Shown here in pieces: positions 1 through 64,000 of a DNA stretch of 64,000 nt. The DNA is from Hyaloperonospora brassicae (lineage: Eukaryota > Oomycota > Peronosporomycetes > Peronosporales > Peronosporaceae): positions 124,001 to 188,000 of the forward strand of contig CANTFL010001312.1 in the NCBI GenBank assembly GCA_947650285.1, given 5' to 3'. The position numbers were made by a program, and so were the translations under genes. Under the pieces are notes generated by a model. The model did not search any database, was not told the DNA's origin, and saw only the letters and a program-made list of their open reading frames with translations. Each line of letters starts with the position of its first letter. Within the stretch, counting starts at the first letter, position 1.

Positions 1-2
1 AC

Positions 3-1012
3 AGAGACCAACAACATTTCGCAATAGCCAGATTCATTCAAAATGAACTTGTCGCCGAAATAGAAAATGTAGCCTTGTTTCATTAGCATAGCCCAAAACA
101 GGCCGAGTAATTGAAAGAAATCGGTGATCGACAGACAGAGCTGTTGAGACAGCAGTAATTCAATGCTGCTGTGGGTGGGACGACACACACGCGTCGTCCT
201 GAAATCTTGAGGATCGATATCTCCAAGTATAGAGGAGTCGAGGAAGACTCCCTGTTGCTATGGTCCGTCCAACTAGATAGAGACATACGGGCACGTCGTA
301 TCGACGATGAGAAAATGAAACTCACATTTAATCAAGCCCACTTGACAGGACGTACCAAGACTTAAGCCTTGGGGATGGAAATGAGCGACCCTTACAATTT
401 TGAGTCGCTTGAATCCTTCGAAACCCGGCTCAAACAGAGGATTGAACCGCCTCGGTCTAAGTTCAGGGATCGGTCAGAGCTCCTGAAACTCAAGCAGGGT
501 AAGAGTGATATGCACGCTTACGATCAGCATATAAGACTCCTTGCTAGTTGTACGACTATTAACCCGGTACATGAACACACGTTGATTACTGTGTTCATGC
601 AAGGGCTCGCAGATGGGCCCGTCAGAAACTACCTGTTCCGTTTAGAGTTGGATTAGCTTGAACAAGCAAACGCAGCTGCGGAATAGGATGACTTTAGAAT
701 GAGACAGGATCATGCTAGCTCGAGCTCTAATTGTCCTACTAGGCGACAAGAGACTAGATGTTTAGAATCAATGAACCTCTGTTATGTTGAGAGCGAGAGA
801 CTTCGATCTTCAATCGACAAGCGATTGCAGAAGTGCAATCGTTGTCAGAAGTTAGGAATCTACACTTAAGAGTGTAGTGCTCCACGCCCAGTATCAAACA
901 GTACTGATCGAAATGAACGACCATTTACGAAAAAGGGCAATGGGAGTAGGCCCATCGCTGTTTAGGAACCGCAACTGCGAAGCGGACCATCAAGAATGGC
1001 CGGGGTCAGTAG
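3..1012 (+). pseudogene. A1 gag (capsid-like) pseudogene
   Basis: The frame starting at base 3 (RDQQHFAIARF) runs into a Gag region containing SKYRGVEEDSLL and a retrotrans-gag core with LKQGK and HAYDQHIRLLASC (about 369-656). It aligns along its length with the better preserved gag of element B (12195-13220). In-frame stops lie at about 87, 111, 153, 363, 654, 684 and 867. A cysteine-containing stretch (CNRCQK, about 838-855) is the residue of a zinc knuckle. A 1-nt deletion just before base 1005 relative to B removes the normal frame into the terminal UAG. The protein would form the virus-like particle. Most of the same stops are present in copy A2. Confidence 0.85.
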
Positions 1013-1034
1013 GGGCGGAGCGCCCTACTAATTC
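1004..1034 (+). promoter_or_regulatory. gag-pol junction stem-loop carrying CAG-UAG (A1)
   Basis: GGTCAGTAGGG faces CCCTACTAATTC around the loop GCGGAGCG. The stop triplet TAG is at 1010-1012. It is the counterpart of the perfect 12-bp stem in element B at 12173-12204. In A1 the outer pairs are weakened (one C-A mismatch and G-T wobbles), consistent with decay. Confidence 0.65.
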
Positions 1035-1132
1035 AGCAACCTAACGAGAATTTGCAATTTTCTTGACAAAGTTGCTCCAGATATGCAATCGTTGTGTGTC
1101 TCTACACCTGATGATTAATTGACACTCACACC

Positions 1133-1900
1133 TTGAAGTTGCAAGTGACAAAGAATTTGCCGCTTCGTGATCTAGTTGACTGTGAGGCGTCGAACAACTT
1201 TGTTCGTCGCCAGCCGTTAGAGAGTCGTAGGCTCAAGTTTGTTGAGCGCGACATTCCTCTAACGATAATGACGGTGCGCCTTGTCACAGGCGCATCGATA
1301 ACCTTGAGAACATGTAGTGGTAACCTACTACAAGTTAGAGGACGAACAGTACGATGATGAATTCATCGAACTGGACCTGGATGACAAATTTGATGTCATC
1401 TGGGATTACCCTGGCTCAGAAGCTACAAGCCAAGAGTGAGCTGGCAGCATCGATCCGTGAAGATGCCTGCCACTTGTTCATCAGATGGACATCCGATGAA
1501 CGTCATGGAGATTTCACAAGCGTGTGGGTGTACTGCGAGTGAGTGCGATGGCCTCCCTTGCGGTACGGTCGTTAGCACGACTGCACAAGACCTCATTGTA
1601 GTTGATCACTACACTGTGGAGCAAGCTCCTGGCGGCTGTAAAGAAGTACAGGCGGCGACGAAGGTCCACCACTCGAATAAGTCGAGTGGACCGGGACATG
1701 GATGCATGCCTAGCGGGCAGCATCTTAGAAGAAAGAAGTCTGTTGCTCCCAAGGGGCAACATGAAAATCCTAGGTCGACTGGAGAGTCGACCGTAGAGGA
1801 TCGGTTCCTGACTGTACTTGCACAGCCACAGTCAGAAGACGTAGATGGAATTGGTCCTCACGTGCTTGAGGAAGGAGTTCCTTACGCATAGATTGCTGAA
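1133..1900 (+). pseudogene. A1 aspartic protease and protease-RT linker remnant
   Basis: LQVTKNLPLRDLVDCEASNNF is the degenerate active-site flank (DCGAS in A2 and B, here DCEAS), followed by RRQPLESRRLKFVERDIP, as in retropepsin-like Gypsy proteases. A frameshift near 1354 leads to a degraded VILGLPWL equivalent. From 1436 to 1891 there is an open stretch of about 150 codons containing CASECDGLPCGTVV. It links protease and RT, and most of it is missing in B. The Gly to Glu change next to the catalytic Asp would probably inactivate this copy. Confidence 0.8.
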
Positions 1901-1978
1901 AGATTAGGATCTCAGCAACCTGAGTAGAAAAGTCCTCAGCAGCCTGCGGATAAAAGTTTCCAGGAAGAAACCGAGACG

Positions 1979-3208
1979 TTGAACGTCTTGGTCAATGACG
2001 GATCAAGCGTAGGCGCTTACACGCTTAATCTGGTTGCGCCTCTGAAGTTAACTTCGGAGATAACTCAATTTCCAACGCTCGAAACGAAACGGTTCCTGCG
2101 TGATTTGCCTTGTGGTCAAGTCAAGAGGATCTGCATACTCGTCACAGCGGATGAGTATGTGGCCTGTATTCTATCGGCAACAGTGTTTACTGAGAACGAA
2201 CGGGTTCCCAGCAGCTCATCGATGGACGAAATTGTCCTCGATGAGAAGACTCGGATTGAGAGATACACGTCTCAATTCTGGAAGTCGCTTCAGGCAAATC
2301 CATTGTATAAGGATTTGATCGAATTCTAGGATGTGTTCCCTGAATACGTACCTTGCGAGTTGCCTAAGGAAAAAGGCACTCGACACGAGATCGAGCTCAA
2401 ACTGGGCTCGAAGTACTGTGTCATGAAGCAGTGGCTACTGCCTCGTGAACAAGTACTAGCGATCGACAAGTTTTTTGCCGATCGCTTAGCAGCGGGCCAT
2501 GTGAGGGAATCAACACCCCCTCACAGCTCTCCGACCTTCTGTGTGCGAAAGGCCACAGGAAGATGGCGGATAGTGCACGCATTCAACAAGTTGAATGCTG
2601 CAACGGTACCGGCTCAGACGCCGATACCGAGGAAGGACGTAATCATAGATGGTATGTCTAAGAGTACCATCTTTTCGTCCATGGATCTGATAGACGGATT
2701 CTATCAGATCCTCATGCGTGAACAAGACATCCCGTACACAGCAGTGAGCAACCCCAGCGGTATGCTGTGGGGGTGGCTAGTGATGCCACAGGGGCTGAGT
2801 AATGCCCCTGCAACATTTAACAGATGCGTTACAAATCTGTTGAGACCGGTGCAAGATTTCGCACCGAGTTACTTTGACGATGTGTTCGTTCATAGCCGGG
2901 CTATGGACGTGCAAGTTCACAAAGCACACGTTCGTCGGGTTCTTCAACTTATGCGCAGTCATAAGTTGTACGACAACCTCAAGAAGTGTATATTCGCGGC
3001 TAGCGAAATACCACTTCTTGGGTTCATCTTGGGTAAACACGGCGTACGCCCTGATCCCGAAAAGATCAAGTCGATCACCGACTGGCCCGTGCCAGTCGAT
3101 GTCAAGGGACTTCGATGTCTCTTCAGGCTAGCGGCGTACTTGCACAAGTACTCGCGCAACTACGCCGGATTGACTGCTCATATTTCTTCATTACTCAAAA
3201 AAATGTGA
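1979..3208 (+). pseudogene. A1 reverse transcriptase remnant
   Basis: A connector (1979-2329, LNVLVNDGSSVGAYTLNL to NPLYKDLIEF) ends at an in-frame TAG (2327-2329). It is followed by an open 291-codon RT (2333-3208). Visible RT landmarks are KATGRWRIVHAFNKLNAAT, SMDLIDGFYQI, MPQGLSNAPATFNR, the catalytic SYFDDVFVHS, and KKCIFAASEIPLLGFILG. This is the best preserved part of A1. The TAG in LIEF-stop-DVFPEY is shared with A2 and B, where an ancestral CAG (Gln) is likely. The RT stretch is markedly more similar to B than the neighbouring domains are. Confidence 0.9.
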
Positions 3209-3720
3209 AGTGGTCATGAAACGATGGCTACCCGCGTGCCCCCTGAAGGTATCAACCAGAGCTTGATGCAATCGCTAATATTGGCGATTGCAGATCAGGA
3301 CATACCATACCATGTGGTCTGTAGTGCCAGCGATTTTGCAATTTGGATGAGCGTTGATGCGATTTGACACAGATGGCGCAGAGTGCTTTATCTGCTATCA
3401 ATCGCGTCATCTGCAAGCAGCTGAGCGTAATCACCCAGTGCATCAAAAGAAACTCCTTATCATAAAAATTACCTGGCTTAGGTCCGCGTCTATCTCTTGG
3501 GAGATAGACCGTTCATCGTCTATACGGACCATGCGTCACTATGCACGGCCGTTAACAGTCCACATCTCTCGTAAAGAATGGCGAGGTGATTGTCTTTCTC
3601 CGCGGAGTACAATTTCTCCGTGGAGTATAAACCAAGACGACTGAATGTAGTCGCTGATGCTCTTTCGCGCCGACCCGATTTCGAGCCGGTGCGCAATCCG
3701 ACAGTGACGATAAGCCCATG
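3209..3720 (+). pseudogene. A1 RNase H remnant
   Basis: Pieces in several frames correspond to the intact B and D RNase H. They include SLMQSPILAIADQD, VVCSASDF (catalytic Asp replaced in the CDASDF motif), FDTDGAECFICYQSRHLQ, and ALSRRPDFEP near 3660-3690. At least four frameshifts separate them. The original enzyme would degrade template RNA during cDNA synthesis. Confidence 0.8.
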
Positions 3721-3779
3721 ATTGGACACTTACAGTCAGAGTGCCGTCGTCAACATTATTTGACGACGTATGGAAGGCC

Positions 3780-4670
3780 TACGCAAAAAATAAGGATCTT
3801 CTGCGCTCAATGTATCATCTGGCAAATTCAACTCGTAAATCGTTGAAAGATTGATCGGCTTTGTACCGTTCCTCATCGCATCGTTACACTACACACAACG
3901 AGCTGCTGTATGACACAGACGTTGCCGGCGACACGCCTCGTGTCGTCGTCTCCACACATAACATATTGCGCTTGCGTATCATGTATGTGTGTCACGATAC
4001 ACCAACAGGTAAACATCGTGGTAGATAAAAGACTTACCTTACGGTACGTCGTGACTTTTTCTGGCCCCTTCAGTATTAGTTTGTGCACAAGTACTTTGAT
4101 GCTTGCTAAGTTTGCCAACGCGTGAAGCCTAGTCCTTCATCCCGTGCACCGTTGCAGCCTCTACCTGTACCGACAGAGTGCAGGCAGTCCGTTTCCATGG
4201 ACTTCGTCTTCGGTTTCCCCGAAGACGACCTTAAGAATACTGGTATTCTAGTGTTCGTTGAATTGTTTAGGAATATGGTGCATCTTACTGCGGTACCCGT
4301 GTCGACCACGGCACAGGTCTGTGCTCGTGTATTTATCGACAAGATCTTTCGACTTCACGGGTTTTGCCGCGAACTAGTATCCGACCGGGACCCTCGGTCC
4401 ACGGCATATTTTAGCAATCCGTGTTCCGATCACTCGGAACGCGATTAAAGATGTCAACATATGACCACCCCGAAACAGATGGTCGGGCGGAACGCATCCT
4501 CAAGGAGATCCTTCGAGAATACGTCGGCTCGTTCTCGAGTTATAGCAAATTACTAACCCTGGTGGAATTCGCCATCAAGAGTCGGTGCATGCGTGTGTGC
4601 ATGCACACAACAATCTTCGTAAAGGGCTTACGACATTTACGCTTGTTTGCCCTACTAGAGTGAGACTCTT
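3780..4670 (+). pseudogene. A1 integrase zinc-binding and catalytic core remnant
   Basis: The HHCC zinc-finger flank is near 3950-4130 (CHDTPTGKH, then a damaged cysteine pair). The core follows at 4122-4448 with SMDFVFGFPEDD (first catalytic Asp), ILVFVELF, and ELVSDRDPRSTA (second Asp). The Glu-bearing region is at 4445-4530 (HPETDGRAERILKEILR). Frameshifts at about 4440 and 4560 separate the parts. Integrase would insert the cDNA into the genome. Confidence 0.85.
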
Positions 4671-5905
4671 GAATAGGGGGCGGAGGGACTCGCTCGATCA
4701 AAAACCGTGCTGGCTCTTGATCATCACGTGACGACATTAGCGTCGACACGTATCATACCGATGTCGATTGTGTCGACATCAAAGAAGAAGATCATTCCAA
4801 TAATAGCGTCATCGCTATTATTGAGTCAGATGACGATGACGATGCTGATGTTCTCAGCATCGCCAACGACTATTTTAGCGAGGATGATGACATCGTCGCT
4901 GATAAACAGAAAGCAGAAAGGACTCTTTCTGCAGTTTGCACAATGCGAACTAAACAAAGCAATGTCTCGTCAGCAGAAGGGTTTCAGCTAGACCGTGAAG
5001 CAGTGGTCCGTTTTGTGCAGGATTTCATCGCTCATGCGGTGGACCGGCAAAAACGGAACGCTGACAAGAATGGAAGAGCAAATGTGCTTTTATTTATTCA
5101 AGGCGACTAAGTACTACTATTTAAGGTAAACCTACCTAGACACGTAGTGACTAGTGTGAGCGGCAGTAAACTAATGCCCAAGCATATCGGCCCCTTTCGC
5201 TGCTAAGCCGACAAGACTTCGCATATACGATCGAGCTACCGCGCAGGACGCGCATGCATCCTACGTTTTACGTGGGACGTATCCTCCCGTGCTGTCAGTA
5301 CGAGGCCTCTTCCGACGATGAAGATACACACCACGTTCAAGCATCTACATCAGATTATTGCGCTCGTGGTCCAGTCGATCAGTCTGGACGCAAGAGAGGA
5401 GATCTAGGCATTCAACTATAAGATCTCTCTGCGAGCTATCCACATCTCTTCAACAAGGTAGCGGACATCGCGCTCAACCTGAAGTTGTGCGAGGGCGTAA
5501 TCGGTACGATCCTTCGCCCGATCAGCATATTGATCCTTGCGGTTCTGCCGCAAATAATCGGTCAGAGCGTAGCGCCTGGACCTCTCGTGATCCAAATCCT
5601 CGCGCAACTCAGCCATTGAGTGATATATCTTGTATTGGTCGAGATGGTGAGTCGAGCGACTTGGAGGAGTTACCCTCCTCCTCCACACTCTTCGGAAGAC
5701 TCAAACGGTGGTCAACGCATCCTTGTGCAGCGTACCTTGAGCCACCGTGACGATTCAGGATCAAGCAAGTGATCTCGTCCAGGGGCGGGGGCCTACACCC
5801 TCGTGGAACAGCTGGAAGCCTTGCTCTCAGAAATTGCTGGACGTCTCGGTCTCGTCGAACAGTACGACGAGACCCACCCTTTGAAGGAGGGCCATCGACT
5901 TTAGA
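4671..5905 (+). pseudogene. A1 integrase C-terminal region, acidic linker and chromodomain remnant
   Basis: After the core come an acidic D/E-rich spacer (about 4760-4900), a counterpart of VRFVQDFIAHAVDRQKRN (about 5005-5060), and a remnant of the GPF / THPTFYVG C-terminal integrase motif (about 5160-5290). A low-complexity linker follows, and then a broken chromodomain (about 5695-5880, resembling the intact GCQRFLVERILNHRGDSES of B). The chromodomain places the element among the chromoviruses. The linker lies opposite the coiled-coil segment of the antisense ORF. Confidence 0.75.
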
Positions 5906-6053
5906 TCACCCGGCGCGTTCGTAAAGGGGATGTAAAGTCTCAATTCCGTGGTAAATATCAGCCGAGATGCGAGCCATTCAGTAGAGATGATTAGGGAGGA
6001 GGGCTTTCCTAGAAGCGCGAACAGAGTTGTCAATACAACAAGGACAGTTCACT
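5410..6053 (-). pseudogene. A1 antisense ORF, C-terminal part (coiled coil)
   Basis: This reads opposite to pol. Between 5688 and 5416 it encodes MAELREDLDHERSRRYALTD and then KDRTDYALAQLQVERDVRY and IARREIL, a heptad-rich, charged helix. It aligns with KDRSEFAFAQLESERERRR and TARREA in element B and with INELAARREI in element C. Near 5940-5985 the fragment ARISADIYHGIETLHPLYER matches AHISAEMRDAIANLQSVYKR of B. Frameshifts and stops show decay. The gene continues upstream at 13811-14793 beyond the nested element B. No function is known to me. The coiled coil suggests oligomerisation. Confidence 0.7.
6049..6053. repeat. Target-site duplication of element B, left copy (tcact)
   Basis: The five bases tcact directly precede the left LTR of B and recur at 13806-13810 after the right LTR. 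The uninterrupted site with a single tcact is seen in A2 at 44782-44786. Confidence 0.95.
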
Positions 6054-6495
6054 TGTAACGGGGCACTGTTGACTACGTACTGGTTGACCAGTACGGAGTA
6101 TACTTCCACTGACGACAGTGGTCGACAGTGCCCTGCTAGGTGTTTTAAGGAAACACAGAGGAAGGAAAGGAGACTAAGTAGTCAGGCTAGTCTCTTGGTA
6201 AAAGTAAAACTGTATTAATATAATTAAGTTCTATAACTCCTTGAATCTCTGTTGTCCTGACTTAATCATACCAATATAACTACATGTATGACGACGTCTA
6301 CTCATTACTCATTGCGCGGGTCTAGCAGCGATTGGTGGGCTGATATCATCACGATATCAACCAATGAGTAGACCCTTCGGTCATCCCAACAATATCACCA
6401 TGTCTTGTGATATTGTTATAAGGATAATCGACGTAATATTCTTTATTGTCAGATTGTTTTGATGACAATCTCATGTAACGGGCTACCCCGTTACA
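6054..6495 (-). repeat. Element B 3' LTR
   Basis: It runs from TGTAACGGGG to CCCCGTTACA and is nearly identical to 13367-13805. It holds strong hairpins: 6076-6095 (CGTACTGG/CCAGTACG), the compound stem 6296-6373 (GTCTACTCATT/AATGAGTAGAC) and 6388-6417 (AACAATATCAC/GTGATATTGTT). It is the 3' LTR with respect to the minus-strand gag-pol. Confidence 0.95.
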
Positions 6496-6509
6496 TCACC
6501 CCTCCCTTA
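6496..6509 (-). promoter_or_regulatory. Element B polypurine tract
   Basis: Read on the minus strand this is TAAGGGAGGGGTGA, directly abutting the 3' LTR, as expected for the plus-strand priming site of an LTR retrotransposon. Confidence 0.75.
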
Positions 6510-6626
6510 TCTGATAGTCACCGTGTGACTATCGAAAACTTGATGCCACCCGTTGGACACCAGCGGGACAGAGAGCACTTGTTTGGTCATACCCATTCAC
6601 TCCTGACCTTGCCTTGCATAGTTAAC

Positions 6627-8239
6627 ATGTCTATGCGAGGTGATTCGAAGACCACACATCCTGCTGCTGTGCCAGCCTCTGCGGCAGACGATTCGTCGTC
6701 TGCTGCTTGTTCTACGTCTGCAGCAGAAGGTGCAGCAGACGCACGCGGTATCGCACCACGTGCACATGATAACCTTGGCAATGAGGTCATCAATTATGGC
6801 GAGTCAGACGTGCCTGAATCGCAACGTTCTAGAGGCATCCCGATCACCGGTGGTGCCTCATCGTTCGTCAAGAGCACTTTCGAACGAACGGACTCGTGAA
6901 ATGCATCACAGTCGGTTCGGCAGTGATGATGAACTAAATAATGAGGACTACTATGCCTCACCAGTATCAACTCGTGCTTCCCCGCAAGAGCGTGATGACG
7001 ATGTCTCTCGCCATCGTCATTCTGTAAGCCGTGGTACCGAAACAGGTACCACTTTAAAGCGTGGTGAGCTCAAGCCGTGGCGCTTGCCCGAGCAGCTCAT
7101 CAATAGCTTGTCTCACGAACAAGCCAAAACCATCGAATTCCTTTATTCGATGCAACTGAGCTCCATGGCTTGGATCCCAGCGCGAGTAACTTCCGCGCTG
7201 AAGAAGAATTCTATCTCGATGCCTTCCTCAGACATCGATCTTATAATGGAAACTAAAAGCGTGACAAGAAATCGCTTTCGTTAGCGTGGAACGCCTTTGT
7301 CCAAAATGTCAAGAATTTTGGAGGAGAAGGATGGCTTAAGATGCTTGAGACGATACGCCTCAAGTTTGAGAAGCGAACGCCAACCGGTGCAAGGTACCGG
7401 CTGCATCGTTAGTCGAGTTACGCAGACATTCCATGCCTCAATTGGGTGATCCTTGTGCTAGCTGTGTTGACAACTCGCAACGTGCACATAGGGACGTGTT
7501 TTACCAAAGTTCGCCCTGGGGAAGGGCACACATCTCGGCTGAGATGCGGGACGCGATTGCAAACTTGCAATCCGTCTACAAGCGCCAAAATCGCGTGTTT
7601 ACCGATGGGCCCGAGTACCTATCGGATGCGTCTCGTCATACTGGTGGGCGAGACTTTCAACGTCAGCCATCAGCTGGGAACGAGGTTCCCAGCTGTCAAA
7701 GGAATGTGGGTACACACGCCACCGGACGAGGTAACTCGTCCTTGATTCTGAATCGCCACGGTGATTCAAGATACGCTCCACAAGAAAGCGTTGACAACCG
7801 TGGGAATCCACCAGTGGTTCCAGTGGCGGTGGAAAGACAAGGTCCGGCTCAGCCGCCGGACCTGCACGATACTTTGGGTAACCACGAGCGTTACCTGACT
7901 GAGCTATAGGAGGACGTCGATCAAGAAAACGATCTTCGGCACGACTTGCAGTCGGACGTGCGACGTCTTCGTTCCGATCGGGAGAAGGACCGATCGGAAT
8001 TCGCGTTCGCTCAGCTTGAGAGTGAACGCGAGAGGCGTCGTTTGCACGACGAGCTAGAGACGGCTCGTCGCGAGGCCGCGTCGATGAAGGATCAAATCCT
8101 TTCGACGAAGGACCAACTTTAGTGTTTGGTCCGTGATCACAAGAATCTGTTGGGGATTCTTGAGCGCGCCGGTTATCTCCGTCCTCGCAAGAGGCCTCGT
8201 ACTGATGGTACGGGCGGAGACGACCAACATAAAACGTAG
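6627..8239 (+). pseudogene. Element B antisense ORF (opposite to gag-pol), slightly broken
   Basis: The ATG at 6627 starts a Ser/Ala-rich N-terminus (MSMRGDSKTTHPAAV, to 6896). After a frameshift near 6890 a polar region with FGSDDELNNEDYYA and LPEQLINSLSHEQ follows. A second shift near 7265 leads to LAWNAFVQNVKNFGGEGW, and a third near 7420 to GDPCASCVDN and AHISAEMRDAIANLQ. In-frame TAGs lie at 7907 and about 8120. A C-terminal coiled coil (KDRSEFAFAQLESERERRR) and a basic tail (RPRKRPRTD) end at TAG 8237-8239. It overlaps the pol 3' end by about 640 bp. The middle region (7260-7600) lies outside pol yet is recognisable in A (AFIGTIENIGRDVW) and C (GDPRASCVD, HISAEIRDAITDLQ), so this frame was under protein-level selection. 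No known family is recognised. Confidence 0.75.
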
Positions 8240-9137
8240 GATGCGTGCGCATCCTACGAGGCAACTCAATCGTGTATGCATTGCTCTTGCGGTGCAATAC
8301 ACGAAAGGGACCGATGTATTTCGGCAGTAGTTTACTACTGCCGACATTAGTGACTACATGTCCAATAAAGTTTACCGTAGACAGTAGCACTAGGTCGTTA
8401 ACCTTAAATGAAAGAACATTTGCTCTTCCGTTATTGTCTGCGTTCCGTTTCTGGCGGTCCACCGCATTTGCGATGGAGTCCTGAATGAAACGGACTACCG
8501 CCTCTCGAGTCGGCAGGAAGTTTTCTGCTGACTCGTTGTTGTGTTTTTCAGTGCCCTTCGTGCGCACTGCTAAAAGGTTCTTATCTTCTTCAACGAGGGT
8601 GTCTTCTTCCTCGCTGGCATTGTCGTTGACGATGCTGAATATCTCAGCATCTTTATCAGTGTCTGATGTAGCAGCAGCGTCATCGCTACTGCTAAACTCG
8701 ATTTCCTCGATGTCGACGTTGTCGACATCGGCATCAAACGTATCGGCGTGAGCGGTGATACGTGATGAGCAAGAGCCAAAACGATTTTTGCTCGAGCGAG
8801 TCCCTCCCCCTCTCAACTCAGAGTCACTCTGGATGAGGGCGGGAATATGTGGGTGGCGTAAGCCATTCACGTAGAACGGTGTATGCGTTGTGGACGCATG
8901 CACGGAGTTGTTGATGGCAAACTCAACCATCATTAAGAACTCACTCCAATGTGAAAAGAAGGGGACGTATCCACGAAGAATTTCTTCGAGGACACGATTT
9001 GCACGTTCTGTCTGACCATCTGTTTCAGGATGTTCAGAGGTTGACATCTTCAACCGTGTTCCCAATGTGCGGAACACGGATTGCCAAAACGCCGCCGTGA
9101 ACCAAGGATCACGGTCGGATACGAGTTCACGGGGCAA
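7599..9137 (-). pseudogene. Element B integrase core (C-terminal half), linker and chromodomain
   Basis: A long open 512-codon stretch begins PRELVSDRDPWFTAAFWQS (second catalytic Asp), followed by HPETDGQTERANRVLEE (catalytic Glu), FAINNSVHASTTHTPFYVNG, an acidic spacer, VNDLVLLSTVNF, and PKYIGPFRVLHR / THPTFYVGRLRP (integrase C-terminal fold). A Pro/Ser/Arg-rich linker follows, then a complete chromodomain near the end (residues about 445-505, GCQRFLVERILNHRGDSES to DSWEPRSQLMADVE). The chromodomain would direct integration to marked chromatin. The linker and chromodomain lie opposite the antisense ORF. The segment itself is intact but is cut off from the upstream core by a stop and frameshift at 9140-9200. 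Confidence 0.9.
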
Positions 9138-9197
9138 ACCGTGGAGTCAAAACACAGTGTCGATGAAGACACGCGCACAACCGTGTGCGTTGATCTA

Positions 9198-9690
9198 TTA
9201 TGGGACTGGAGCAAGATGTACCATCTTGCTGAAACGATCCACAAATACAAGAATACCATTATTCTTGTTAGTGTCTTCGAGAAACCCGAAGATAAAGTCC
9301 ATGTACACGGACTCCCAACACTCTGCCGGGACCGACAGAGGTTGTAACGGTGAACGGAATGACGGACTATGCTTCACCCGTTGACAGACCTCGCAAGAAC
9401 GAATGTACTTTCGGACAAACTGATACTGGAGGGGCCAGTAAAAGTCACGTCTGACCGTGAGGTAAGTCTTTTCTCGGCCACGATGCCCGCCAGACGGCGC
9501 ATCGTGACACTCGAAAATGATGCGTAATCGCAATTCATCATGATCGGGAACAACGACACGAGGCGTGTCGTCGGCAACTGTTGTATAGTACAGCAGGACA
9601 TTTCGAGTAGTGTACCGATCCAAAGAGGAACGGTACAGGGCCGGCAAATCCGACAAGGATTTCCGGATGGGTTCGCAAGATGACCCAATC
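9198..9690 (-). pseudogene. Element B integrase zinc finger and N-terminal core
   Basis: An intact HHCC motif is visible (ECHDAPSGGHRGREKTY with the two His, then SCEVCQRVK with the two Cys). It is followed by YMDFIFGFLED (first catalytic Asp) and GILVFVDRFSKMVHLAPVP, after which a stop ends the frame at 9198. Upstream it joins the RNase H reading frame through a frameshift near 9690. Confidence 0.88.
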
Positions 9691-10550
9691 TAACGGAGGA
9701 GATTCGTGTCTCCTGCGTATGCCTTCCGTACGTCGTCGAATAACGGCGACGGCGGCACACTGATGAAAATTGTCGCAACAGTGAGCAAGGCCTCACTGTT
9801 GACTCGGGTCGCTGGCTCGAAGTCGGGCCGACGTGATAACGCATCAGTGACGACATCTAGTCGTCCTGGCTTGTAATCCACGGAGAAGTTATACTCCGCG
9901 AAGAAGGACAGCCACCTCGCCATCCTTTGCGAGAGGTGTGGACTGTTTATGGCCGTGCGTAGTGGCGCATGGTCCGTATAGACGATGAACGGTCTATCCC
10001 CCAAGAGATAGTCACGAACCTCGGCCATTGCACACTTCATGCCAATGCGTTCCTTGTCATGCACTGGGTAATTGCTTTCAGCTGGTTGCAGCTGACGCGA
10101 TTGATAGCAGACGACGAGCTCTGCGCCGTCTGTGTCATAATGCATCAACGCACAGCTGAAAGCAAAATCGCTGGCGTCACAGACCACATGAAAATGTCTG
10201 TCCTGATCTGCAATCGCCGAGATTGGCGATTGCATCAAGCTTTTCTTAATGCTTTCAAAGGAACGCTGACATTCAGCGTTCCATGATAACTTCACATCTT
10301 TCCTGAGCAAGAAAGTAAGATGAGCAGTCATATCGGCGTAGTTGCGCGAGTACTTGTGCAAGTACGCCGCTAGCCTGAAGAGACATCGAAGTCCCTTGAC
10401 ATCGACTGGCACGGGCCATTCGGTGATCGACTTGATCGTTTCGGGATCAGGGCGTAAGCCGTGTTTACCCAAGATGCACCCAAGAAGTGGTATTTCGCTA
10501 GCCGCGAATATACACTTCTTGAGGTTGTCGTACAACTTATGCCTGCGCAT
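9690..10550 (-). pseudogene. Element B RT thumb/connection and RNase H
   Basis: A 286-codon open frame starts in the RT thumb (KKCIFAASEIPLLGCILG, GLRPDPETIKSI). It continues into RNase H with FHVVCDASDFAFSCALM (catalytic Asp), the YQSRQLQPAESNYPVHDKE segment, RPFIVYTDHAPLRT (catalytic Asp), and DVVTDALSRRPDFEP. All key acidic residues appear present, making this one of the least damaged domains in the window. It ends at KAYAGDTNLLR before the integrase linker. Confidence 0.9.
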
Positions 10551-11180
10551 AAGTTAAAGAACCTTACGAACGTGAGTTCAGCCGATTTGAACGTCCGTCC
10601 TTCCATCCATAGCCCGGCTATGAACGAACACATCGTCAAAGTAACTCGGTGCGAAATCACGCACCGGTCTCAACACATTTGTAACGCATCTGTTGAATTT
10701 TGCAGGGGATTACTCAGACCCTGTGGCATCACTAGCCACTCCCACAGCATACCGCTGGGGTTGCTCACTGCTGTGTACGGAACATCCCGTTCACGCATAA
10801 GGATCTGATAGAATCCGTCTATCAGATCCATGGACGAAAAGATGGTACTCTTAGACATACCATCTATGATTACGTCCTTCCTCGGTATCGGCGTCTGAGC
10901 CGGTACCGTTGCAGCATTCAACTTGTTGAATGCGTGCACTATCCGCCATCTTCCTGTGGCCTTTCGCACACAGAAGGTCGGAGACTGTGAGGGGGTGTTG
11001 ATTCCCTCACTTGGTCTGCTGCTAAGCGATCGGCAAAAAACTTGTCGATCGCTAGTACTTGTTCACGAGGCAGTGGCCACTGCTTCATGACACAGTACTT
11101 CGAGCCCGGCTTGAGCTCGATATCGTGTCGAGTGCCTTTTTCCTTAGGCAACTCGCAAGGTACGTATTCAGGGAACACAT
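10551..11180 (-). pseudogene. Element B RT fingers/palm, frameshifted
   Basis: MFPEYVPCELPKEKGTRHDI to RESTPPHS (11178-10985) is followed by a frameshift into RKATGRWRIVHAFNKL and SMDLIDGFYQILMRERD (10969-10690). A second shift leads to the catalytic SYFDDVFVHSRAMDG (about 10610-10655). It is nearly identical to A1 and A2 at nucleotide level, including the TAG (11182-11184) just upstream in LIEF-stop-DVFP. An extra insertion after MDG relative to A1 is shared in size class with A2. Confidence 0.88.
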
Positions 11181-11181
11181 C

Positions 11182-11589
11182 CTAGAATTCGATCAAATCC
11201 TTATACAATGGATTTGCCTGAAGCGACTTCCAGAATTGAGACGTGTTTCTCTCAATCCGAGTCTTCTCATCGAGGACACTTTTGTCCATCGATGAGCTGC
11301 TGGGAACCCGTTCGTTCTCAGTAAACATTGTTGCCGATAGAATACAGGCCACATACTCATCCGCTGTGACGAGTATGCAGATCCTCTTGACTTGGCCACA
11401 AGGCAAATCACGCAGGAACCGTTTCGTTTCGAGCGTTGGAAATTGAGTCATCTCCGAAGTTAACTTCAGAGGCGCAACCAGATTAAGCGTGTAAGCGCCT
11501 ACGCTTGATCCGTCATTGACCAAGACGTTCAGTGTCTCGATGACCTCCTGGGAAATCACTTCCACAGGATCTGGGTTAGCTTTCTCCAC
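11182..11589 (-). pseudogene. Element B protease-RT connector
   Basis: A 135-codon open stretch, EVIETLNVLVNDGSSVGAY to LQANPLYKDLIEF, is collinear with 1979-2329 of A1 and ends at the shared TAG. Relative to A, roughly 300 bp of linker between protease and this segment is missing in B. Confidence 0.75.
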
Positions 11590-11756
11590 AATTTAGTGAT
11601 CATCTACAGTGTGTTATTGTACAGTCGTGCTAACGACCGTATCACAAGTGAGGCCATCGCACTCACTCGTAGTACACCCACGTGAGTGTGGGCGTTCCAA
11701 GATATTCGTCAGGTGGTTATCTTAGGAGAAGTGGCAGGTATCGTAACCGATCGATA

Positions 11757-12194
11757 CTACCAACTCGCCCTTAGCTCGTATTTCCTGAGCCAAGGCAACC
11801 CTAAGATGACGTCGAGATTGTCATCTAGGTCAAGCACGATGAAATCATCATCGTACTGTTCGCCTTTGACTGTGTAGTGGATTCCGAATGCGCGTTTCTT
11901 CGCAGTGATCGATACGCCTGTCGCTAGGCACACCTCCATCTTCGTTGGAGAGATCTCCTGCTCCACGAAGTTATAACTTACTGCCTCTAGAGACTGGCGA
12001 CGAACAAAATTGTTCGACGCCCCACAGTCAACTAGGGCGCGAAGTAAATAGTCTTTTGTCACTTCTAACCTTAAGATGATGAGTGACACCTCATCACCAG
12101 GTGCAGAGAGACACAGAAATTGTGTGTCGGGAGCAACCTTCTTCAGGAGATTCGAAAATTCTCTTTGTTGCTGGATCAGTAGGGCGCTCCGCCC
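11757..12194 (-). CDS. Element B protease, in frame with gag across UAG
   Basis: Immediately after the gag UAG (12195-12197) the same frame continues GRSALLIQQQREFSNLLKK, then SAPGDEVSLIILRLEVTKDY, and the protease active-site flank LVDCGASNNFVRRQSLE. The second half of the fold follows (FIVLDLDDNLDVILGLPWL), before a stop at 11757. No stop interrupts the 145 codons between the UAG and 11757, so expression would depend on suppressing the UAG. The active site reads Asp-Cys-Gly, not the usual Asp-Thr/Ser-Gly. Confidence 0.8.
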   Translation of the reverse strand, partial: GRSALLIQQQREFSNLLKKVAPDTQFLCLSAPGDEVSLIILRLEVTKDYLLRALVDCGASNNFVRRQSLEAVSYNFVEQEISPTKMEVCLATGVSITAKKRAFGIHYTVKGEQYDDDFIVLDLDDNLDVILGLPWLRKYELRASW

Positions 12195-12204
12195 CTACTG
12201 ATCC
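12173..12204 (-). promoter_or_regulatory. gag-pol readthrough stem-loop (element B)
   Basis: On the coding strand GGATCAGTAGGG pairs perfectly with CCCTACTGATCC over 12 bp around the loop GCGGAGCG. The gag stop UAG (12195-12197), in CAG-UAG-GGG context, lies inside the 5' arm, and gag and pol share one frame. Equivalent stems exist in A1, A2, C and D with paired substitutions. This matches the general arrangement of UAG readthrough signals in gammaretroviruses, though there the structure lies downstream of the stop. Confidence 0.75.
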
Positions 12205-13220
12205 CGACCGTTTTTTGATGGTCCACCTCGCTGTTGCGACTTCGCAGCAGCAACGGACCCTCGACCTTCAGTTCTTGTTGCTGGTGGGTGAACACTGCGC
12301 TCAGCACCCCGAGGTCCTGAGCGGGGGATACTGCGTTCATATGCGTAGTGTCTCAGTTTATGACAGCGATGACATCTCAACATGTGCTTGTCATTCGCAG
12401 GGCGAGGTTTCTCGCCCTCGACTTGACAGAGGTCCATTGGTTCTGGACCTCCGAATGCTAATCGTCTCTGTGGACGATGCGGGGTCAACTTAGCGTAAGC
12501 CTGCCTCACACTATAATCTTCTTGCTCCGCTGCAAAGATTGCCTCTGAGAGCGTCTTTAGCTCTCCGCGGAACAGGTGGTCCCTAGCGGGAACGTCTGAA
12601 AGCCTTCGAATAAAGATTGTGGTCAACACAAACTCACTCACAGGGTTCACTACCATGCAGCTTGCAAGGTAGCGTACATGTTGAGCGTAAGCGTGAACCT
12701 TACGATTACCCTGCTTGATTTGCAGGAGCTCCGAAAGAGTCCTGAGCTCTGCTCTGGTCGGCTCAAACGTCTCACTGAGCAGGGTCTTGAAGATTCTCAA
12801 CGACTTAAACACATGTGGGTCGTGCAACTTGAGGTTCAGGGCCCAAACTCTGGCTTCTCCTGCCAGGTTAGACTGAGCGAATGAGACTTGCATTCGCTCA
12901 TCATCGATGCGACGAGCATCGATGGCATCGTCCAGCTCGACGAACCACCTCAACAAGGAGTCTTCCTCGACTCCCCGATACTTGGAGACCTCTAGTTTTA
13001 GAGACTCCCGTCGACGCTCACGCGTCCGCTCTGCGGACTGAGACTGTTGTTGTCTCAGTGCTTCGGTCCGCTGGTGATCTTGCTGTTGTAACAAGGCCAC
13101 CTGTGCTCGCGACTTATCAAGTTTTCGTTGCAAGAACTTGCTAATGACGACATGTTACTGGTCTCTATCCCTTGAGGATAGCATGGCCGAGGTGGGTTCC
13201 TCGCCAACGGTCGAGCTCAT
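12195..13220 (-). pseudogene. Element B gag, one premature stop
   Basis: The ATG at 13220 begins MSSTVGEEPTSAMLSSRDRD. A TAA at codon 22 (13155-13157, CAA in the A copies) is the only stop before the terminal UAG. Downstream of it are a coiled-coil-like Gln/Arg-rich stretch (ALLQQQDHQRTEALRQQQ), the matrix/capsid core (SKYRGVEEDSLLRWFVEL, ARVWALNLKLHD, LLQIKQGNRKVHAYAQHV), and a zinc-knuckle remnant with two cysteines (RCHRCHKLRHYAYERS, the last Cys position being Arg). A basic tail follows. About 340 codons is typical of Gypsy Gag. One codon change would restore the whole frame, so this copy died recently. Confidence 0.9.
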
Positions 13221-13346
13221 TCGTTCGATCTCACTCCATTAGATGTCGCTCAAATGGGAGTAGCTTTCATGGGTTCCGTGAAAGCTGTAGCCGTCTACAT
13301 CTTCCAACATTTTCATGTTGGGCGATGGGGTTGTGGTCCTTGGACG

Positions 13347-13364
13347 GACTACAAAGTGCTACCA
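13347..13364 (-). promoter_or_regulatory. Element B primer-binding site
   Basis: Two bases inside the 5' LTR the minus strand reads TGGTAGCACTTTGTAGTC. TGG pairs with a tRNA CCA end. Element D has TGGTAGCACTTGTAGTC at the same place (31275-31291), so the site is shared. The cognate tRNA would end GUGCUACCA. I cannot name it. Confidence 0.6.
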
Positions 13365-13366
13365 GG

Positions 13367-13805
13367 TGTAACGGGGCACTGTTGACTACGTACTGGTTGA
13401 CCAGTACGGAGTATACTTCCACTGAAGACAGTAGTCGGCAGTGCCCTGCTAGGTGTTTAAGGAACACAGAGGAAGGAAGGGAGACTAAGTAGTCAGAAGA
13501 GTCTCTTGGTAAAAGTAAAACTGTATTAATATAATTAAGTTCTATAACTCCTTGAATCTCTGTTGTCCTGACTTAATCATACCAATATAACTACATGTAT
13601 GACGACGTCTACTCATTACTCATTGCGCGGGTCTAGCAGCGATTGGTGGGCTGATATCATCACGATATCAACCAATGAGTAGACCCTTCGGTCATCCCAA
13701 CAATATCACCATGTCTTGTGATATTGTTATAAGGATATTCGACGTAATATTCTTTATTGTCAGATTGTTTTGATGACAATCTCATGTAACGAATACCCCG
13801 TTACA
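13367..13805 (-). repeat. Element B 5' LTR
   Basis: 439 bp, from TGTAACGGGG to CCCCGTTACA, differing from the left copy by about a dozen substitutions and three single-base indels. It lies upstream of gag on the minus strand and so carries the element's promoter. Confidence 0.95.
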
Positions 13806-13810
13806 TCACT
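13806..13810. repeat. Target-site duplication of element B, right copy (tcact)
   Basis: tcact follows the right LTR and matches 6049-6053 exactly. Confidence 0.95.
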
Positions 13811-14793
13811 CGCCACGAGAGGCAAGATAAACCTGCATCTCGAGACAATTGGTGAATATAAACCGATCACAGGTTGGCGAATTCTCTTCAAACCTTTTGC
13901 GAGCTGCAACAAGTTTGTCCAGCCAAACGTCACGGCCAATATTTTCGATGGTGCCGATGAAAGCGCTCCACGCCTGTACCATTGAAATGTCGTCTCTGTT
14001 GCGGTTGCCGTGCTAACATCGATGTCTTCTTTAGACATCGATGTAAAAATCATGCTCAGTGCGATAATTATTTGCACTGGGATCAAGTCCATGGATCCTA
14101 GACAAGTCAAAGAGTGAAATTCGAAAACTTCTAGTGGTATATCCATACCACTCTCTTAACCTGCTCAACGTAGGCATCATGGCTTGTTCTCAGGAGAAGA
14201 TCGTAACGCGTTGCGATACTTCTACTCCTGCGTGTTGCTAGCATTAAAGCTGACTACACGATCGCCTCGATACCTAGTATTGATGCGGATATGGATACGA
14301 TGAATCCGCGAAGATTCAGTGACATTCTCATGAAGACTGGCGATCTCATGCTTTACAATCGCCTCGTATGAATACGAGCGCGATCGGCACGATTCCGGAG
14401 ACAAGGTCGCAGACGCGTCGAGTAAATTGAGCATCTCATGAAGCAACTTTTAGTTTAGAGTGCCGCGAGAGTAGCAGCCGTCGTTTCCGCAACCTTACGG
14501 TCGGGCTTTGCGAACGGTTTCGAGTCGGAAGAATCCGAATCGCTTGAATAGATCACCTTTATCACGGGATCTTGGTCTATGGGACTACCACCCGCAGCCG
14601 AAGCTGCGGATGAAGAAGCTACACGTGGATGATTACGTGCTCCTGCAACTACGAATTTTGCAGCCTGCTTAATGGTAACAGCAGGTGACCTGACACCTGC
14701 TGCTGAGTCTTGGACAGCTTGTTCTCCGGCTGCACGAATCCCTGCAGCCGCTTCAATTGCGGCCTTGTTCGCGCAGCGCATGGACGAAAACGT
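13811..14793 (-). pseudogene. A1 antisense ORF, N-terminal and middle parts
   Basis: Read on the minus strand from about 14793 (MTFSSMRCANKAAIEAAAG) it gives a Ser/Ala-rich N-terminus with SSSAASAAGG, then a D/S-rich patch (IYSSDSDSSDSKPF). A middle region follows, with YSYEAIVKHEIASLHENV and RGDRVVSFNASNTQE (14446-14222). The conserved block VQAWSAFIGTIENIGRDVWL (about 13970-13910) corresponds to AWNAFVQNVKNFGGEGW of B and YALNAFVRNVEDLW of C. Stops and shifts separate these parts, and B was inserted inside the ORF. Its end is at 5410-6053. Confidence 0.65.
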
Positions 14794-14914
14794 CATGCGC
14801 TGAAAAGTTGAGATGAGAGGAAAGACCAACAAGTGCTCCCTGTCCTCAGAGCGACACGACGGTAGTCGCATTGTCATCAATCAATCAAATCACTGACTAG
14901 AGTGACGGATTGTT

Positions 14915-14929
14915 GGGTGGAGGGGGTAA
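14915..14929 (+). promoter_or_regulatory. A1 polypurine tract
   Basis: GGGTGGAGGGGGTAA directly precedes the 3' LTR, in the position expected for plus-strand priming. Confidence 0.65.
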
Positions 14930-15372
14930 TGTAACAAGGTGAGCCCGATACATAAAAACTGATACAAATGTATCAACTTTTGAATATTATCTATTTTGAT
15001 GATATTCAATCAGCGATACTCGAGAAGAGGTGATGTTGTCGGAATATTACCCCCAATGGTAATATTCGTGGGCGTTCCATTTCTTGGTTGATGTAACATC
15101 TACATCCACCAAATTAACCACCGATCGCTTATGGACGCGCGCAATGGGTTGTGAGCAAGAGACATACATAGTAGATGGTAGTTTAATGTAGTTAGATTAA
15201 GACGAAAGATGATTTAGTAATGAAATATAACCATATTAAATAACAGTTCTACTTTTTCTCTTAGACAGAGCTTTCGAGTAATGGCCTTCTTCGCTGCTCT
15301 TCCTCGCCACATGTACGTGGCGTCGGGTGCACACAACCTTGTGTTAGATTGACACAAGACGTGCCCCGTATA
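14930..15372 (+). repeat. A1 3' LTR
   Basis: It starts TGTAACAAGG and ends near CCCCGTATA, collinear with the A2 LTRs (38061-38526, 45914-46379). By eye it is only about three-quarters to four-fifths identical to them, far less than the internal regions of A1 and A2 resemble each other. Confidence 0.85.
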
Positions 15373-18300
15373 GGAAAGGTTTGTGAAATTCGTGGTCGTC
15401 GTTCGCCAAATGTCAATCTTTGGAAATAGTGTCGTGAGCGAGTGAAAATATGTGTATACCACGAATCTTACGTATGAAATTCAATGTCCATTCGTTAAAC
15501 CGTATCTGGATGTGCCAGGTTGATGTTTAATTAAGTCATGAAGCCAAGCATCGTAAGATTTCGTAGTCGCCAAGCCGTGGTACTAGACCGCCCCGAATAA
15601 TGTATTCATTAACCTTGTCGTTTTCTACTTCCTTGATACCGTTTGAGGTGAGCGTTAGTCGATTGCTATTGCTCGTCTATGCCAAAAGCTAGTAGGAGCG
15701 GAAACAGTCTGGCTGTAAGCATCCTAGAAAAATGTTTCGCAAAAGAGATCTGTCGATCAGCAATCATTAAACAAGACGAGAGCATAAAGCGTCCGTAATG
15801 ATTAATGGTGCCTACGCATTGGGAACGTAAACGCGAACTCAAAATGATAGTGATATATGATCAAAGAGTACTTGGTGCATTGTTTAGCGGTTCGTCACAT
15901 CTCAGCCAGAGGAAGATAAAAATATATACCTCACGCATAGATCCACTTGACTTGACTCTACGATCGAAGCGCTTAACGAAAGAGTAGGCTTGATCACTTT
16001 GACATTGTTTAACTAAAGGCAAAATTATGTCGACCATGTAAGACTATCACGAGTATCGAGTTCAACCTGACGGTTCCGAGCATGATGGCTTGCTGACGTA
16101 TTAAACACTTAAACTGGCGGACTGTGATTGGTAGACAAGTAGTGACCAAATGAATTAGCTCCCACTAACTATAAGAGATAAAGATGCGACATCCATGGTT
16201 GTTATTCCCTTTACCAAAGCTGCCGTGGAAGTGTATTGTGACGGGATTGTGAGCGTATTGCGTGTCATTGACACAAATTGGGTCGGTATGAATATTATCG
16301 TAACTGATTATATACTCATGTTTTCACCCTTTTGGCGTATGCATTAAAGAATACACTAAACTCGAAGTATGACAGAGCCGCTACACCTGTACGTTAGTCC
16401 AATATATGATATCAATAAATATTTCACCGGGATGATGCAAGACGCGCGCAGTAAGTGGTGACGAGATCTTATGTAAAGAGTTTGTAGTTCCATAGTTAGC
16501 ATAAATCGAAGGGGTTTTTATCAGAAAATGTGATTATACAAATAAACAGGAATACCATTGCTTATACAAGCGTTGTCGTCTGAAATATTTGCCTCTTACT
16601 TTGCACGTACAGTGTGTGTGAGGATTGGAAGTTTACCTGCCTTCACCAAGTAACTTCCGACCCTCACACACAATGTACGCGCGGAGTAAGAGGCAAGTTA
16701 GAGTAAGAGGGAAAACATTGTGATTTGCATGAGCTATGGAAGCGCAAGCGAAGAGTGTCATATTAAATTTGTGCCCTTGCTACTAGTCCCACTTAATGCG
16801 TCGACAGTAAAATCAAGCGCATTTCTGTCGCTGAAACGTCAATCTTGGCCGGTGCAAGACGAAAGCTTTACTTATAAAAACAATTGCGTGGGTCGCGCTA
16901 TCTTTTGAAATCCAAGTGGCGCCTCCCTGACCACACTCGTGCATCCGCCCTCAATATTATACTACCAGTAGTACTCCACACTCAGAGATAGGGCACATGA
17001 CACCGGGTGTGACAATTTATACTAAAGTACTCTCAACAAATGGTGTAATCGCATTCAATAATCTATATGTCGTCACTCATGCCGATTCACTCATAAATTG
17101 ATTTACACGGCAGATTATAGACCCTTTTTTTAAGTGCTGCACTCAGCGATGATGCAACAAATTGATCTAGCCTCTGAATCAAAGCGCTGTCATTTTTGCT
17201 GATATATTCTGGCTGGAATATTGCCTTAAAAAGTAGTAGTAAAATTTGTACGTTGCCTGCGCTTCAGTGTCTTTTCGTATATTGTCCTCAATCCAGGACG
17301 CCTAAGACGAATTGCAGCGAAGATAATCGTTGCGCAAATAAGAGGATTTTAAACCCAAGCAGTGAGATTTGTGCGCTTTTTGCCGGATACATTATGAGTA
17401 ACGCGCAAATACATCAGTAATAATAGAAGGACATGTGGAGCTAACACGAGCAATATTGCACTAACATGAACTGGTTGCAAAAAATTGGCTTGAACACCTT
17501 CATGTAACATGAATCGGCTAACCCTATGTAGCCAAAACCTTTTTACGTGCAGCATTATGATCGAGGTTTTTACGTATATACACGACAGCTATAGAGCTAT
17601 ATACATATGATTTAGTAAACATATGTATGTATTAGAATACTTATTTTTTATAATGAATAAATAATTTTTTGAAATCTCTGATTTGCAAACTTTATTTGCG
17701 CGTGTAATCAATCATGTAGCTCATCTTAATAATTTTACAAGGGTACGTTATTAATTTGCGACATCATTCATGACTAGCTTATAAGTTATGTATGTATAGT
17801 TGTTCTAAAGTTCAGTTATCAATTGATGACGAGATGACTTTATATGCATCGGCTTACTTCTCGTACTAAGCTATTGATAATATGATGACCAGTATAGCTC
17901 TAGTGTAGGATGCTTTGAACAACTTTCATTTCTAACGATGAGAGCGTAAAAATGGTTAAGATAACCGTTTTTATATGTTTTGCAAAAGCTTTCTTGTGTG
18001 TTGCACGTGTGCAATTGGTGCTGTTATTTCGAATCAACTATGGAGCTTTCCACTTATGACATTTAAGTCGTTGCTTAGTTTCGTAAACTTATGGGATACT
18101 TTGTCGTTTAAATTTTCCCATAAAACGAAGAGTCTGTAAATGGTGGGTACAAGCCGTAAGGAATGTCTCTAACGAGGGATCTATGTAGCTCAACTACAGA
18201 CTACTTGTACAACTTGTTGTTCACTCTTCGTACGTTGACCCTCTCATGAGATTCTAAGTCCATTAATTACGAAGAATGAATCATGCAGGATCCGGCTGAT

Positions 18301-21300
18301 TGCTAATTATATCCATACAAGTTGTATCGTCGTTGTAATCGACAGCATCGAAACTTTATGTCGGCTAAAGTGACAAGGACCGGAAAATTTGCATATGGCT
18401 CGTTATTATAAGACAGCAAGGAACAAGTGAATCCACTTAATAATCACGGTTAAACGACCCATCAAAATGACGCATTATTATGCACGAACTATATAGTGTA
18501 CCTGAGCTAAGCATAATGCTGCGTTTTAACATTTTAACGAAGTCGAATGAAATACTCATGTGTCTGCAAGCAAAGTATACTTGCGACCCACCTGCACGTC
18601 TTTCCGACAGTTTCGACGGCTTGTCTAGCAGTTTCACAAAAGTTGGGCTTAAACAACTGATGATGCCGGAAGCTTTTTATATACTCTTGCGGGTACTATC
18701 TATCGCATGTTGGCGAGATCGGTAGTGCCAAATCATTTGATTAGCAATCTTTTATACGCAGGAGCTCTTAAATACTGCTCGATAAAATTACTAACGCGCC
18801 AGCCATGCACGAGGATATTAGGCTTCGTCCAAAATCGAAAGTTATTTGCACAAGTGCATTCGCCCAGAATACCCGTCGACAATCTTCTTAGCGCACCGTC
18901 ATTTCGGTAGAATGCGTCGAAAAAATTACATTGACGTATCAAGTTAGATAACAAATTTAATTTTTTTCTTTTACGTTTGTATCGAGCAATTTTTCGATTT
19001 CATTATAGCACATTCACACCTTCGACTTTATGCTATCTATTCCGGCAATAACAACCTGATGACATATCTCGTTGAAAATGATTGTGTTCCCTGTGGTATT
19101 TCGCAGTAAATGATGCTAAGTTCCGAGCCTAAAACATTCGGCACACACGACGGTACCTTTACGAAGTCAGCATCCGTCTTCGGGTAAAGTGGTTGATGAA
19201 AAGATATATTATCAGGTGAAGAGCCATATTGTCTAAGATCAGTCGGAAGCCTAAAATGGCCTGTAAGATTAGCTCTACCGGCTGCAATATTCGGATCTCC
19301 ACCTTTGTATCTGCAAGTCTTAAATAAATCAATTATGGTTACTATGGCATCAATCTTTAAGGATGTAGAGGTACTGAAGCTAACACGGTTTTCGTCTCAG
19401 GTTGCTACTTCGTAGATAGCTATATCATAATTGATGATTTCCACATAGTAATCCAGCATCCAATATATGTGTAGGCTCGCACACAGTCAAATTAACCCAA
19501 CATAAGGCGTTTAAGCGAATAAAATCGGCCACCATCCATATTTATGAGCTGGTGAGAGCGTACATTCGGTTTCCGGATAATTCGATTGCAATTAAGATTT
19601 AACATTCATTTTTCGATCTTGCATTAGCTGTTCTGATTTAATATTACAACCGAGACATATTGGTAGGAGTAGATATGTGAAGGATCGTTTTTCGAAACGA
19701 CGAACGTTGCAGCCAAATATGGGATATAATAGGCTTTCCGTAGTTGGTATATTACTTCATTATCATCGAACGAATGTATTATTTTTAAAGGGCTTGCATC
19801 GCTAAATGTTTAGCACCTTAACGTGCAAATAGTTGCGAGTACCACAGAAATAGACCACGTTCTTTTGGGAAAAGTGATAAGCTTCTTATGTTATGCCAAA
19901 TGACTGCAATAGTACGTCGGTAATTCTTTAAAGTCAAGGTACACGATTAACAGATTGCCAAGTAGTCAGAAGATATATGAGTATAGAATAAATTTTTTTG
20001 AAAAGTATTTTGGACGCAGAGCATTAGAATATTCAGGCAAGTTGATTGGAGTACTCCCAAACATTCAGCAAGCGTATACAGCTTTATGCGAAGTCGATTC
20101 CCATCACCAATTCCATACCTCATTCATTATAGAATGAATGAAGTCCACCTAGATGAGTGCGACCCTCTCTTCCTGTGGGTTTTAAAAAGATCAGAAAAAC
20201 GTTAGTACACGACATGACGTATTGCCTACTTGCTTTGATTCATTCCCGGGATACAATATACATTGAAATAATGCAGCTTTACGGATGCCACTATATGAAG
20301 ATATGATTTAGAAATCGTTGCTGATGAGAGGAATCAGTAATCTTATGCTATAGTTAAGGATACTCATCAAGAGCATGAACTAAATTATGACAGTAGCAGA
20401 CATAAGAGAGCACCTATGATTACATTATTATTACTGAAATTTTCTTGCGTCTACTATAAGAGGGGACAAACGGAGTCATGTGGATATCCTGGACGAAGAG
20501 CTATTTGGCCGCAAAAATGTCCCTCTTGGATATTTGACGGATATAACAATACACTTTAGGACCTAATTAGGCCAATGAATCAGTAATGGCAATGATCAAA
20601 TTACATATATATATTAGCACAGACATGTTGCCTCATGTTTATCGGACCTGTATTTTACATAAGTAAGGCCAAAATGTGAACGATCAAGCTCAATGCATCA
20701 TGATGTAAATCAAACAGTGCGATGTAATCTTCGTTCAGATTCTTGTCTCGACTATTTTCCAGGTCGTTTCGATTGTCGCTTTTTCTAATGAGATCACACG
20801 TGCTGAGTATCTTGCTGAACTTGCAACATGGCAACGAGCAAAGACATGACAGGTTTTCAACAGAGCGCTACCACTGCATGTTCATAGATCCACCAACGCG
20901 TATTAACAACGGGTAATGCGGTGCTGCCATTCACTTGCTATTACTTTAGTACGAGTGCATTAAATTTGCGCACAGGGAATCCCGTCCTAGATGAGTAGAT
21001 TCATTCAGAAGTAGATCGACGTTATAATATGTGAATCAAGACAAAACGAGATAGGTTTTGCTTTAGTGTGTATCGTGTATCGCGTCAGCATACAGACAAA
21101 GCAAGTTGATGTCATTACGAGTGTCCGAATGCGATTAGAAGATACGTTGACTTGTCAATATTTCGCTTTCGCTTTTACATCTTCTTGCCACTGATACTGA
21201 GTGTATATGATTGTAGTTGCAACACTCGTACGACTTCGAGCTTCGATTAGTCATGAACTAAAGGATCAGTTGCAGACGGATAAACCTGAGCTCCGAGCTA

Positions 21301-22462
21301 GCATATATCGCCAATGACGGATCAAGATTTGGCTGCACCCAGCATCGATTCCGACAGATTACGCTGGGACTAAAAGAATTAGCGAAGAATTTACACCCGC
21401 CGTCACTACGACTTGGGCCTGGCCATACCAATTGATCGGATGTGCGTCACATTGGCAGTCCTTTTAAATGTGACCCTCTTTATTATAACTTACAACGACT
21501 CTGCATAAAGATGTCGAAAATTGTCCTACAGTAACGTGTGCTAACGGCGCACACTCTTAACGTTCTGTGCCATCGATAATAGATTGCGCCCAATTCAGCA
21601 AAAACACAACTATCTGATCTAATACCAATGACCTGAAAAGCTGATTCTAATCGACTTCTTCGACTTTCTATTGTAAATGGCTGGGCAATATAGAGAGCAC
21701 CTCAAAGAAATCTGTATCATAGGCGCACGAGGGTATAAAGTAGTGCGACTCGTATATACTTTCTTTGTTTCCATATGATTGAAATAGAGCACCATTTTTT
21801 TCTCCCTATTTTTTATGAATACTTGAAATGGTAGCTAAGGGCCTATCTACTTCATATCTAGACATTTACAGCCCTTATGTTTGGCGATGCCAGTGAAATT
21901 TGACTTGTATAAAAGGCCATATGAATTAGTCGACGCAATGGGTACGGTAGATAGCAGGCTTTTTGCACGAAAAATGGGCATGACGATTATGACACATAAA
22001 GAAAGTGGTACTGACGATCAGTATGCCATATTATAAATTGAGAAAGTGCACGCGTACCCATTTAAGACATACGGTGCGCACCACCTATAACCTTTACTCT
22101 TTTTTATCAACCAAATTTAAAACTGAAGAGAAACATTTTTCACACCGTTTCCGCAAGCGAAAACGCCTATTCCAAGGCTCCACTCTTACTGCACACAATA
22201 AGCACGTCTTTTGCACGTTTTCAACACCAACAAATGTACGAATCGGTCGGAATCTATCTACATTCCGCGCCCCAACAAATGGCTACAGCATTTGTAAGTC
22301 ATTAGGGCTGTTGCTGTGCCCACACTGTCATCCAAAATCAATGTGATGTCAAGAGCTAAAAGAGACTTTGACAAAGACTATCACTACGGCCGGCCATCGC
22401 ATCATTTTATACCGGCTTTCATTGCGAATTGATAAAAATGTATTGGGGAATATCAGAACGCC
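15373..22462. other. AT-rich intergenic DNA without recognisable genes
   Basis: No open frame here exceeds about 115 codons and none shows a recognisable motif on either strand. Apart from the hairpin at 16589-16696 I see no organised feature. It probably consists of old, unrecognisable repeat debris. Confidence 0.6.
16589..16696. repeat. Long imperfect hairpin (about 45-bp arms)
   Basis: TTGCCTCTTACTTTGCACGT and onward to GGAAGTT is mirrored by AACTTCCGACCCTCACACAC and onward to GTAAGAGGCAA, around a loop of about 17 bases (acctgccttcaccaagt). Arms of this length with a few mismatches suggest a foldback or MITE-like element or a small-RNA precursor. Confidence 0.75.
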
Positions 22463-22702
22463 ATGCTCAGAAAAAATTGCGACTTCACATTTAAAGGCCT
22501 CATGCAGATGGCCTTCAAATCCGTGGTATCCGTATCTCTCACTACAATCCACAGAATTGCTCAAAGCCTTCGGTACATGGTCGTATATCGAAAAAACCTG
22601 ACTAGGATGGGCGCCGAATACGCTGTGAAAAATCAAAGGTCGCACCGAAAGGTCCCAACTTTAATCTTGCTGGATGTGAACATTTTAACTGCTTCCAATT
22701 AG
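22463..22702 (+). pseudogene. Probable Tc1/mariner-like transposase fragment
   Basis: The 79-codon stretch contains SVVSVSLTTIHRIAQSLRYM followed by VYRKNLTRMGAEYAVKNQRS. This resembles the end of the second helix-turn-helix of Tc1/mariner transposases and the linker leading to the DDE domain. No catalytic residues are present and flanking frames are broken. Recognition is by pattern only and could be coincidence. Confidence 0.4.
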
Positions 22703-24155
22703 GATTTAAATATAAATAGTTTGCATACGAATCTAAAAAAAGGAATACGCAGGGACTTTTGGGGAAGCTAATTGTGGTTCGACGCGAGCAATTAATAAAT
22801 TAACAAATTCTCCAAACTTTACGGTCTTATAACTTTGCGGAAACTCGTCAAATTCAAATCCGAGACTATGGATGTAAAGCTAGTAGCGTACGCAAGCCGT
22901 CTATAGTCGTTGAATTGTATTTTTGGGAGTACGGGGTGAGGAGTTAATTGGTCACGAAACTCTCAAAGTGTTACAGGTTATAGATGAAGCAAACTATATG
23001 TTATCGGCTTACTAGTCGTTTTCGGTCTACATGGTTAGTCATCTGGTCGTTCAGCCCTAACAAATGATACCACGTCCCATTTATAATATATTTTACTATT
23101 CTGTGGCGACAGAAGGGTTACCCTATGAAGCGTACAAAGCGGGTTATATCTTGACCAAATTAATGGGACTGTTACATATCGATGTGGTATTATTAACTAT
23201 GAAGCAAGTAGACTAAGACGTCTATCATACTGTCACTTGCTGCGTGATGTTAAATAGTCATTGGGGAGCAAGTATCGACATCACTGATATTTTGTCCCTG
23301 GAGACCGCGATCATTTTTTGCATTAGCGTCTAGATACCTGCGTGTCAATACAGATAAAGTCTTGTACGCTAATGCATAATATGGTCGCGGTCTCCAGGCA
23401 GCGAAAGTTGGTCAGTTTTGTCGAAGCTTTGTCCGCTATCGACGTCGTCGCAGTATCGAGATGAATAAAACAGCTGCGACTTACGTTGAATTACCACGAA
23501 GGACCAGTTGGAGCTGACACCATTTCTAGCCACCTCGCCATTAAAATGATATTCGAGACCACCATACATGCAGAATTAGCACCCTGTCACGATTGGTCCT
23601 TTAGCATCGAGCAAGATCAACCCTATGTCATACAACGGCCTGATAGCCCATCCTCCTGGTCTCTCTCCCTACCTACCTTCGCGACAGAACCATATACGTG
23701 TCCCAATCGTACCTGTTATCGGCAATTTGTCAAGTGTCTTGGACGGCAGCTACCTCATGAGCTCAATTGATTAAATACTTGTTAGCCTGGTGATAAATTA
23801 TTTTTGTAAAAGTCAATGACATCCTTCGACCGTGGGCTCACTTCTTTATAATTTCACTTTCTGGAAACCGACGTCGTCTTTACAGCCATAACAAACAGTG
23901 GATGTGATGGACACGTACCAAAAGTTACATACTGATACGATAAGGAACGATTGTTCGCTTTTGAGAATGTCCTATCTGCCATGACTCATCCACACACAAG
24001 CAAAGATGGCAGTAAACACAATAGTACAAAAGACAGACAGCGCAAGCACAAGATGGAAATCATCGGCTGTCAATCTTCGGTATTGGCAGTTTGTCTCTGC
24101 GTGTATGGACAGAGGGAGCTAGCAGCAAAAGGTCCTACCTTTCAGCTGCCAAAGA
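22703..24155. other. Intergenic DNA without recognisable genes
   Basis: Only short unconvincing open frames occur. It contains the hairpin at 23297-23398 and forms the left flank of element D. Confidence 0.55.
23297..23398. repeat. Hairpin with about 33-bp arms
   Basis: CCTGGAGACCGCGATCATTT and TTTGCATTAGCGT are mirrored by ACGCTAATGCA and ATGGTCGCGGTCTCCAGG, around a spacer of roughly 36 bases. The outer 15 bp are perfect, consistent with the inverted termini of a very small foldback element. Confidence 0.75.
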
Positions 24156-24160
24156 CACAG
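24156..24160. repeat. Target-site duplication of element D, left copy (cacag)
   Basis: cacag precedes the left LTR and is repeated at 31771-31775 after the right LTR. Confidence 0.93.
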
Positions 24161-24637
24161 TGTAGCGGAGCTACACAGCTCCTTAAGTCAGAGGAAGACT
24201 TAACGCTCTACGGACATCTTTGGTTTTACGAACCCGAATCAGAGATTCAAAAAGCTCGATAGCTTACGGTCCCTGTTTGAGGGGGACCCAACGATTCAAA
24301 ATAATCACAGCACAGAGTGCTCAGGAGCAGCTACCTTTACAGGTATTGCTAGCTCCTACCGATCAAAGACGCCTCGTAAGGCACGTGCCTTTCAGTGATC
24401 GAAAGGAGAGCTGAACTTCATTTCTTCTTTTAACCTAAAGGAACACCTTAGAACAACGTAATTAACCTACTCGCTAATGTCCTAAATAAAACCTCTCAGA
24501 AGATCTCGTAATCAATGGTTGACAGACATCAGTCTTCAACAATTGATACTGTGTTCTGCTATCGTTTAAGGGGAGCCCCATCCCTTGTGAGCACCACACC
24601 TATTGTCGACTACCAGCCGACGTGCAACTCTTTTAGA
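24161..24637 (-). repeat. Element D 3' LTR
   Basis: It aligns base for base with 31294-31770. Its inner edge reads AACTCTTTTAGA where the other LTR has AACCCCGTTACA, so the canonical terminal inverted repeat is lost on this side. Confidence 0.93.
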
Positions 24638-24650
24638 CCTTCCCCCACCA
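24638..24650 (-). promoter_or_regulatory. Element D polypurine tract
   Basis: The minus strand reads TGGTGGGGGAAGG directly next to the 3' LTR. Confidence 0.7.
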
Positions 24651-24702
24651 GACTGACGTTATCTTTTAACGTCAGTCAAAGTCATTCCTCGAAGAGGACG
24701 GT

Positions 24703-26100
24703 GTGCGTGCTACAACCTCGCGGTTCAGCAGAACACGAAACACCGTGGCATCGCCACCCCATGAGTCCCCGATTCTCTCTTACTACCTCGGCATTGATGT
24801 GGAGGAGAACTATGGTAGTGATACCGATGTCTTTGGTGAAGAAAGGACATCGTTCGACTTACCAGTGCAAGAGTCAACGCCTCATATTACAAACCCATTT
24901 GTCGAACGTGGTGAAACCACCGCGCAAGGAGCGCAGCATAATGCAACAGATGAAGGTGAGCGCGTAATCACCAACCCGCTCGATGATCGACATAATTTTA
25001 TTTTCCAGCGAGAGGGCGTGCTCTACGTCGCACTCATACCCAGACGGTTATTCAAAATTGGAGTGGCAACGTGTTTTCAACACTTGACGAGGAGCAACGT
25101 CTCCGTCAAACGGAAGGCCGTAGCCTCGCAACATGGGTCCTTGGACCAGAGGCTACGTCGCCAGAAGACATCGCATTTCGCCTGTACATACATGAGAGGT
25201 ATCTTGAACCATTTATGACCACCCAAGGTCAATGCAAGGCACACCTTGAAGACTTACCTCGTGTTTTTTTGGCTCGACCAAATAGGGGCTTACCCATCTT
25301 GTTATTTGCCGGTTAGTTGCATAAGGAGGAGAAACACTCGTTCATCCGCTAGGTATACCGCAACCGAAAACTCAGCAGTGTCCCATCACTGAGGGAAAGT
25401 GCCAGTGTAAATGATGTTCGTCTCAAATGAAAGATTCGGTACGAATACGCCAAGCTCAAGGCCAGAGGCCAGTTGCGTACACCTACTCACTATGCTTCGG
25501 CTACGCCGGTAGCCATGGTTTCCGAGCCTAAGGCGCGGACTAACCCGCTACCTCCCACCACTATTGGTGGGAAGCCGTATCGGTCGATGGAAAACACTTG
25601 CCACGATATACTTAAACATCCACGGCGTATGGGCAATCCTGCCGAAGGGGTATCTCATACTCCCACGAAATCTCCGACTCCGGGTACCCTCTCCACTTCA
25701 CCAGATACTGGTATTGGCCCTGAAGACGACGTCGTTTCGGGATCCTCACTACATGAAACGGATAGGTTCCTTGCTCATCGATAAGCGTCGGTGGTGGTCG
25801 GTGTACCGAGAGAGGAGCATGAGAAGGTGCTTCTCGGGCTGAGTGGTCTCCATGAGACTTTGAGTAGGACCCAGAGTGCGTTTGACGCGATGCGACCCCG
25901 TGTTGAGGTGTTGTAGTTGGTCCAAGCCCGTGTCCAGGCATTGGAGTCGGGCCAGGCCCGGATGGAGGCTCAGCTTGACCTCTTAATACGGATTAAGCAA
26001 CCGATGGGCAGGCCAACCTACGTGGCGCAAGCGTCTTCAAGTTCACGTGGGACGGATCCCGATACGGCTAAAGCAAGCCAACGTAGAACACGGGGGTGTG
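24703..26100 (+). pseudogene. Element D antisense ORF, broken
   Basis: On the plus strand, opposite to pol, 24703-25090 encodes an acidic region (LGIDVEENYGSDTDVFGEER). After a frameshift near 25075 the frame continues with LDEEQRLRQTEGRSLATWVL and IHERYLEPFMTT. It stays readable, with stops near 25315, 25350 and 25430, through 25473-25784. A coiled coil follows at 25803-25990 (EEHEKVLLGLSGLHETLSRT; LVQARVQALESGQARMEAQL). The order acidic or low-complexity N-terminus, globular middle and C-terminal coiled coil opposite the pol linker and chromodomain is the same as in A, B and C. I did not find clear residue-level similarity to B, only matching architecture. Confidence 0.55.
25612..25941 (-). 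pseudogene. Element D pol C-terminus with chromodomain
   Basis: After a Ser/His/Pro-rich linker the frame encodes YPFHVVRIPKRRRLQGQYQY, LVKWRGYPESEISWEYE and a short tail. These are the three beta strands and helix of a chromodomain with the aromatic pattern largely kept. It ends pol. The linker overlaps the antisense coiled coil. Confidence 0.85.
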
Positions 26101-26209
26101 TGCGTAGTTTGCGCGGAAGGTTGAGCGTATACGCAAGTCCCTTCTTGGCTACGACCGTGAATGTTTCAATGAAGCGCGAACGCAAATTTGTCTTGAAGAC
26201 AGCAGACAC
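26018..26209 (-). pseudogene. Element D integrase C-terminal fragment
   Basis: RSRFIETFTVVAKKGLAYTL and LPRKLRTHPRVL correspond to the GPF-V-x-YTL-LP-THPVF region at the end of Gypsy integrases (FYVGRLRP in B). Isolated by frameshifts on both sides. Confidence 0.7.
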
Positions 26210-26386
26210 TACATTTGTAGGTAGGTTCTTAGCATTGAGTAGAACTTGGTCTCCGACCTCATAACATTTAATACAACCTCTGCCTTTAGCATCAGCTTGT
26301 TCCTCCTACTTGTCTTAGCTATCAGCCAGTGCGTCACGCACATGTCGTAAGACATTCAATCGCGTTTCGAGAAACTCGCTTACCTG

Positions 26387-26932
26387 TTATTGAACAGTAG
26401 AAGAGCTGATATCAGCAAGCCGATCGGCAACTCCTCCTCCACCAAGCCCTGAACTACGGAGTGGTAGCGTAAACGGAACGCGAGGGTGTGTGGAACCAAT
26501 CACATAGAACGGTGTGTAGCTGGTGGAGGCATGCACGGCGTTATTCAACGCAGATTCAACGACAGGGAGCATCGTACTACAACGCTTAGGCGTTTCAGCG
26601 CAAACAATGCTCAAGATGTCACCGATGATGCGATTCAATCGCTCGGTTTGACCATCTGTCTGCAGACGATTCGCTGTGGACATGTCCAATCGTGTGCCGA
26701 GGACCTTGAAGACGGATTTTCATAACTTTCCAGTAAATCGGGGATCTCTATTAAATATAATTGCCAACGACAGTCCGTGTTGTCGAAACACTAGATCGAT
26801 AAACAGCGCAGCTGCACCCTCACCATCAAAGGTATCTGGCACCGCCGCTAAATGAGCCATCTTGCTCAAACGGTCAACAAAAGACCACAATACCCGTAAC
26901 TTCATACGAATCCTTCGGTAAATCGAACACAA
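26387..26932 (-). pseudogene. Element D integrase catalytic core fragments
   Basis: FVDRLSKMAHLAAVPDTFDG and AIIFNRDPRFTGK (second catalytic Asp) occupy 26932-26720. After a frameshift, LQTDGQTERLNRIIGD (catalytic Glu) and ALNNAVHASTSYTPFYV follow at 26689-26387. The first Asp (SMDFVFDLP) is in the preceding segment. Confidence 0.85.
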
Positions 26933-27812
26933 AGTCCATGCTGATGGACTCCGAACACCCCGAGGGTATGAGTAGACTAGCTAGCGGCGCAGCCGCATAA
27001 GGTGAGGATTTTACTCGTTGACACGTATAACATGTACACACATATGTGCTCACCCATTTGTAAAGTTTGGGCCACCAATAGCATTGGCTAACTGAGCTAC
27101 AGGTCTTATCGAGATTGAGATAACCGCTCACCGCAGTATCATGCGCCTCATAGAGGAGTCGATACTTCAACTCCTCATCATAAGAGACAACGATACGAGG
27201 AGTGTCATCCACATCTGTGCTATAGCACAACAGGATTTGATCGATGGAATATCGATGTATCCCCGCACATAAACGTGCCGAAAATATTCTGTATGAATAC
27301 TTGAACTTTTCGCTCCCTAGAGCACGTAGCAGGTCTACACAATGTTCATCTTTTGCATATGCCAAACGAATGAGGTCAGTGAACGACGACGACAAAGTCG
27401 TAACATGATAAAGCTCATAGTCAAGTCGGCGTGACAACGCATCAGCCAAAGCATTCTGCTTGATCGGCCTATACTTCACCTCGAAGCTGTATTCGGCAAA
27501 GAAGGAAAGCCAACGAGCCATTCTCTGAGAGAGGTGAGGCGACTGGGTCGCAGTGCGTGGTGACGTATGATCATTATAGCTCACAAATGGCTTATAGTCA
27601 AGAAGAATGACATTGCATTTGACTAGATCATACTTCATTGCAAGTAGCTCTTGAACATGAACAGGATTGTTCTTTTTTACAGCATTTAGCTGTCGGGACT
27701 CAAACGCAATGACGCGTTCCCGTCCACCAAAATCTGTCTGTAACATAGCGCTGTCTATTAAATAGTTCGATGCGTCACAGACGACACTGAAAGATGGATC
27801 AGGATCAGGCAA
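26874..27812 (-). pseudogene. Element D RNase H and integrase N-terminus
   Basis: A 312-codon open stretch. RNase H landmarks are FSVVCDASNYLIDSAMLQ, AFESRQLNAVKKNNPVH, SQRMARWLSFFAEYSFEV and NALADALSRRLDYE. The integrase zinc-binding region reads YEAHDTAVSGY, with the second His replaced by Tyr, then CTCYTCQRVK with both Cys. SMDFVFDLPKDSYEVTG follows. The lost His would disable the zinc finger. The length and order fit Gypsy pol. Confidence 0.88.
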
Positions 27813-28028
27813 AGCTAAGATTGGCTCATGAAAAATAATTTTTTACTGCTTGAAAAGCATCATGCTGTGTGCTAGTACAGCACCATTCCACATCATTTTG
27901 ACGGAGATTGGATAATGGCCGAGCCATGTCCACATAGTTCGCACTTTACTTTTGTAAGTAATTGGAAAGGCCAAGACACTTACGTATATCCTTTTGATTC
28001 TTTGAAACAGGCCAATCGAATATGGCTT

Positions 28029-28956
28029 TTACTTAAGCGGGAACGCTTTAAGGCCTCGCTTACCAATAAAGTACCCTAAAAAGGAAATATCTTCTGCACC
28101 AAAGATGCACTTAGACGCGTTGGCGTACAACTTATTCGTGCGCATGCACTCAAGCACCGCTTGTAAATGGTCAATGTGATTGTCCACATCTGACCAACCG
28201 TTCACACCACGAATATGGACAAAGATGTCATCAAAGTACGTCTGTGCAGAATCTCGGTGAGGTCTGAAAAATTGTGTCACAAGACGATTGAATGTAGCCG
28301 GGCATTTAGTGCCCCTTGCGGCATAACAAGCCACTCCCAGAGCATACCGCTTGAAATGCTGACCGCTGGCAGCGGAATATCGTTCTCTCGCATGAGCAGT
28401 TGATACTAACCATCGACTAAGTCGAGCGCACTGTACATTGTACATACCACCATATTGTTCTGGTAAACTTCCTTCCTCAAATTGGTGTATGATCCGGGAT
28501 GGTGGCCGCATTAAGCCTATTGGAAGCATGAACAATGCGCCAATTCCCATTGGGCTTTTTTTCACATAAGGTTGGTGTGGAATGGGAAGATTTGCTCCCA
28601 CGTACCGCTCCTACCGCGTGCTTTGCACGAAAGAAGTCGTCAATGACGCCACACTGTTCCTTCGGTTAAGGCCAATGCCGTGTTACGCAGTATTTAGTTC
28701 CAGGAACCAAGTCAATTTCATGACGTACACCACTATCGTGAGGTAAGACGGACGGTGGGTTGTGACACACCACGTCCTGAAACTCCTTTACCGAAGGATC
28801 GAACGGATCAAGAGGGTCATTAAGGATCGAAGATCCACTACGGGCATCCAGTGCCACCCTTGTGTCCTCAAGGACAGACTCGACCAATAACGAGGATGAG
28901 TTCAACTCAATATCCGGCCGAACGACCACCAACTCGGATAATTCTCCTGCCTGCAA
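28029..28956 (-). pseudogene. Element D reverse transcriptase remnant
   Basis: The N-terminal part (28956-28666) contains [19 protein letters not shown], the equivalent of RHDIELKPGSKYCVMKQWP in B. After frameshifts, the palm (28601-28029) holds CPATFNRLVTQFFRP, the catalytic TYFDDIFVHIRG, and KLYANASKCIFGAEDISFLG. The stretch between, which should hold the SxMDLxxGYxQI motif, is out of frame. Confidence 0.85.
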
Positions 28957-29383
28957 GGCTTAACTAATTTCGCCGTCAGACATTTCGTCTAGGTCAAAGA
29001 GAGTATCCAAGGATGGAAGGGTCTTAGACTAATATTGCCATCAACATGGCCATTCAATCCATTGGCAAGTGTATATAGTGTATTATTACTATTGTCACTT
29101 CGTAACTTCTTAGACGTTGAGCGCTTAACAGTTGCCACCCGACGCTGGGATTGTTTCCCCAAAGAAACCTTACGCCCCCTAGAAGCCGGGATAGCTGGGT
29201 CCCCGTGGTTTTTATTTATCTTAGCACGCTCTATACGAGCGCTCATGTCTTGAACGACATCTGGTGAAGAGTTGCGTAACCCGAACACTTCGCCCAGTGG
29301 ATTTACACATACCACTTCACTTACAGCATCCGGGCCTAGCGCTGAACACTCTGTCTTTTCGCCAACAATGTCATTAGCGACAT

Positions 29384-30118
29384 TCAGTGAGGTGCCATCT
29401 CGGCCGCCCTAACTCGGTGAAATTTGACGTATCGCCCACTCACATCAGAGGAATTATATTCTTGATGACTCGGCCCTAGGCTAACCATGCCTGCAGCATG
29501 CAATGACTCAGTTTCACAACGAGTATCACTTAATGGAGTACAATCCTCTTCACATACGGTGAAAGAGCTCCACTCAATATGAATGTAATTGACATTGGAG
29601 TTAACTAACTCTGACATACCAATGTATAGCACATATACATCTTCTGTCAATGGCTCGCTCCAATAGCGCTTTTGTTGCATAGCGAAGGTAATTACATGAC
29701 TCTCCGAAGCTTCGCTGGGAACATTGCGCGTGGCGTCTAAGGTCTTATACCTCCAATCAATCCATGTCTCATGGCATTCAAGCCAAGCCATACGTAGGAT
29801 GAGATCATATCTCGAATCCAAATCGAGGACAAGACAGCATTCAATGCTATCAAAGTCCAAGAACTTCGAACCTAAGTTCAACGGAACTTTAGGCCCCGTG
29901 ACGCGACTACCAGTCGCTAAACGAACGGTGATTGAATCACCTTCATGCGCTTTGAGCGCTTCAGCATATCGCTGACTTCCCTCAAGGGAACGACGTCGAG
30001 CATAATTGCATGATGCTCCGGAGTCGATTAGGATCGACCAATGCTTCTCAAAGCCTTTAACTTTCGCCTCGGCGACTAACAAGCCAGGCTTGTATCCACG
30101 CTCTGTGCTGGCGGGCAA
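29384..30118 (-). pseudogene. Element D protease region
   Basis: WSILIDSGASCNYARRRSLE is the retropepsin-like active site (Asp-Ser-Gly-Ala-Ser). It is followed by the flap region with VRLATGSRVTGPKVPLN and the second signature CLVLDLDSRYDLILRMAWLE. The remaining roughly 90 codons are the protease-RT linker. The frame here is offset from that of the gag UAG at 30205-30207, which I attribute to decay. Confidence 0.85.
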
Positions 30119-30185
30119 AGAGTTCAGTGAGGCTAAGCCCTGTTTTACTCTACCTCCTAGAGAAGTAACATAACTCAGTTCTTCC

Positions 30186-30211
30186 CCAATAGGGCGCCCC
30201 GCGACTACTGG
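30186..30211 (-). promoter_or_regulatory. gag-end stem-loop with CAG-UAG (element D)
   Basis: The coding strand has CCCAGTAG pairing with CTATTGGG (one G-T wobble) around a GC-rich loop. The UAG is at 30205-30207, at the end of the gag frame after the zinc knuckle (frame GNVDTQ-stop). It is in the same place and context as in B (CAG-UAG, then GCGCCCTA), with different bases in the outer stem pairs. Confidence 0.65.
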
Positions 30212-31235
30212 GTGTCGACGTTTCCCCGTGCCTTATCAGATTTCTGGTTGTGGCTGGGGTTTCGACTTATAGGAGTCTGTCGCTGCTTACGCAAAAGACA
30301 AGTGGGACGCAAGTGTCCAGTGCTTCCGCACATGTAACAGCGTCTCACTTCCTGTCGTTGCTATGCAACATGTAGCTCCGCTTCACCTTTATCTTCAGCA
30401 TGGCTGATATCCATTGGTTCAATCTTACAGTAAACCGAGGTACTCGCAGAGGATGCCCTCGCAAAACTTATGTTGCACCCATACCAACCAAGTCTGGCCA
30501 ACTTTAAGCTGTGCTCAGCATTTTGAGCGATGCTAACAACTTCCTCAAAAGTAGAGGGATGGACCCGAAACACCTCGGTCCTGGCGACGCCATTACGAAG
30601 ACCTTCCATGAAGACAGTCACGCGAACTGTCTCAGGGAGAGATTCAGACTGCTAAGCAGCCATCATAGTTCTCAACTCTTGGACAAAATCCGTTAACTCA
30701 TTCTTACCATGACGGATAGACGAAAAGCGTGAGCGCACGTGATAAGCCTGGTTAGGCGGCGAGAAAACTCACAAAAGGTCTAACTTAAGCGAATCCAATG
30801 TGGGAAACGCCAAGTCGACAGACGTGCACACGTCAGAGCCCACTCTCTAGCTCTTCCATCGAGCTTGAAGATAGGCAGCTAGACCCGCTCTACTCTAGTA
30901 AGATAAGGCCAGAGTTCATGGCCATCCCAATCTCACGGATCCAGAGGGTGAGGTTTTCCCCTCATTCCCGATGTAATGTTTAACGTCTACCTGAAGGAGA
31001 CGAGGCTTAGCCTCTTCTGGTGGCATTACCACGTAGCGTGTCGGCATAGCCGACGCGACTTGGTTTTGAACCTTCCCTAAAAGTCCGTTTCATTCTGCAT
31101 GAAGGCCTCGACTCGTGCATGGAGCACATCGGGACCTTGTGCAGCTAGAAAATCCACATACTAAGGGCCTACGGCCGCGGTCAGCTTCTTAAGCGCGACC
31201 TTTTGAGCCATAGAGAGGGGATTGGATAGCCCCAT
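30205..31235 (-). pseudogene. Element D gag with intact zinc knuckle
   Basis: The probable ATG at 31235 starts MGLSNPLSMAQKVALKKLTA. The core is broken by several stops. Readable parts are FVQELRTMMAA and TVFMEGLRNGVARTEVFRV (30621-30361, the retrotrans-gag core end). Downstream CYMCGSTGHLRPTC is a perfect CCHC zinc knuckle (about 30337-30296). The gag frame then ends at UAG 30205-30207 within the stem-loop. Confidence 0.85.
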
Positions 31236-31274
31236 ACTCACAGAGGATCAGTCGTTACGACCCAGGCGTAGATT

Positions 31275-31291
31275 GACTACAAGTGCTACCA
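31275..31291 (-). promoter_or_regulatory. Element D primer-binding site
   Basis: Two bases inside the 5' LTR the minus strand reads TGGTAGCACTTGTAGTC, the same site as in B save one base. Confidence 0.65.
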
Positions 31292-31293
31292 AG

Positions 31294-31770
31294 TGTAGCG
31301 GAGCTGCACAGCTCATTAAGTCAGAGGAAGACTTAACGCTCTACGGACATCTTTGGTTTTACGAACCCGAATCAGAGATTCAAAAAGCTCGATAGCTTAC
31401 GGTCCCTGTTTGAGGGGGACCCAACGATTCAAAATAATCACATCACAGAGTGCTCAGGAGCAGCTACCTTTACAGGTATTGCTAGCTCCTACCGATCAAA
31501 GACGCCTCGTAAGGCACGTGCCTTTCAGTGATCGAAAGGAGAGCTGAACTTCATTTCTTCTTTTAACCTAAAGGAACACCTTAGAACAACGTAATTAACC
31601 TACTCGCTAATGTCCTAAATAAAACCTCTCAGAAGATCTCGTAATCAATGGTTGACAGACATCAGTCTTCAACAATTGATACTGTGTTCTGCTATCGTTT
31701 AAGGGGAGCCCCATCCCTTGTGAGCACCACACCTATTGTCGACTACCAGCGGACATGTAACCCCGTTACA
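31294..31770 (-). repeat. Element D 5' LTR
   Basis: 477 bp. On the minus strand it begins TGTAACGGGG and ends CCGCTACA, keeping the TG...CA ends and the terminal inverted repeat shared with the A and B LTRs. Confidence 0.94.
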
Positions 31771-31775
31771 CACAG
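31771..31775. repeat. Target-site duplication of element D, right copy (cacag)
   Basis: cacag, identical to 24156-24160. Confidence 0.93.
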
Positions 31776-32829
31776 TGTTGAGCCATTCGAGCTGCTTATC
31801 AAGGTATCGCCTTTTCCGATGTGGCTTGAGATGATAGACGAAGAAGGCTAAACAAGGCATCGCACTTTAAGTCCGCACTATCACGTCACATTAACGTACA
31901 GCTCAATCTACGATCGACTTTACGATCTACCAGCTGTCATCATGAAGGCGAAAGGAGATTGTTGTCGTTTTTCATTCAACACAGTAACTTCATCAGTGCA
32001 CTTATAACTTACAAACGCGTTTCCTGCACGTGTAAAAATATATTTCAGTACTGAACGATCATATGCATGTTATCAAACAGCAGCAACGTAGAACATTGTA
32101 GTGACTACGCGAGCTGTTCACGCATCTGACAAGGTGATGTGGCGCATGTGAACAATGAACGACCGTGAGGAAGTAGAATTGGCTCTTGTATCGCTCACCA
32201 GATCTCCCTCATGGCGGTTAGTATACGGTGAAGAGAGAAACAAAAAAAACTATTGCACGCTGTTCAAGCTGCAGACAACCGGTTGCCAGAAAATGCTGCT
32301 TGAGATGTTGGTTTGCTAGCGACGCTTGTACACAAATACTGGTAGCAACACGCAAGCAAGTAGGAAGGGTGTGCAATTTTGACAAGAACAGAATGCTACT
32401 GCAACAGCATGAATCGAGAGAGGCAGTTACAGATATTTTACGTACCTGCATAGACAACGCATGGGCGGGTAAAACTAGACGTGGTCGGAACGGTACGCGA
32501 CATGCGACGGACGACATGGAAATCTGCGGATAATGTAAAAAGATTGACCACCCACACTCGGATCGAGGCGACTGTGGATCCACTTGCCTAGATTACGCAC
32601 AACCTATTGATAAGAAACATCGGCTATCGACTCTTTGTCCAACGCAACAAATTTCATACCGAGATGAACATCGCAATACAGTAGTTTCACCTTCCATTAA
32701 ACTTACAATTTCTACACCGGACTGTTGACATGGAAAGTGTTGGCACCAGCTGAACAAACCATGGACGAACTTCAGCGAGCGAACCCTTTTGCCGTAGGTG
32801 TGACCGCTGACGCACCAGCTGCTTCCGGT
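31776..32829. other. Intergenic DNA downstream of the secreted-protein gene
   Basis: Two overlapping open frames near 32220-32580 (101 codons plus, 121 codons minus) have no recognisable motif, and I do not support either as a gene. The 3' region of the secreted-protein gene lies at its right end. Confidence 0.5.
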
Positions 32830-33957
32830 CTAACGAAGCGAAAGATTCGGGAACGAATAGCCCGCGGGAGCCTTCACGCAGCCAGGTCCCTCGGCATGAC
32901 ACACTGAACAGATCTGCGACAACAGCGAGCGTCTGCATCCGAATCGCGCACCCGCACACGCCGCGCTGTTTTCGTAGCACTTTGGGTTGGTCGCAGTGAG
33001 ACTCTCCACACTGGGTAGCGGGATCATGTTCGCGCTAATGCCGTTGCTGGCCAAGTGATTGTACATACCGACCATTTGTGCAGCTCGGTTCGAGTTGGCG
33101 TTCGGATCACCGGGATTCTTCCAAAACTCAATGCTCTGCTCCACCTCAAACCCCCTACCAGTATTCCTGGCCTTAAACTCTACGCCGCCGTTCTCGCAAA
33201 ACTGCTTGTAGGTGGCATGACCCATCCTGGTAATACCAACCAGGTCGTCGATGTTCAGGAAACCCAGGATCCTGTAGCCATATGTGCACGTCACGCCGTC
33301 AGGCTGGACTCCCATTGGGCAAAGGCCACCAGAGAACTGGCCTCTGCACTCGGGAGTCTTCTGTGCCCGATATTTCTGAGCACACGAGTTCGGGAACGAG
33401 CACCAGTAGTTGCCAGGGTAAGGTGCTCGCGGGTCCGACCCCTGCGGGTTGCACCCAACGTTGGCACCGATGTTCGGATTACCATCGAGGCCATAGAACC
33501 TTTTGCAGCTCAAGGGTAAGTCTGCGCCTGCGTTCGTGCACTTGGCACCGTCCATCGCAACAAAGTCACCATACTCAGGGGGCGTGTGGTTTTCGTAGAA
33601 CTTGATGCTACGCGTAGGCTGCACGATCGTCATTTCGTAAAACACGACGTACTGCATGTTGTTCTTGCGCTGACACTTGACCGACTGCTCGTTCACGTTG
33701 ATGCCTTCAGCCTGGACGTACATCAAAGCGCCTTCGACGGACGCCGTGTTGACAGTGTCGAGGTTGTTCTTGTAAGCAGCGTCCGGCGTGTCTCCGTACT
33801 TGGAAAGCCATCTGCCCACCTGCGGGTACCACACAGGAGCGTCCCCTTGGATGCGGGCGTGGATAACCTTGACAGGCTTCATTCGGTAGTTGCTGCTGCT
33901 ATAGGCGCTAGCAGTGGCGCCTAGCAGCGCACACACAAGACCAATTCGACGCCACAT
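32830..33957 (-). CDS. Secreted cysteine-rich protein, function unknown
   Basis: Intact 375-codon intronless gene. I chose the ATG at 33957 because it begins a clear signal peptide (MWRRIGLVCALLGATASA, likely cut after Ala18). The frame stays open upstream to 34179, but those 74 residues are polar and would bury the signal. The mature part has 16 cysteines (residues 95, 140, 151, 169, 186, 192, 204, 213, 224, 254, 327, 334, 341, 350, 353, 360), an even number suited to disulfides, and one N-glycosylation sequon (NHT at 123). There are no further membrane segments and no RXLR motif. Landmarks include WLSKYGDTPDAAYKNNLD, YRILGFLNIDDLVGITRMG and a C-terminal C-x2-C-x6-C cluster. I recognise the style of conserved oomycete extracellular proteins but no named family. 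Its GC content and open frame contrast with the repeats around it. It is the only convincing host gene here. Confidence 0.9.
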   Translation of the reverse strand: MWRRIGLVCALLGATASAYSSSNYRMKPVKVIHARIQGDAPVWYPQVGRWLSKYGDTPDAAYKNNLDTVNTASVEGALMYVQAEGINVNEQSVKCQRKNNMQYVVFYEMTIVQPTRSIKFYENHTPPEYGDFVAMDGAKCTNAGADLPLSCKRFYGLDGNPNIGANVGCNPQGSDPRAPYPGNYWCSFPNSCAQKYRAQKTPECRGQFSGGLCPMGVQPDGVTCTYGYRILGFLNIDDLVGITRMGHATYKQFCENGGVEFKARNTGRGFEVEQSIEFWKNPGDPNANSNRAAQMVGMYNHLASNGISANMIPLPSVESLTATNPKCYENSAACAGARFGCRRSLLSQICSVCHAEGPGCVKAPAGYSFPNLSLR

Positions 33958-34007
33958 GAGCCTCTGATCGAATCGAGAATGTCGCGGGGAAAGGAAGTGT
34001 TCGTGGC

Positions 34008-34027
34008 GAGGAAAATAGCGGAATGGG
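34008..34027 (-). promoter_or_regulatory. Oomycete-type initiator of the secreted-protein gene
   Basis: On the minus strand CCCATTCCGCTATTTTCCTC lies 51-70 bases upstream of the ATG at 33957. It matches the oomycete core promoter (initiator TCATTCC followed by the CAWTTTT-type flanking element) at nearly every position. This supports the chosen start over the upstream open frame, which begins before the motif. Confidence 0.7.
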
Positions 34028-36110
34028 AGGAAGGGTTTGTGTGCATTCGGCTCCAGCACGACATCACGTAGCGGAAAGACGCTGCGTGACTGCATGTTGG
34101 GGAGTTGCACACATGATACGTGCTGGTCGTGTTGTTGTGGGTCCTGGTCAGACATCGCGACACGATCAGACGGGAGCAAGGAACGACTTCAAGTATGTAG
34201 AAAGAACATACAAAGCCAACTATCTCCGTACGCAACGGGATGGCGTTCGTTTCGAGCTGCCTCGTTCTTCGGCCATAGAGCTCGCAAGCGTCGCTTGACC
34301 CGCCTGTATCGTCGGTATATGTAGCGCTTCGAGGACGATGGGGCATGTTTTTACATGCTCGTCACGGGTTACTGCTCTGACTGTTCTGGTCTTCAACAAG
34401 CTGCGCAACAAACATATCCCTAACTTTCAGAGCCACAACCTGCGACAGTATGGGTACGTCCAGGGCCAAGCCGTCGCCGGGAGCAGAGAGAGTTGCGTGG
34501 TGCGTCCCCGCACGTACTGCCGTCTGTTGCACAAATCACATCAGGCGACCCATCCATGAGGCGGATTTGAGGAACGCATCTTGAACTTTACCTTCGTTAG
34601 AGAGAGCACGACAGCTCAGGCAACTGGACGCCACGACGTTGCGAAAAAGTGAGCGGTTCAGTAAAAGACGTGCGACTGTTTGAACGACTTGCCGATCAAT
34701 TTGATCGCCAGCTCACAATTTGTGACGTAAGGAAGTCGCACGCACATGCCAAAAAAAAGTTTGGCTGCGCTCGTAAGTTCAGTAACATGACGAAACCGCT
34801 GTTAGGACGACGACGTGGATGACAGACATCCAGCGCGACAAAGGCTATTCGATACTTTGTCAACGCGACGTCCTCTTTTCTACCGCACAGATGGAGCAGA
34901 AGTAAAGATGCTCTGATCGCCTTCTGGAACGAAACAGTCTTGTAGAAGCGTGGAAGAAGCCCTATAGCCATCATGCTTGACGACAGTGGCTTGTTCCTTG
35001 TCACTGTTCGCAGCAGTATGCTGAACACAACATGGCCATCATCATTCAAAAAGTAGAGACGCATTCGTGCAGAAGGACACTGCAGCGTTGCCGTGTCGGC
35101 AGACTCGTGTAAGGTGTGATGGGTCTCGTGTACATGCCAAAGGTGTTTAGATGCGAAACCGTCGACTCTGTGCGTATGGCATCTCATGTACCGACGACAG
35201 TGCATGTGGTCTAGTTTGTTGCCTTTTTTTGAGGCTATAACGGAAACACAGGGGGTCGTTTGTATATTTGCAAGCCCAAGCAGCGAAGCTCTTAGCAAGT
35301 GTGCGTAAGGCGAAAGCCGACGTTCTCGGCAGGCCCTTTCTGTTCGTCTATATGTAATGGTCACGCACGCACACGACGTCGTTGGCAGAAAGAGGTCGAA
35401 CGCGAACGGCGCAAACGATCAATGATCGATGCTTAGGACAGTGAATGTCTAGCACCTCGATTACTATAACGTCAGCACCACGAACTTAGCATCACTCCTA
35501 CAATCATCCGAAATAAACAGCGACTCCAGCACCAGTTGCCAAACGAGAAGTGGGCTGATACTGTGTACTTGCTAAAGTTTGCCGAGACATCAAGAGTAAC
35601 GACCGTCGTACAAATAGGCGTCGTGCATAGAGTTCTCGCGCTAAGCGTACTTTCTTGTCGGATGCGACCGCTACAAATTTGCTCGTTGGGAACGTACAGC
35701 AGCAAGTGAGTTGGCTTTGGCTGTTTGACATACTCTACACCCTTGTCGTTTTCGTTTCTACTTTTCTGCGTGACACCACACCCATGGGAACTAGACGCGA
35801 ATCAAAAAATGGCTCTTGAAGATGAGCACGCTTAAACCGCGGCACAGTGGATGTTGCGGTAAAGATTAGTATACATGGAGGACTCGAGAGGCAGCGGATG
35901 TGCTGCGGCTCAAGGTTGAGCGCCGAAAGAGGACTCGCCTGCCAATTAACAACGGAGTTACTGTGATACGGCAATATCGACAAGCAGATCGTTGTTTGGG
36001 TAGAGCAGATGAGAAGAAAGCATACAAAAAAGTAAAAATGGTCAAGCTTCTTGCGTGGCAGCAGACAAAGCTTCTAAACCATGTCTTATTCCAACAATTC
36101 GTCTCATGTC
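34028..36110. other. Intergenic region upstream of the secreted-protein gene
   Basis: Several open frames overlap (a 222-codon frame at 34696-35364 on the minus strand is the longest), but none has a recognisable domain, signal peptide or promoter. I cannot support a gene. It may be regulatory sequence or the remains of a neighbouring gene. Confidence 0.45.
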
Positions 36111-36407
36111 ATCAATCGCACATTGCTGCTGCTGTTGTTACTGTTGTTTTTGTGGTTCTTCTTGCTGTCGTTGTTGAAGTGTTGTTGTCGGTGGTGCTGT
36201 CGTTGTTGCTATCGTCGTCCATGTTGTTGTCGGTGGTGTTGTCGTTGTTGCTATCGTCGTCCATGTTGTTGTTGGTGGTGTTGTTGTTGGTGGTGTTGGT
36301 GTTGTTGGTGGTGGTGTTGGTCGTGGTGTTGTTGTTGGTGATGGTGGTGGTGGTCGTGGTGTTGTTGGTGTTGTTGTTGGTGGTGGTGTTGTTGTTTTTA
36401 CAATCAA
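36111..36407. repeat. GTT/GTG-rich microsatellite-like tract with 42-bp tandem repeats
   Basis: Long runs of GTTGTT and GTGGTG triplets include two near-identical 42-bp units (about 36181-36264) beginning TTGTTGTCGGTGGTG. Read on the minus strand they give Thr/Pro-rich repeats (TTTWTTIATTTTPP, TTTWTTIATTTAPP), like the mucin-type tracts of oomycete surface proteins. The frame has no signal peptide or extension beyond 89 codons, so I call it a repeat only. Confidence 0.75.
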
Positions 36408-37153
36408 GTTTAGCCGCCGATATAATTTGCTATGATACTCCTCTCAGTACATAAGCAACAACAACATGTTGCTCCATCAACAACAAAAGGGTGTAATATT
36501 CCAAATGGTGTCTGGTAGCTCGATAGATATAATTCACATGTATCGAAGGGCGAGCATTCAAAGCTTGCTCCTGTATCAACGGGGGATACACATTGAGTAT
36601 CTATGCAAACGCAGTAAGTACGTTAGGAGTGTAGCCGATGTGGGATCCCATGCAACGCGAACTCTACAATCGGGATTTCAGACAAGCACGTCGCACTTCG
36701 CACAGCGGTCAACTGCGTATGGTAGTAATCACATGCGCACGGATCGACAAGCATTGCAAGCTTCAACGATATTAGGCCGGGTTTGTCATACCAAGCAATA
36801 ACGATATAGACGGCGAGCACTGCGTTTTGCAGGTATCACGAACCTTCGCATTGACTTGCGCTTACCTCAGCTGCTGCTGATCGTCTCATCCAGAACGACG
36901 TCTTCTATGTGTGTAAGCGAGGGCATTGACATTAACTAGCAGTGTCTACATCACAACAGTAGCCTTTGCGCAGGTAAATGAGATATGTGAGATTCGCAAG
37001 CTCTTCATCCATCACGGAGCTGGTGTCTTATCAACACAACATCAGTGTATAATGGTGTGTATAAAGAATGACTTTGCATCGAGGCGCAACCACATTATCA
37101 ACGTTGAAAAGACACGTGGTCACTAAAACCAAATCTCCAATTCAAATGTATTG

Positions 37154-37432
37154 CTAAATTTGAACACGCTTCGTTCGCGATAAAGCTCCCGATGCAACAT
37201 CACTCGGAGCGCGCAGATAAGCGCTAATGTCCGCGTACTCTGGTCCATTCTCGTAAGCCGCTACGATATCATCGAATAGCGCACATCCCGGGGTGACCCG
37301 AGTAAAGTTCAGTGGTACACAAGTCGCACATCGATATTCATCTTCGTCTTCGTGAGTCGTCAGACGACTAAGCGTCAGACGTGCAGAACGTGCTGACGGA
37401 AGAGAGTTGTATGCGCAAAGGGAAGGTAACAT
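37154..37432 (-). pseudogene. Gypsy pol fragment (RNase H-integrase linker)
   Basis: FDDIVAAYENGPEYADISAY and LRAPSDVASGALSRTKR match the pattern of the segment between RNase H and the integrase zinc finger in oomycete Gypsy elements (compare FDDVRKAYAGDTNLLR in B). It belongs to a different lineage from A-D. No flanking LTR is visible, so it is a truncated scrap. Confidence 0.65.
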
Positions 37433-38055
37433 TACTCAATGAACTTGATGTGTTCTGGTGGGTGTCCGAAGCTTAGATCTTGTGTAACTAGGCATGCCTA
37501 TTACATGTCATTGGCACTAAATTATGTGTATAAAATCTTGAGGGAACCGCAAATGTCACCTCAGTTTTTCGGTACAATTCCCCTTTGATCGAAATGACAC
37601 AACATGATTGGCTATTTCTATATGATGTCAATACGCCCGTATCGACTGCGAAAACGTGTCTAATCATTTGCCTCCTGCATCGCGTCGTTTATCACACTAT
37701 ATCCGGTTATGTGCAAGACACCTACATTTGCAACTAAACGATAATGAACTCTCTCGCGCCTCCACACGAATATACCTATGGCACCATAGAGGAGGCAAAC
37801 GTAGGGCTCAATGCACATTCACACGAGCAAGGGTACGCACTGCGGTACGGCGTAAGCGTAAGGTCTAAAACCGACAGGTTGGAGACGTAAAGGGTCAAGA
37901 TCTTGAATGCTCACATGCTACGGCTGCAATTAGAGACAAAAGTTGCGCCTCCATACGCGTGTCCGTCCCCCGCAGAGTAGGGTGCCCATTCCACGTCAGT
38001 ATCGGCAAAATGTGAACAGATGAAAAAAAATGGAAGGCCACCGTAATTTGAACGA
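37433..38055. other. Intergenic DNA left of element A2
   Basis: No gene or repeat I can support. A 70-codon open frame at 37656-37868 is very basic and has no motif. Confidence 0.45.
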
Positions 38056-38060
38056 GTCAT
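38056..38060. repeat. Probable target-site duplication of A2, left copy (gtcat)
   Basis: gtcat precedes the 5' LTR. gttat follows the 3' LTR at 46380-46384, one mismatch. Confidence 0.65.
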
Positions 38061-38526
38061 TGTATAGGGGTGAGCCCGTTACATAGAAATTGATACGAAT
38101 GTATCAATTTTGAATAGTATCTATTTTGATAATATTCCATTGACATTACTAGGATAGAGACAGTGCTGGCAGAATAGTACCCCCGAGGGTAGTATTCGTG
38201 GTCGCTACACTTTTTGTACGCACACGGTACATCAAATAAATTAATCGCCAATAGCTGCTAGAACCGCGAAATGGGTGGTGAACAAGAAGCCCAAATAGGA
38301 GATTGTAGTTTAGTATAGTCAGATGAAGACAAAGATGGTTTATTAATGAAACATTACTATATTAAATACAGTTCTACTTTTACCTCATAGAGAGCTTTAC
38401 GGATCTGTCTGCGTGGGCTTCCGTTGCGCTTCCTCGCCACGTGTATGTGAAGTCGGGAGTACGCAGCCTTGTGCTCTCTCAACAGAAGGTCTTGTCAGTC
38501 ATCTGGTAAGAGCGTGCTCCGTTACA
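38061..38526 (+). repeat. A2 5' LTR
   Basis: Starts TGTATAGGGG and ends CTCCGTTACA, 466 bp, same length as the 3' LTR. A decayed primer-binding site (CCTAAACCCGCTTTTTAG, 38527-38544) follows in the place of the B and D sites. Confidence 0.92.
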
Positions 38527-38719
38527 CCTAAACCCGCTTTTTAGTCTGTTTAAAGGCCACGACCATCAGATCTATCATAACCATGTTGAATTAGGAGGAA
38601 AGTTTTCACGCCACGCGTGAAGGCTATAACCATTTGAGCGACATCGAATAGAGTAAGGTAGGACGTATGAGCTCTACCGCCGGCGAACCCGCCGTTAGCG
38701 CCATGTTGAAGTTCCTTGA

Positions 38720-39737
38720 CAGGGACCAACAACATTTTGCTATAGCCAGATTCACTCAAAATGAACTTGTTTGCCGAAAGAGAATATGTAGTCTTGTTTC
38801 ATTATCAAAGCTCTAAACAGACCGAGCAATTGGGAGAACTCGGTGATCGACAGACAGAGCTGTTGAGACAGCAGTAATTCAATGATGATGTGGGTGGAAC
38901 GATACACACGCGTCGTCCTGAAATCTTGAGGATCGATATCTCCAAGTATAGAGGAGTCGAGGAAGACTCCCTGTTGCTATGGTCCGTCCAACTAGATAGA
39001 GACATACGGGCACGTCGTATCGACGATGAGAAAATGAAACTCACATTTGATCAAGCCCACTTGACAGGACGTGCCAAGACTTAAGCCTTGGGGATGGAAA
39101 TGAGCGACCCTTACAATTTTGAGTCGCTTGAATCCTTCGAGACCCGGCTCAAACAGAGGATTGAACCGCCTCGGTCTAAGTTCAGGGATCGGTCAGAGCT
39201 ACTGAAACTCAAGCAGGGTAAGCGTGATATGCACGCTTACGATCAGCATATACGACTCCTTGCGAGTTGTACGACTATTAACCCGGTAAATGAACACACG
39301 TTGATTACTGTGTTCATGCAAGGGCTCTCAGATGGGCCCGTCAGAAACTACCTGTTCCGTTTAGAGTTGGATTAGCTTGAACAAGCAAACGCAGCTGCGG
39401 AATAGGATGACTTTAGAATGAGACAGGATCATGCTAGCTCGAGCTCTTATCGCCCACCATCCGATACGACAAGAGACGAAAGGTACAGAACTAATGAACA
39501 TCGATTGTGTTGAGAGCGAGAGACCTCGATCTTCAATCAACAAGCGATTGCAGAAGTGCAATCGTTGTCAGAAGTTAGGAATCTACACTTAAGAGTGTAG
39601 TGCTCCACGCCCAGTATCAAACAGTACTGATCGAAATGAACGACCACTTACGAAAAAGGGCAATGGGAGTAGGCCCATCGCTGTTTAGGAACCGCAACTG
39701 CGAAGCGGACCATCAAGAATGGCCGGGGTCAGTAGGG
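38720..39737 (+). pseudogene. A2 gag pseudogene
   Basis: Same layout as in A1: SKYRGVEEDSLLLWSVQLD, then after a TAA (39082-39084) the core with LKQGKRDMHAYDQHIRLLAS. It shares the TAA, the two TAGs after LFRLELD and AAAE, and the TAA in the zinc-knuckle region with A1. The segment 39445-39490 differs strongly from A1 although both sides match. Confidence 0.85.
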
Positions 39738-39757
39738 GCGGAGCGCCCTACTAATTC
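39727..39757 (+). promoter_or_regulatory. gag-pol junction stem-loop with CAG-UAG (A2)
   Basis: Identical in sequence to the A1 stem-loop (GGTCAGTAGGG / CCCTACTAATTC). Confidence 0.65.
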
Positions 39758-39855
39758 AGCGACCTAACGAGAATTTGCAAATTTCTTGACAAAGTTGCTC
39801 CAGATATGCAATCGTTGTGTGTCTCTGCACCTGGTGATTAATTGACACTCACACC

Positions 39856-40614
39856 TTGAAGTTGCAAGTGACAAAGAATTTGCCGCTTCGTGCCCTAGTA
39901 GACTGTGGGGCGTCGAACAACTTTGTTCGTCGCCAGCCGTTAGAGAGTCGTAGGCTCAAGTTTGTTGAGCGCGACATTCCTCTAACGATAATGACGGTGC
40001 GCCTTGTCACAGGCGCATCGATAACCTTGAGTACATGTAGTGGTAATCTACTACAAGTTAGAGGACGAACAGTACGATGATGAATTCATCGAACTGGACC
40101 TGGATGACAAATTTGATGTCATCTGGGATTACCCTGGCTCAGAAGCTACAAGCCAAGAGTGAGCTGGCAGCATCGATCCGTGAAGATGCCTGCCACTTGT
40201 TCATCAGATGGAAATCCGATGAACGTCATGGAGATTTCACAAGCGTGTGGGTGTACTGCGAGTGAGTGCGATGGCCTCCCTTGCGGTACGGTCGTTAGCA
40301 CGACTGCACAAGACCTCATTGTAGTTGATCACTACACTGTGGAGCAAGCTCCTGGTGGCTGTAAAGAAGTACAGGCGGCGACGAAAGTTTACCCCTTGAA
40401 TCAGTTGGGTGTACCGGGATACGGATGTATGCCTAGCGGGCAACATCCTACCAGTGGGAAACCTGTTACCACCAAAAGGCAACACGGTCATCTTAGGTCG
40501 ACTGGAGAGTCGACCGTAGAGGATCGGTTCCTGACTGTACTTGCACAGCCACAGTCAGAAGACGTAGAGGAAATTGGTCCTCACGTGCTTGAGGAAGGAG
40601 TTCCTTACGCATAG
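39856..40614 (+). pseudogene. A2 protease and protease-RT linker
   Basis: VTKNLPLRALVDCGASNNFV retains the Asp-Cys-Gly-Ala-Ser active site that A1 has lost. A frameshift near 40077 breaks the second half. The linker of about 150 codons (40159-40614, CASECDGLPCGTVV) is open as in A1, with a locally divergent block at 40388-40483. Confidence 0.82.
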
Positions 40615-40701
40615 ATTGCTGAGAGATTAGGATCTCAGCAACCTGAGTGGAATAGTCCTCAGCAGCCTGCGGATAAAAGTTTCCAGGAAGAAACCGAGAC
40701 G

Positions 40702-42001
40702 TTGAACGTCTTGGTCAATGACGAATCAAGCATAGGCGCTTATAGGCTTGATCTGATTGTGTCTCTGAAGTTAACTTTGGAGATAACTCAATTGCCAACG
40801 CTCGAAACGAAACGGTTCCTACGTATTTTTGCCTTGTGGCCAAGTCAAGAGGATCTGCATACTCGTCACAGCGGATGGGTATGTGGCCTATATTCTGTCG
40901 GCAACAGTGTTTACTGAGAACGAACGGGTTCTCAGCAGCTCATCGATGGACGAAATTGTCCTCGATGAGAAGACTCGGATTGAGAGATACACGTCTCAAT
41001 TCTGGAAGTCGCTTCAGGCAAATCCATTGTATAAGGATTTGATCGAATTCTAGGATGTGCTCCCTGAATACGTACCTTGCGAGTTGCCAAAGGACAAAGG
41101 CACTCGACACGATATCGAGCTCAAACCGGGCTCGAAGTATTGTGTCATGAAGCAGTGGTCACTGCCTCGTGAACAAGTACTAGCGATCGACATGTTTTTT
41201 GCCGATCGCTTAGCAGCAGACCAAGTGAGGGAATCAACACCCCCTCACATCTCTTCGACCTTCTGTGTGCGAAAGGCCACAGGAAGATGGCGGAATAGTG
41301 CCCGCATTCAACAAGTTGAATGCTGCAACGGTGCCGGCTCAAACTCCGATACCGAGGAAGGACGTAATCATAGATGGTATGTCATATAGTACCATCTTCA
41401 CGTCCATGTATTGATGAATGGGTTCTATCAGATCATCATGCGTGAACAAGACATCCCGTACACAGCAGTGAGCACCCCCAGCGGGATGCTGTGGAAGTGG
41501 CTAGTTATGCCACAGGGGCTGAGTAATGCCCCTACAACATTCAACAGATGCTTTACAAATCTGTTGAGACCGGTGCAAGATTTAGCACCGAGTTACTTTG
41601 ACGATGAGTTCGTTCATAGCCGGGCTATGGACGGAAAGATGGACGTGGAAGTTCACAAAGCACACGTTCGTCAGGTTCTTCAACGTATGCGCAAGCATAC
41701 GTTGTACGCCAACCTCAAGAAGTGTATATTCGCGGCTAGCGAAATACCACTTCTTGGGTGCATCGTGGGTAAACACGGCGTACGCCCTGATCCCGAAAAT
41801 ATCAAGGCGATCACCGACTGGTCCGTGCCGGTCGATGTCAAGGGACTTCGTAATTGCCTTGGGCTAGCGGCGTACTTGCACAGGTACTCGCGCAACTACG
41901 CTGAGGTGACTGTGCATATTTCTTCATTATTTAAGAAGAATGTGAATAGGTCATGGAACGACGACTGTCAGCGTTACTTGAAGGTATCAACCAGAGCTTG
42001 A
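40702..42001 (+). pseudogene. A2 reverse transcriptase remnant
   Basis: The connector (40702-41053) has a 1-nt insertion near 40830 and ends at the shared TAG. The RT N-terminus is at 41057-41290, then frameshifts, then MPQGLSNAPTTFNR and SYFDDEFVHSRAMDG (41411-42001). Val after the catalytic Asp pair is replaced by Glu. The thumb has GLRNCLGLAAYLHRYSRNY, where A1 and B both read GLRCLFRLAAYLHKYSRNY. Confidence 0.88.
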
Positions 42002-42440
42002 TGCAATCGCCAATATTGGCGATTGCAGATCAGGACATACCATCCCATGTGGTCTATAATGCCAGCGATTTTGCAATTGGATGTGCGTTGATGCGATTTG
42101 ACACAGATGGCGCAGAGTGCTATATCTGCTATCAATCGCGTCATCTGCAAGCAGCTGAGCGTAATAACCCAGTGCATGAAAAGGAACTCCTTATCATAAA
42201 AATTACCTGTCTTAGGTCCGCGTCTATCTCTTGGGAGATAGACCGTTCATCGTCTATACGGACCATGCGTCACTATGCACGGCCGTTAACAGTCCACATC
42301 TCTCGTAAAGAATGGAGAGGTGATTGTCTTTCTCCGCGGAGTACAGCCTCTCAGTTGAGTATTAACCAAGACGACTGAACGTCGTCGCTGATGCTCTTTC
42401 GCGCCGACCCGATTTCGAGCCGGTGCGCAATCCGACAGTG
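41953..42440 (+). pseudogene. A2 RNase H remnant
   Basis: SLMQSPILAIADQDIPSHVV, YNASDFAIGCALMRFDTDGA and YQSRHLQAAERNNPVHEKEL are readable. A frameshift then leaves the TDHASLC equivalent in another frame, and DALSRRPDFEP ends near 42425. The catalytic CDASDF is YNASDF here. Confidence 0.82.
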
Positions 42441-42543
42441 ACGATAAGCCCAAGATTGGACACTTACAGTCAGAGTACCGTCGTCAACATTATCTGACGA
42501 CGTATGGAAGGCCTACGCAAAAAATAAGGATCTTCTGCGCTCA

Positions 42544-43310
42544 ATGTATCATCTGGAAAATCCAACTCGTAAATCGTTGAAAGATTGGCCGGCTTTGTAC
42601 CGTTCCTCATCGCATCGTTACACTACACGCAACGAGATACTGTATGACACAAGCGATGCCGGCGATAAGAGTCGTGTTGTCGTCTCCACACATAACAAAT
42701 TGCGCTTGAGCATCATGTATGAGTGTCACGATACACTAACAGGTAAACATCGTGGTGGATAAAAGACTTACCTTACGGTACGTCGTGACTTTTCTGGCCC
42801 CGCCAGTATTAGTTTGTGCACAAGTACTTTGATGCTTGCTAAGTTTGCCAACGCGTGAAGCCTAGTCCTTCATCCCGTGCACTGTTACAGCCTCTACCTG
42901 TACCGAAAGAGTGCAGGCAGTCCGTTTCCATGGACTTCGTCTTCGGTTTCCCCGAAGACGACCGCAAGAATACTAATATTCTAGTGTTCGTTGACTTGTC
43001 TAGCAAGATGGTGCATCTTACTGCGGTACCCGTGTCGACCACGGCACAGGGCTGTGCTCGTGTCTTTATCGACAATATCTTTCGACTTGACGGGTTTTGC
43101 CGCGAACTAGTATCCGACCGGGACCCTCGGTCCACGGCGTATTTTAACAATCCGTGTTCCGACCACTCGAAACGCGATCAAAGAAGTCAACATATGACCA
43201 CCCCGAAACAGATGATCGGACGGAACGTATCCCAAAGGAGATCCTTCGAGGATACGTCCATTTTCTCTTAAGTTAAATCTAATTCCTCCCCTCTTGGAAT
43301 TTACCATCAA
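42544..43310 (+). pseudogene. A2 integrase zinc-finger and core remnant
   Basis: SLKDWPALYRSSSHRYTTRN leads to CHDTLTGKHRGG (zinc-finger His pair). The core is at 42855-43271 with SMDFVFGFPEDD, ILVFVDLSSKMVHLTAVPVS and ELVSDRDPRSTA. The Glu-containing segment (43195-43260) is present but shifted. Confidence 0.85.
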
Positions 43311-44625
43311 TAATTCGGTGCATGCGTCAACTCAGCACGCACAGTTCTTCGTAAATGGCTCACTCCATCCATGCCTGTCCTCCCTGTTCGATTGTGCTTC
43401 TAGGTTAAGTATGGGAGGTAATCGCTCGAGAAAAAACGTTCAGACTATTGTTCATCACTTGTCGACGCTAACGTCGTCACCTATCATGCCGATATCAATC
43501 TTGTCGACATCGATGAAGAAGATCATTCCAATAATAGCGATGACGCTATTATTAAGTCAGATGACGATGACGATGCTGATGTTTTCAGCATCGCCAACGA
43601 CCATTTTAGCGAGGATGATGACATCGTCGCTGATAAACAGAAAGCAGAAAGGACTATTTCTGCAGTTTGCACAATGCGAACTAAACAAAATAATGTCTCG
43701 TCAGCAGAAGGGTTTCAGCTAGATCGTGAAGCAGTGGTCCGTTTTGTGCAGGACTTCATCGCTCATGCGGTGGACCGGCAAAAACGGAACGCTGACAAGA
43801 ATGGAAGAGCAAACGTGCTTTTATTTATTCAAGGCGACTAAATACTACTATTTAAGGTAAACCTACCTAGACACGTAGTGACTAGTGTGAGCGTCAGTAA
43901 AATAATGCCCAAGTATATCGGCCTCTTTCACTGCTGCTCCGACAAGGCTTCACATACACGATCGAGCTACCGCGCAGGACGCGCATGCATCGTACGTTTT
44001 ACGTGGGGCTTATCCTCCCGTGCTGTCAGTACGGGGCCTCTTTTGACGATAAAGATACACACCACGTTCAAGCATCTACATCAGATTATTGCGCTCGTGG
44101 TCCAGTCGATCAGTCTGGACGCAAGTGAGGAGATCTAGGCATTCAACTATGAGATCTCTCTGCGAGCTATCCCCATCCCTTCAACAAGGTAGCGGACATC
44201 GCGCTCAACCTGAAGTTGTGCGAGGGCGTAACCGACACGATTATTCGCCCGATAAGCATATCGATCCTTGCGGTTCTGCCGCACAGAATCGGTCAGAGCG
44301 TAGCACCTGGACCTCTCGTGATCCAAATCCTCGCGCAACTCAGCCATTGAGCGGTATATCTCGTATCGGTCGAGATGGTGAGTCGAGCGACTTGGAGGAG
44401 TTACCCTCCTCCTCCACACTCTTTGGCAGACATAAACGGTGGTCAACGCATCCTTGTGAAGCGTATCTTGAACCACCGTGACGATTCAGGATCAAGGGCG
44501 AGTGACCTCGTCCAGTGGCGGGGGCCTACACCCTCGTGGAACAGCTGGAAGCCCCGCTTTCAGAAATTGTTGGACGCCTCGGTCTCGTTAAACAGCACGA
44601 CAAGACCGGACCTTTGAAGTAGGGC
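43311..44625 (+). pseudogene. A2 integrase C-terminus, acidic linker and chromodomain
   Basis: TINNSVHASTQHAQFFVNGS is followed by a Ser/Asp-rich acidic spacer and a VRFVQDFIAHAVDRQKRN equivalent (43738-43790). A linker follows, then GQRILVKRILNHRDDSGSRA and LVQWRGPTPSWNSWKP (44435-44580), a recognisable chromodomain in one frame. Confidence 0.8.
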
Positions 44626-45781
44626 CATCGACTTTAGATCACCCGGCGAGTTCGTAAAGGGGCTGTAAACTCTTAATTCCGTGGTAAATATCATCCGAGA
44701 TGCGAGCCATTCAGTAGAGATGATTAGGGAGGAGGGCTTTCCTAAAAGCGCGAACAGAGTTGTCAATACAACTAGGACAGCTCACTTGCCACGAGAGGCA
44801 AGATAAACCTGCATCTCGAGACAATTGGTGAATTTAAACCGATCACAGGTTGGCGAATTCTCTTCAAACCTTTTGCGAGCTGCAACAAGTTTGTCCAGCC
44901 AAACGTCACGGCCAATATTTTCGATGGTGCCGATGTAAGCGTTCCACGCCTGTACCATTGAAATGTCGTCTCTGTTGCGGTTGCCGTGATAACATCGATG
45001 TCTTCTTTAGACATCGATGTATAAATCATGCTCAGTGCGATAATTATTTGCACTGGGATCAAGTCCATGGACCCTAGACCAGTCAAAAAGTGAAATTCGA
45101 AAACTTTTAGTGGTATATCCATACCACTCTCTTAACTCGCTCAACATAGGCATCATGGCTTGTTCTCAGGAGAAGATCGTAACGCGTTGCGATACTTCTA
45201 CTCCTGCATGTTGCTAGCATTGAAGCTGACTACACGATCGCCGCGATACCTAGTATTGATGAGGATATGGATACGATGACTACACGAAGAGTCATTGACA
45301 TTCTCATGAAGACTTACGTACTCATGCTTTACAATCGACTCGTATGAATACGAGCGCGATTGGTTCGATTCCCCCGACCAGAACTCATAATTGTTGGATA
45401 TATCGATCCGTACATGGCGCAGAGTCTCTTCTAGAATGTCACGAGGTGCATCGGTCGTCGAGCCTGCACCCACAGCTTTACGGCCGGTCTTTGCGGGCGA
45501 CTTCGAGTCAAAGGGGGGTCCAACTCGACCGTATCGATCACCTTTATATCAGGGGTGACATCCATGGGACTACCACACGCAGCCAAAGCTGCGGATAAAG
45601 AAGCTTAACGTGGATCACCACGTGTACCTGCAACATTGGGTGTTGCAGGCTGATTTTCAACTGCAGTAGGAAATGCGACGCGTGCTGCTGAGCCTTGGAC
45701 TGCTTGCTCTCCAGCTGCGCGCATCCGTGCATCCGCTTCAGTGGCGGCCGTGGCATCGCAGCGAATGGACGAACTTGTCAT
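44147..45781 (-). pseudogene. A2 antisense ORF, broken but uninterrupted by insertion
   Basis: From the probable start near 45781 (MTSSSIRCDATAATEAD) it gives a Ser/Ala-rich N-terminus. The middle has YSYESIVKHEYVSLHENVND and RGDRVVSFNASNMQE (45473-45198) and the AFIGTIENIGRDVWL block (about 44950-44890). The coiled coil is at 44354-44147 (MAELREDLDHERSRCYALTD, YALAQLQVERDVRYLVEGMG). Several frameshifts are present. This copy shows the whole layout in one piece, about 1.6 kb, whereas in A1 it is split by B. Confidence 0.65.
44782..44786. other. Empty target site corresponding to the element B insertion in A1
   Basis: A single tcact between GACAGC and TGCCACGAGAGGC. In A1 the same flanks are separated by B with tcact on each side. 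Confidence 0.93.
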
Positions 45782-45902
45782 GCGCTGGAAAGATAGAATT
45801 AGTTGGTCAGGACCAACGAGTGCTACCTTATTCACAGAGCTATCTAACAGTGTTCAATCTGTCACCAATCAATAAAATCAGTAACTAGAGTGACTGATAA
45901 TT

Positions 45903-45913
45903 AAAGAGGGTAA
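45903..45913 (+). promoter_or_regulatory. A2 polypurine tract
   Basis: AAAGAGGGTAA abuts the 3' LTR. It is weaker than in A1 (GGGTGGAGGGGGTAA). Confidence 0.55.
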
Positions 45914-46379
45914 TGTAACGAGGTGAGCCCGTTACATAGAAATTGATACGAATGTATCAATTTTGAATAGTATCTATTTTGATAATATTCCATTGACATT
46001 ACTCGGATAGAGACAGTGCTGGCAGAATAGTACCCCCGAGGGTAGTATTCGTGGTCGCTCCACTTCTTGTTTGCACACGGTACATCAAATAAATTAATCG
46101 CCAGAGGCTGCAAGAACCGCGAAATGGGTGGTGAACAAGAAGCCCAAATAGGAGATTGTAGTTTAGTATAGTCAGATGAAGACAAAGATGGTTTATTAAT
46201 GAAACATTACTATATTAAATACAGTTCTACTTTTACCTCATAGAGAGCTTTACGGATCTGTTTGCGTGGGCTTCCGTTGCGCTTCCTCGCCACGTGTATG
46301 TGAGGTCAGTAGCACGCAGCCTTGTGCTCTCTCAACACAAGGTCTTACCAGTCATCTGGTAAAAGCGTGCCCCGTTCCA
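45914..46379 (+). repeat. A2 3' LTR
   Basis: Starts TGTAACGAGG and ends CCCCGTTCCA, 466 bp, collinear with the 5' LTR with about 23 differences by eye. Confidence 0.92.
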
Positions 46380-46384
46380 GTTAT

Positions 46385-49300
46385 AGTCTTAAATATTTTG
46401 AAATCATTAAAGCTTATCCGAAAAGGTGGTAACTGATGCCAAGAGATAAGACGTACGTTATAAACAAAGGACGAGCAGGATTTCAATCGAGTTTCATCCG
46501 CATATCATCAAACATCAAGACGACGAAACGCATGCGACACTTCAAGATATCTTTAATTTTTTTTCGCTTAAACAGAGTTGAGATAGTGGCTGGAAGCTTG
46601 CTATTTAAGCACTACTCGACACCTGGGCAGACACATATGTGATAGACCACTCTTAGCAAACGACTAGAAAAATTATGCCGTCAATCTGTTTAATAGTAGT
46701 CCATCAACACGCAGTATTTAAACCAAGTTGAGCACAGGGGGTGTTTAGTTGCTTGATGCAACCTATGAAATAATCCGATATGGTCTCTCTATTGCATGTG
46801 GTTAGAATTACCTCATATAAATCCACATTTATCATCTGTTACTGTAATATGAAAAGCGACACATCGACGGACTTTCGCTGGGCAGTTGAAATGCTCACGA
46901 ATTTATGTTTTGACTTGGGTGTAAACCATAAACATAACAGGAGCTTGCACTCATGACCGCTTACTTGAAAATCAATTTCAACACCAGACACCTTGGTATG
47001 TCGTCTACATATCACCCAGCATCTTTGCTAAGCATCGGAAGGCATTTCAGGCGCAAGAAAATTTCGATCAGTTTCCACGAGACTGGAATATCTTAGTGAG
47101 GTCTTGTACCAAACGGCATTTGAGTTCAGACTCGAGAAAATGCGTGACTTATTGTCCCAAGAAACCATTCATTGTCAATCGATCCCATGGCTCAAGGCAT
47201 AGGGTATCGACTTGCCACATACGCGTTTAATGTTTATCAAAAACTGCGATTGTTCATAATATCATAGTAGAAGTTTGTCGATGCTTGGATGCATGGTGTT
47301 TTCCAACGTAAGCACACGTTAACGTCGCGCATGGAGAGTGCCCATACAGCATTTTGATTAAATTGTGTCCCCATAGGTAGGAAACGCATCTGTTGCCAAA
47401 GGATTTACTATTTTTACGGTGTGCTCGATGACTTATTCGTCTCTCTAGGCGATTTTCTTACATAATGTACATCGGTCCATCTGGTATGTGATGAGCAGCT
47501 TGCTTGCACAAGACAAGAACATACCATGGATCGTGCTGTTGGCGACATGATGCTTGGTCTACATTTGCCGATGTTGTAGAAGAGCTTTCGGTTGCAGATT
47601 TGCGGAGGGTGGACAAGAATAGCCTGAAATAATGAAAAATGGAACTGCCGAGGCCCTGTCAGACAATCATGGGATATCCGTGTTTAAAATTATTTGTAAT
47701 TGCGTGGCAACGAACCGTCAGATACGCACATATTAAATTTTCCATTAGTAGAGTAAGCCATAATTATGATAACGGATACGAAATCTTCAAAATGAAGGAT
47801 TTATACCAGCATCGGTATCCAGTTCAACCAAATCACATAGATTTGGTCAGCCTACAAATCTTTTGTTATGTAGAGAAAATGCTCTTGGTAGGAATACACA
47901 AATTTGGGAAACCTTGGCGAGTCGAAGTAGAATGAGTCGGACTTTGATGCGTCGACACTCGAAGATCAATGAGCGTAAAGATCTTCTATCATTTTGCTTG
48001 TGATATAAATAAGGTAACAGAAGATAGAGTAGGAGCTATCCAAGTAGACCTCACGAAAAGATTATAAGAAAAATAATAGGAACAGAATAGTTGTAAGTAT
48101 AAGACACGCTTCCACTTTACGGTAAGTTCCTGCGCGGGATAGTTAATCCTGCCGTCGCATCTCAAGATGCATTATTTGTGAAGTTATCTAATGGTAGAGC
48201 CAGCAGGTTTATCGTCCTAGAGTGGGCAATTGCTACCAGCGCACCTTGAGGCTTGTCGAGCGACACGCTGGTGACCCAATAGACAGCACCATTTAAGTCT
48301 TGTCGATCTTCAGGACGTTCAATATATTAGGAGGGGTCTTTAAGCCTTGTCTAGTGACAAACCAGCATGTATCAGCCGAGGAACCGTTAAACCTTCTAAT
48401 TCGGGAGTACACTACACCCGGTGACCTGCAAGAGCGCATAAATTTAAGGCTTCGACCCTTTGGTCTGAAGTAAAAGAACGTGAAAGAAACTGAAAATGTT
48501 GAGCGCAGGCATGCATTTGACGGATTTAGATGCGGGGAATCAGTCAGACATTAGCCACAATCGGACACAAAGGGGCGAAACGCGAAGGATTGATGTTATG
48601 TCCCAACACAACAGCCCAAGTCGCCGAATAACTTCGATGTTATGGTTGTTGGACTAATAATAGCGTGATATTAGAAACTACTATAACGCATCTGATTACG
48701 GATTCCAGTACATTTCAAGCGGTGGCGGAAACGTATTCGATTACAACCTCAATGAACAAGAGTCGTCGTTTGTTGACATCATTGTCGGCGCACCAGCTAC
48801 CGCAAGTGATGTTACTGATGTACAATTTGTGAACAAGCGTGAGAGATATCATTATTAATTAGAAGATTTACAATTGCTGCATCATCGATGCAAAGGAACA
48901 CGTCAGAATTCAAGAAATTTGCAGCAGCATTGATTTATCGTATGATAAAGAGATGTGGCTGTAAGAGGGAGTGACTCATAATGCAAGACGAGGTGGAAGT
49001 CAAGAAGAGCCAACCCCAACAGTACTAAAGTAGCTCATCAAAAAAGAAGAAAAAATTGTCAGCTCAAAAAGGACGGGGCTGTTTACTATTGAAACAATTT
49101 TGCTCTTGTGTCTTCAAAACCTTATCTTATTTGCGCGATCGTGCTGAATCCTAGGTAACTTTGCTGACGTGAGTTATAGGTTGGCAATTTCATTTGACAT
49201 TATTGTTTTGCAGCGTTCTTGTCGCTACAATTCAACATTATCGTGCTACATGGTAGCATTCAAATTGGCGATATGGTCGCTCTTCAAACGGTCTACGAAG

Positions 49301-49799
49301 TCGTGCCCAGCTTCACGTCTTATGTATACCCTAAATGCGGGCTTAGATTTCGCAATGGATCTTTTGGGAACGGCAAAAGTTTGATAGATCGCTACAAAAA
49401 ACCACAGGGCAAAAAAGTCACATAGGCATTGAGCACTTAAGGCAAGCAATACATAAGTGAACGATAGTACGTTGATAAAATAATAACTTTTTATTACTCA
49501 CTAGTGTACATACCTTTTCTTTTAGCGTAGCGAGAATCAATCACTACTGCTAATGCGATGGCTTACTCTCCAAGTGCGGTTGTTCGCGCGTCCGTGGACT
49601 TGACAGCTTAAAGTCCACGAACGTCATGTACGTGACCATAACGATTTCTTGTACTGAAAAATACAAACGAACGAACGCGAGCTGGGTTTATTTATACAAA
49701 AAGTGTTGAAACTCGCTGATAAAAATAGCGTGCATTGTTTGCACACTTTTAGTTTAGCCAATCAAATTGTATAATTTCAAACTGCGGGACTCATATTTA
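46385..49799. other. AT-rich intergenic DNA without recognisable genes
   Basis: Open frames are at most about 98 codons (47639-47935) and show no motif. The sequence leads into the decayed left LTR of element C. Confidence 0.5.
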
Positions 49800-50300
49800 A
49801 AAGAATGAGGGAGGATTAACGGCACCCTGAAAATATTGATAACATACCTTAATATTATTCTTGCTTTCGATTAATGGAGAATTACCGATAGAGGTAATAT
49901 TGGCACTGCTTTACAAGTAGTAAACATAGGCCATGGTATCAATCAAATTAGCCAAAAATCGCCATAAATGCGCTCAGTGAGTGGAGAGTGAGATTCTACA
50001 CAAATAATCTATAATTTGACTTTTGTCCGAAATATGAAAGAAAAAAGAGAGGCTTAGTTTTATAAGATGTATGGCATTACTTTTTTCTATCTATGCAAAA
50101 ACTATTCAGATCTTAAATTACTCCACACGTAAGTCTACGTACAGTTTTGAAAACGCTCACCCTTTGATTTGTCGGCACAAGAGATTACCTTCATATTGGT
50201 GGGTTGAAGTGAGCCCATTTCTACTAGTAGCACTTCGTCATCCGTTAATCAATTAATGTCGTTTGACCCAACAAGAATGTAATAGATGAGCAGAAAGCAT
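49800..50300 (+). repeat. Element C 5' LTR remnant
   Basis: Scattered matches in order to the A LTRs (for example GAGGTAATATTGG and CCAAAAATCGCCATAAATGC against AATCGCCAATAGCTGC). The edges are uncertain. Confidence 0.45.
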
Positions 50301-50443
50301 TTACGCCACACGTGATAAAAACCACACTTGAGAGATCTCTACTAGAATGTTTTAATTAGGGGGCAGTGTGGGTGTAGATTTTGAATATGATTAAACGTAT
50401 ATATAACTCATCCCCCTAAGTGATATCACCATCAGTCTCATTT

Positions 50444-51440
50444 TGTTGGCTGCTGACAGAGACTAACAACTTGTTAGTATCAATAGATTCATTTTTTGTG
50501 AACTTGCTGCAGCTCAAAATGAAGCAGCATTGTCGCATTAGCAACACTCTTTCAAATAAGAACAGTGGTCGGGTCGACACATGTACGTCGTCACTAATTC
50601 TTAGATATTGACATCTCCAAGTAAAATGGACCCGAAAAAATACCCCCACGATAATTGTTTGTCGAATCTGACGAATATCGTCGCAAAGTCTTCGATAAAA
50701 GTGCAGGGTTGATATGCGTTATTCAAATTGACTGGGTGAGCCAAGGCTTGGACCTTTCAGCTCAAACTTCACGACTCATATGCCTTTAGTTGTTAAAGGC
50801 CTATATATATTGATTCTTAAAGACGTTTAAGTCTCCGTGAGCCGAGTTTGGGGTTTAAGTTAAGATTTTGCAAACAGGCAGGAAAAATTTGATGTGCACT
50901 CTTGCGCGCATCACATTCGATATTCTCTAGTTTCATCACTGGCAAATCAAATAATAAGCAGACTAACATCACAATCTTCACCCAGGGTCTTGCAGATACT
51001 CCCGTCAAGACCCACCGATTGAGCCTTGGATAGATTTCGCTAATGCACGCGATCTCATTGAAGGATCAGTGGTTTTCAGTCCAAGACAGTGTTACACCAT
51101 AACTTCCACCTACTATGCGTCAAGCAGACAAGAAGCAGAAAGTCCGAGACCGATGGACTCTAGATAGGTAGATAGCAAGATTACCATTCTTCAAGTTTCT
51201 AAATGATTGCAAAAACGTTCCTTGTCAGAATAAAGACTTCACCTCTTTGTGTAATGCTCCATATCTCGTCTTACATACGATTTTCCATAGCGACCGTCTT
51301 GCCGAGGAAGAGGAATCTAGACGCAGTTTGATATTGCTACGAAGTCGTCACAACAGGGAGCACCTATACATACGATCGGGGCCAGTAAAGGTGGAGCGCC
51401 TTGCTGGCTCAGCGACGTCAAGAGAATTTGCAGGTATTTT
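50444..51440 (+). pseudogene. Element C gag remnant
   Basis: The leader ACAGAGACTAACAAC matches the A1/A2 gag start region (ACAGAGACCAACAAC). Later parts match weakly, and the region around the gag-end stem-loop (51381-51408) aligns clearly. No long frame is left. Confidence 0.6.
51381..51408 (+). promoter_or_regulatory. gag-end stem-loop remnant (element C), stop now TAA
   Basis: GCCAGTAAAGG can pair with the reverse of CCTTGCTGGC around GTGGAGCG. Relative to B, two outer base pairs have changed on both sides (A-T to G-C and T-A to C-G), so the stem survived while the surrounding protein decayed. The stop is TAA, after CAG as elsewhere. Confidence 0.55.
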
Positions 51441-51530
51441 GATGAATGTTACTCCGAACACATATTACCGTGTGTATACACCCTATGTATAAGTTATCCC
51501 TCATTACCTAGATAGTTCAAGATTCTACAA

Positions 51531-51884
51531 TTGTGTCGCTTCAATCCTTTAACTGCATGTGGGGAGTCAAACAAGATTATCATAAGACGCCTGTCACTTG
51601 GACATCTTAAGTGTAAGTACATTGAGCGCAAAATCCCACTTACGAAGGAAAGTCTCATGGCAACAGTTGCATTCGTGACAGTGAGGAACCCTGAAGCTGG
51701 AATACATCAAACGTTAGGAGGAGCTCAGAACGATCGTTATCTCAACGTTATGGTTTCAAATGACAGATTTGAATTCATCTTTGGTTTACCAGGCGCTAAT
51801 ACGTACGAGCCATGGATCATCTGGCAGCATCTATCTGTAATTATTTCTGCCGCTTTCTTGACATTAGGCCATCTAATATTGTAG
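51531..51884 (+). pseudogene. Element C protease remnant
   Basis: ACGESNKIIIRRLSLGHLKC corresponds to DCGASNNFVRRQPLESRRLK of A, with the catalytic Asp replaced by Ala. FEFIFGLPGANTYEPWIIWQ matches the second signature. A 117-codon frame happens to remain open. Confidence 0.7.
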
Positions 51885-52599
51885 TGGAGCGTTCAAGATC
51901 GCGTGAATGTTCACCTAGTAAGAGATATAACCTCACTCGTGGACGGTAGTCAGCATTTCTGCGCACGACCTCACTTCATTTGGCAATTACAATGTAGACG
52001 AAGCTGCCAAACACTGCATATAGAATGCAGTTGTTAAAGATTACCTCGCAAATAAGTCGAGTGAACCAAATCATGGATGCTTGTGCAAAGAACATGATCA
52101 AAGTTGAGTCGGGTTGCTCATGATGAGCAACGTGTTGAATAGCGGTATACGAACAGATAATCGTTAAATAGTCAGCTGTTGAGGTAGAGTGGACACATCT
52201 GACCAATATTGAGGGAATAAAGTCTCAATAGCCCAACGACTTGAGCTCTCATAAATACAAGGTACTGAGCACAAAAATAGTACGAGACACAAATAAGTGT
52301 CTCAACAACTTTTATACCAAGATTGGGCACTCAAACACCTGATCTGGCCGCGACGTAAATTAGGTTTTGGGCAAAACTAAATTCCCAATCCTCTATTTGG
52401 AGGGTATTTGCGAGAACTGCGTAGTCACAAAGTCATACAGAAGTGGTACTTGTCGTAGAAGACGTATTGTTGCCAGTATGTAACGACGGTATATTTTCTT
52501 AGAAAAATAGGCAGCTGATTGATGGAAACGTTTCGTTTAGATAAAGACTTATATTTGCAAAGCATGTCTCAATATGAAAATCTAATAAAGACGATCTTT

Positions 52600-53340
52600 T
52601 TTAGTAAGGATCGAATCATTGGATGTGTTCCATAAATTTGTACCGGGCGAGTTTTTTCGAAAATAATGCACTCGTCACGATATCAAACCGAAACCCGGTT
52701 CGAAATACTGTATCTCAACGCATTGGCAACTTCATGATGTACAGGTATTAGCAAACGACAACGAATTAACAGGTATTAGAAAAAGACGACAGATCTTTGG
52801 TCACCATTTAGCAGCGGGTCATGTGTGAGAGTAAGCATCACTACATATTCGTCGAAATTATGTGTGCGGAAGTCCACCGGACAATGACGGATTGTACAAG
52901 CTTCAGTAAGTTGAACGATACAACATCACCGAGCCCAATGTTAATAGTAAAGAAGGAATTAATTAAAGATAGGGTATATAAGAGTATCATATCTTCGTGC
53001 ATTGAACTAATTTATGGGCCCATCAAATTAATATGCGTGAAAGGGAGATCCCGTTCACGGCAGCTAGCACCACCAGTGATATGGTGTGGAAGTGGATGGT
53101 CATGCCACAGGGGATACTTGATGCATCTGTCACATTTTTATGGATGTGCATTTAAACTGTAGAGATCAAATCAGGATTTTGCATTTATTCGCTTCTATGA
53201 TGTGGTCTTCCGTGGAAGAACTATAGATGGAAGGTCGCAAGTGAAAGCTCACTGGCATCATACCCGGAAGGTTTTCACACTGATGCGTGAATACAAGTTG
53301 TGAATAAAACTCTTTAATAATACATTATACAATATGTAGA
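52600..53340 (+). pseudogene. Element C reverse transcriptase remnant
   Basis: Nucleotide-level counterparts of DVFPEYVP, the KPGSKYCVMKQWP region (52690-52725) and MPQGLSN (VMPQGILD near 53100), with the FDDVF region as TTCTATGATGTGGTCTTC near 53192. All frames are broken. Confidence 0.65.
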
Positions 53341-53619
53341 TATGGGTACGTTATTATCATTTCTGAGTCAGTTTTTGTTGCCTTTCTGATGTTAAGTGTA
53401 CATTCGCAGCAGGCAAAATAGAACCCTATCGTGCATCTCAGGTAATATCGTCGATCCCCCTTGTATAGAAAAATAAAGGCAACCATTGAATCGTCAGTTT
53501 TTGTCGATTTTATCGACTTTGAATGGTCCATAATTAGCGGTACAGTTGCATAAGTTACTCGGACAACTACGCAAAAATGACCGTCCATCTTTCAAGTTTG
53601 CTTAAGAAATAATAGAATT

Positions 53620-54860
53620 GGTTTTCATTTGCCAAATGTCAGCACTCATTTGAAGTTATCGAAAACGCTAATTGCAATTACATGCGTTTGCGATTGCAGA
53701 TTAAGAGAAAGAACGTTCATGTGGCTTGTGACGAAAGTGAATTTAAAATCAGCTGCACGGCTTGTTAAACCGCATTGCCGGGTATTATTTTTTATTCTTG
53801 TGACTGGCAACATGCCAGATCAAGCTTCATTTATCCCGAGGATCGCAAATATTTGTCGAAGCTTTTGAAACAATATGAAGCTTAGATATCTGACTGTTGC
53901 GTGCATTAATCGGATCGGTTCGCAAACTAGCGTCTTGATATAACATTTACATTGAACAACTTCATAAATATAGAGTTTAGAACTCTCGACTCGTACCACA
54001 TTTTAATATGTCGATTATGTTTAGCTCGAACATTATATTTGCCTTCAAGTTGATCATTTGTTATCGTTAAATCGGAATGTACTACTCGTTTACCAAATAT
54101 GGCGCTTCATCCTCTTCCATCCTCATTACTGTGATAAGATGTGTTTGCCCAGGAAGGGTGACCGTACTTTGGGGGGAGACATAGATCCCCATCTGTTAGG
54201 TATAGACGATTTCATGCAAAGACCAAATTCCATACCCATCATTTTTCGTGGTCGACCTTATTCCTGACCCGAGCACAGAAATACTAATATACCTATTACT
54301 GCGCAACCTTTCGTAGTGCGCTTCCTTCTTTTATCGAAACATTTCTCACTCATTCCCAGAAAATCTAGTCAATTGCCCTCGTCTGTGTCTCAGTCTACTT
54401 TTACGAGCGAAAGTAATATCACATACAGATGGTACATGGCGCGTCTTCTGTATCAGGTTCATCAGCTGCAAACGCCTCACTACAATTACACAGTGAATGA
54501 CAAGATACGTCTTGCCATGAGATGTGCACTGGCTAAGTTTTAAGTCTATTTCCTTAGAAATATACCGTATATTTCGATACAGATTGTGCATCACTACGCA
54601 CGGCTTATTCCGTTTAAACCCTTCCTAAACATGGATATATGGTCATTTTTATTCACGGATACTACTATTTCAGTGCATAATAAAATAGAACGGCTAGACG
54701 TCGTTGCTAATACTCCATCATACCGGCTTGATTTAGTGGCGGCTGTGTCACCCATAGGTGACGATAGGCTCACTACTGTATTGCTGACGAGGAGCGTCCT
54801 GTCGTCTACCCTGCTTACGACCGTGAGATATTTATACGCGCAAGATGCAAGAATTAACTG
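53620..54860 (+). pseudogene. Element C RNase H remnant
   Basis: Scattered matches to the A/B RNase H, ending in the DDVWKAYAKNKDLL equivalent near 54830-54850, just before the pogo-like insertion. Too decayed for a domain call on its own. Identified by order. Confidence 0.5.
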
Positions 54861-55101
54861 GTTCTGGCGTATAATATACCCTGTCCGAATATAATATCCT
54901 AACCATATTTTAAGGTACACAAACAGTATTATACCGTGCCCATTATTATCCTATAAATTGTTATGGTAAAAATCGTTTTTAATTAAATATATTTGCCTCT
55001 GATAAATGGTTAGTAGCGGTTACCCAGAATCCCGTTTACCTTTCGTACGTTTAAGTCCCTAGATATAAAGCTCTCTTCGCATTAAAGACCTTCATCCTAT
55101 A

Positions 55102-56409
55102 GTGCACACCATGGCACTCAGGCGCGTTTCCAAGACCAACCTCGAGAAGCGGAAAGTGATCGAGTGGATAGAAAGTCCTGGTGGTGGGGTTCCTACGCGC
55201 GTATTGAAGAACTTTCAAGCGGAGCGAGGGTGGCAAGTGTCAGGAGCCCAGATTCGCTACTGGTGGAAGAACCGCGAAGCCATCACGTACTCCCTGGCGT
55301 TGCAGCTGCGTGTGACAGGTAGCGGTAGACACCAACGGCTTGGCGAGGTAGAGGATGTTTTGTTTGATCAGATCATTTTCCTGAGATCGAAGAAGGAAAG
55401 GGTATCGCGTCAGTGGATTCAATTATCCGCACGCAAGCTCGCTAAGGATGAGATGGACGACGATGACTTCTGCGCATCGGACAAGTGGCTCGCTCGCTTC
55501 ATGACTTGCTATGGCCTCTCTCTCCGACGGACGACCAACTTCACCGTATTAAGTGACGACGAGCTCACTGCGCGTGCCGTGGGATTTCTTACGTACCTCT
55601 CATCAAAGAAGAGCGAGCTCAATCCCAGCAGCACGCTTCTGATGATGAGACGGCAGTATTCTTTGAAGACACGCGGCGCGACACTGTGGACTTTACCAGC
55701 GCACGTCATGTCGTTTTGCGGTCGACATGGTCCGCTTCGATTCGGAATACTGTGGCGCTTACCGTCACAGCCACGGGGACAAAGCTGCCACCTCTTTTGA
55801 TCTGGAAAGTCGCTAAAAACAGATCCAGAATAGCGGCGCGGTTTACCTTGCGTATAAAGAGCGTGCCTGGGTGAATAGCGAGCTTCTTATTAAGCGGATC
55901 GACTTGATGCTTCAAGCGCTTCTGAACTTTTGCGACGACAAAGGGATCGTGTGGGACTCAATGCGAGCGCATATATCGAAGTACGTTAAGGCGAAGTGCA
56001 TCAGCAAGAAGGTCGATATGATGTTCATTCCTGGAGCTTTAACGCCTAACCTGCAGGCAGGGGACATCGGAATATTTAAGTCGTATAAATATTGTCTATC
56101 GAGCTTGGTTGACGACTGCAAGAGATCTGATCGGGTGCAGTACACCAAGAACGGAAATTCGCGGCCATTCAGCTTAAAGGAGGTGGTGGCGTGGGTCAGC
56201 AATTTATGGAAAGCTGTTTCAACGATGTTGTCCGCAAGACAATTGCCGCATCTGGTTTCGCTGTAGACTACCGCGACTGGCACATTGCCAAGTACGACGT
56301 GTACGGTGGACTCTTTCTGATTAAATGGATGAGTGCTGGCGAAGAAGCCCCTGATGATGCAGATGGTGCTAATATTGCAGATGAGTTTGACGATCTAGTC
56401 GATGAATAG
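55102..56409 (+). pseudogene. Pogo/CENP-B-type transposase pseudogene
   Basis: The start VHTMALRRVSKTNLEKRK is followed by an N-terminal helix-turn-helix (VLKNFQAERGWQVSGAQIRY) and a CENP-B-type DNA-binding domain (VSRQWIQLSARKLAKDE, FCASDKWLARFMTCYGLSLR). The DDE_1 domain follows in three further frames: VDFTSARHVVLRST and TVTATGTKLPPLLIWK (55686-55874), then GIVWDSMRAHISKYVKAKC and FIPGALTPNLQAGDIG (55871-56266), and an acidic tail ending at 56409. Three frameshifts (about 55690, 55870 and 56200) break it. The final Asp of the triad region is present (AGDIGIFK). Related pogo/Tigger/Jerky transposases move by cut and paste at TA. Confidence 0.88.
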
Positions 56410-56519
56410 GGGCTTTTCATTTTTGTGTTTGCATCTCTAATCTTCTGTGCATTGCAATAAATCTGAAATAAAAGGATTTGCGTGGCGGTTCCATATCCAT
56501 CTTATGGGGATCCTATCTG

Positions 56520-56590
56520 TGTGGTTGCTGCGGATTTGAACCCGGGCTATTTGTGTAACTGACAGCCTGCTACACTACTCCACCACTGAC
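56520..56590 (-). ncRNA. tRNA-like sequence (possible SINE head or tRNA relic)
   Basis: The minus strand contains TGGAGTAGTGT, close to a tRNA A box, and GGTTCAAATCC, a perfect B box, about 35 bases apart, with GTTACAC between them resembling a Val anticodon loop. The acceptor and T stems pair poorly, so it is not a functional tRNA by eye. It lies inside the pogo-like element, 3' of the transposase. Confidence 0.4.
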
Positions 56591-56859
56591 GCCGTTTATT
56601 ATCCAAGAGAAATAATTTTACAAAAACATGTGGATTTATAGTGTACCCTGCCTAATACAATATCCTTTTTAAAAATTAGGGTATAATAGGGGAATATAAT
56701 ACGGTACATCAATCGGTATAACCCGTTATGAGACGAACGCCTTATTTTCTCAGTCAATTTATGCAAGCTTCAAATTCTTGCTAGCTACGTATCGTTCAAT
56801 ATAGCACGATCAAATAATCCAAGTGACGAATCTATTTAATCAGCGAACAATCTTTCATC

Positions 56860-57303
56860 AGCGACACGGTATCCAATTTGCGACCGACAGCCGTGTCATT
56901 GGGCAGTTGCCGGCGACATACCACGTGTCGTCGTCCCCGCCATATTGAAATACGATTGCTGATCACGGATGTGTGCCACGATGCACCAGTGAGTAGGCAT
57001 CGTGGCCGTGAGATGAATTCCCTCACGGTACATCAAAACTTATACTGCCCCTGCTAGTATCAGCTTGTTTGCAGGTACATTTAGTCTAATGTAGCTTTTC
57101 AACGGGTACAGCCTAGACCTTCATACCGTATTTTTTTTGCAGCCACAACCGTTGCCGGCATAGTGCTGGGAGTCCGTCTCGATGTACTTCGTGTTACAAT
57201 TCATTAAACACGATACCAAAAAGAAATATTGTTATCATTTAATCGAACGATACATCAAGCTGATGCATCTTCCTGCTGTGCCTGAGTTTACATCAGCTGT
57301 GTA
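56860..57303 (+). pseudogene. Element C integrase zinc-finger and core start remnant
   Basis: Nucleotide matches to A at the VADDTPRVVV and CHDAP region (56910-57010) and to VPAECWESV / MYFV (57160-57200) and LMHLPAVPEF (57260-57290). Collinearity with A breaks off at about 57303 at the MULE-bearing insert. Confidence 0.65.
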
Positions 57304-57663
57304 ATGGGCCACCCCGTGGCATTTTGTAATCTCGATAAATTATACACGTCACTTTGGTTGGGAGCTACATCTGATGTAGCAAATGAAGTACGCCGTCTAC
57401 TTCTGCGTCCAATGGGTGATTATGCCCATAATCAGCCAGTAAGATGTCGACACGTATGTTGAATGGATTACATGAGTTCAGGGGAAACATTTGTACGTAG
57501 GATAAAAAGGACAAAATATAAACAGCGTTTTATTTTGGGAATCATATTCATCACTCAATTTTTCGTCAAGCTGCAACCACCCCACAAATAAGGGCCTCTG
57601 ATTATTCCAAGTGGCGAATTAGAACTTATTATTCAACGAATTCCCTGACCCCTAACAACCATC

Positions 57664-58080
57664 TTGCACTACCTTTTGACCATCTTTTTTCCTTGTAAAC
57701 CCACAATAAACAGACTTGCACCCCTTCAGCAGCTTGCATACGCTTCCCTGGAAGAGGCAAGAGCCGCAATTGATGCTCATGTGCAGCTGGAAGGCTATTT
57801 TGTTGCTATTAAACACACAAGAAGGGACAGCAATAGTAAAAACAGTGATGTAAAGATGTAATTCTTGTTTGCTCCTAGTCGAACCCTCCAGTCATGCCCC
57901 CAGGTGCTAGAATTCTCCAGCGTATGTCATACAGCCGCAGCACTAGCTGCTTGTTCAAGGCCAATATACGGCAAGGAGAAGATGGAGATTGGAAGGTACA
58001 AGTTTTCAATGGAGAACACAACCACGAGCCCTTTGCCCACCAGTCTGCCCACCCATAAGAGCTCACTTTGACATAATAAG
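57664..58080 (+). pseudogene. FAR1-type MULE transposase N-terminal fragment
   Basis: AYASLEEARAAIDAHVQLEG and YFVAIKHTRRDSN form the start of a FAR1/WRKY-GCM1-like DNA-binding domain. After a frameshift, ANIRQGEDGDWKVQVFNGEH and NHEP supply its C-terminal Trp and His-x-His signature (about 57961-58045). No DDE transposase follows, so only the N-terminus survives, within an insert replacing part of element C's integrase. Confidence 0.65.
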
Positions 58081-58454
58081 ATCGACAGTAAGTCTTGGAT
58101 CCAACACGTGCTAGAGTGACACCTAGTCGCATATTCACCTCACTGCGGAAGTACCATGATGTCTTGGACCAATCTGAGGTCCTAATTTGTAAGGTTGGTG
58201 CTGGTTAACAGAAATGTGAGTGAGAAATAACAAATTTTTGAATTCCCCCTATACTTAGTAAATGGTTTGACGATTCTTCTCCGCCACGCGTGCGCTAAGT
58301 AACTTTACTTCTTAAATCATAACAAGCTGATAGCTATGCTCGTAACTTAACCGACGCGATATCTCGGATTCAGGTGTAGCCCGTAAATTCAGCTTTGAAA
58401 GCGATTCTCGCTTCAAGGCGGACATTTGGGGGTCCTTTTTTGTCCAATCAAATC

Positions 58455-58760
58455 AAGGTAGAACATGTCTATAAAAGGCCATCTGGAAGCAGGTGGTCAG
58501 GCAGAATATTCCAACCGCGTCCTTGAAGATTTGCATCAAGGAAATGTCCGCTCGTTGACGAGTTGAACCGAGGCGTGCCGATGGTCAAGTTTGTCATAAA
58601 TGACTCAGTACATGCGTCAACAACGCATGCAACGTCTAATATTGATGACTTACGCCATCTTTATATTCCCACCCTTCTGAAGCGTAGCTCACATTTTAAG
58701 GGGGGTGAGGGATTCGCTTGGGCAACAACTTTGAGTTTTGATGATCGCGCGTCGAGGTAA
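58455..58760 (+). pseudogene. Element C integrase core end
   Basis: The TDGQTERANRVLEEIL equivalent is readable at about 58485-58530 (AGGQAEYSNRVLEDL), followed by VKFVINDSVHASTTHATSN and DLRHLYIPTLLKRSS. It resumes the A/B collinearity after the MULE-bearing insert, with about 150 bp of core missing. Confidence 0.75.
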
Positions 58761-59397
58761 TTCATGATTTTATCGAAGCATAATTTGACACGATCGAAGT
58801 CTATGAGGAAGACACAACAGCAATAGCGATGACGCTATTGTCGACACAAATGATGGTGGCAATGCTGGTATTTTTAGCAATTTCAAATACTATATAAGCG
58901 CGAAAGAAGATACAATCGATTGATGAAAACGAGAAACCACGCTGCAGTGCGCACATGGCGCACTAAACAAATCATATTCGAGACAGCAGAGAATTTTCTA
59001 CTAGTACTATAGGAAATGGTCGGTTCTTTGCACGATTCCATCTCTGACACAGTAGATCGAAAAAAGGGTACGATAAACAGAAAGGTCGTGTCTTTTTACA
59101 TGAGGTTCAAGACCTAGTACTACTGATACGGTACATTTGCCCAAATTTGTAGAGAACAACGTGGGCGTTAACGTATTCCTGTCCCATTACATGTAAACGA
59201 TATGTGTTTTGCGCCGACAAAGCAGCGCATACACGATCATGCTGCCACGTAGGATACACACGCATCCTACGATTTAGGCGGGGTGCCTCCTCCCTTACTA
59301 CCTGTTAGATCCCTCTTCCGCTAGAGAAGGCATCAAATATGCGTAAGGACCCCCAAATCATTTTTGTGTGGTCGCGTATAAAATTGTCGAGTTGATC
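58761..59397 (+). pseudogene. Element C pol linker and integrase C-terminal remnant
   Basis: Weak collinear matches to the acidic spacer (58790-58960), the FVQDFIAHAVDRQ region (59015-59060) and the THPTFYVGRL equivalent (about 59250-59285). No open frame is left. Confidence 0.5.
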
Positions 59398-60210
59398 CTA
59401 TATTCACGCAATCTCGCGACGAGCCGCCAGCTCGTTAATCAGGATACGACGCTCTCCATCTTTCCTTACTTAAGAAACCGCAAGTTTTAATCGATCGACT
59501 CCGATATTTATCACGATAGCGCTCGACGGTCGCCGCTAAAACGTGGCGAAGATTGTTATGTGATCGACGTCCTCACGCGACTCTAAGATGCCGCTCTCGT
59601 GCCTATTGAACTCATCTTGTAGGTACGACAACCGATTCAAGCCTACATTTTCGTGATCCCATCGCAAGCGCTGGTGGGATCGCGCATGGCCAACTTTTTT
59701 TTGCTTAGCGTATCGTGAGCCACCGTGATTTGGAGGGGATGAGGACAAGCTACATTTTCCGCTGACGAAGGCCTCTAACTTTCTATGACATCGAAGATCC
59801 TCGTGTGTCAGCTGATGGTCGACGTTGGAGGCCTTGTTAAGCAAAGCGATGAGGCTCGTTTGATGCATCAAATGAATATTCGAAAACTACGTGCCTAAGG
59901 CGCTCGTGGACGTATTGCAAATCAGTTATCGCGTCACGAATCTCAGCCGAGATGTGTGACCCACCCCAAATCAAGCTAGGAAAATATTCGTCTCGATTGG
60001 CATGTTGCAATTTGTCAACGCAGCTTGCACGTGGGTCACCCGACATGCGGCAATGGATATCTGCCTCACGAGACGACCGATAGCGTCAAAACAATTGCAC
60101 CGCTTGTAGTTCCCTTTGTCGACCTTAGTAAATCTTCTAGAAAGTTTTAGAAGCAATGCTTTACTCCATAAGTCCTCAACATTGCGGACAAAGGCATTCA
60201 AAGCGTACAT
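59398..60210 (-). pseudogene. Element C antisense ORF, middle and C-terminal parts
   Basis: Read on the minus strand: YALNAFVRNVEDLWSKALLL (60207-60148), then GDPRASCVDKLQHANRDEYF and SHISAEIRDAITDLQYVHER (60046-59900), then YLQDEFNRHESGILESREDV, and finally GERRILINELAARREIA ending near 59400. Each block has a partner in the same order in B (AWNAFVQNVKNFGG, GDPCASCVDNSQRAHRDVF, HISAEMRDAIANLQ, ARREA). The protein frame is better recognised than pol in this old copy, which argues for past selection on it. Confidence 0.7.
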
Positions 60211-60422
60211 CAGAGGTATTTTATAGCGTTCATGGTTGACGCTATATTATCGAAATTTAAGCAAGGGATCGACCTGTAATTATTCTTAGCGCAAAAATTA
60301 CTCCCGCTGATGGTAAGATCGTGAAGCTTTCCAGCATCGAAGAAAGGTGTTTTCTGATACTTGCTTCTCTTATTAGTGTGGTAAAGTGAAATCTCAAAAC
60401 TGCGTGATGAGTCCCCAGACAC

Positions 60423-60956
60423 TCGCTGAGTCGGATTGTCGACTTTCGGGGGGGGGGTAACCCGATGCCGCGTATGGACCTTGACTCACCTTTGTACCCA
60501 TCGGCTGGCTGTTTTCACTCTTCAGTCGACTTGGACGGAGACTGAGATGTGTTAGCCTTGGCAGAGGTAGAAGTGGACCGCGATTATATATATGTTTTAC
60601 TCGGTGAGCCGGTAGGTGGCCGCTCGATCGAATTAGTCGAGACCGGGCTTACAACCATATTCTATGAATATATTGTCGCTCCTATCATTTTGTATAATCA
60701 TAAGGGTCAACATCCTGGCCTTTACTGTGATCCTCAACAATGGGGTTTTGTTGCACTTGGTTCGCCACGCAACTGTCTTGAACGGGGGGAAGTAAATCCC
60801 TTCCCCGCAATAGGCGATCAGCCTCAACAACTTATTCTCGTAGGCACGACGACGACGTGCCGTAGATCGCAATTTGAGTAGTATTCAATATAGTCTTACC
60901 CTAAACTAGTCTAATCTATCCTTGCCCGGTGCGCTGACACTTCATATCACTGGTCA
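60423..60956. other. Insert of unknown origin within element C antisense region
   Basis: This stretch has no counterpart in A or B. It begins near a run of ten G (about 60448-60457), contains a 110-codon open frame of no recognised family (60549-60881), and leads into the minisatellite. Confidence 0.45.
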
Positions 60957-61305
60957 GGAGAAGCCGGACCTTAAGAGACCGGATCTACCAGCGAGGGCAG
61001 CAGGTCTACCGAGGAGGGACCAGGTATACCGGTAAGAGACCCAGGTCTACCGATGAGGGAACGGGTATACCGCAGGGAAACCGAGTCTACCAGTGAGGGA
61101 CCGGATCTACTCGTGAGGGACTCAGGTCCTCCCGATGGGAAACCAGGTCTGTCGATGAGGGAACGGGTCTGCCGGTGAAGAACCGGGTCTACCAATGAGG
61201 AGCCGGATCTACTCTTGAGGGATTCAGGTCCTCCGATAGTGGTGCCAATTCTAACCAGATGGACCCAGGTCCAACCGGTGAGGGACCGGGCCTACAGATG
61301 AGGTA
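60957..61305. repeat. Degenerate minisatellite, unit about 22-23 bp
   Basis: Roughly 14 to 16 imperfect tandem copies of a unit like GACCGGGTCTACCAGTGAGG, GC-richer than the surroundings, with local variants (TCAGGTCCTCC, GAACGGGTATACC). Confidence 0.85.
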
Positions 61306-61479
61306 ACGCGGTCGCATTCTGTCAGTACCGCTAAAACGGTACCTAAGAAATGGTCTTCCCCTAGATTGGCCCCGCGGGTTCCTCTATAATAAAGGCTCAA
61401 CTTTTTTCGAGGCCATTTCCCCTTCGGACAACCCCTTCTTTGAGGAAGATCCCTTTTCCCTTCACCATTCCGACCTCTG

Positions 61480-62560
61480 GGTCTATATTTCTTCGATAGT
61501 GTTTCAACACATTAGTAAATCTGTTAGTTATACGCTACGGCAAAAGCCAAGGCTTCATCTCAGGGTCTCCAGATACTGTTCTGCTGCCTTGCGCCTCTTG
61601 CGTTGTACCAGCATAAGTAATAGTAATTTAATATGCAGTTCAGGATGGTGCGGGCCATCGATGTCTAAATACTCTTGCGAGCGCACAAGAGCAGCGTCTT
61701 TAATAATTAATTGCCTCATCATCAGACTTAAACAGACTGTGACGCATCTCATAATTTATCGTGTTTGGTCAAGCCTTCTTGCGTCAAAGACGCAGTATGA
61801 ACCAACACAGATTATCTGGGAGGCGAGGCAACCTACCTCGAGTAGGACCTGTGCCATAGTATATGAGATCCTATTTGGAGTTAACATTAGCTCGTGATGC
61901 ATCATCACGTGAACCTATAGCATTAAGTGAAACGGGTAACAGAGAAGAAACGGACGAAGAAGCGACTCCCGCGCTGGCATATCTAGCCTTAGTCTGTCCT
62001 GATTTCTCTTCGCCGCATGGACTTGATAACCAAGTTACTGGCGTCAAAATCAGTGTTTTGACTTAACAAATGATCTCTGTCCCAAAAGAGTTCAACAGGT
62101 GGACAATCAGTCGAGATAGCCACTAACGTGACGATCAATACAGGAGAAGGTTGATGTAAAGAGGCGATGCCATTACAAGTTAATATGATACATATGAGGA
62201 ATATTACGTTAAACGTTCCTCCTAGAATGTCACAAGATACAATCATTTTCTCGTGGTGGCCCGAGGGTATTGGTTGATATATGCCATGATATCAATTCAT
62301 CAATTTCTTCTCGGTATGCGCTATGGGGCGGGGTGAATAGACACCACAATACATGCTCTCGTAGTAACACTATGATGTTAGGACTATATAATAAGAAGGG
62401 ATGTAGTACTTAATCTATTCAGCAATAATCTACCTTTACTGCTACTAATCTTTTTCGTTACAGAAGTTTATCTTTCGCTGTGCACGTGTACGTGAGGTAC
62501 CAGAGCACTGACAAACACTCTTTTCAGAAAAAGGTTGCTCCGTACTGTCGCTAGTACGTA
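61480..62560 (-). pseudogene. Probable element C antisense N-terminal remnant and 3' LTR remnant
   Basis: 61555-61752 on the minus strand is open for 65 codons but has no clear partner in A or B. From about 62140 to 62560 there are scattered matches in order to the A LTR (for example GTGCACGTGTACGTGAGGTA against GCCACGTGTATGTGAGGTCA). Assignment is by position and weak similarity. Confidence 0.35.
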
Positions 62561-64000
62561 GCTTATATTGCCTCATTGCACATTTCAGAAGAAAATACGT
62601 CGGCCAAGGATTTGGTGACGCTGTCGCATTCATAAAAATCAACGGCGATTTTGTTATCTGTATTCTTGAACTCTATGTAACCAAGCGTGAAATAGATCAG
62701 GTTTATTTGACCAAGTTTGGCCGTGACAAGTTCATGCGTGCCGCGGTGCTTTCGTAAGCTGCATTAGTTATGCTATCGCGGTACTTGCTAATTCAAATGT
62801 GTATTTTCTTTGCATACTCCCGCAGAAAATGCAGACGAAGTACATTTTGGTGACAAGTATATGGTTTTATGTCGTTCTGATATGAGCATAGCAGGTCGCA
62901 GTCGCCTATATTTGATAGTTCGATTTTGCCTTTTTACTTACGCACTCACTTACTCGTGACACTAGGCATGACGAAGACTATCTGCACACATTCATAATGA
63001 TCTTCTCGTGTGCGCTTTGCAGCAACATTTGCTTCAGTGCTTCATTTATGGACATGCTTTTGTCAGATTGATTGTTTAAATCTCGAACGTTTGTGATAAT
63101 ATCGGTCTCTACGTATTTGTACTAAGCAAAAGTTATTGATGAGCGTATCAGATGAAGCAAGCTTGGTCGATTATGAATCCGATGCAACAGCCTTGACAGG
63201 TTCACATGTGTGCATGAATTTTGACCATTGGCATATGCATAATTTTGAGTTCCAGAATGTATTCCTTCGTTTAGAAAGCATTTTTACCTGCGATATGTAA
63301 CTACAAAGGCATATACAGTTTGTGGCAAGCATTATAAAGCGAGCCGCCATTCACCACTCACTTTTCGCTAACCACCACTCACCCTCGATTTAGAATATCG
63401 TGATTGGCTGATTAAATTATTATTAATCAAACACACGCTGATACTCAAATGCCACGACTAGGGTCACACCCCATTATGCTAGGGGCACACCCCATTTTTG
63501 CTACGGGCACACCTGCCCCCTAAAATGATAAAAACAACTTCACATTTTATAGTGCAGAACGATGTACGTGTACAGTTCAATATAATTGTGCGTAGAAGCA
63601 CCCGACCGAATTTCTGGAATTGTTTGGTCTAGGGCTCTGGAAGTGAAGAAAGGGAATTCCACCTACTTTATATGACAAAAGCTTGTCTTTAATCCCTGAA
63701 ATTGGCCTCGTAATCGCGTCTGAATCTCTCATGCTCATACAATACAATAGAAAACATCGGATAATAACACGCGCCAGCTGGACTAAAATGGCGTAAGAAG
63801 GCCTGAAAGAGGATCAACCGTCGCTGGAACAGCTCCAAACCACACCTTCTGCTCTCGTTGGTAGTAGATTTCCTTCCATAAACGAGATGGAAACAACCTT
63901 AAACGATTTTGCGGCTATTTTAGGGTATGCCATCATCGTCGCTAGATCAATGAAAACGAGGCGGGGTCTGCAACAGGTCTAGTACAAGTGCGATCGTAGC
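62561..64000. other. Right-end intergenic DNA without recognisable genes
   Basis: No open frame with a motif was seen on either strand. It contains the small triple repeat at 63458-63519. Confidence 0.5.
63458..63519. repeat. Three tandem copies of a 20-22-bp motif
   Basis: CTAGGGTCACACCCCAT, CTAGGGGCACACCCCAT and CTACGGGCACACCTGCCC follow one another, separated by short AT-rich spacers. Confidence 0.7.

Follow-up and report, generated by a model that had tools for sequence, protein, structure and literature searches.

Evidence for a coding antisense gene between pol and the 3′ LTR in Ty3/Gypsy elements of Hyaloperonospora brassicae

Does the long reading region that lies antisense to pol, close to the 3′ LTR, in Gypsy elements of the downy mildew Hyaloperonospora brassicae encode a protein, and what might such a protein do for its element? 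Known antisense genes of LTR elements come chiefly from plants and retroviruses, and those of retrotransposons have no settled function. The window analysed here is a stretch of 64,000 nucleotides (contig CANTFL010001312.1, positions 124,001 to 188,000) from a genome of 100.6 Mb in 898 contigs. For this window an initial annotation, made from the letters alone, had proposed one conserved antisense gene in elements B, A1/A2, C and D. The features of element B are as follows:

6054..13805, minus strand: element B, Ty3/Gypsy with chromodomain (LTR pair, flanks, Pfam domains)
6054..6495, minus strand: 3′ LTR of B, its inner end 131 bases from the antisense ATG
13367..13805, minus strand: 5′ LTR of B, paired with 6054..6495
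6627..8239, plus strand: antisense gene of B, broken in the window copy, open in other copies
6960..7520, plus strand: middle folded-domain region of the antisense protein, outside pol (model residues 140-330)
7930..8239, plus strand: coiled coil and C-terminal basic segment of the antisense protein, largely facing the pol linker that joins SH3 and chromodomain
7599..9146, minus strand: C-terminal part of B pol, sense frame, overlapping the antisense gene at 7599-8239
7632..7784, minus strand: chromodomain of B pol (Pfam PF00385)
8205..8396, minus strand: SH3_Tf2-1-like domain of B pol, sharing no more than the final 35 bases with the antisense gene

The two LTRs of B are 97.1% identical, the element ends in TGTAAC...GTTACA, and it is flanked by the 5-bp repeat TCACT at 6049-6053 and 13806-13810. 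Pfam found gag, RNase H, SH3 and chromodomain in the window copy, and protease, RT, RNase H and integrase in another B copy (L038); the window domains and LTRs, with L038 for the remaining enzymes, place B among the Ty3/Gypsy elements with chromodomain. The antisense frame opens with ATG at 6627 and its final matched codon ends at 8236, in agreement with the annotated limits. It sits between pol and the 3′ LTR, antisense to gag-pol, and its last 641 bases enter pol. The middle blocks had been placed outside pol, which was borne out; the coiled coil and the linker preceding it, however, lie opposite pol. In the window copy the gene is divided among frames by frameshifts and in-frame stops. We also observed an initiator-like TTCACTCC at window positions 6596-6603, with its A 29 bases upstream of the B antisense start codon; of 21 B copies 16 retain it, but it was not found around the A1, A2 and D start codons.

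The other elements in the window carry the following features:

13806..14796, minus strand: N-terminal piece of the A1 antisense gene, cut by B (core match; start codon 14796)
5410..6053, minus strand: C-terminal piece of the A1 antisense gene, cut by B (reading frames and A2 identity)
44147..45781, minus strand: A2 antisense gene (ATG 45781; tblastn core match)
59398..60377, minus strand: C antisense gene, partial (core matches 59900-60082 and 60276-60377)
24745..26069, plus strand: D antisense gene, second protein family (tblastn with P0065, a 433-aa relative)
25615..25707, minus strand: end of the D pol frame with chromodomain motif YLVKWRGY, opposite the D antisense gene

The core block is recognised by tblastn in A1 (49% over 93 residues, E 2.5e-27), A2 (E 2.7e-32) and C (55.7% identity over 61 residues, E 1.5e-14, with a second match at E 6e-4), as the initial annotation had claimed. 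The A1 gene stands in two pieces because B inserted there, as the TCACT flanks on both sides of the insertion indicate; this had been correctly described, with an end at 14793, three bases short of the start codon at 14796. Similarly, the C gene is present and reaches beyond the annotated end at 60210, its match extending to 60377. A1 and A2 DNA are 92.5% identical over 1-6055. LTR matches were found for A2 (38069-38523 and 45922-46376) and D (24159-24628 and 31292-31761), and none was found within the window for C. The distance from the antisense start to the 3′ LTR is 140 bases in A2, 131 in B and 116 in D. The B and D genes are antisense to pol since the Pfam pol domains lie on the minus strand, and both run into the pol end. 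The orientation of the A gene follows from the match of the A plus strand to the B minus strand across the pol region, and that of the C gene from the match of the C plus strand to the A1 plus strand at 56906-57192. The window D frame opens with GTG at 24745; six of seven related copies have ATG.

Copies elsewhere in the same genome were then compared. A search with P0012, a relative of 529 aa, gave 3195 first-look candidates, of which 82 places were scored; 65 of these 82 hold an antisense frame without a stop, so that the frame is by no means closed in all relatives; most open frames measure 536-541 aa. In the pol-free part of the B copies the longest open frame is on the antisense strand in all 21 (median 215 aa, vs. 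111 aa for sense), which argues against a chance frame. Twenty further B copies have single antisense frames of up to 540, 491, 452 and 389 aa, counted from stop to stop. We compared the 82 scored places with 150 listed chromodomain matches, out of 2539 candidates: at least 26 places contain a chromodomain among the matches listed (the remaining 56 may hold one too), on the opposite strand in 26 of 26 and on the same strand in none, 437-440 bases from the C-terminal end of the antisense match. In two of the 26 both frames are open, with sense frames of 1666 aa (C79) and 1561 aa (C40) opposite stop-free antisense frames of 540 and 539 aa, respectively. Two of three long C-type places (C756 and C32, not C458) overlap a chromodomain on the opposite strand among the matches listed.

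Two copies stand apart. L046, a B copy, has LTRs that are 98.2% identical, yet its core protein shows 65% identity to P0001 and its longest frame, 107 aa, is the shortest among the 21; it may belong to a divergent or recombinant subfamily. The place G000:C781:546712-547992, open over 522 aa, shows 52% identity to a Peronospora matthiolae protein, vs. 42-48% for the other 81 listed, and perhaps represents another subfamily.

Selection was assessed by dN/dS (NG86, pairwise among B copies, with bootstrapping of codons) on 19 of 21 rows; L048 and L052 were left out as likely near-duplicates of L051, judged from their ORF lists. In the antisense frame of the B core (6960..7520, outside pol) the ratio is not near 1 but 0.41 (95% codon bootstrap 0.31-0.55). 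Four of the other frames give 0.80-1.10, and the fifth, the wobble-sharing frame -2, gives 0.49. Stops per 1000 codons in the core number 6.8 in the antisense frame vs. 26-46 in the sense-strand frames. The antisense N-terminus gives 1.49 [0.95-2.58], and the pol-only region 0.73 for sense and 1.08 for antisense.

Where the two genes of B overlap, antisense position 2 lies opposite sense position 3, and antisense 3 opposite sense 2. In this phase, a constrained frame lifts the ratio of its partner, and which strand is constrained can be read from the way the values are swapped. Over the chromodomain (7600-7790) the sense frame gives 0.41 [0.27-0.60] and the antisense frame 0.98 [0.64-1.53]. 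The order is reversed in the linker (antisense 0.68 [0.54-0.87], sense 1.29 [1.01-1.68]) and in the coil (antisense 0.58 [0.45-0.75], sense 1.06 [0.80-1.42]). Within one overlap the constrained strand thus changes, from sense at the chromodomain to antisense at the coiled coil.

The antisense core of the A copies gives dN/dS 0.54, for 14 chosen copies (the remaining A loci repeat these places or lie close to them). In comparisons of A with B copies dS is saturated and dN stands at 0.45. Control frames in this analysis range from 1.01 to 1.45, and the mirror frame is low (0.32) because its wobble positions are common with the antisense frame. For D, eight copies were used. The chromodomain gives 0.50 for sense and 0.95 for antisense, the coil 0.58 for antisense and 1.31 for sense, so that D shows the same strand switch as B, with a weaker control. 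The D core gives a weaker signal (0.74 [0.60-0.93]), and the N-terminus 0.68 in both frames. As the pol-only region of D also gives 0.65 for antisense (sense 0.78), the case for D depends on how the frames differ from each other and on the relatives of its protein, not on the ratio alone. Altogether, we regard it as strongly supported that the antisense gene is real and coding.

Relatives are found in two genera, Peronospora and Hyaloperonospora, the named sources being P. matthiolae, P. destructor, P. effusa (D only), H. arabidopsidis and H. brassicae itself, from which the D-family protein P0080 comes. The B antisense protein matches 63 database proteins, a 17-sequence profile 119, and the D protein 131, of which 120 are listed. 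The P. matthiolae relatives include clusters of 1335 and 524 sequences. Many family copies with conservation at the protein level, a mark of the antisense additional ORFs of LTR retrotransposons (aORF-3R), were thus found. One P. matthiolae protein, P0060, departs from the common C-terminus: its last 28 residues match the plus strand at 8202-8285 (61% identity, E 1.5e-6), and its end evidently comes from a shifted frame. The tail falls opposite the SH3 domain of B pol, which shows the same antisense arrangement in P. matthiolae. Three H. arabidopsidis relatives (P0063, P0201 and P0215) bear the UniRef name 'RxLR effector candidate protein' and look like element-derived proteins filed as effectors.

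An AlphaFold2 model of P0012, built from a 67-row alignment, has low confidence at residues 1-138 and 334-419, a helical domain at 140-330 with block means mostly of 75-90, and a single long helix at 424-514 near 90. Within the helical domain confidence falls to 58-67 at its edge (141-150) and at 281-310, where a cysteine cluster lies. The model of the D relative P0076 has low confidence up to residue 75, structure at 79-242 (weak at 106-131), low confidence at 247-354 and a long helix at 357-411. Overall pTM is low for both (0.38 and 0.31). Both families are thus predicted to share one layout of disordered N-terminus, folded middle, linker and long coiled coil. The A/B/C proteins end in a basic tail (KKQRTDGT, KKPRTDGT, KKQRTDST, KKARTDST or KRARTDST); absent from D, this tail would fit a monopartite nuclear localisation signal.

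The initial annotation had counted D as a bearer of the same conserved gene, alike in layout and lacking clear residue identity. The layout and the lack of identity agree with the predicted structures and hhalign; homology could not be demonstrated, for the D and A/B/C profiles gave no match (probability 0.4%, E 0.14, outside the core). The D protein may have arisen on its own or be a relative that has diverged past recognition, and placement of the coil opposite the pol linker fits both. Among 13 proteins scanned against Pfam-A (nine at E≤1, four at E≤10) no family rose above cut-off and PF04195 (TRP28) was not reported; bZIP families were likewise absent from the nine and the four, with a long helix predicted. 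In a genome search with PF04195 none of the controls responded. PDB and fold searches of the antisense protein returned no match.

What might the protein do? The initial annotation had suggested an accessory protein, perhaps one that controls transposition or takes part in antisense regulation. Our preferred reading, offered tentatively as quite possible, is that the antisense accessory protein of A, B, C and D acts as a probably nuclear, dimerising regulator of the transcription or integration of its own element. The mechanism is inferred from the layout and from analogy with HBZ of HTLV-1 and gene23 of Grande. The antisense transcript would begin within the 3′ LTR or next to it, the protein would pair through its coiled coil, and in A/B/C the basic tail would carry it to the nucleus. 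There the middle domain might touch element DNA, chromatin or the integrase complex, and this contact would set the level of sense RNA or of integration, as HBZ does for HTLV-1 expression.

The same coiled coil and basic tail would also suit a part of the particle or pre-integration complex that couples Gag or integrase to nuclear import or chromatin of the host and does not act on transcription. The pol of these elements has a chromodomain, and nuclear import has been raised for plant antisense ORFs in PMC7264820. We consider this unlikely, as a separate antisense transcript would be needed and family and fold searches of the antisense protein brought up nothing Gag- or integrase-like.

VANC proteins encoded by VANDAL elements counter host silencing in Arabidopsis. 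The oomycete protein could be an anti-silencing factor of this sort, and the number of open copies that resemble one another suggests that they were amplified recently; small RNAs of another oomycete, P. infestans, match Gypsy elements along their whole length (PMC3522703). Against this stands the lack of any Pfam family similarity above cut-off, and we find this role rather improbable.

If the RNA were the functional product, the open frame would be a by-product of codon structure on the opposite strand. Frames opposite a coding frame can indeed remain open, and in the B linker both are largely so (6.1 stops per 1000 codons in antisense, 4.7 in sense). Yet the core lies outside pol, where sense-strand frames are closed, and is constrained all the same, and in the B coil constraint falls on the antisense and not the sense frame; this already disfavoured account is very improbable.

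Hardly more credible is a captured host gene or tyrosine-recombinase fragment, suggested by the UniRef name of the relative P0003 ('Core-binding (CB) domain-containing protein') and by a four-helix stretch at 196-272 of the P0012 model, presumably about the size of a core-binding domain, since P0003 has no Pfam match at E≤10 and PF02899 finds nothing in this genome, with 12 of 14 control genomes positive. These profile searches leave the P0003 name unsupported. In a fold search with the whole-protein model, the core-binding fold was not among the matches listed.

Returning to the preferred regulator reading, the pol linker under the coiled coil is loosely constrained and would have left room for an overlapping frame. 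We consider it possible, if doubtful, that an HBZ-like self-regulator encoded in antisense arose two or more times in chromodomain Gypsy elements of oomycetes, in A/B/C and separately in D, and that in each case its coiled coil was overprinted opposite this linker, with selection passing from the sense chromodomain to the antisense coil along one overlap. The oomycete elements provide a non-plant case: a single genome yields thousands of first-look candidates, many frames are open, two protein families follow one layout, and along a natural overlap constraint shifts between the strands domain by domain. With such material, an origin by overprinting and the benefit that an antisense protein brings its element can be tested from sequence alone. 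Downy-mildew protein sets contain many copies annotated as uncharacterised, and a few go by the name of effector candidates.

Among oomycete Gypsy elements, Chronos and Archon have been described, Chronos with a chromodomain; they carry an additional RNase H of plant/archaeal type, of which a Pfam scan of a single B-copy pol frame (L038) showed no trace, and the word 'antisense' does not occur in the paper on them (PMC5348765). The initial comparison with plants was apt. According to PMC7264820, plant antisense ORFs lie between pol and the 3′ LTR (Grande gene23, RIRE2, Retand ORF4/TRP28, PvRetro13) and occur in most copies of a family, with function unknown; the Grande product is nuclear and has its own promoter. 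The oomycete gene, too, is an additional one that runs antisense to gag-pol close to the 3′ LTR. Unlike the plant ORFs, it overlaps the pol end, and unlike Retand its proteins have no TRP28 match among the 13 scanned; B and D have a chromodomain, whereas Retand is a non-chromovirus (PMC11963269). Boty of Botrytis/Sclerotinia, cited in PMC7264820, has an antisense ORF in an LTR element of a filamentous pathogen, a likeness by description only. HBZ of HTLV-1, as PMC10186651 describes it, is the product of an antisense gene expressed from the 3′ LTR, is nuclear and lowers viral expression, with an N-terminal activation domain and a C-terminal bZIP for partner binding. Unlike HBZ, the oomycete proteins show no bZIP family by Pfam; the likeness is one of layout. 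Among known systems, the antisense ORFs of plant Grande/Retand and fungal Boty come closest in kind, and HTLV-1 HBZ is the closest working analogue.
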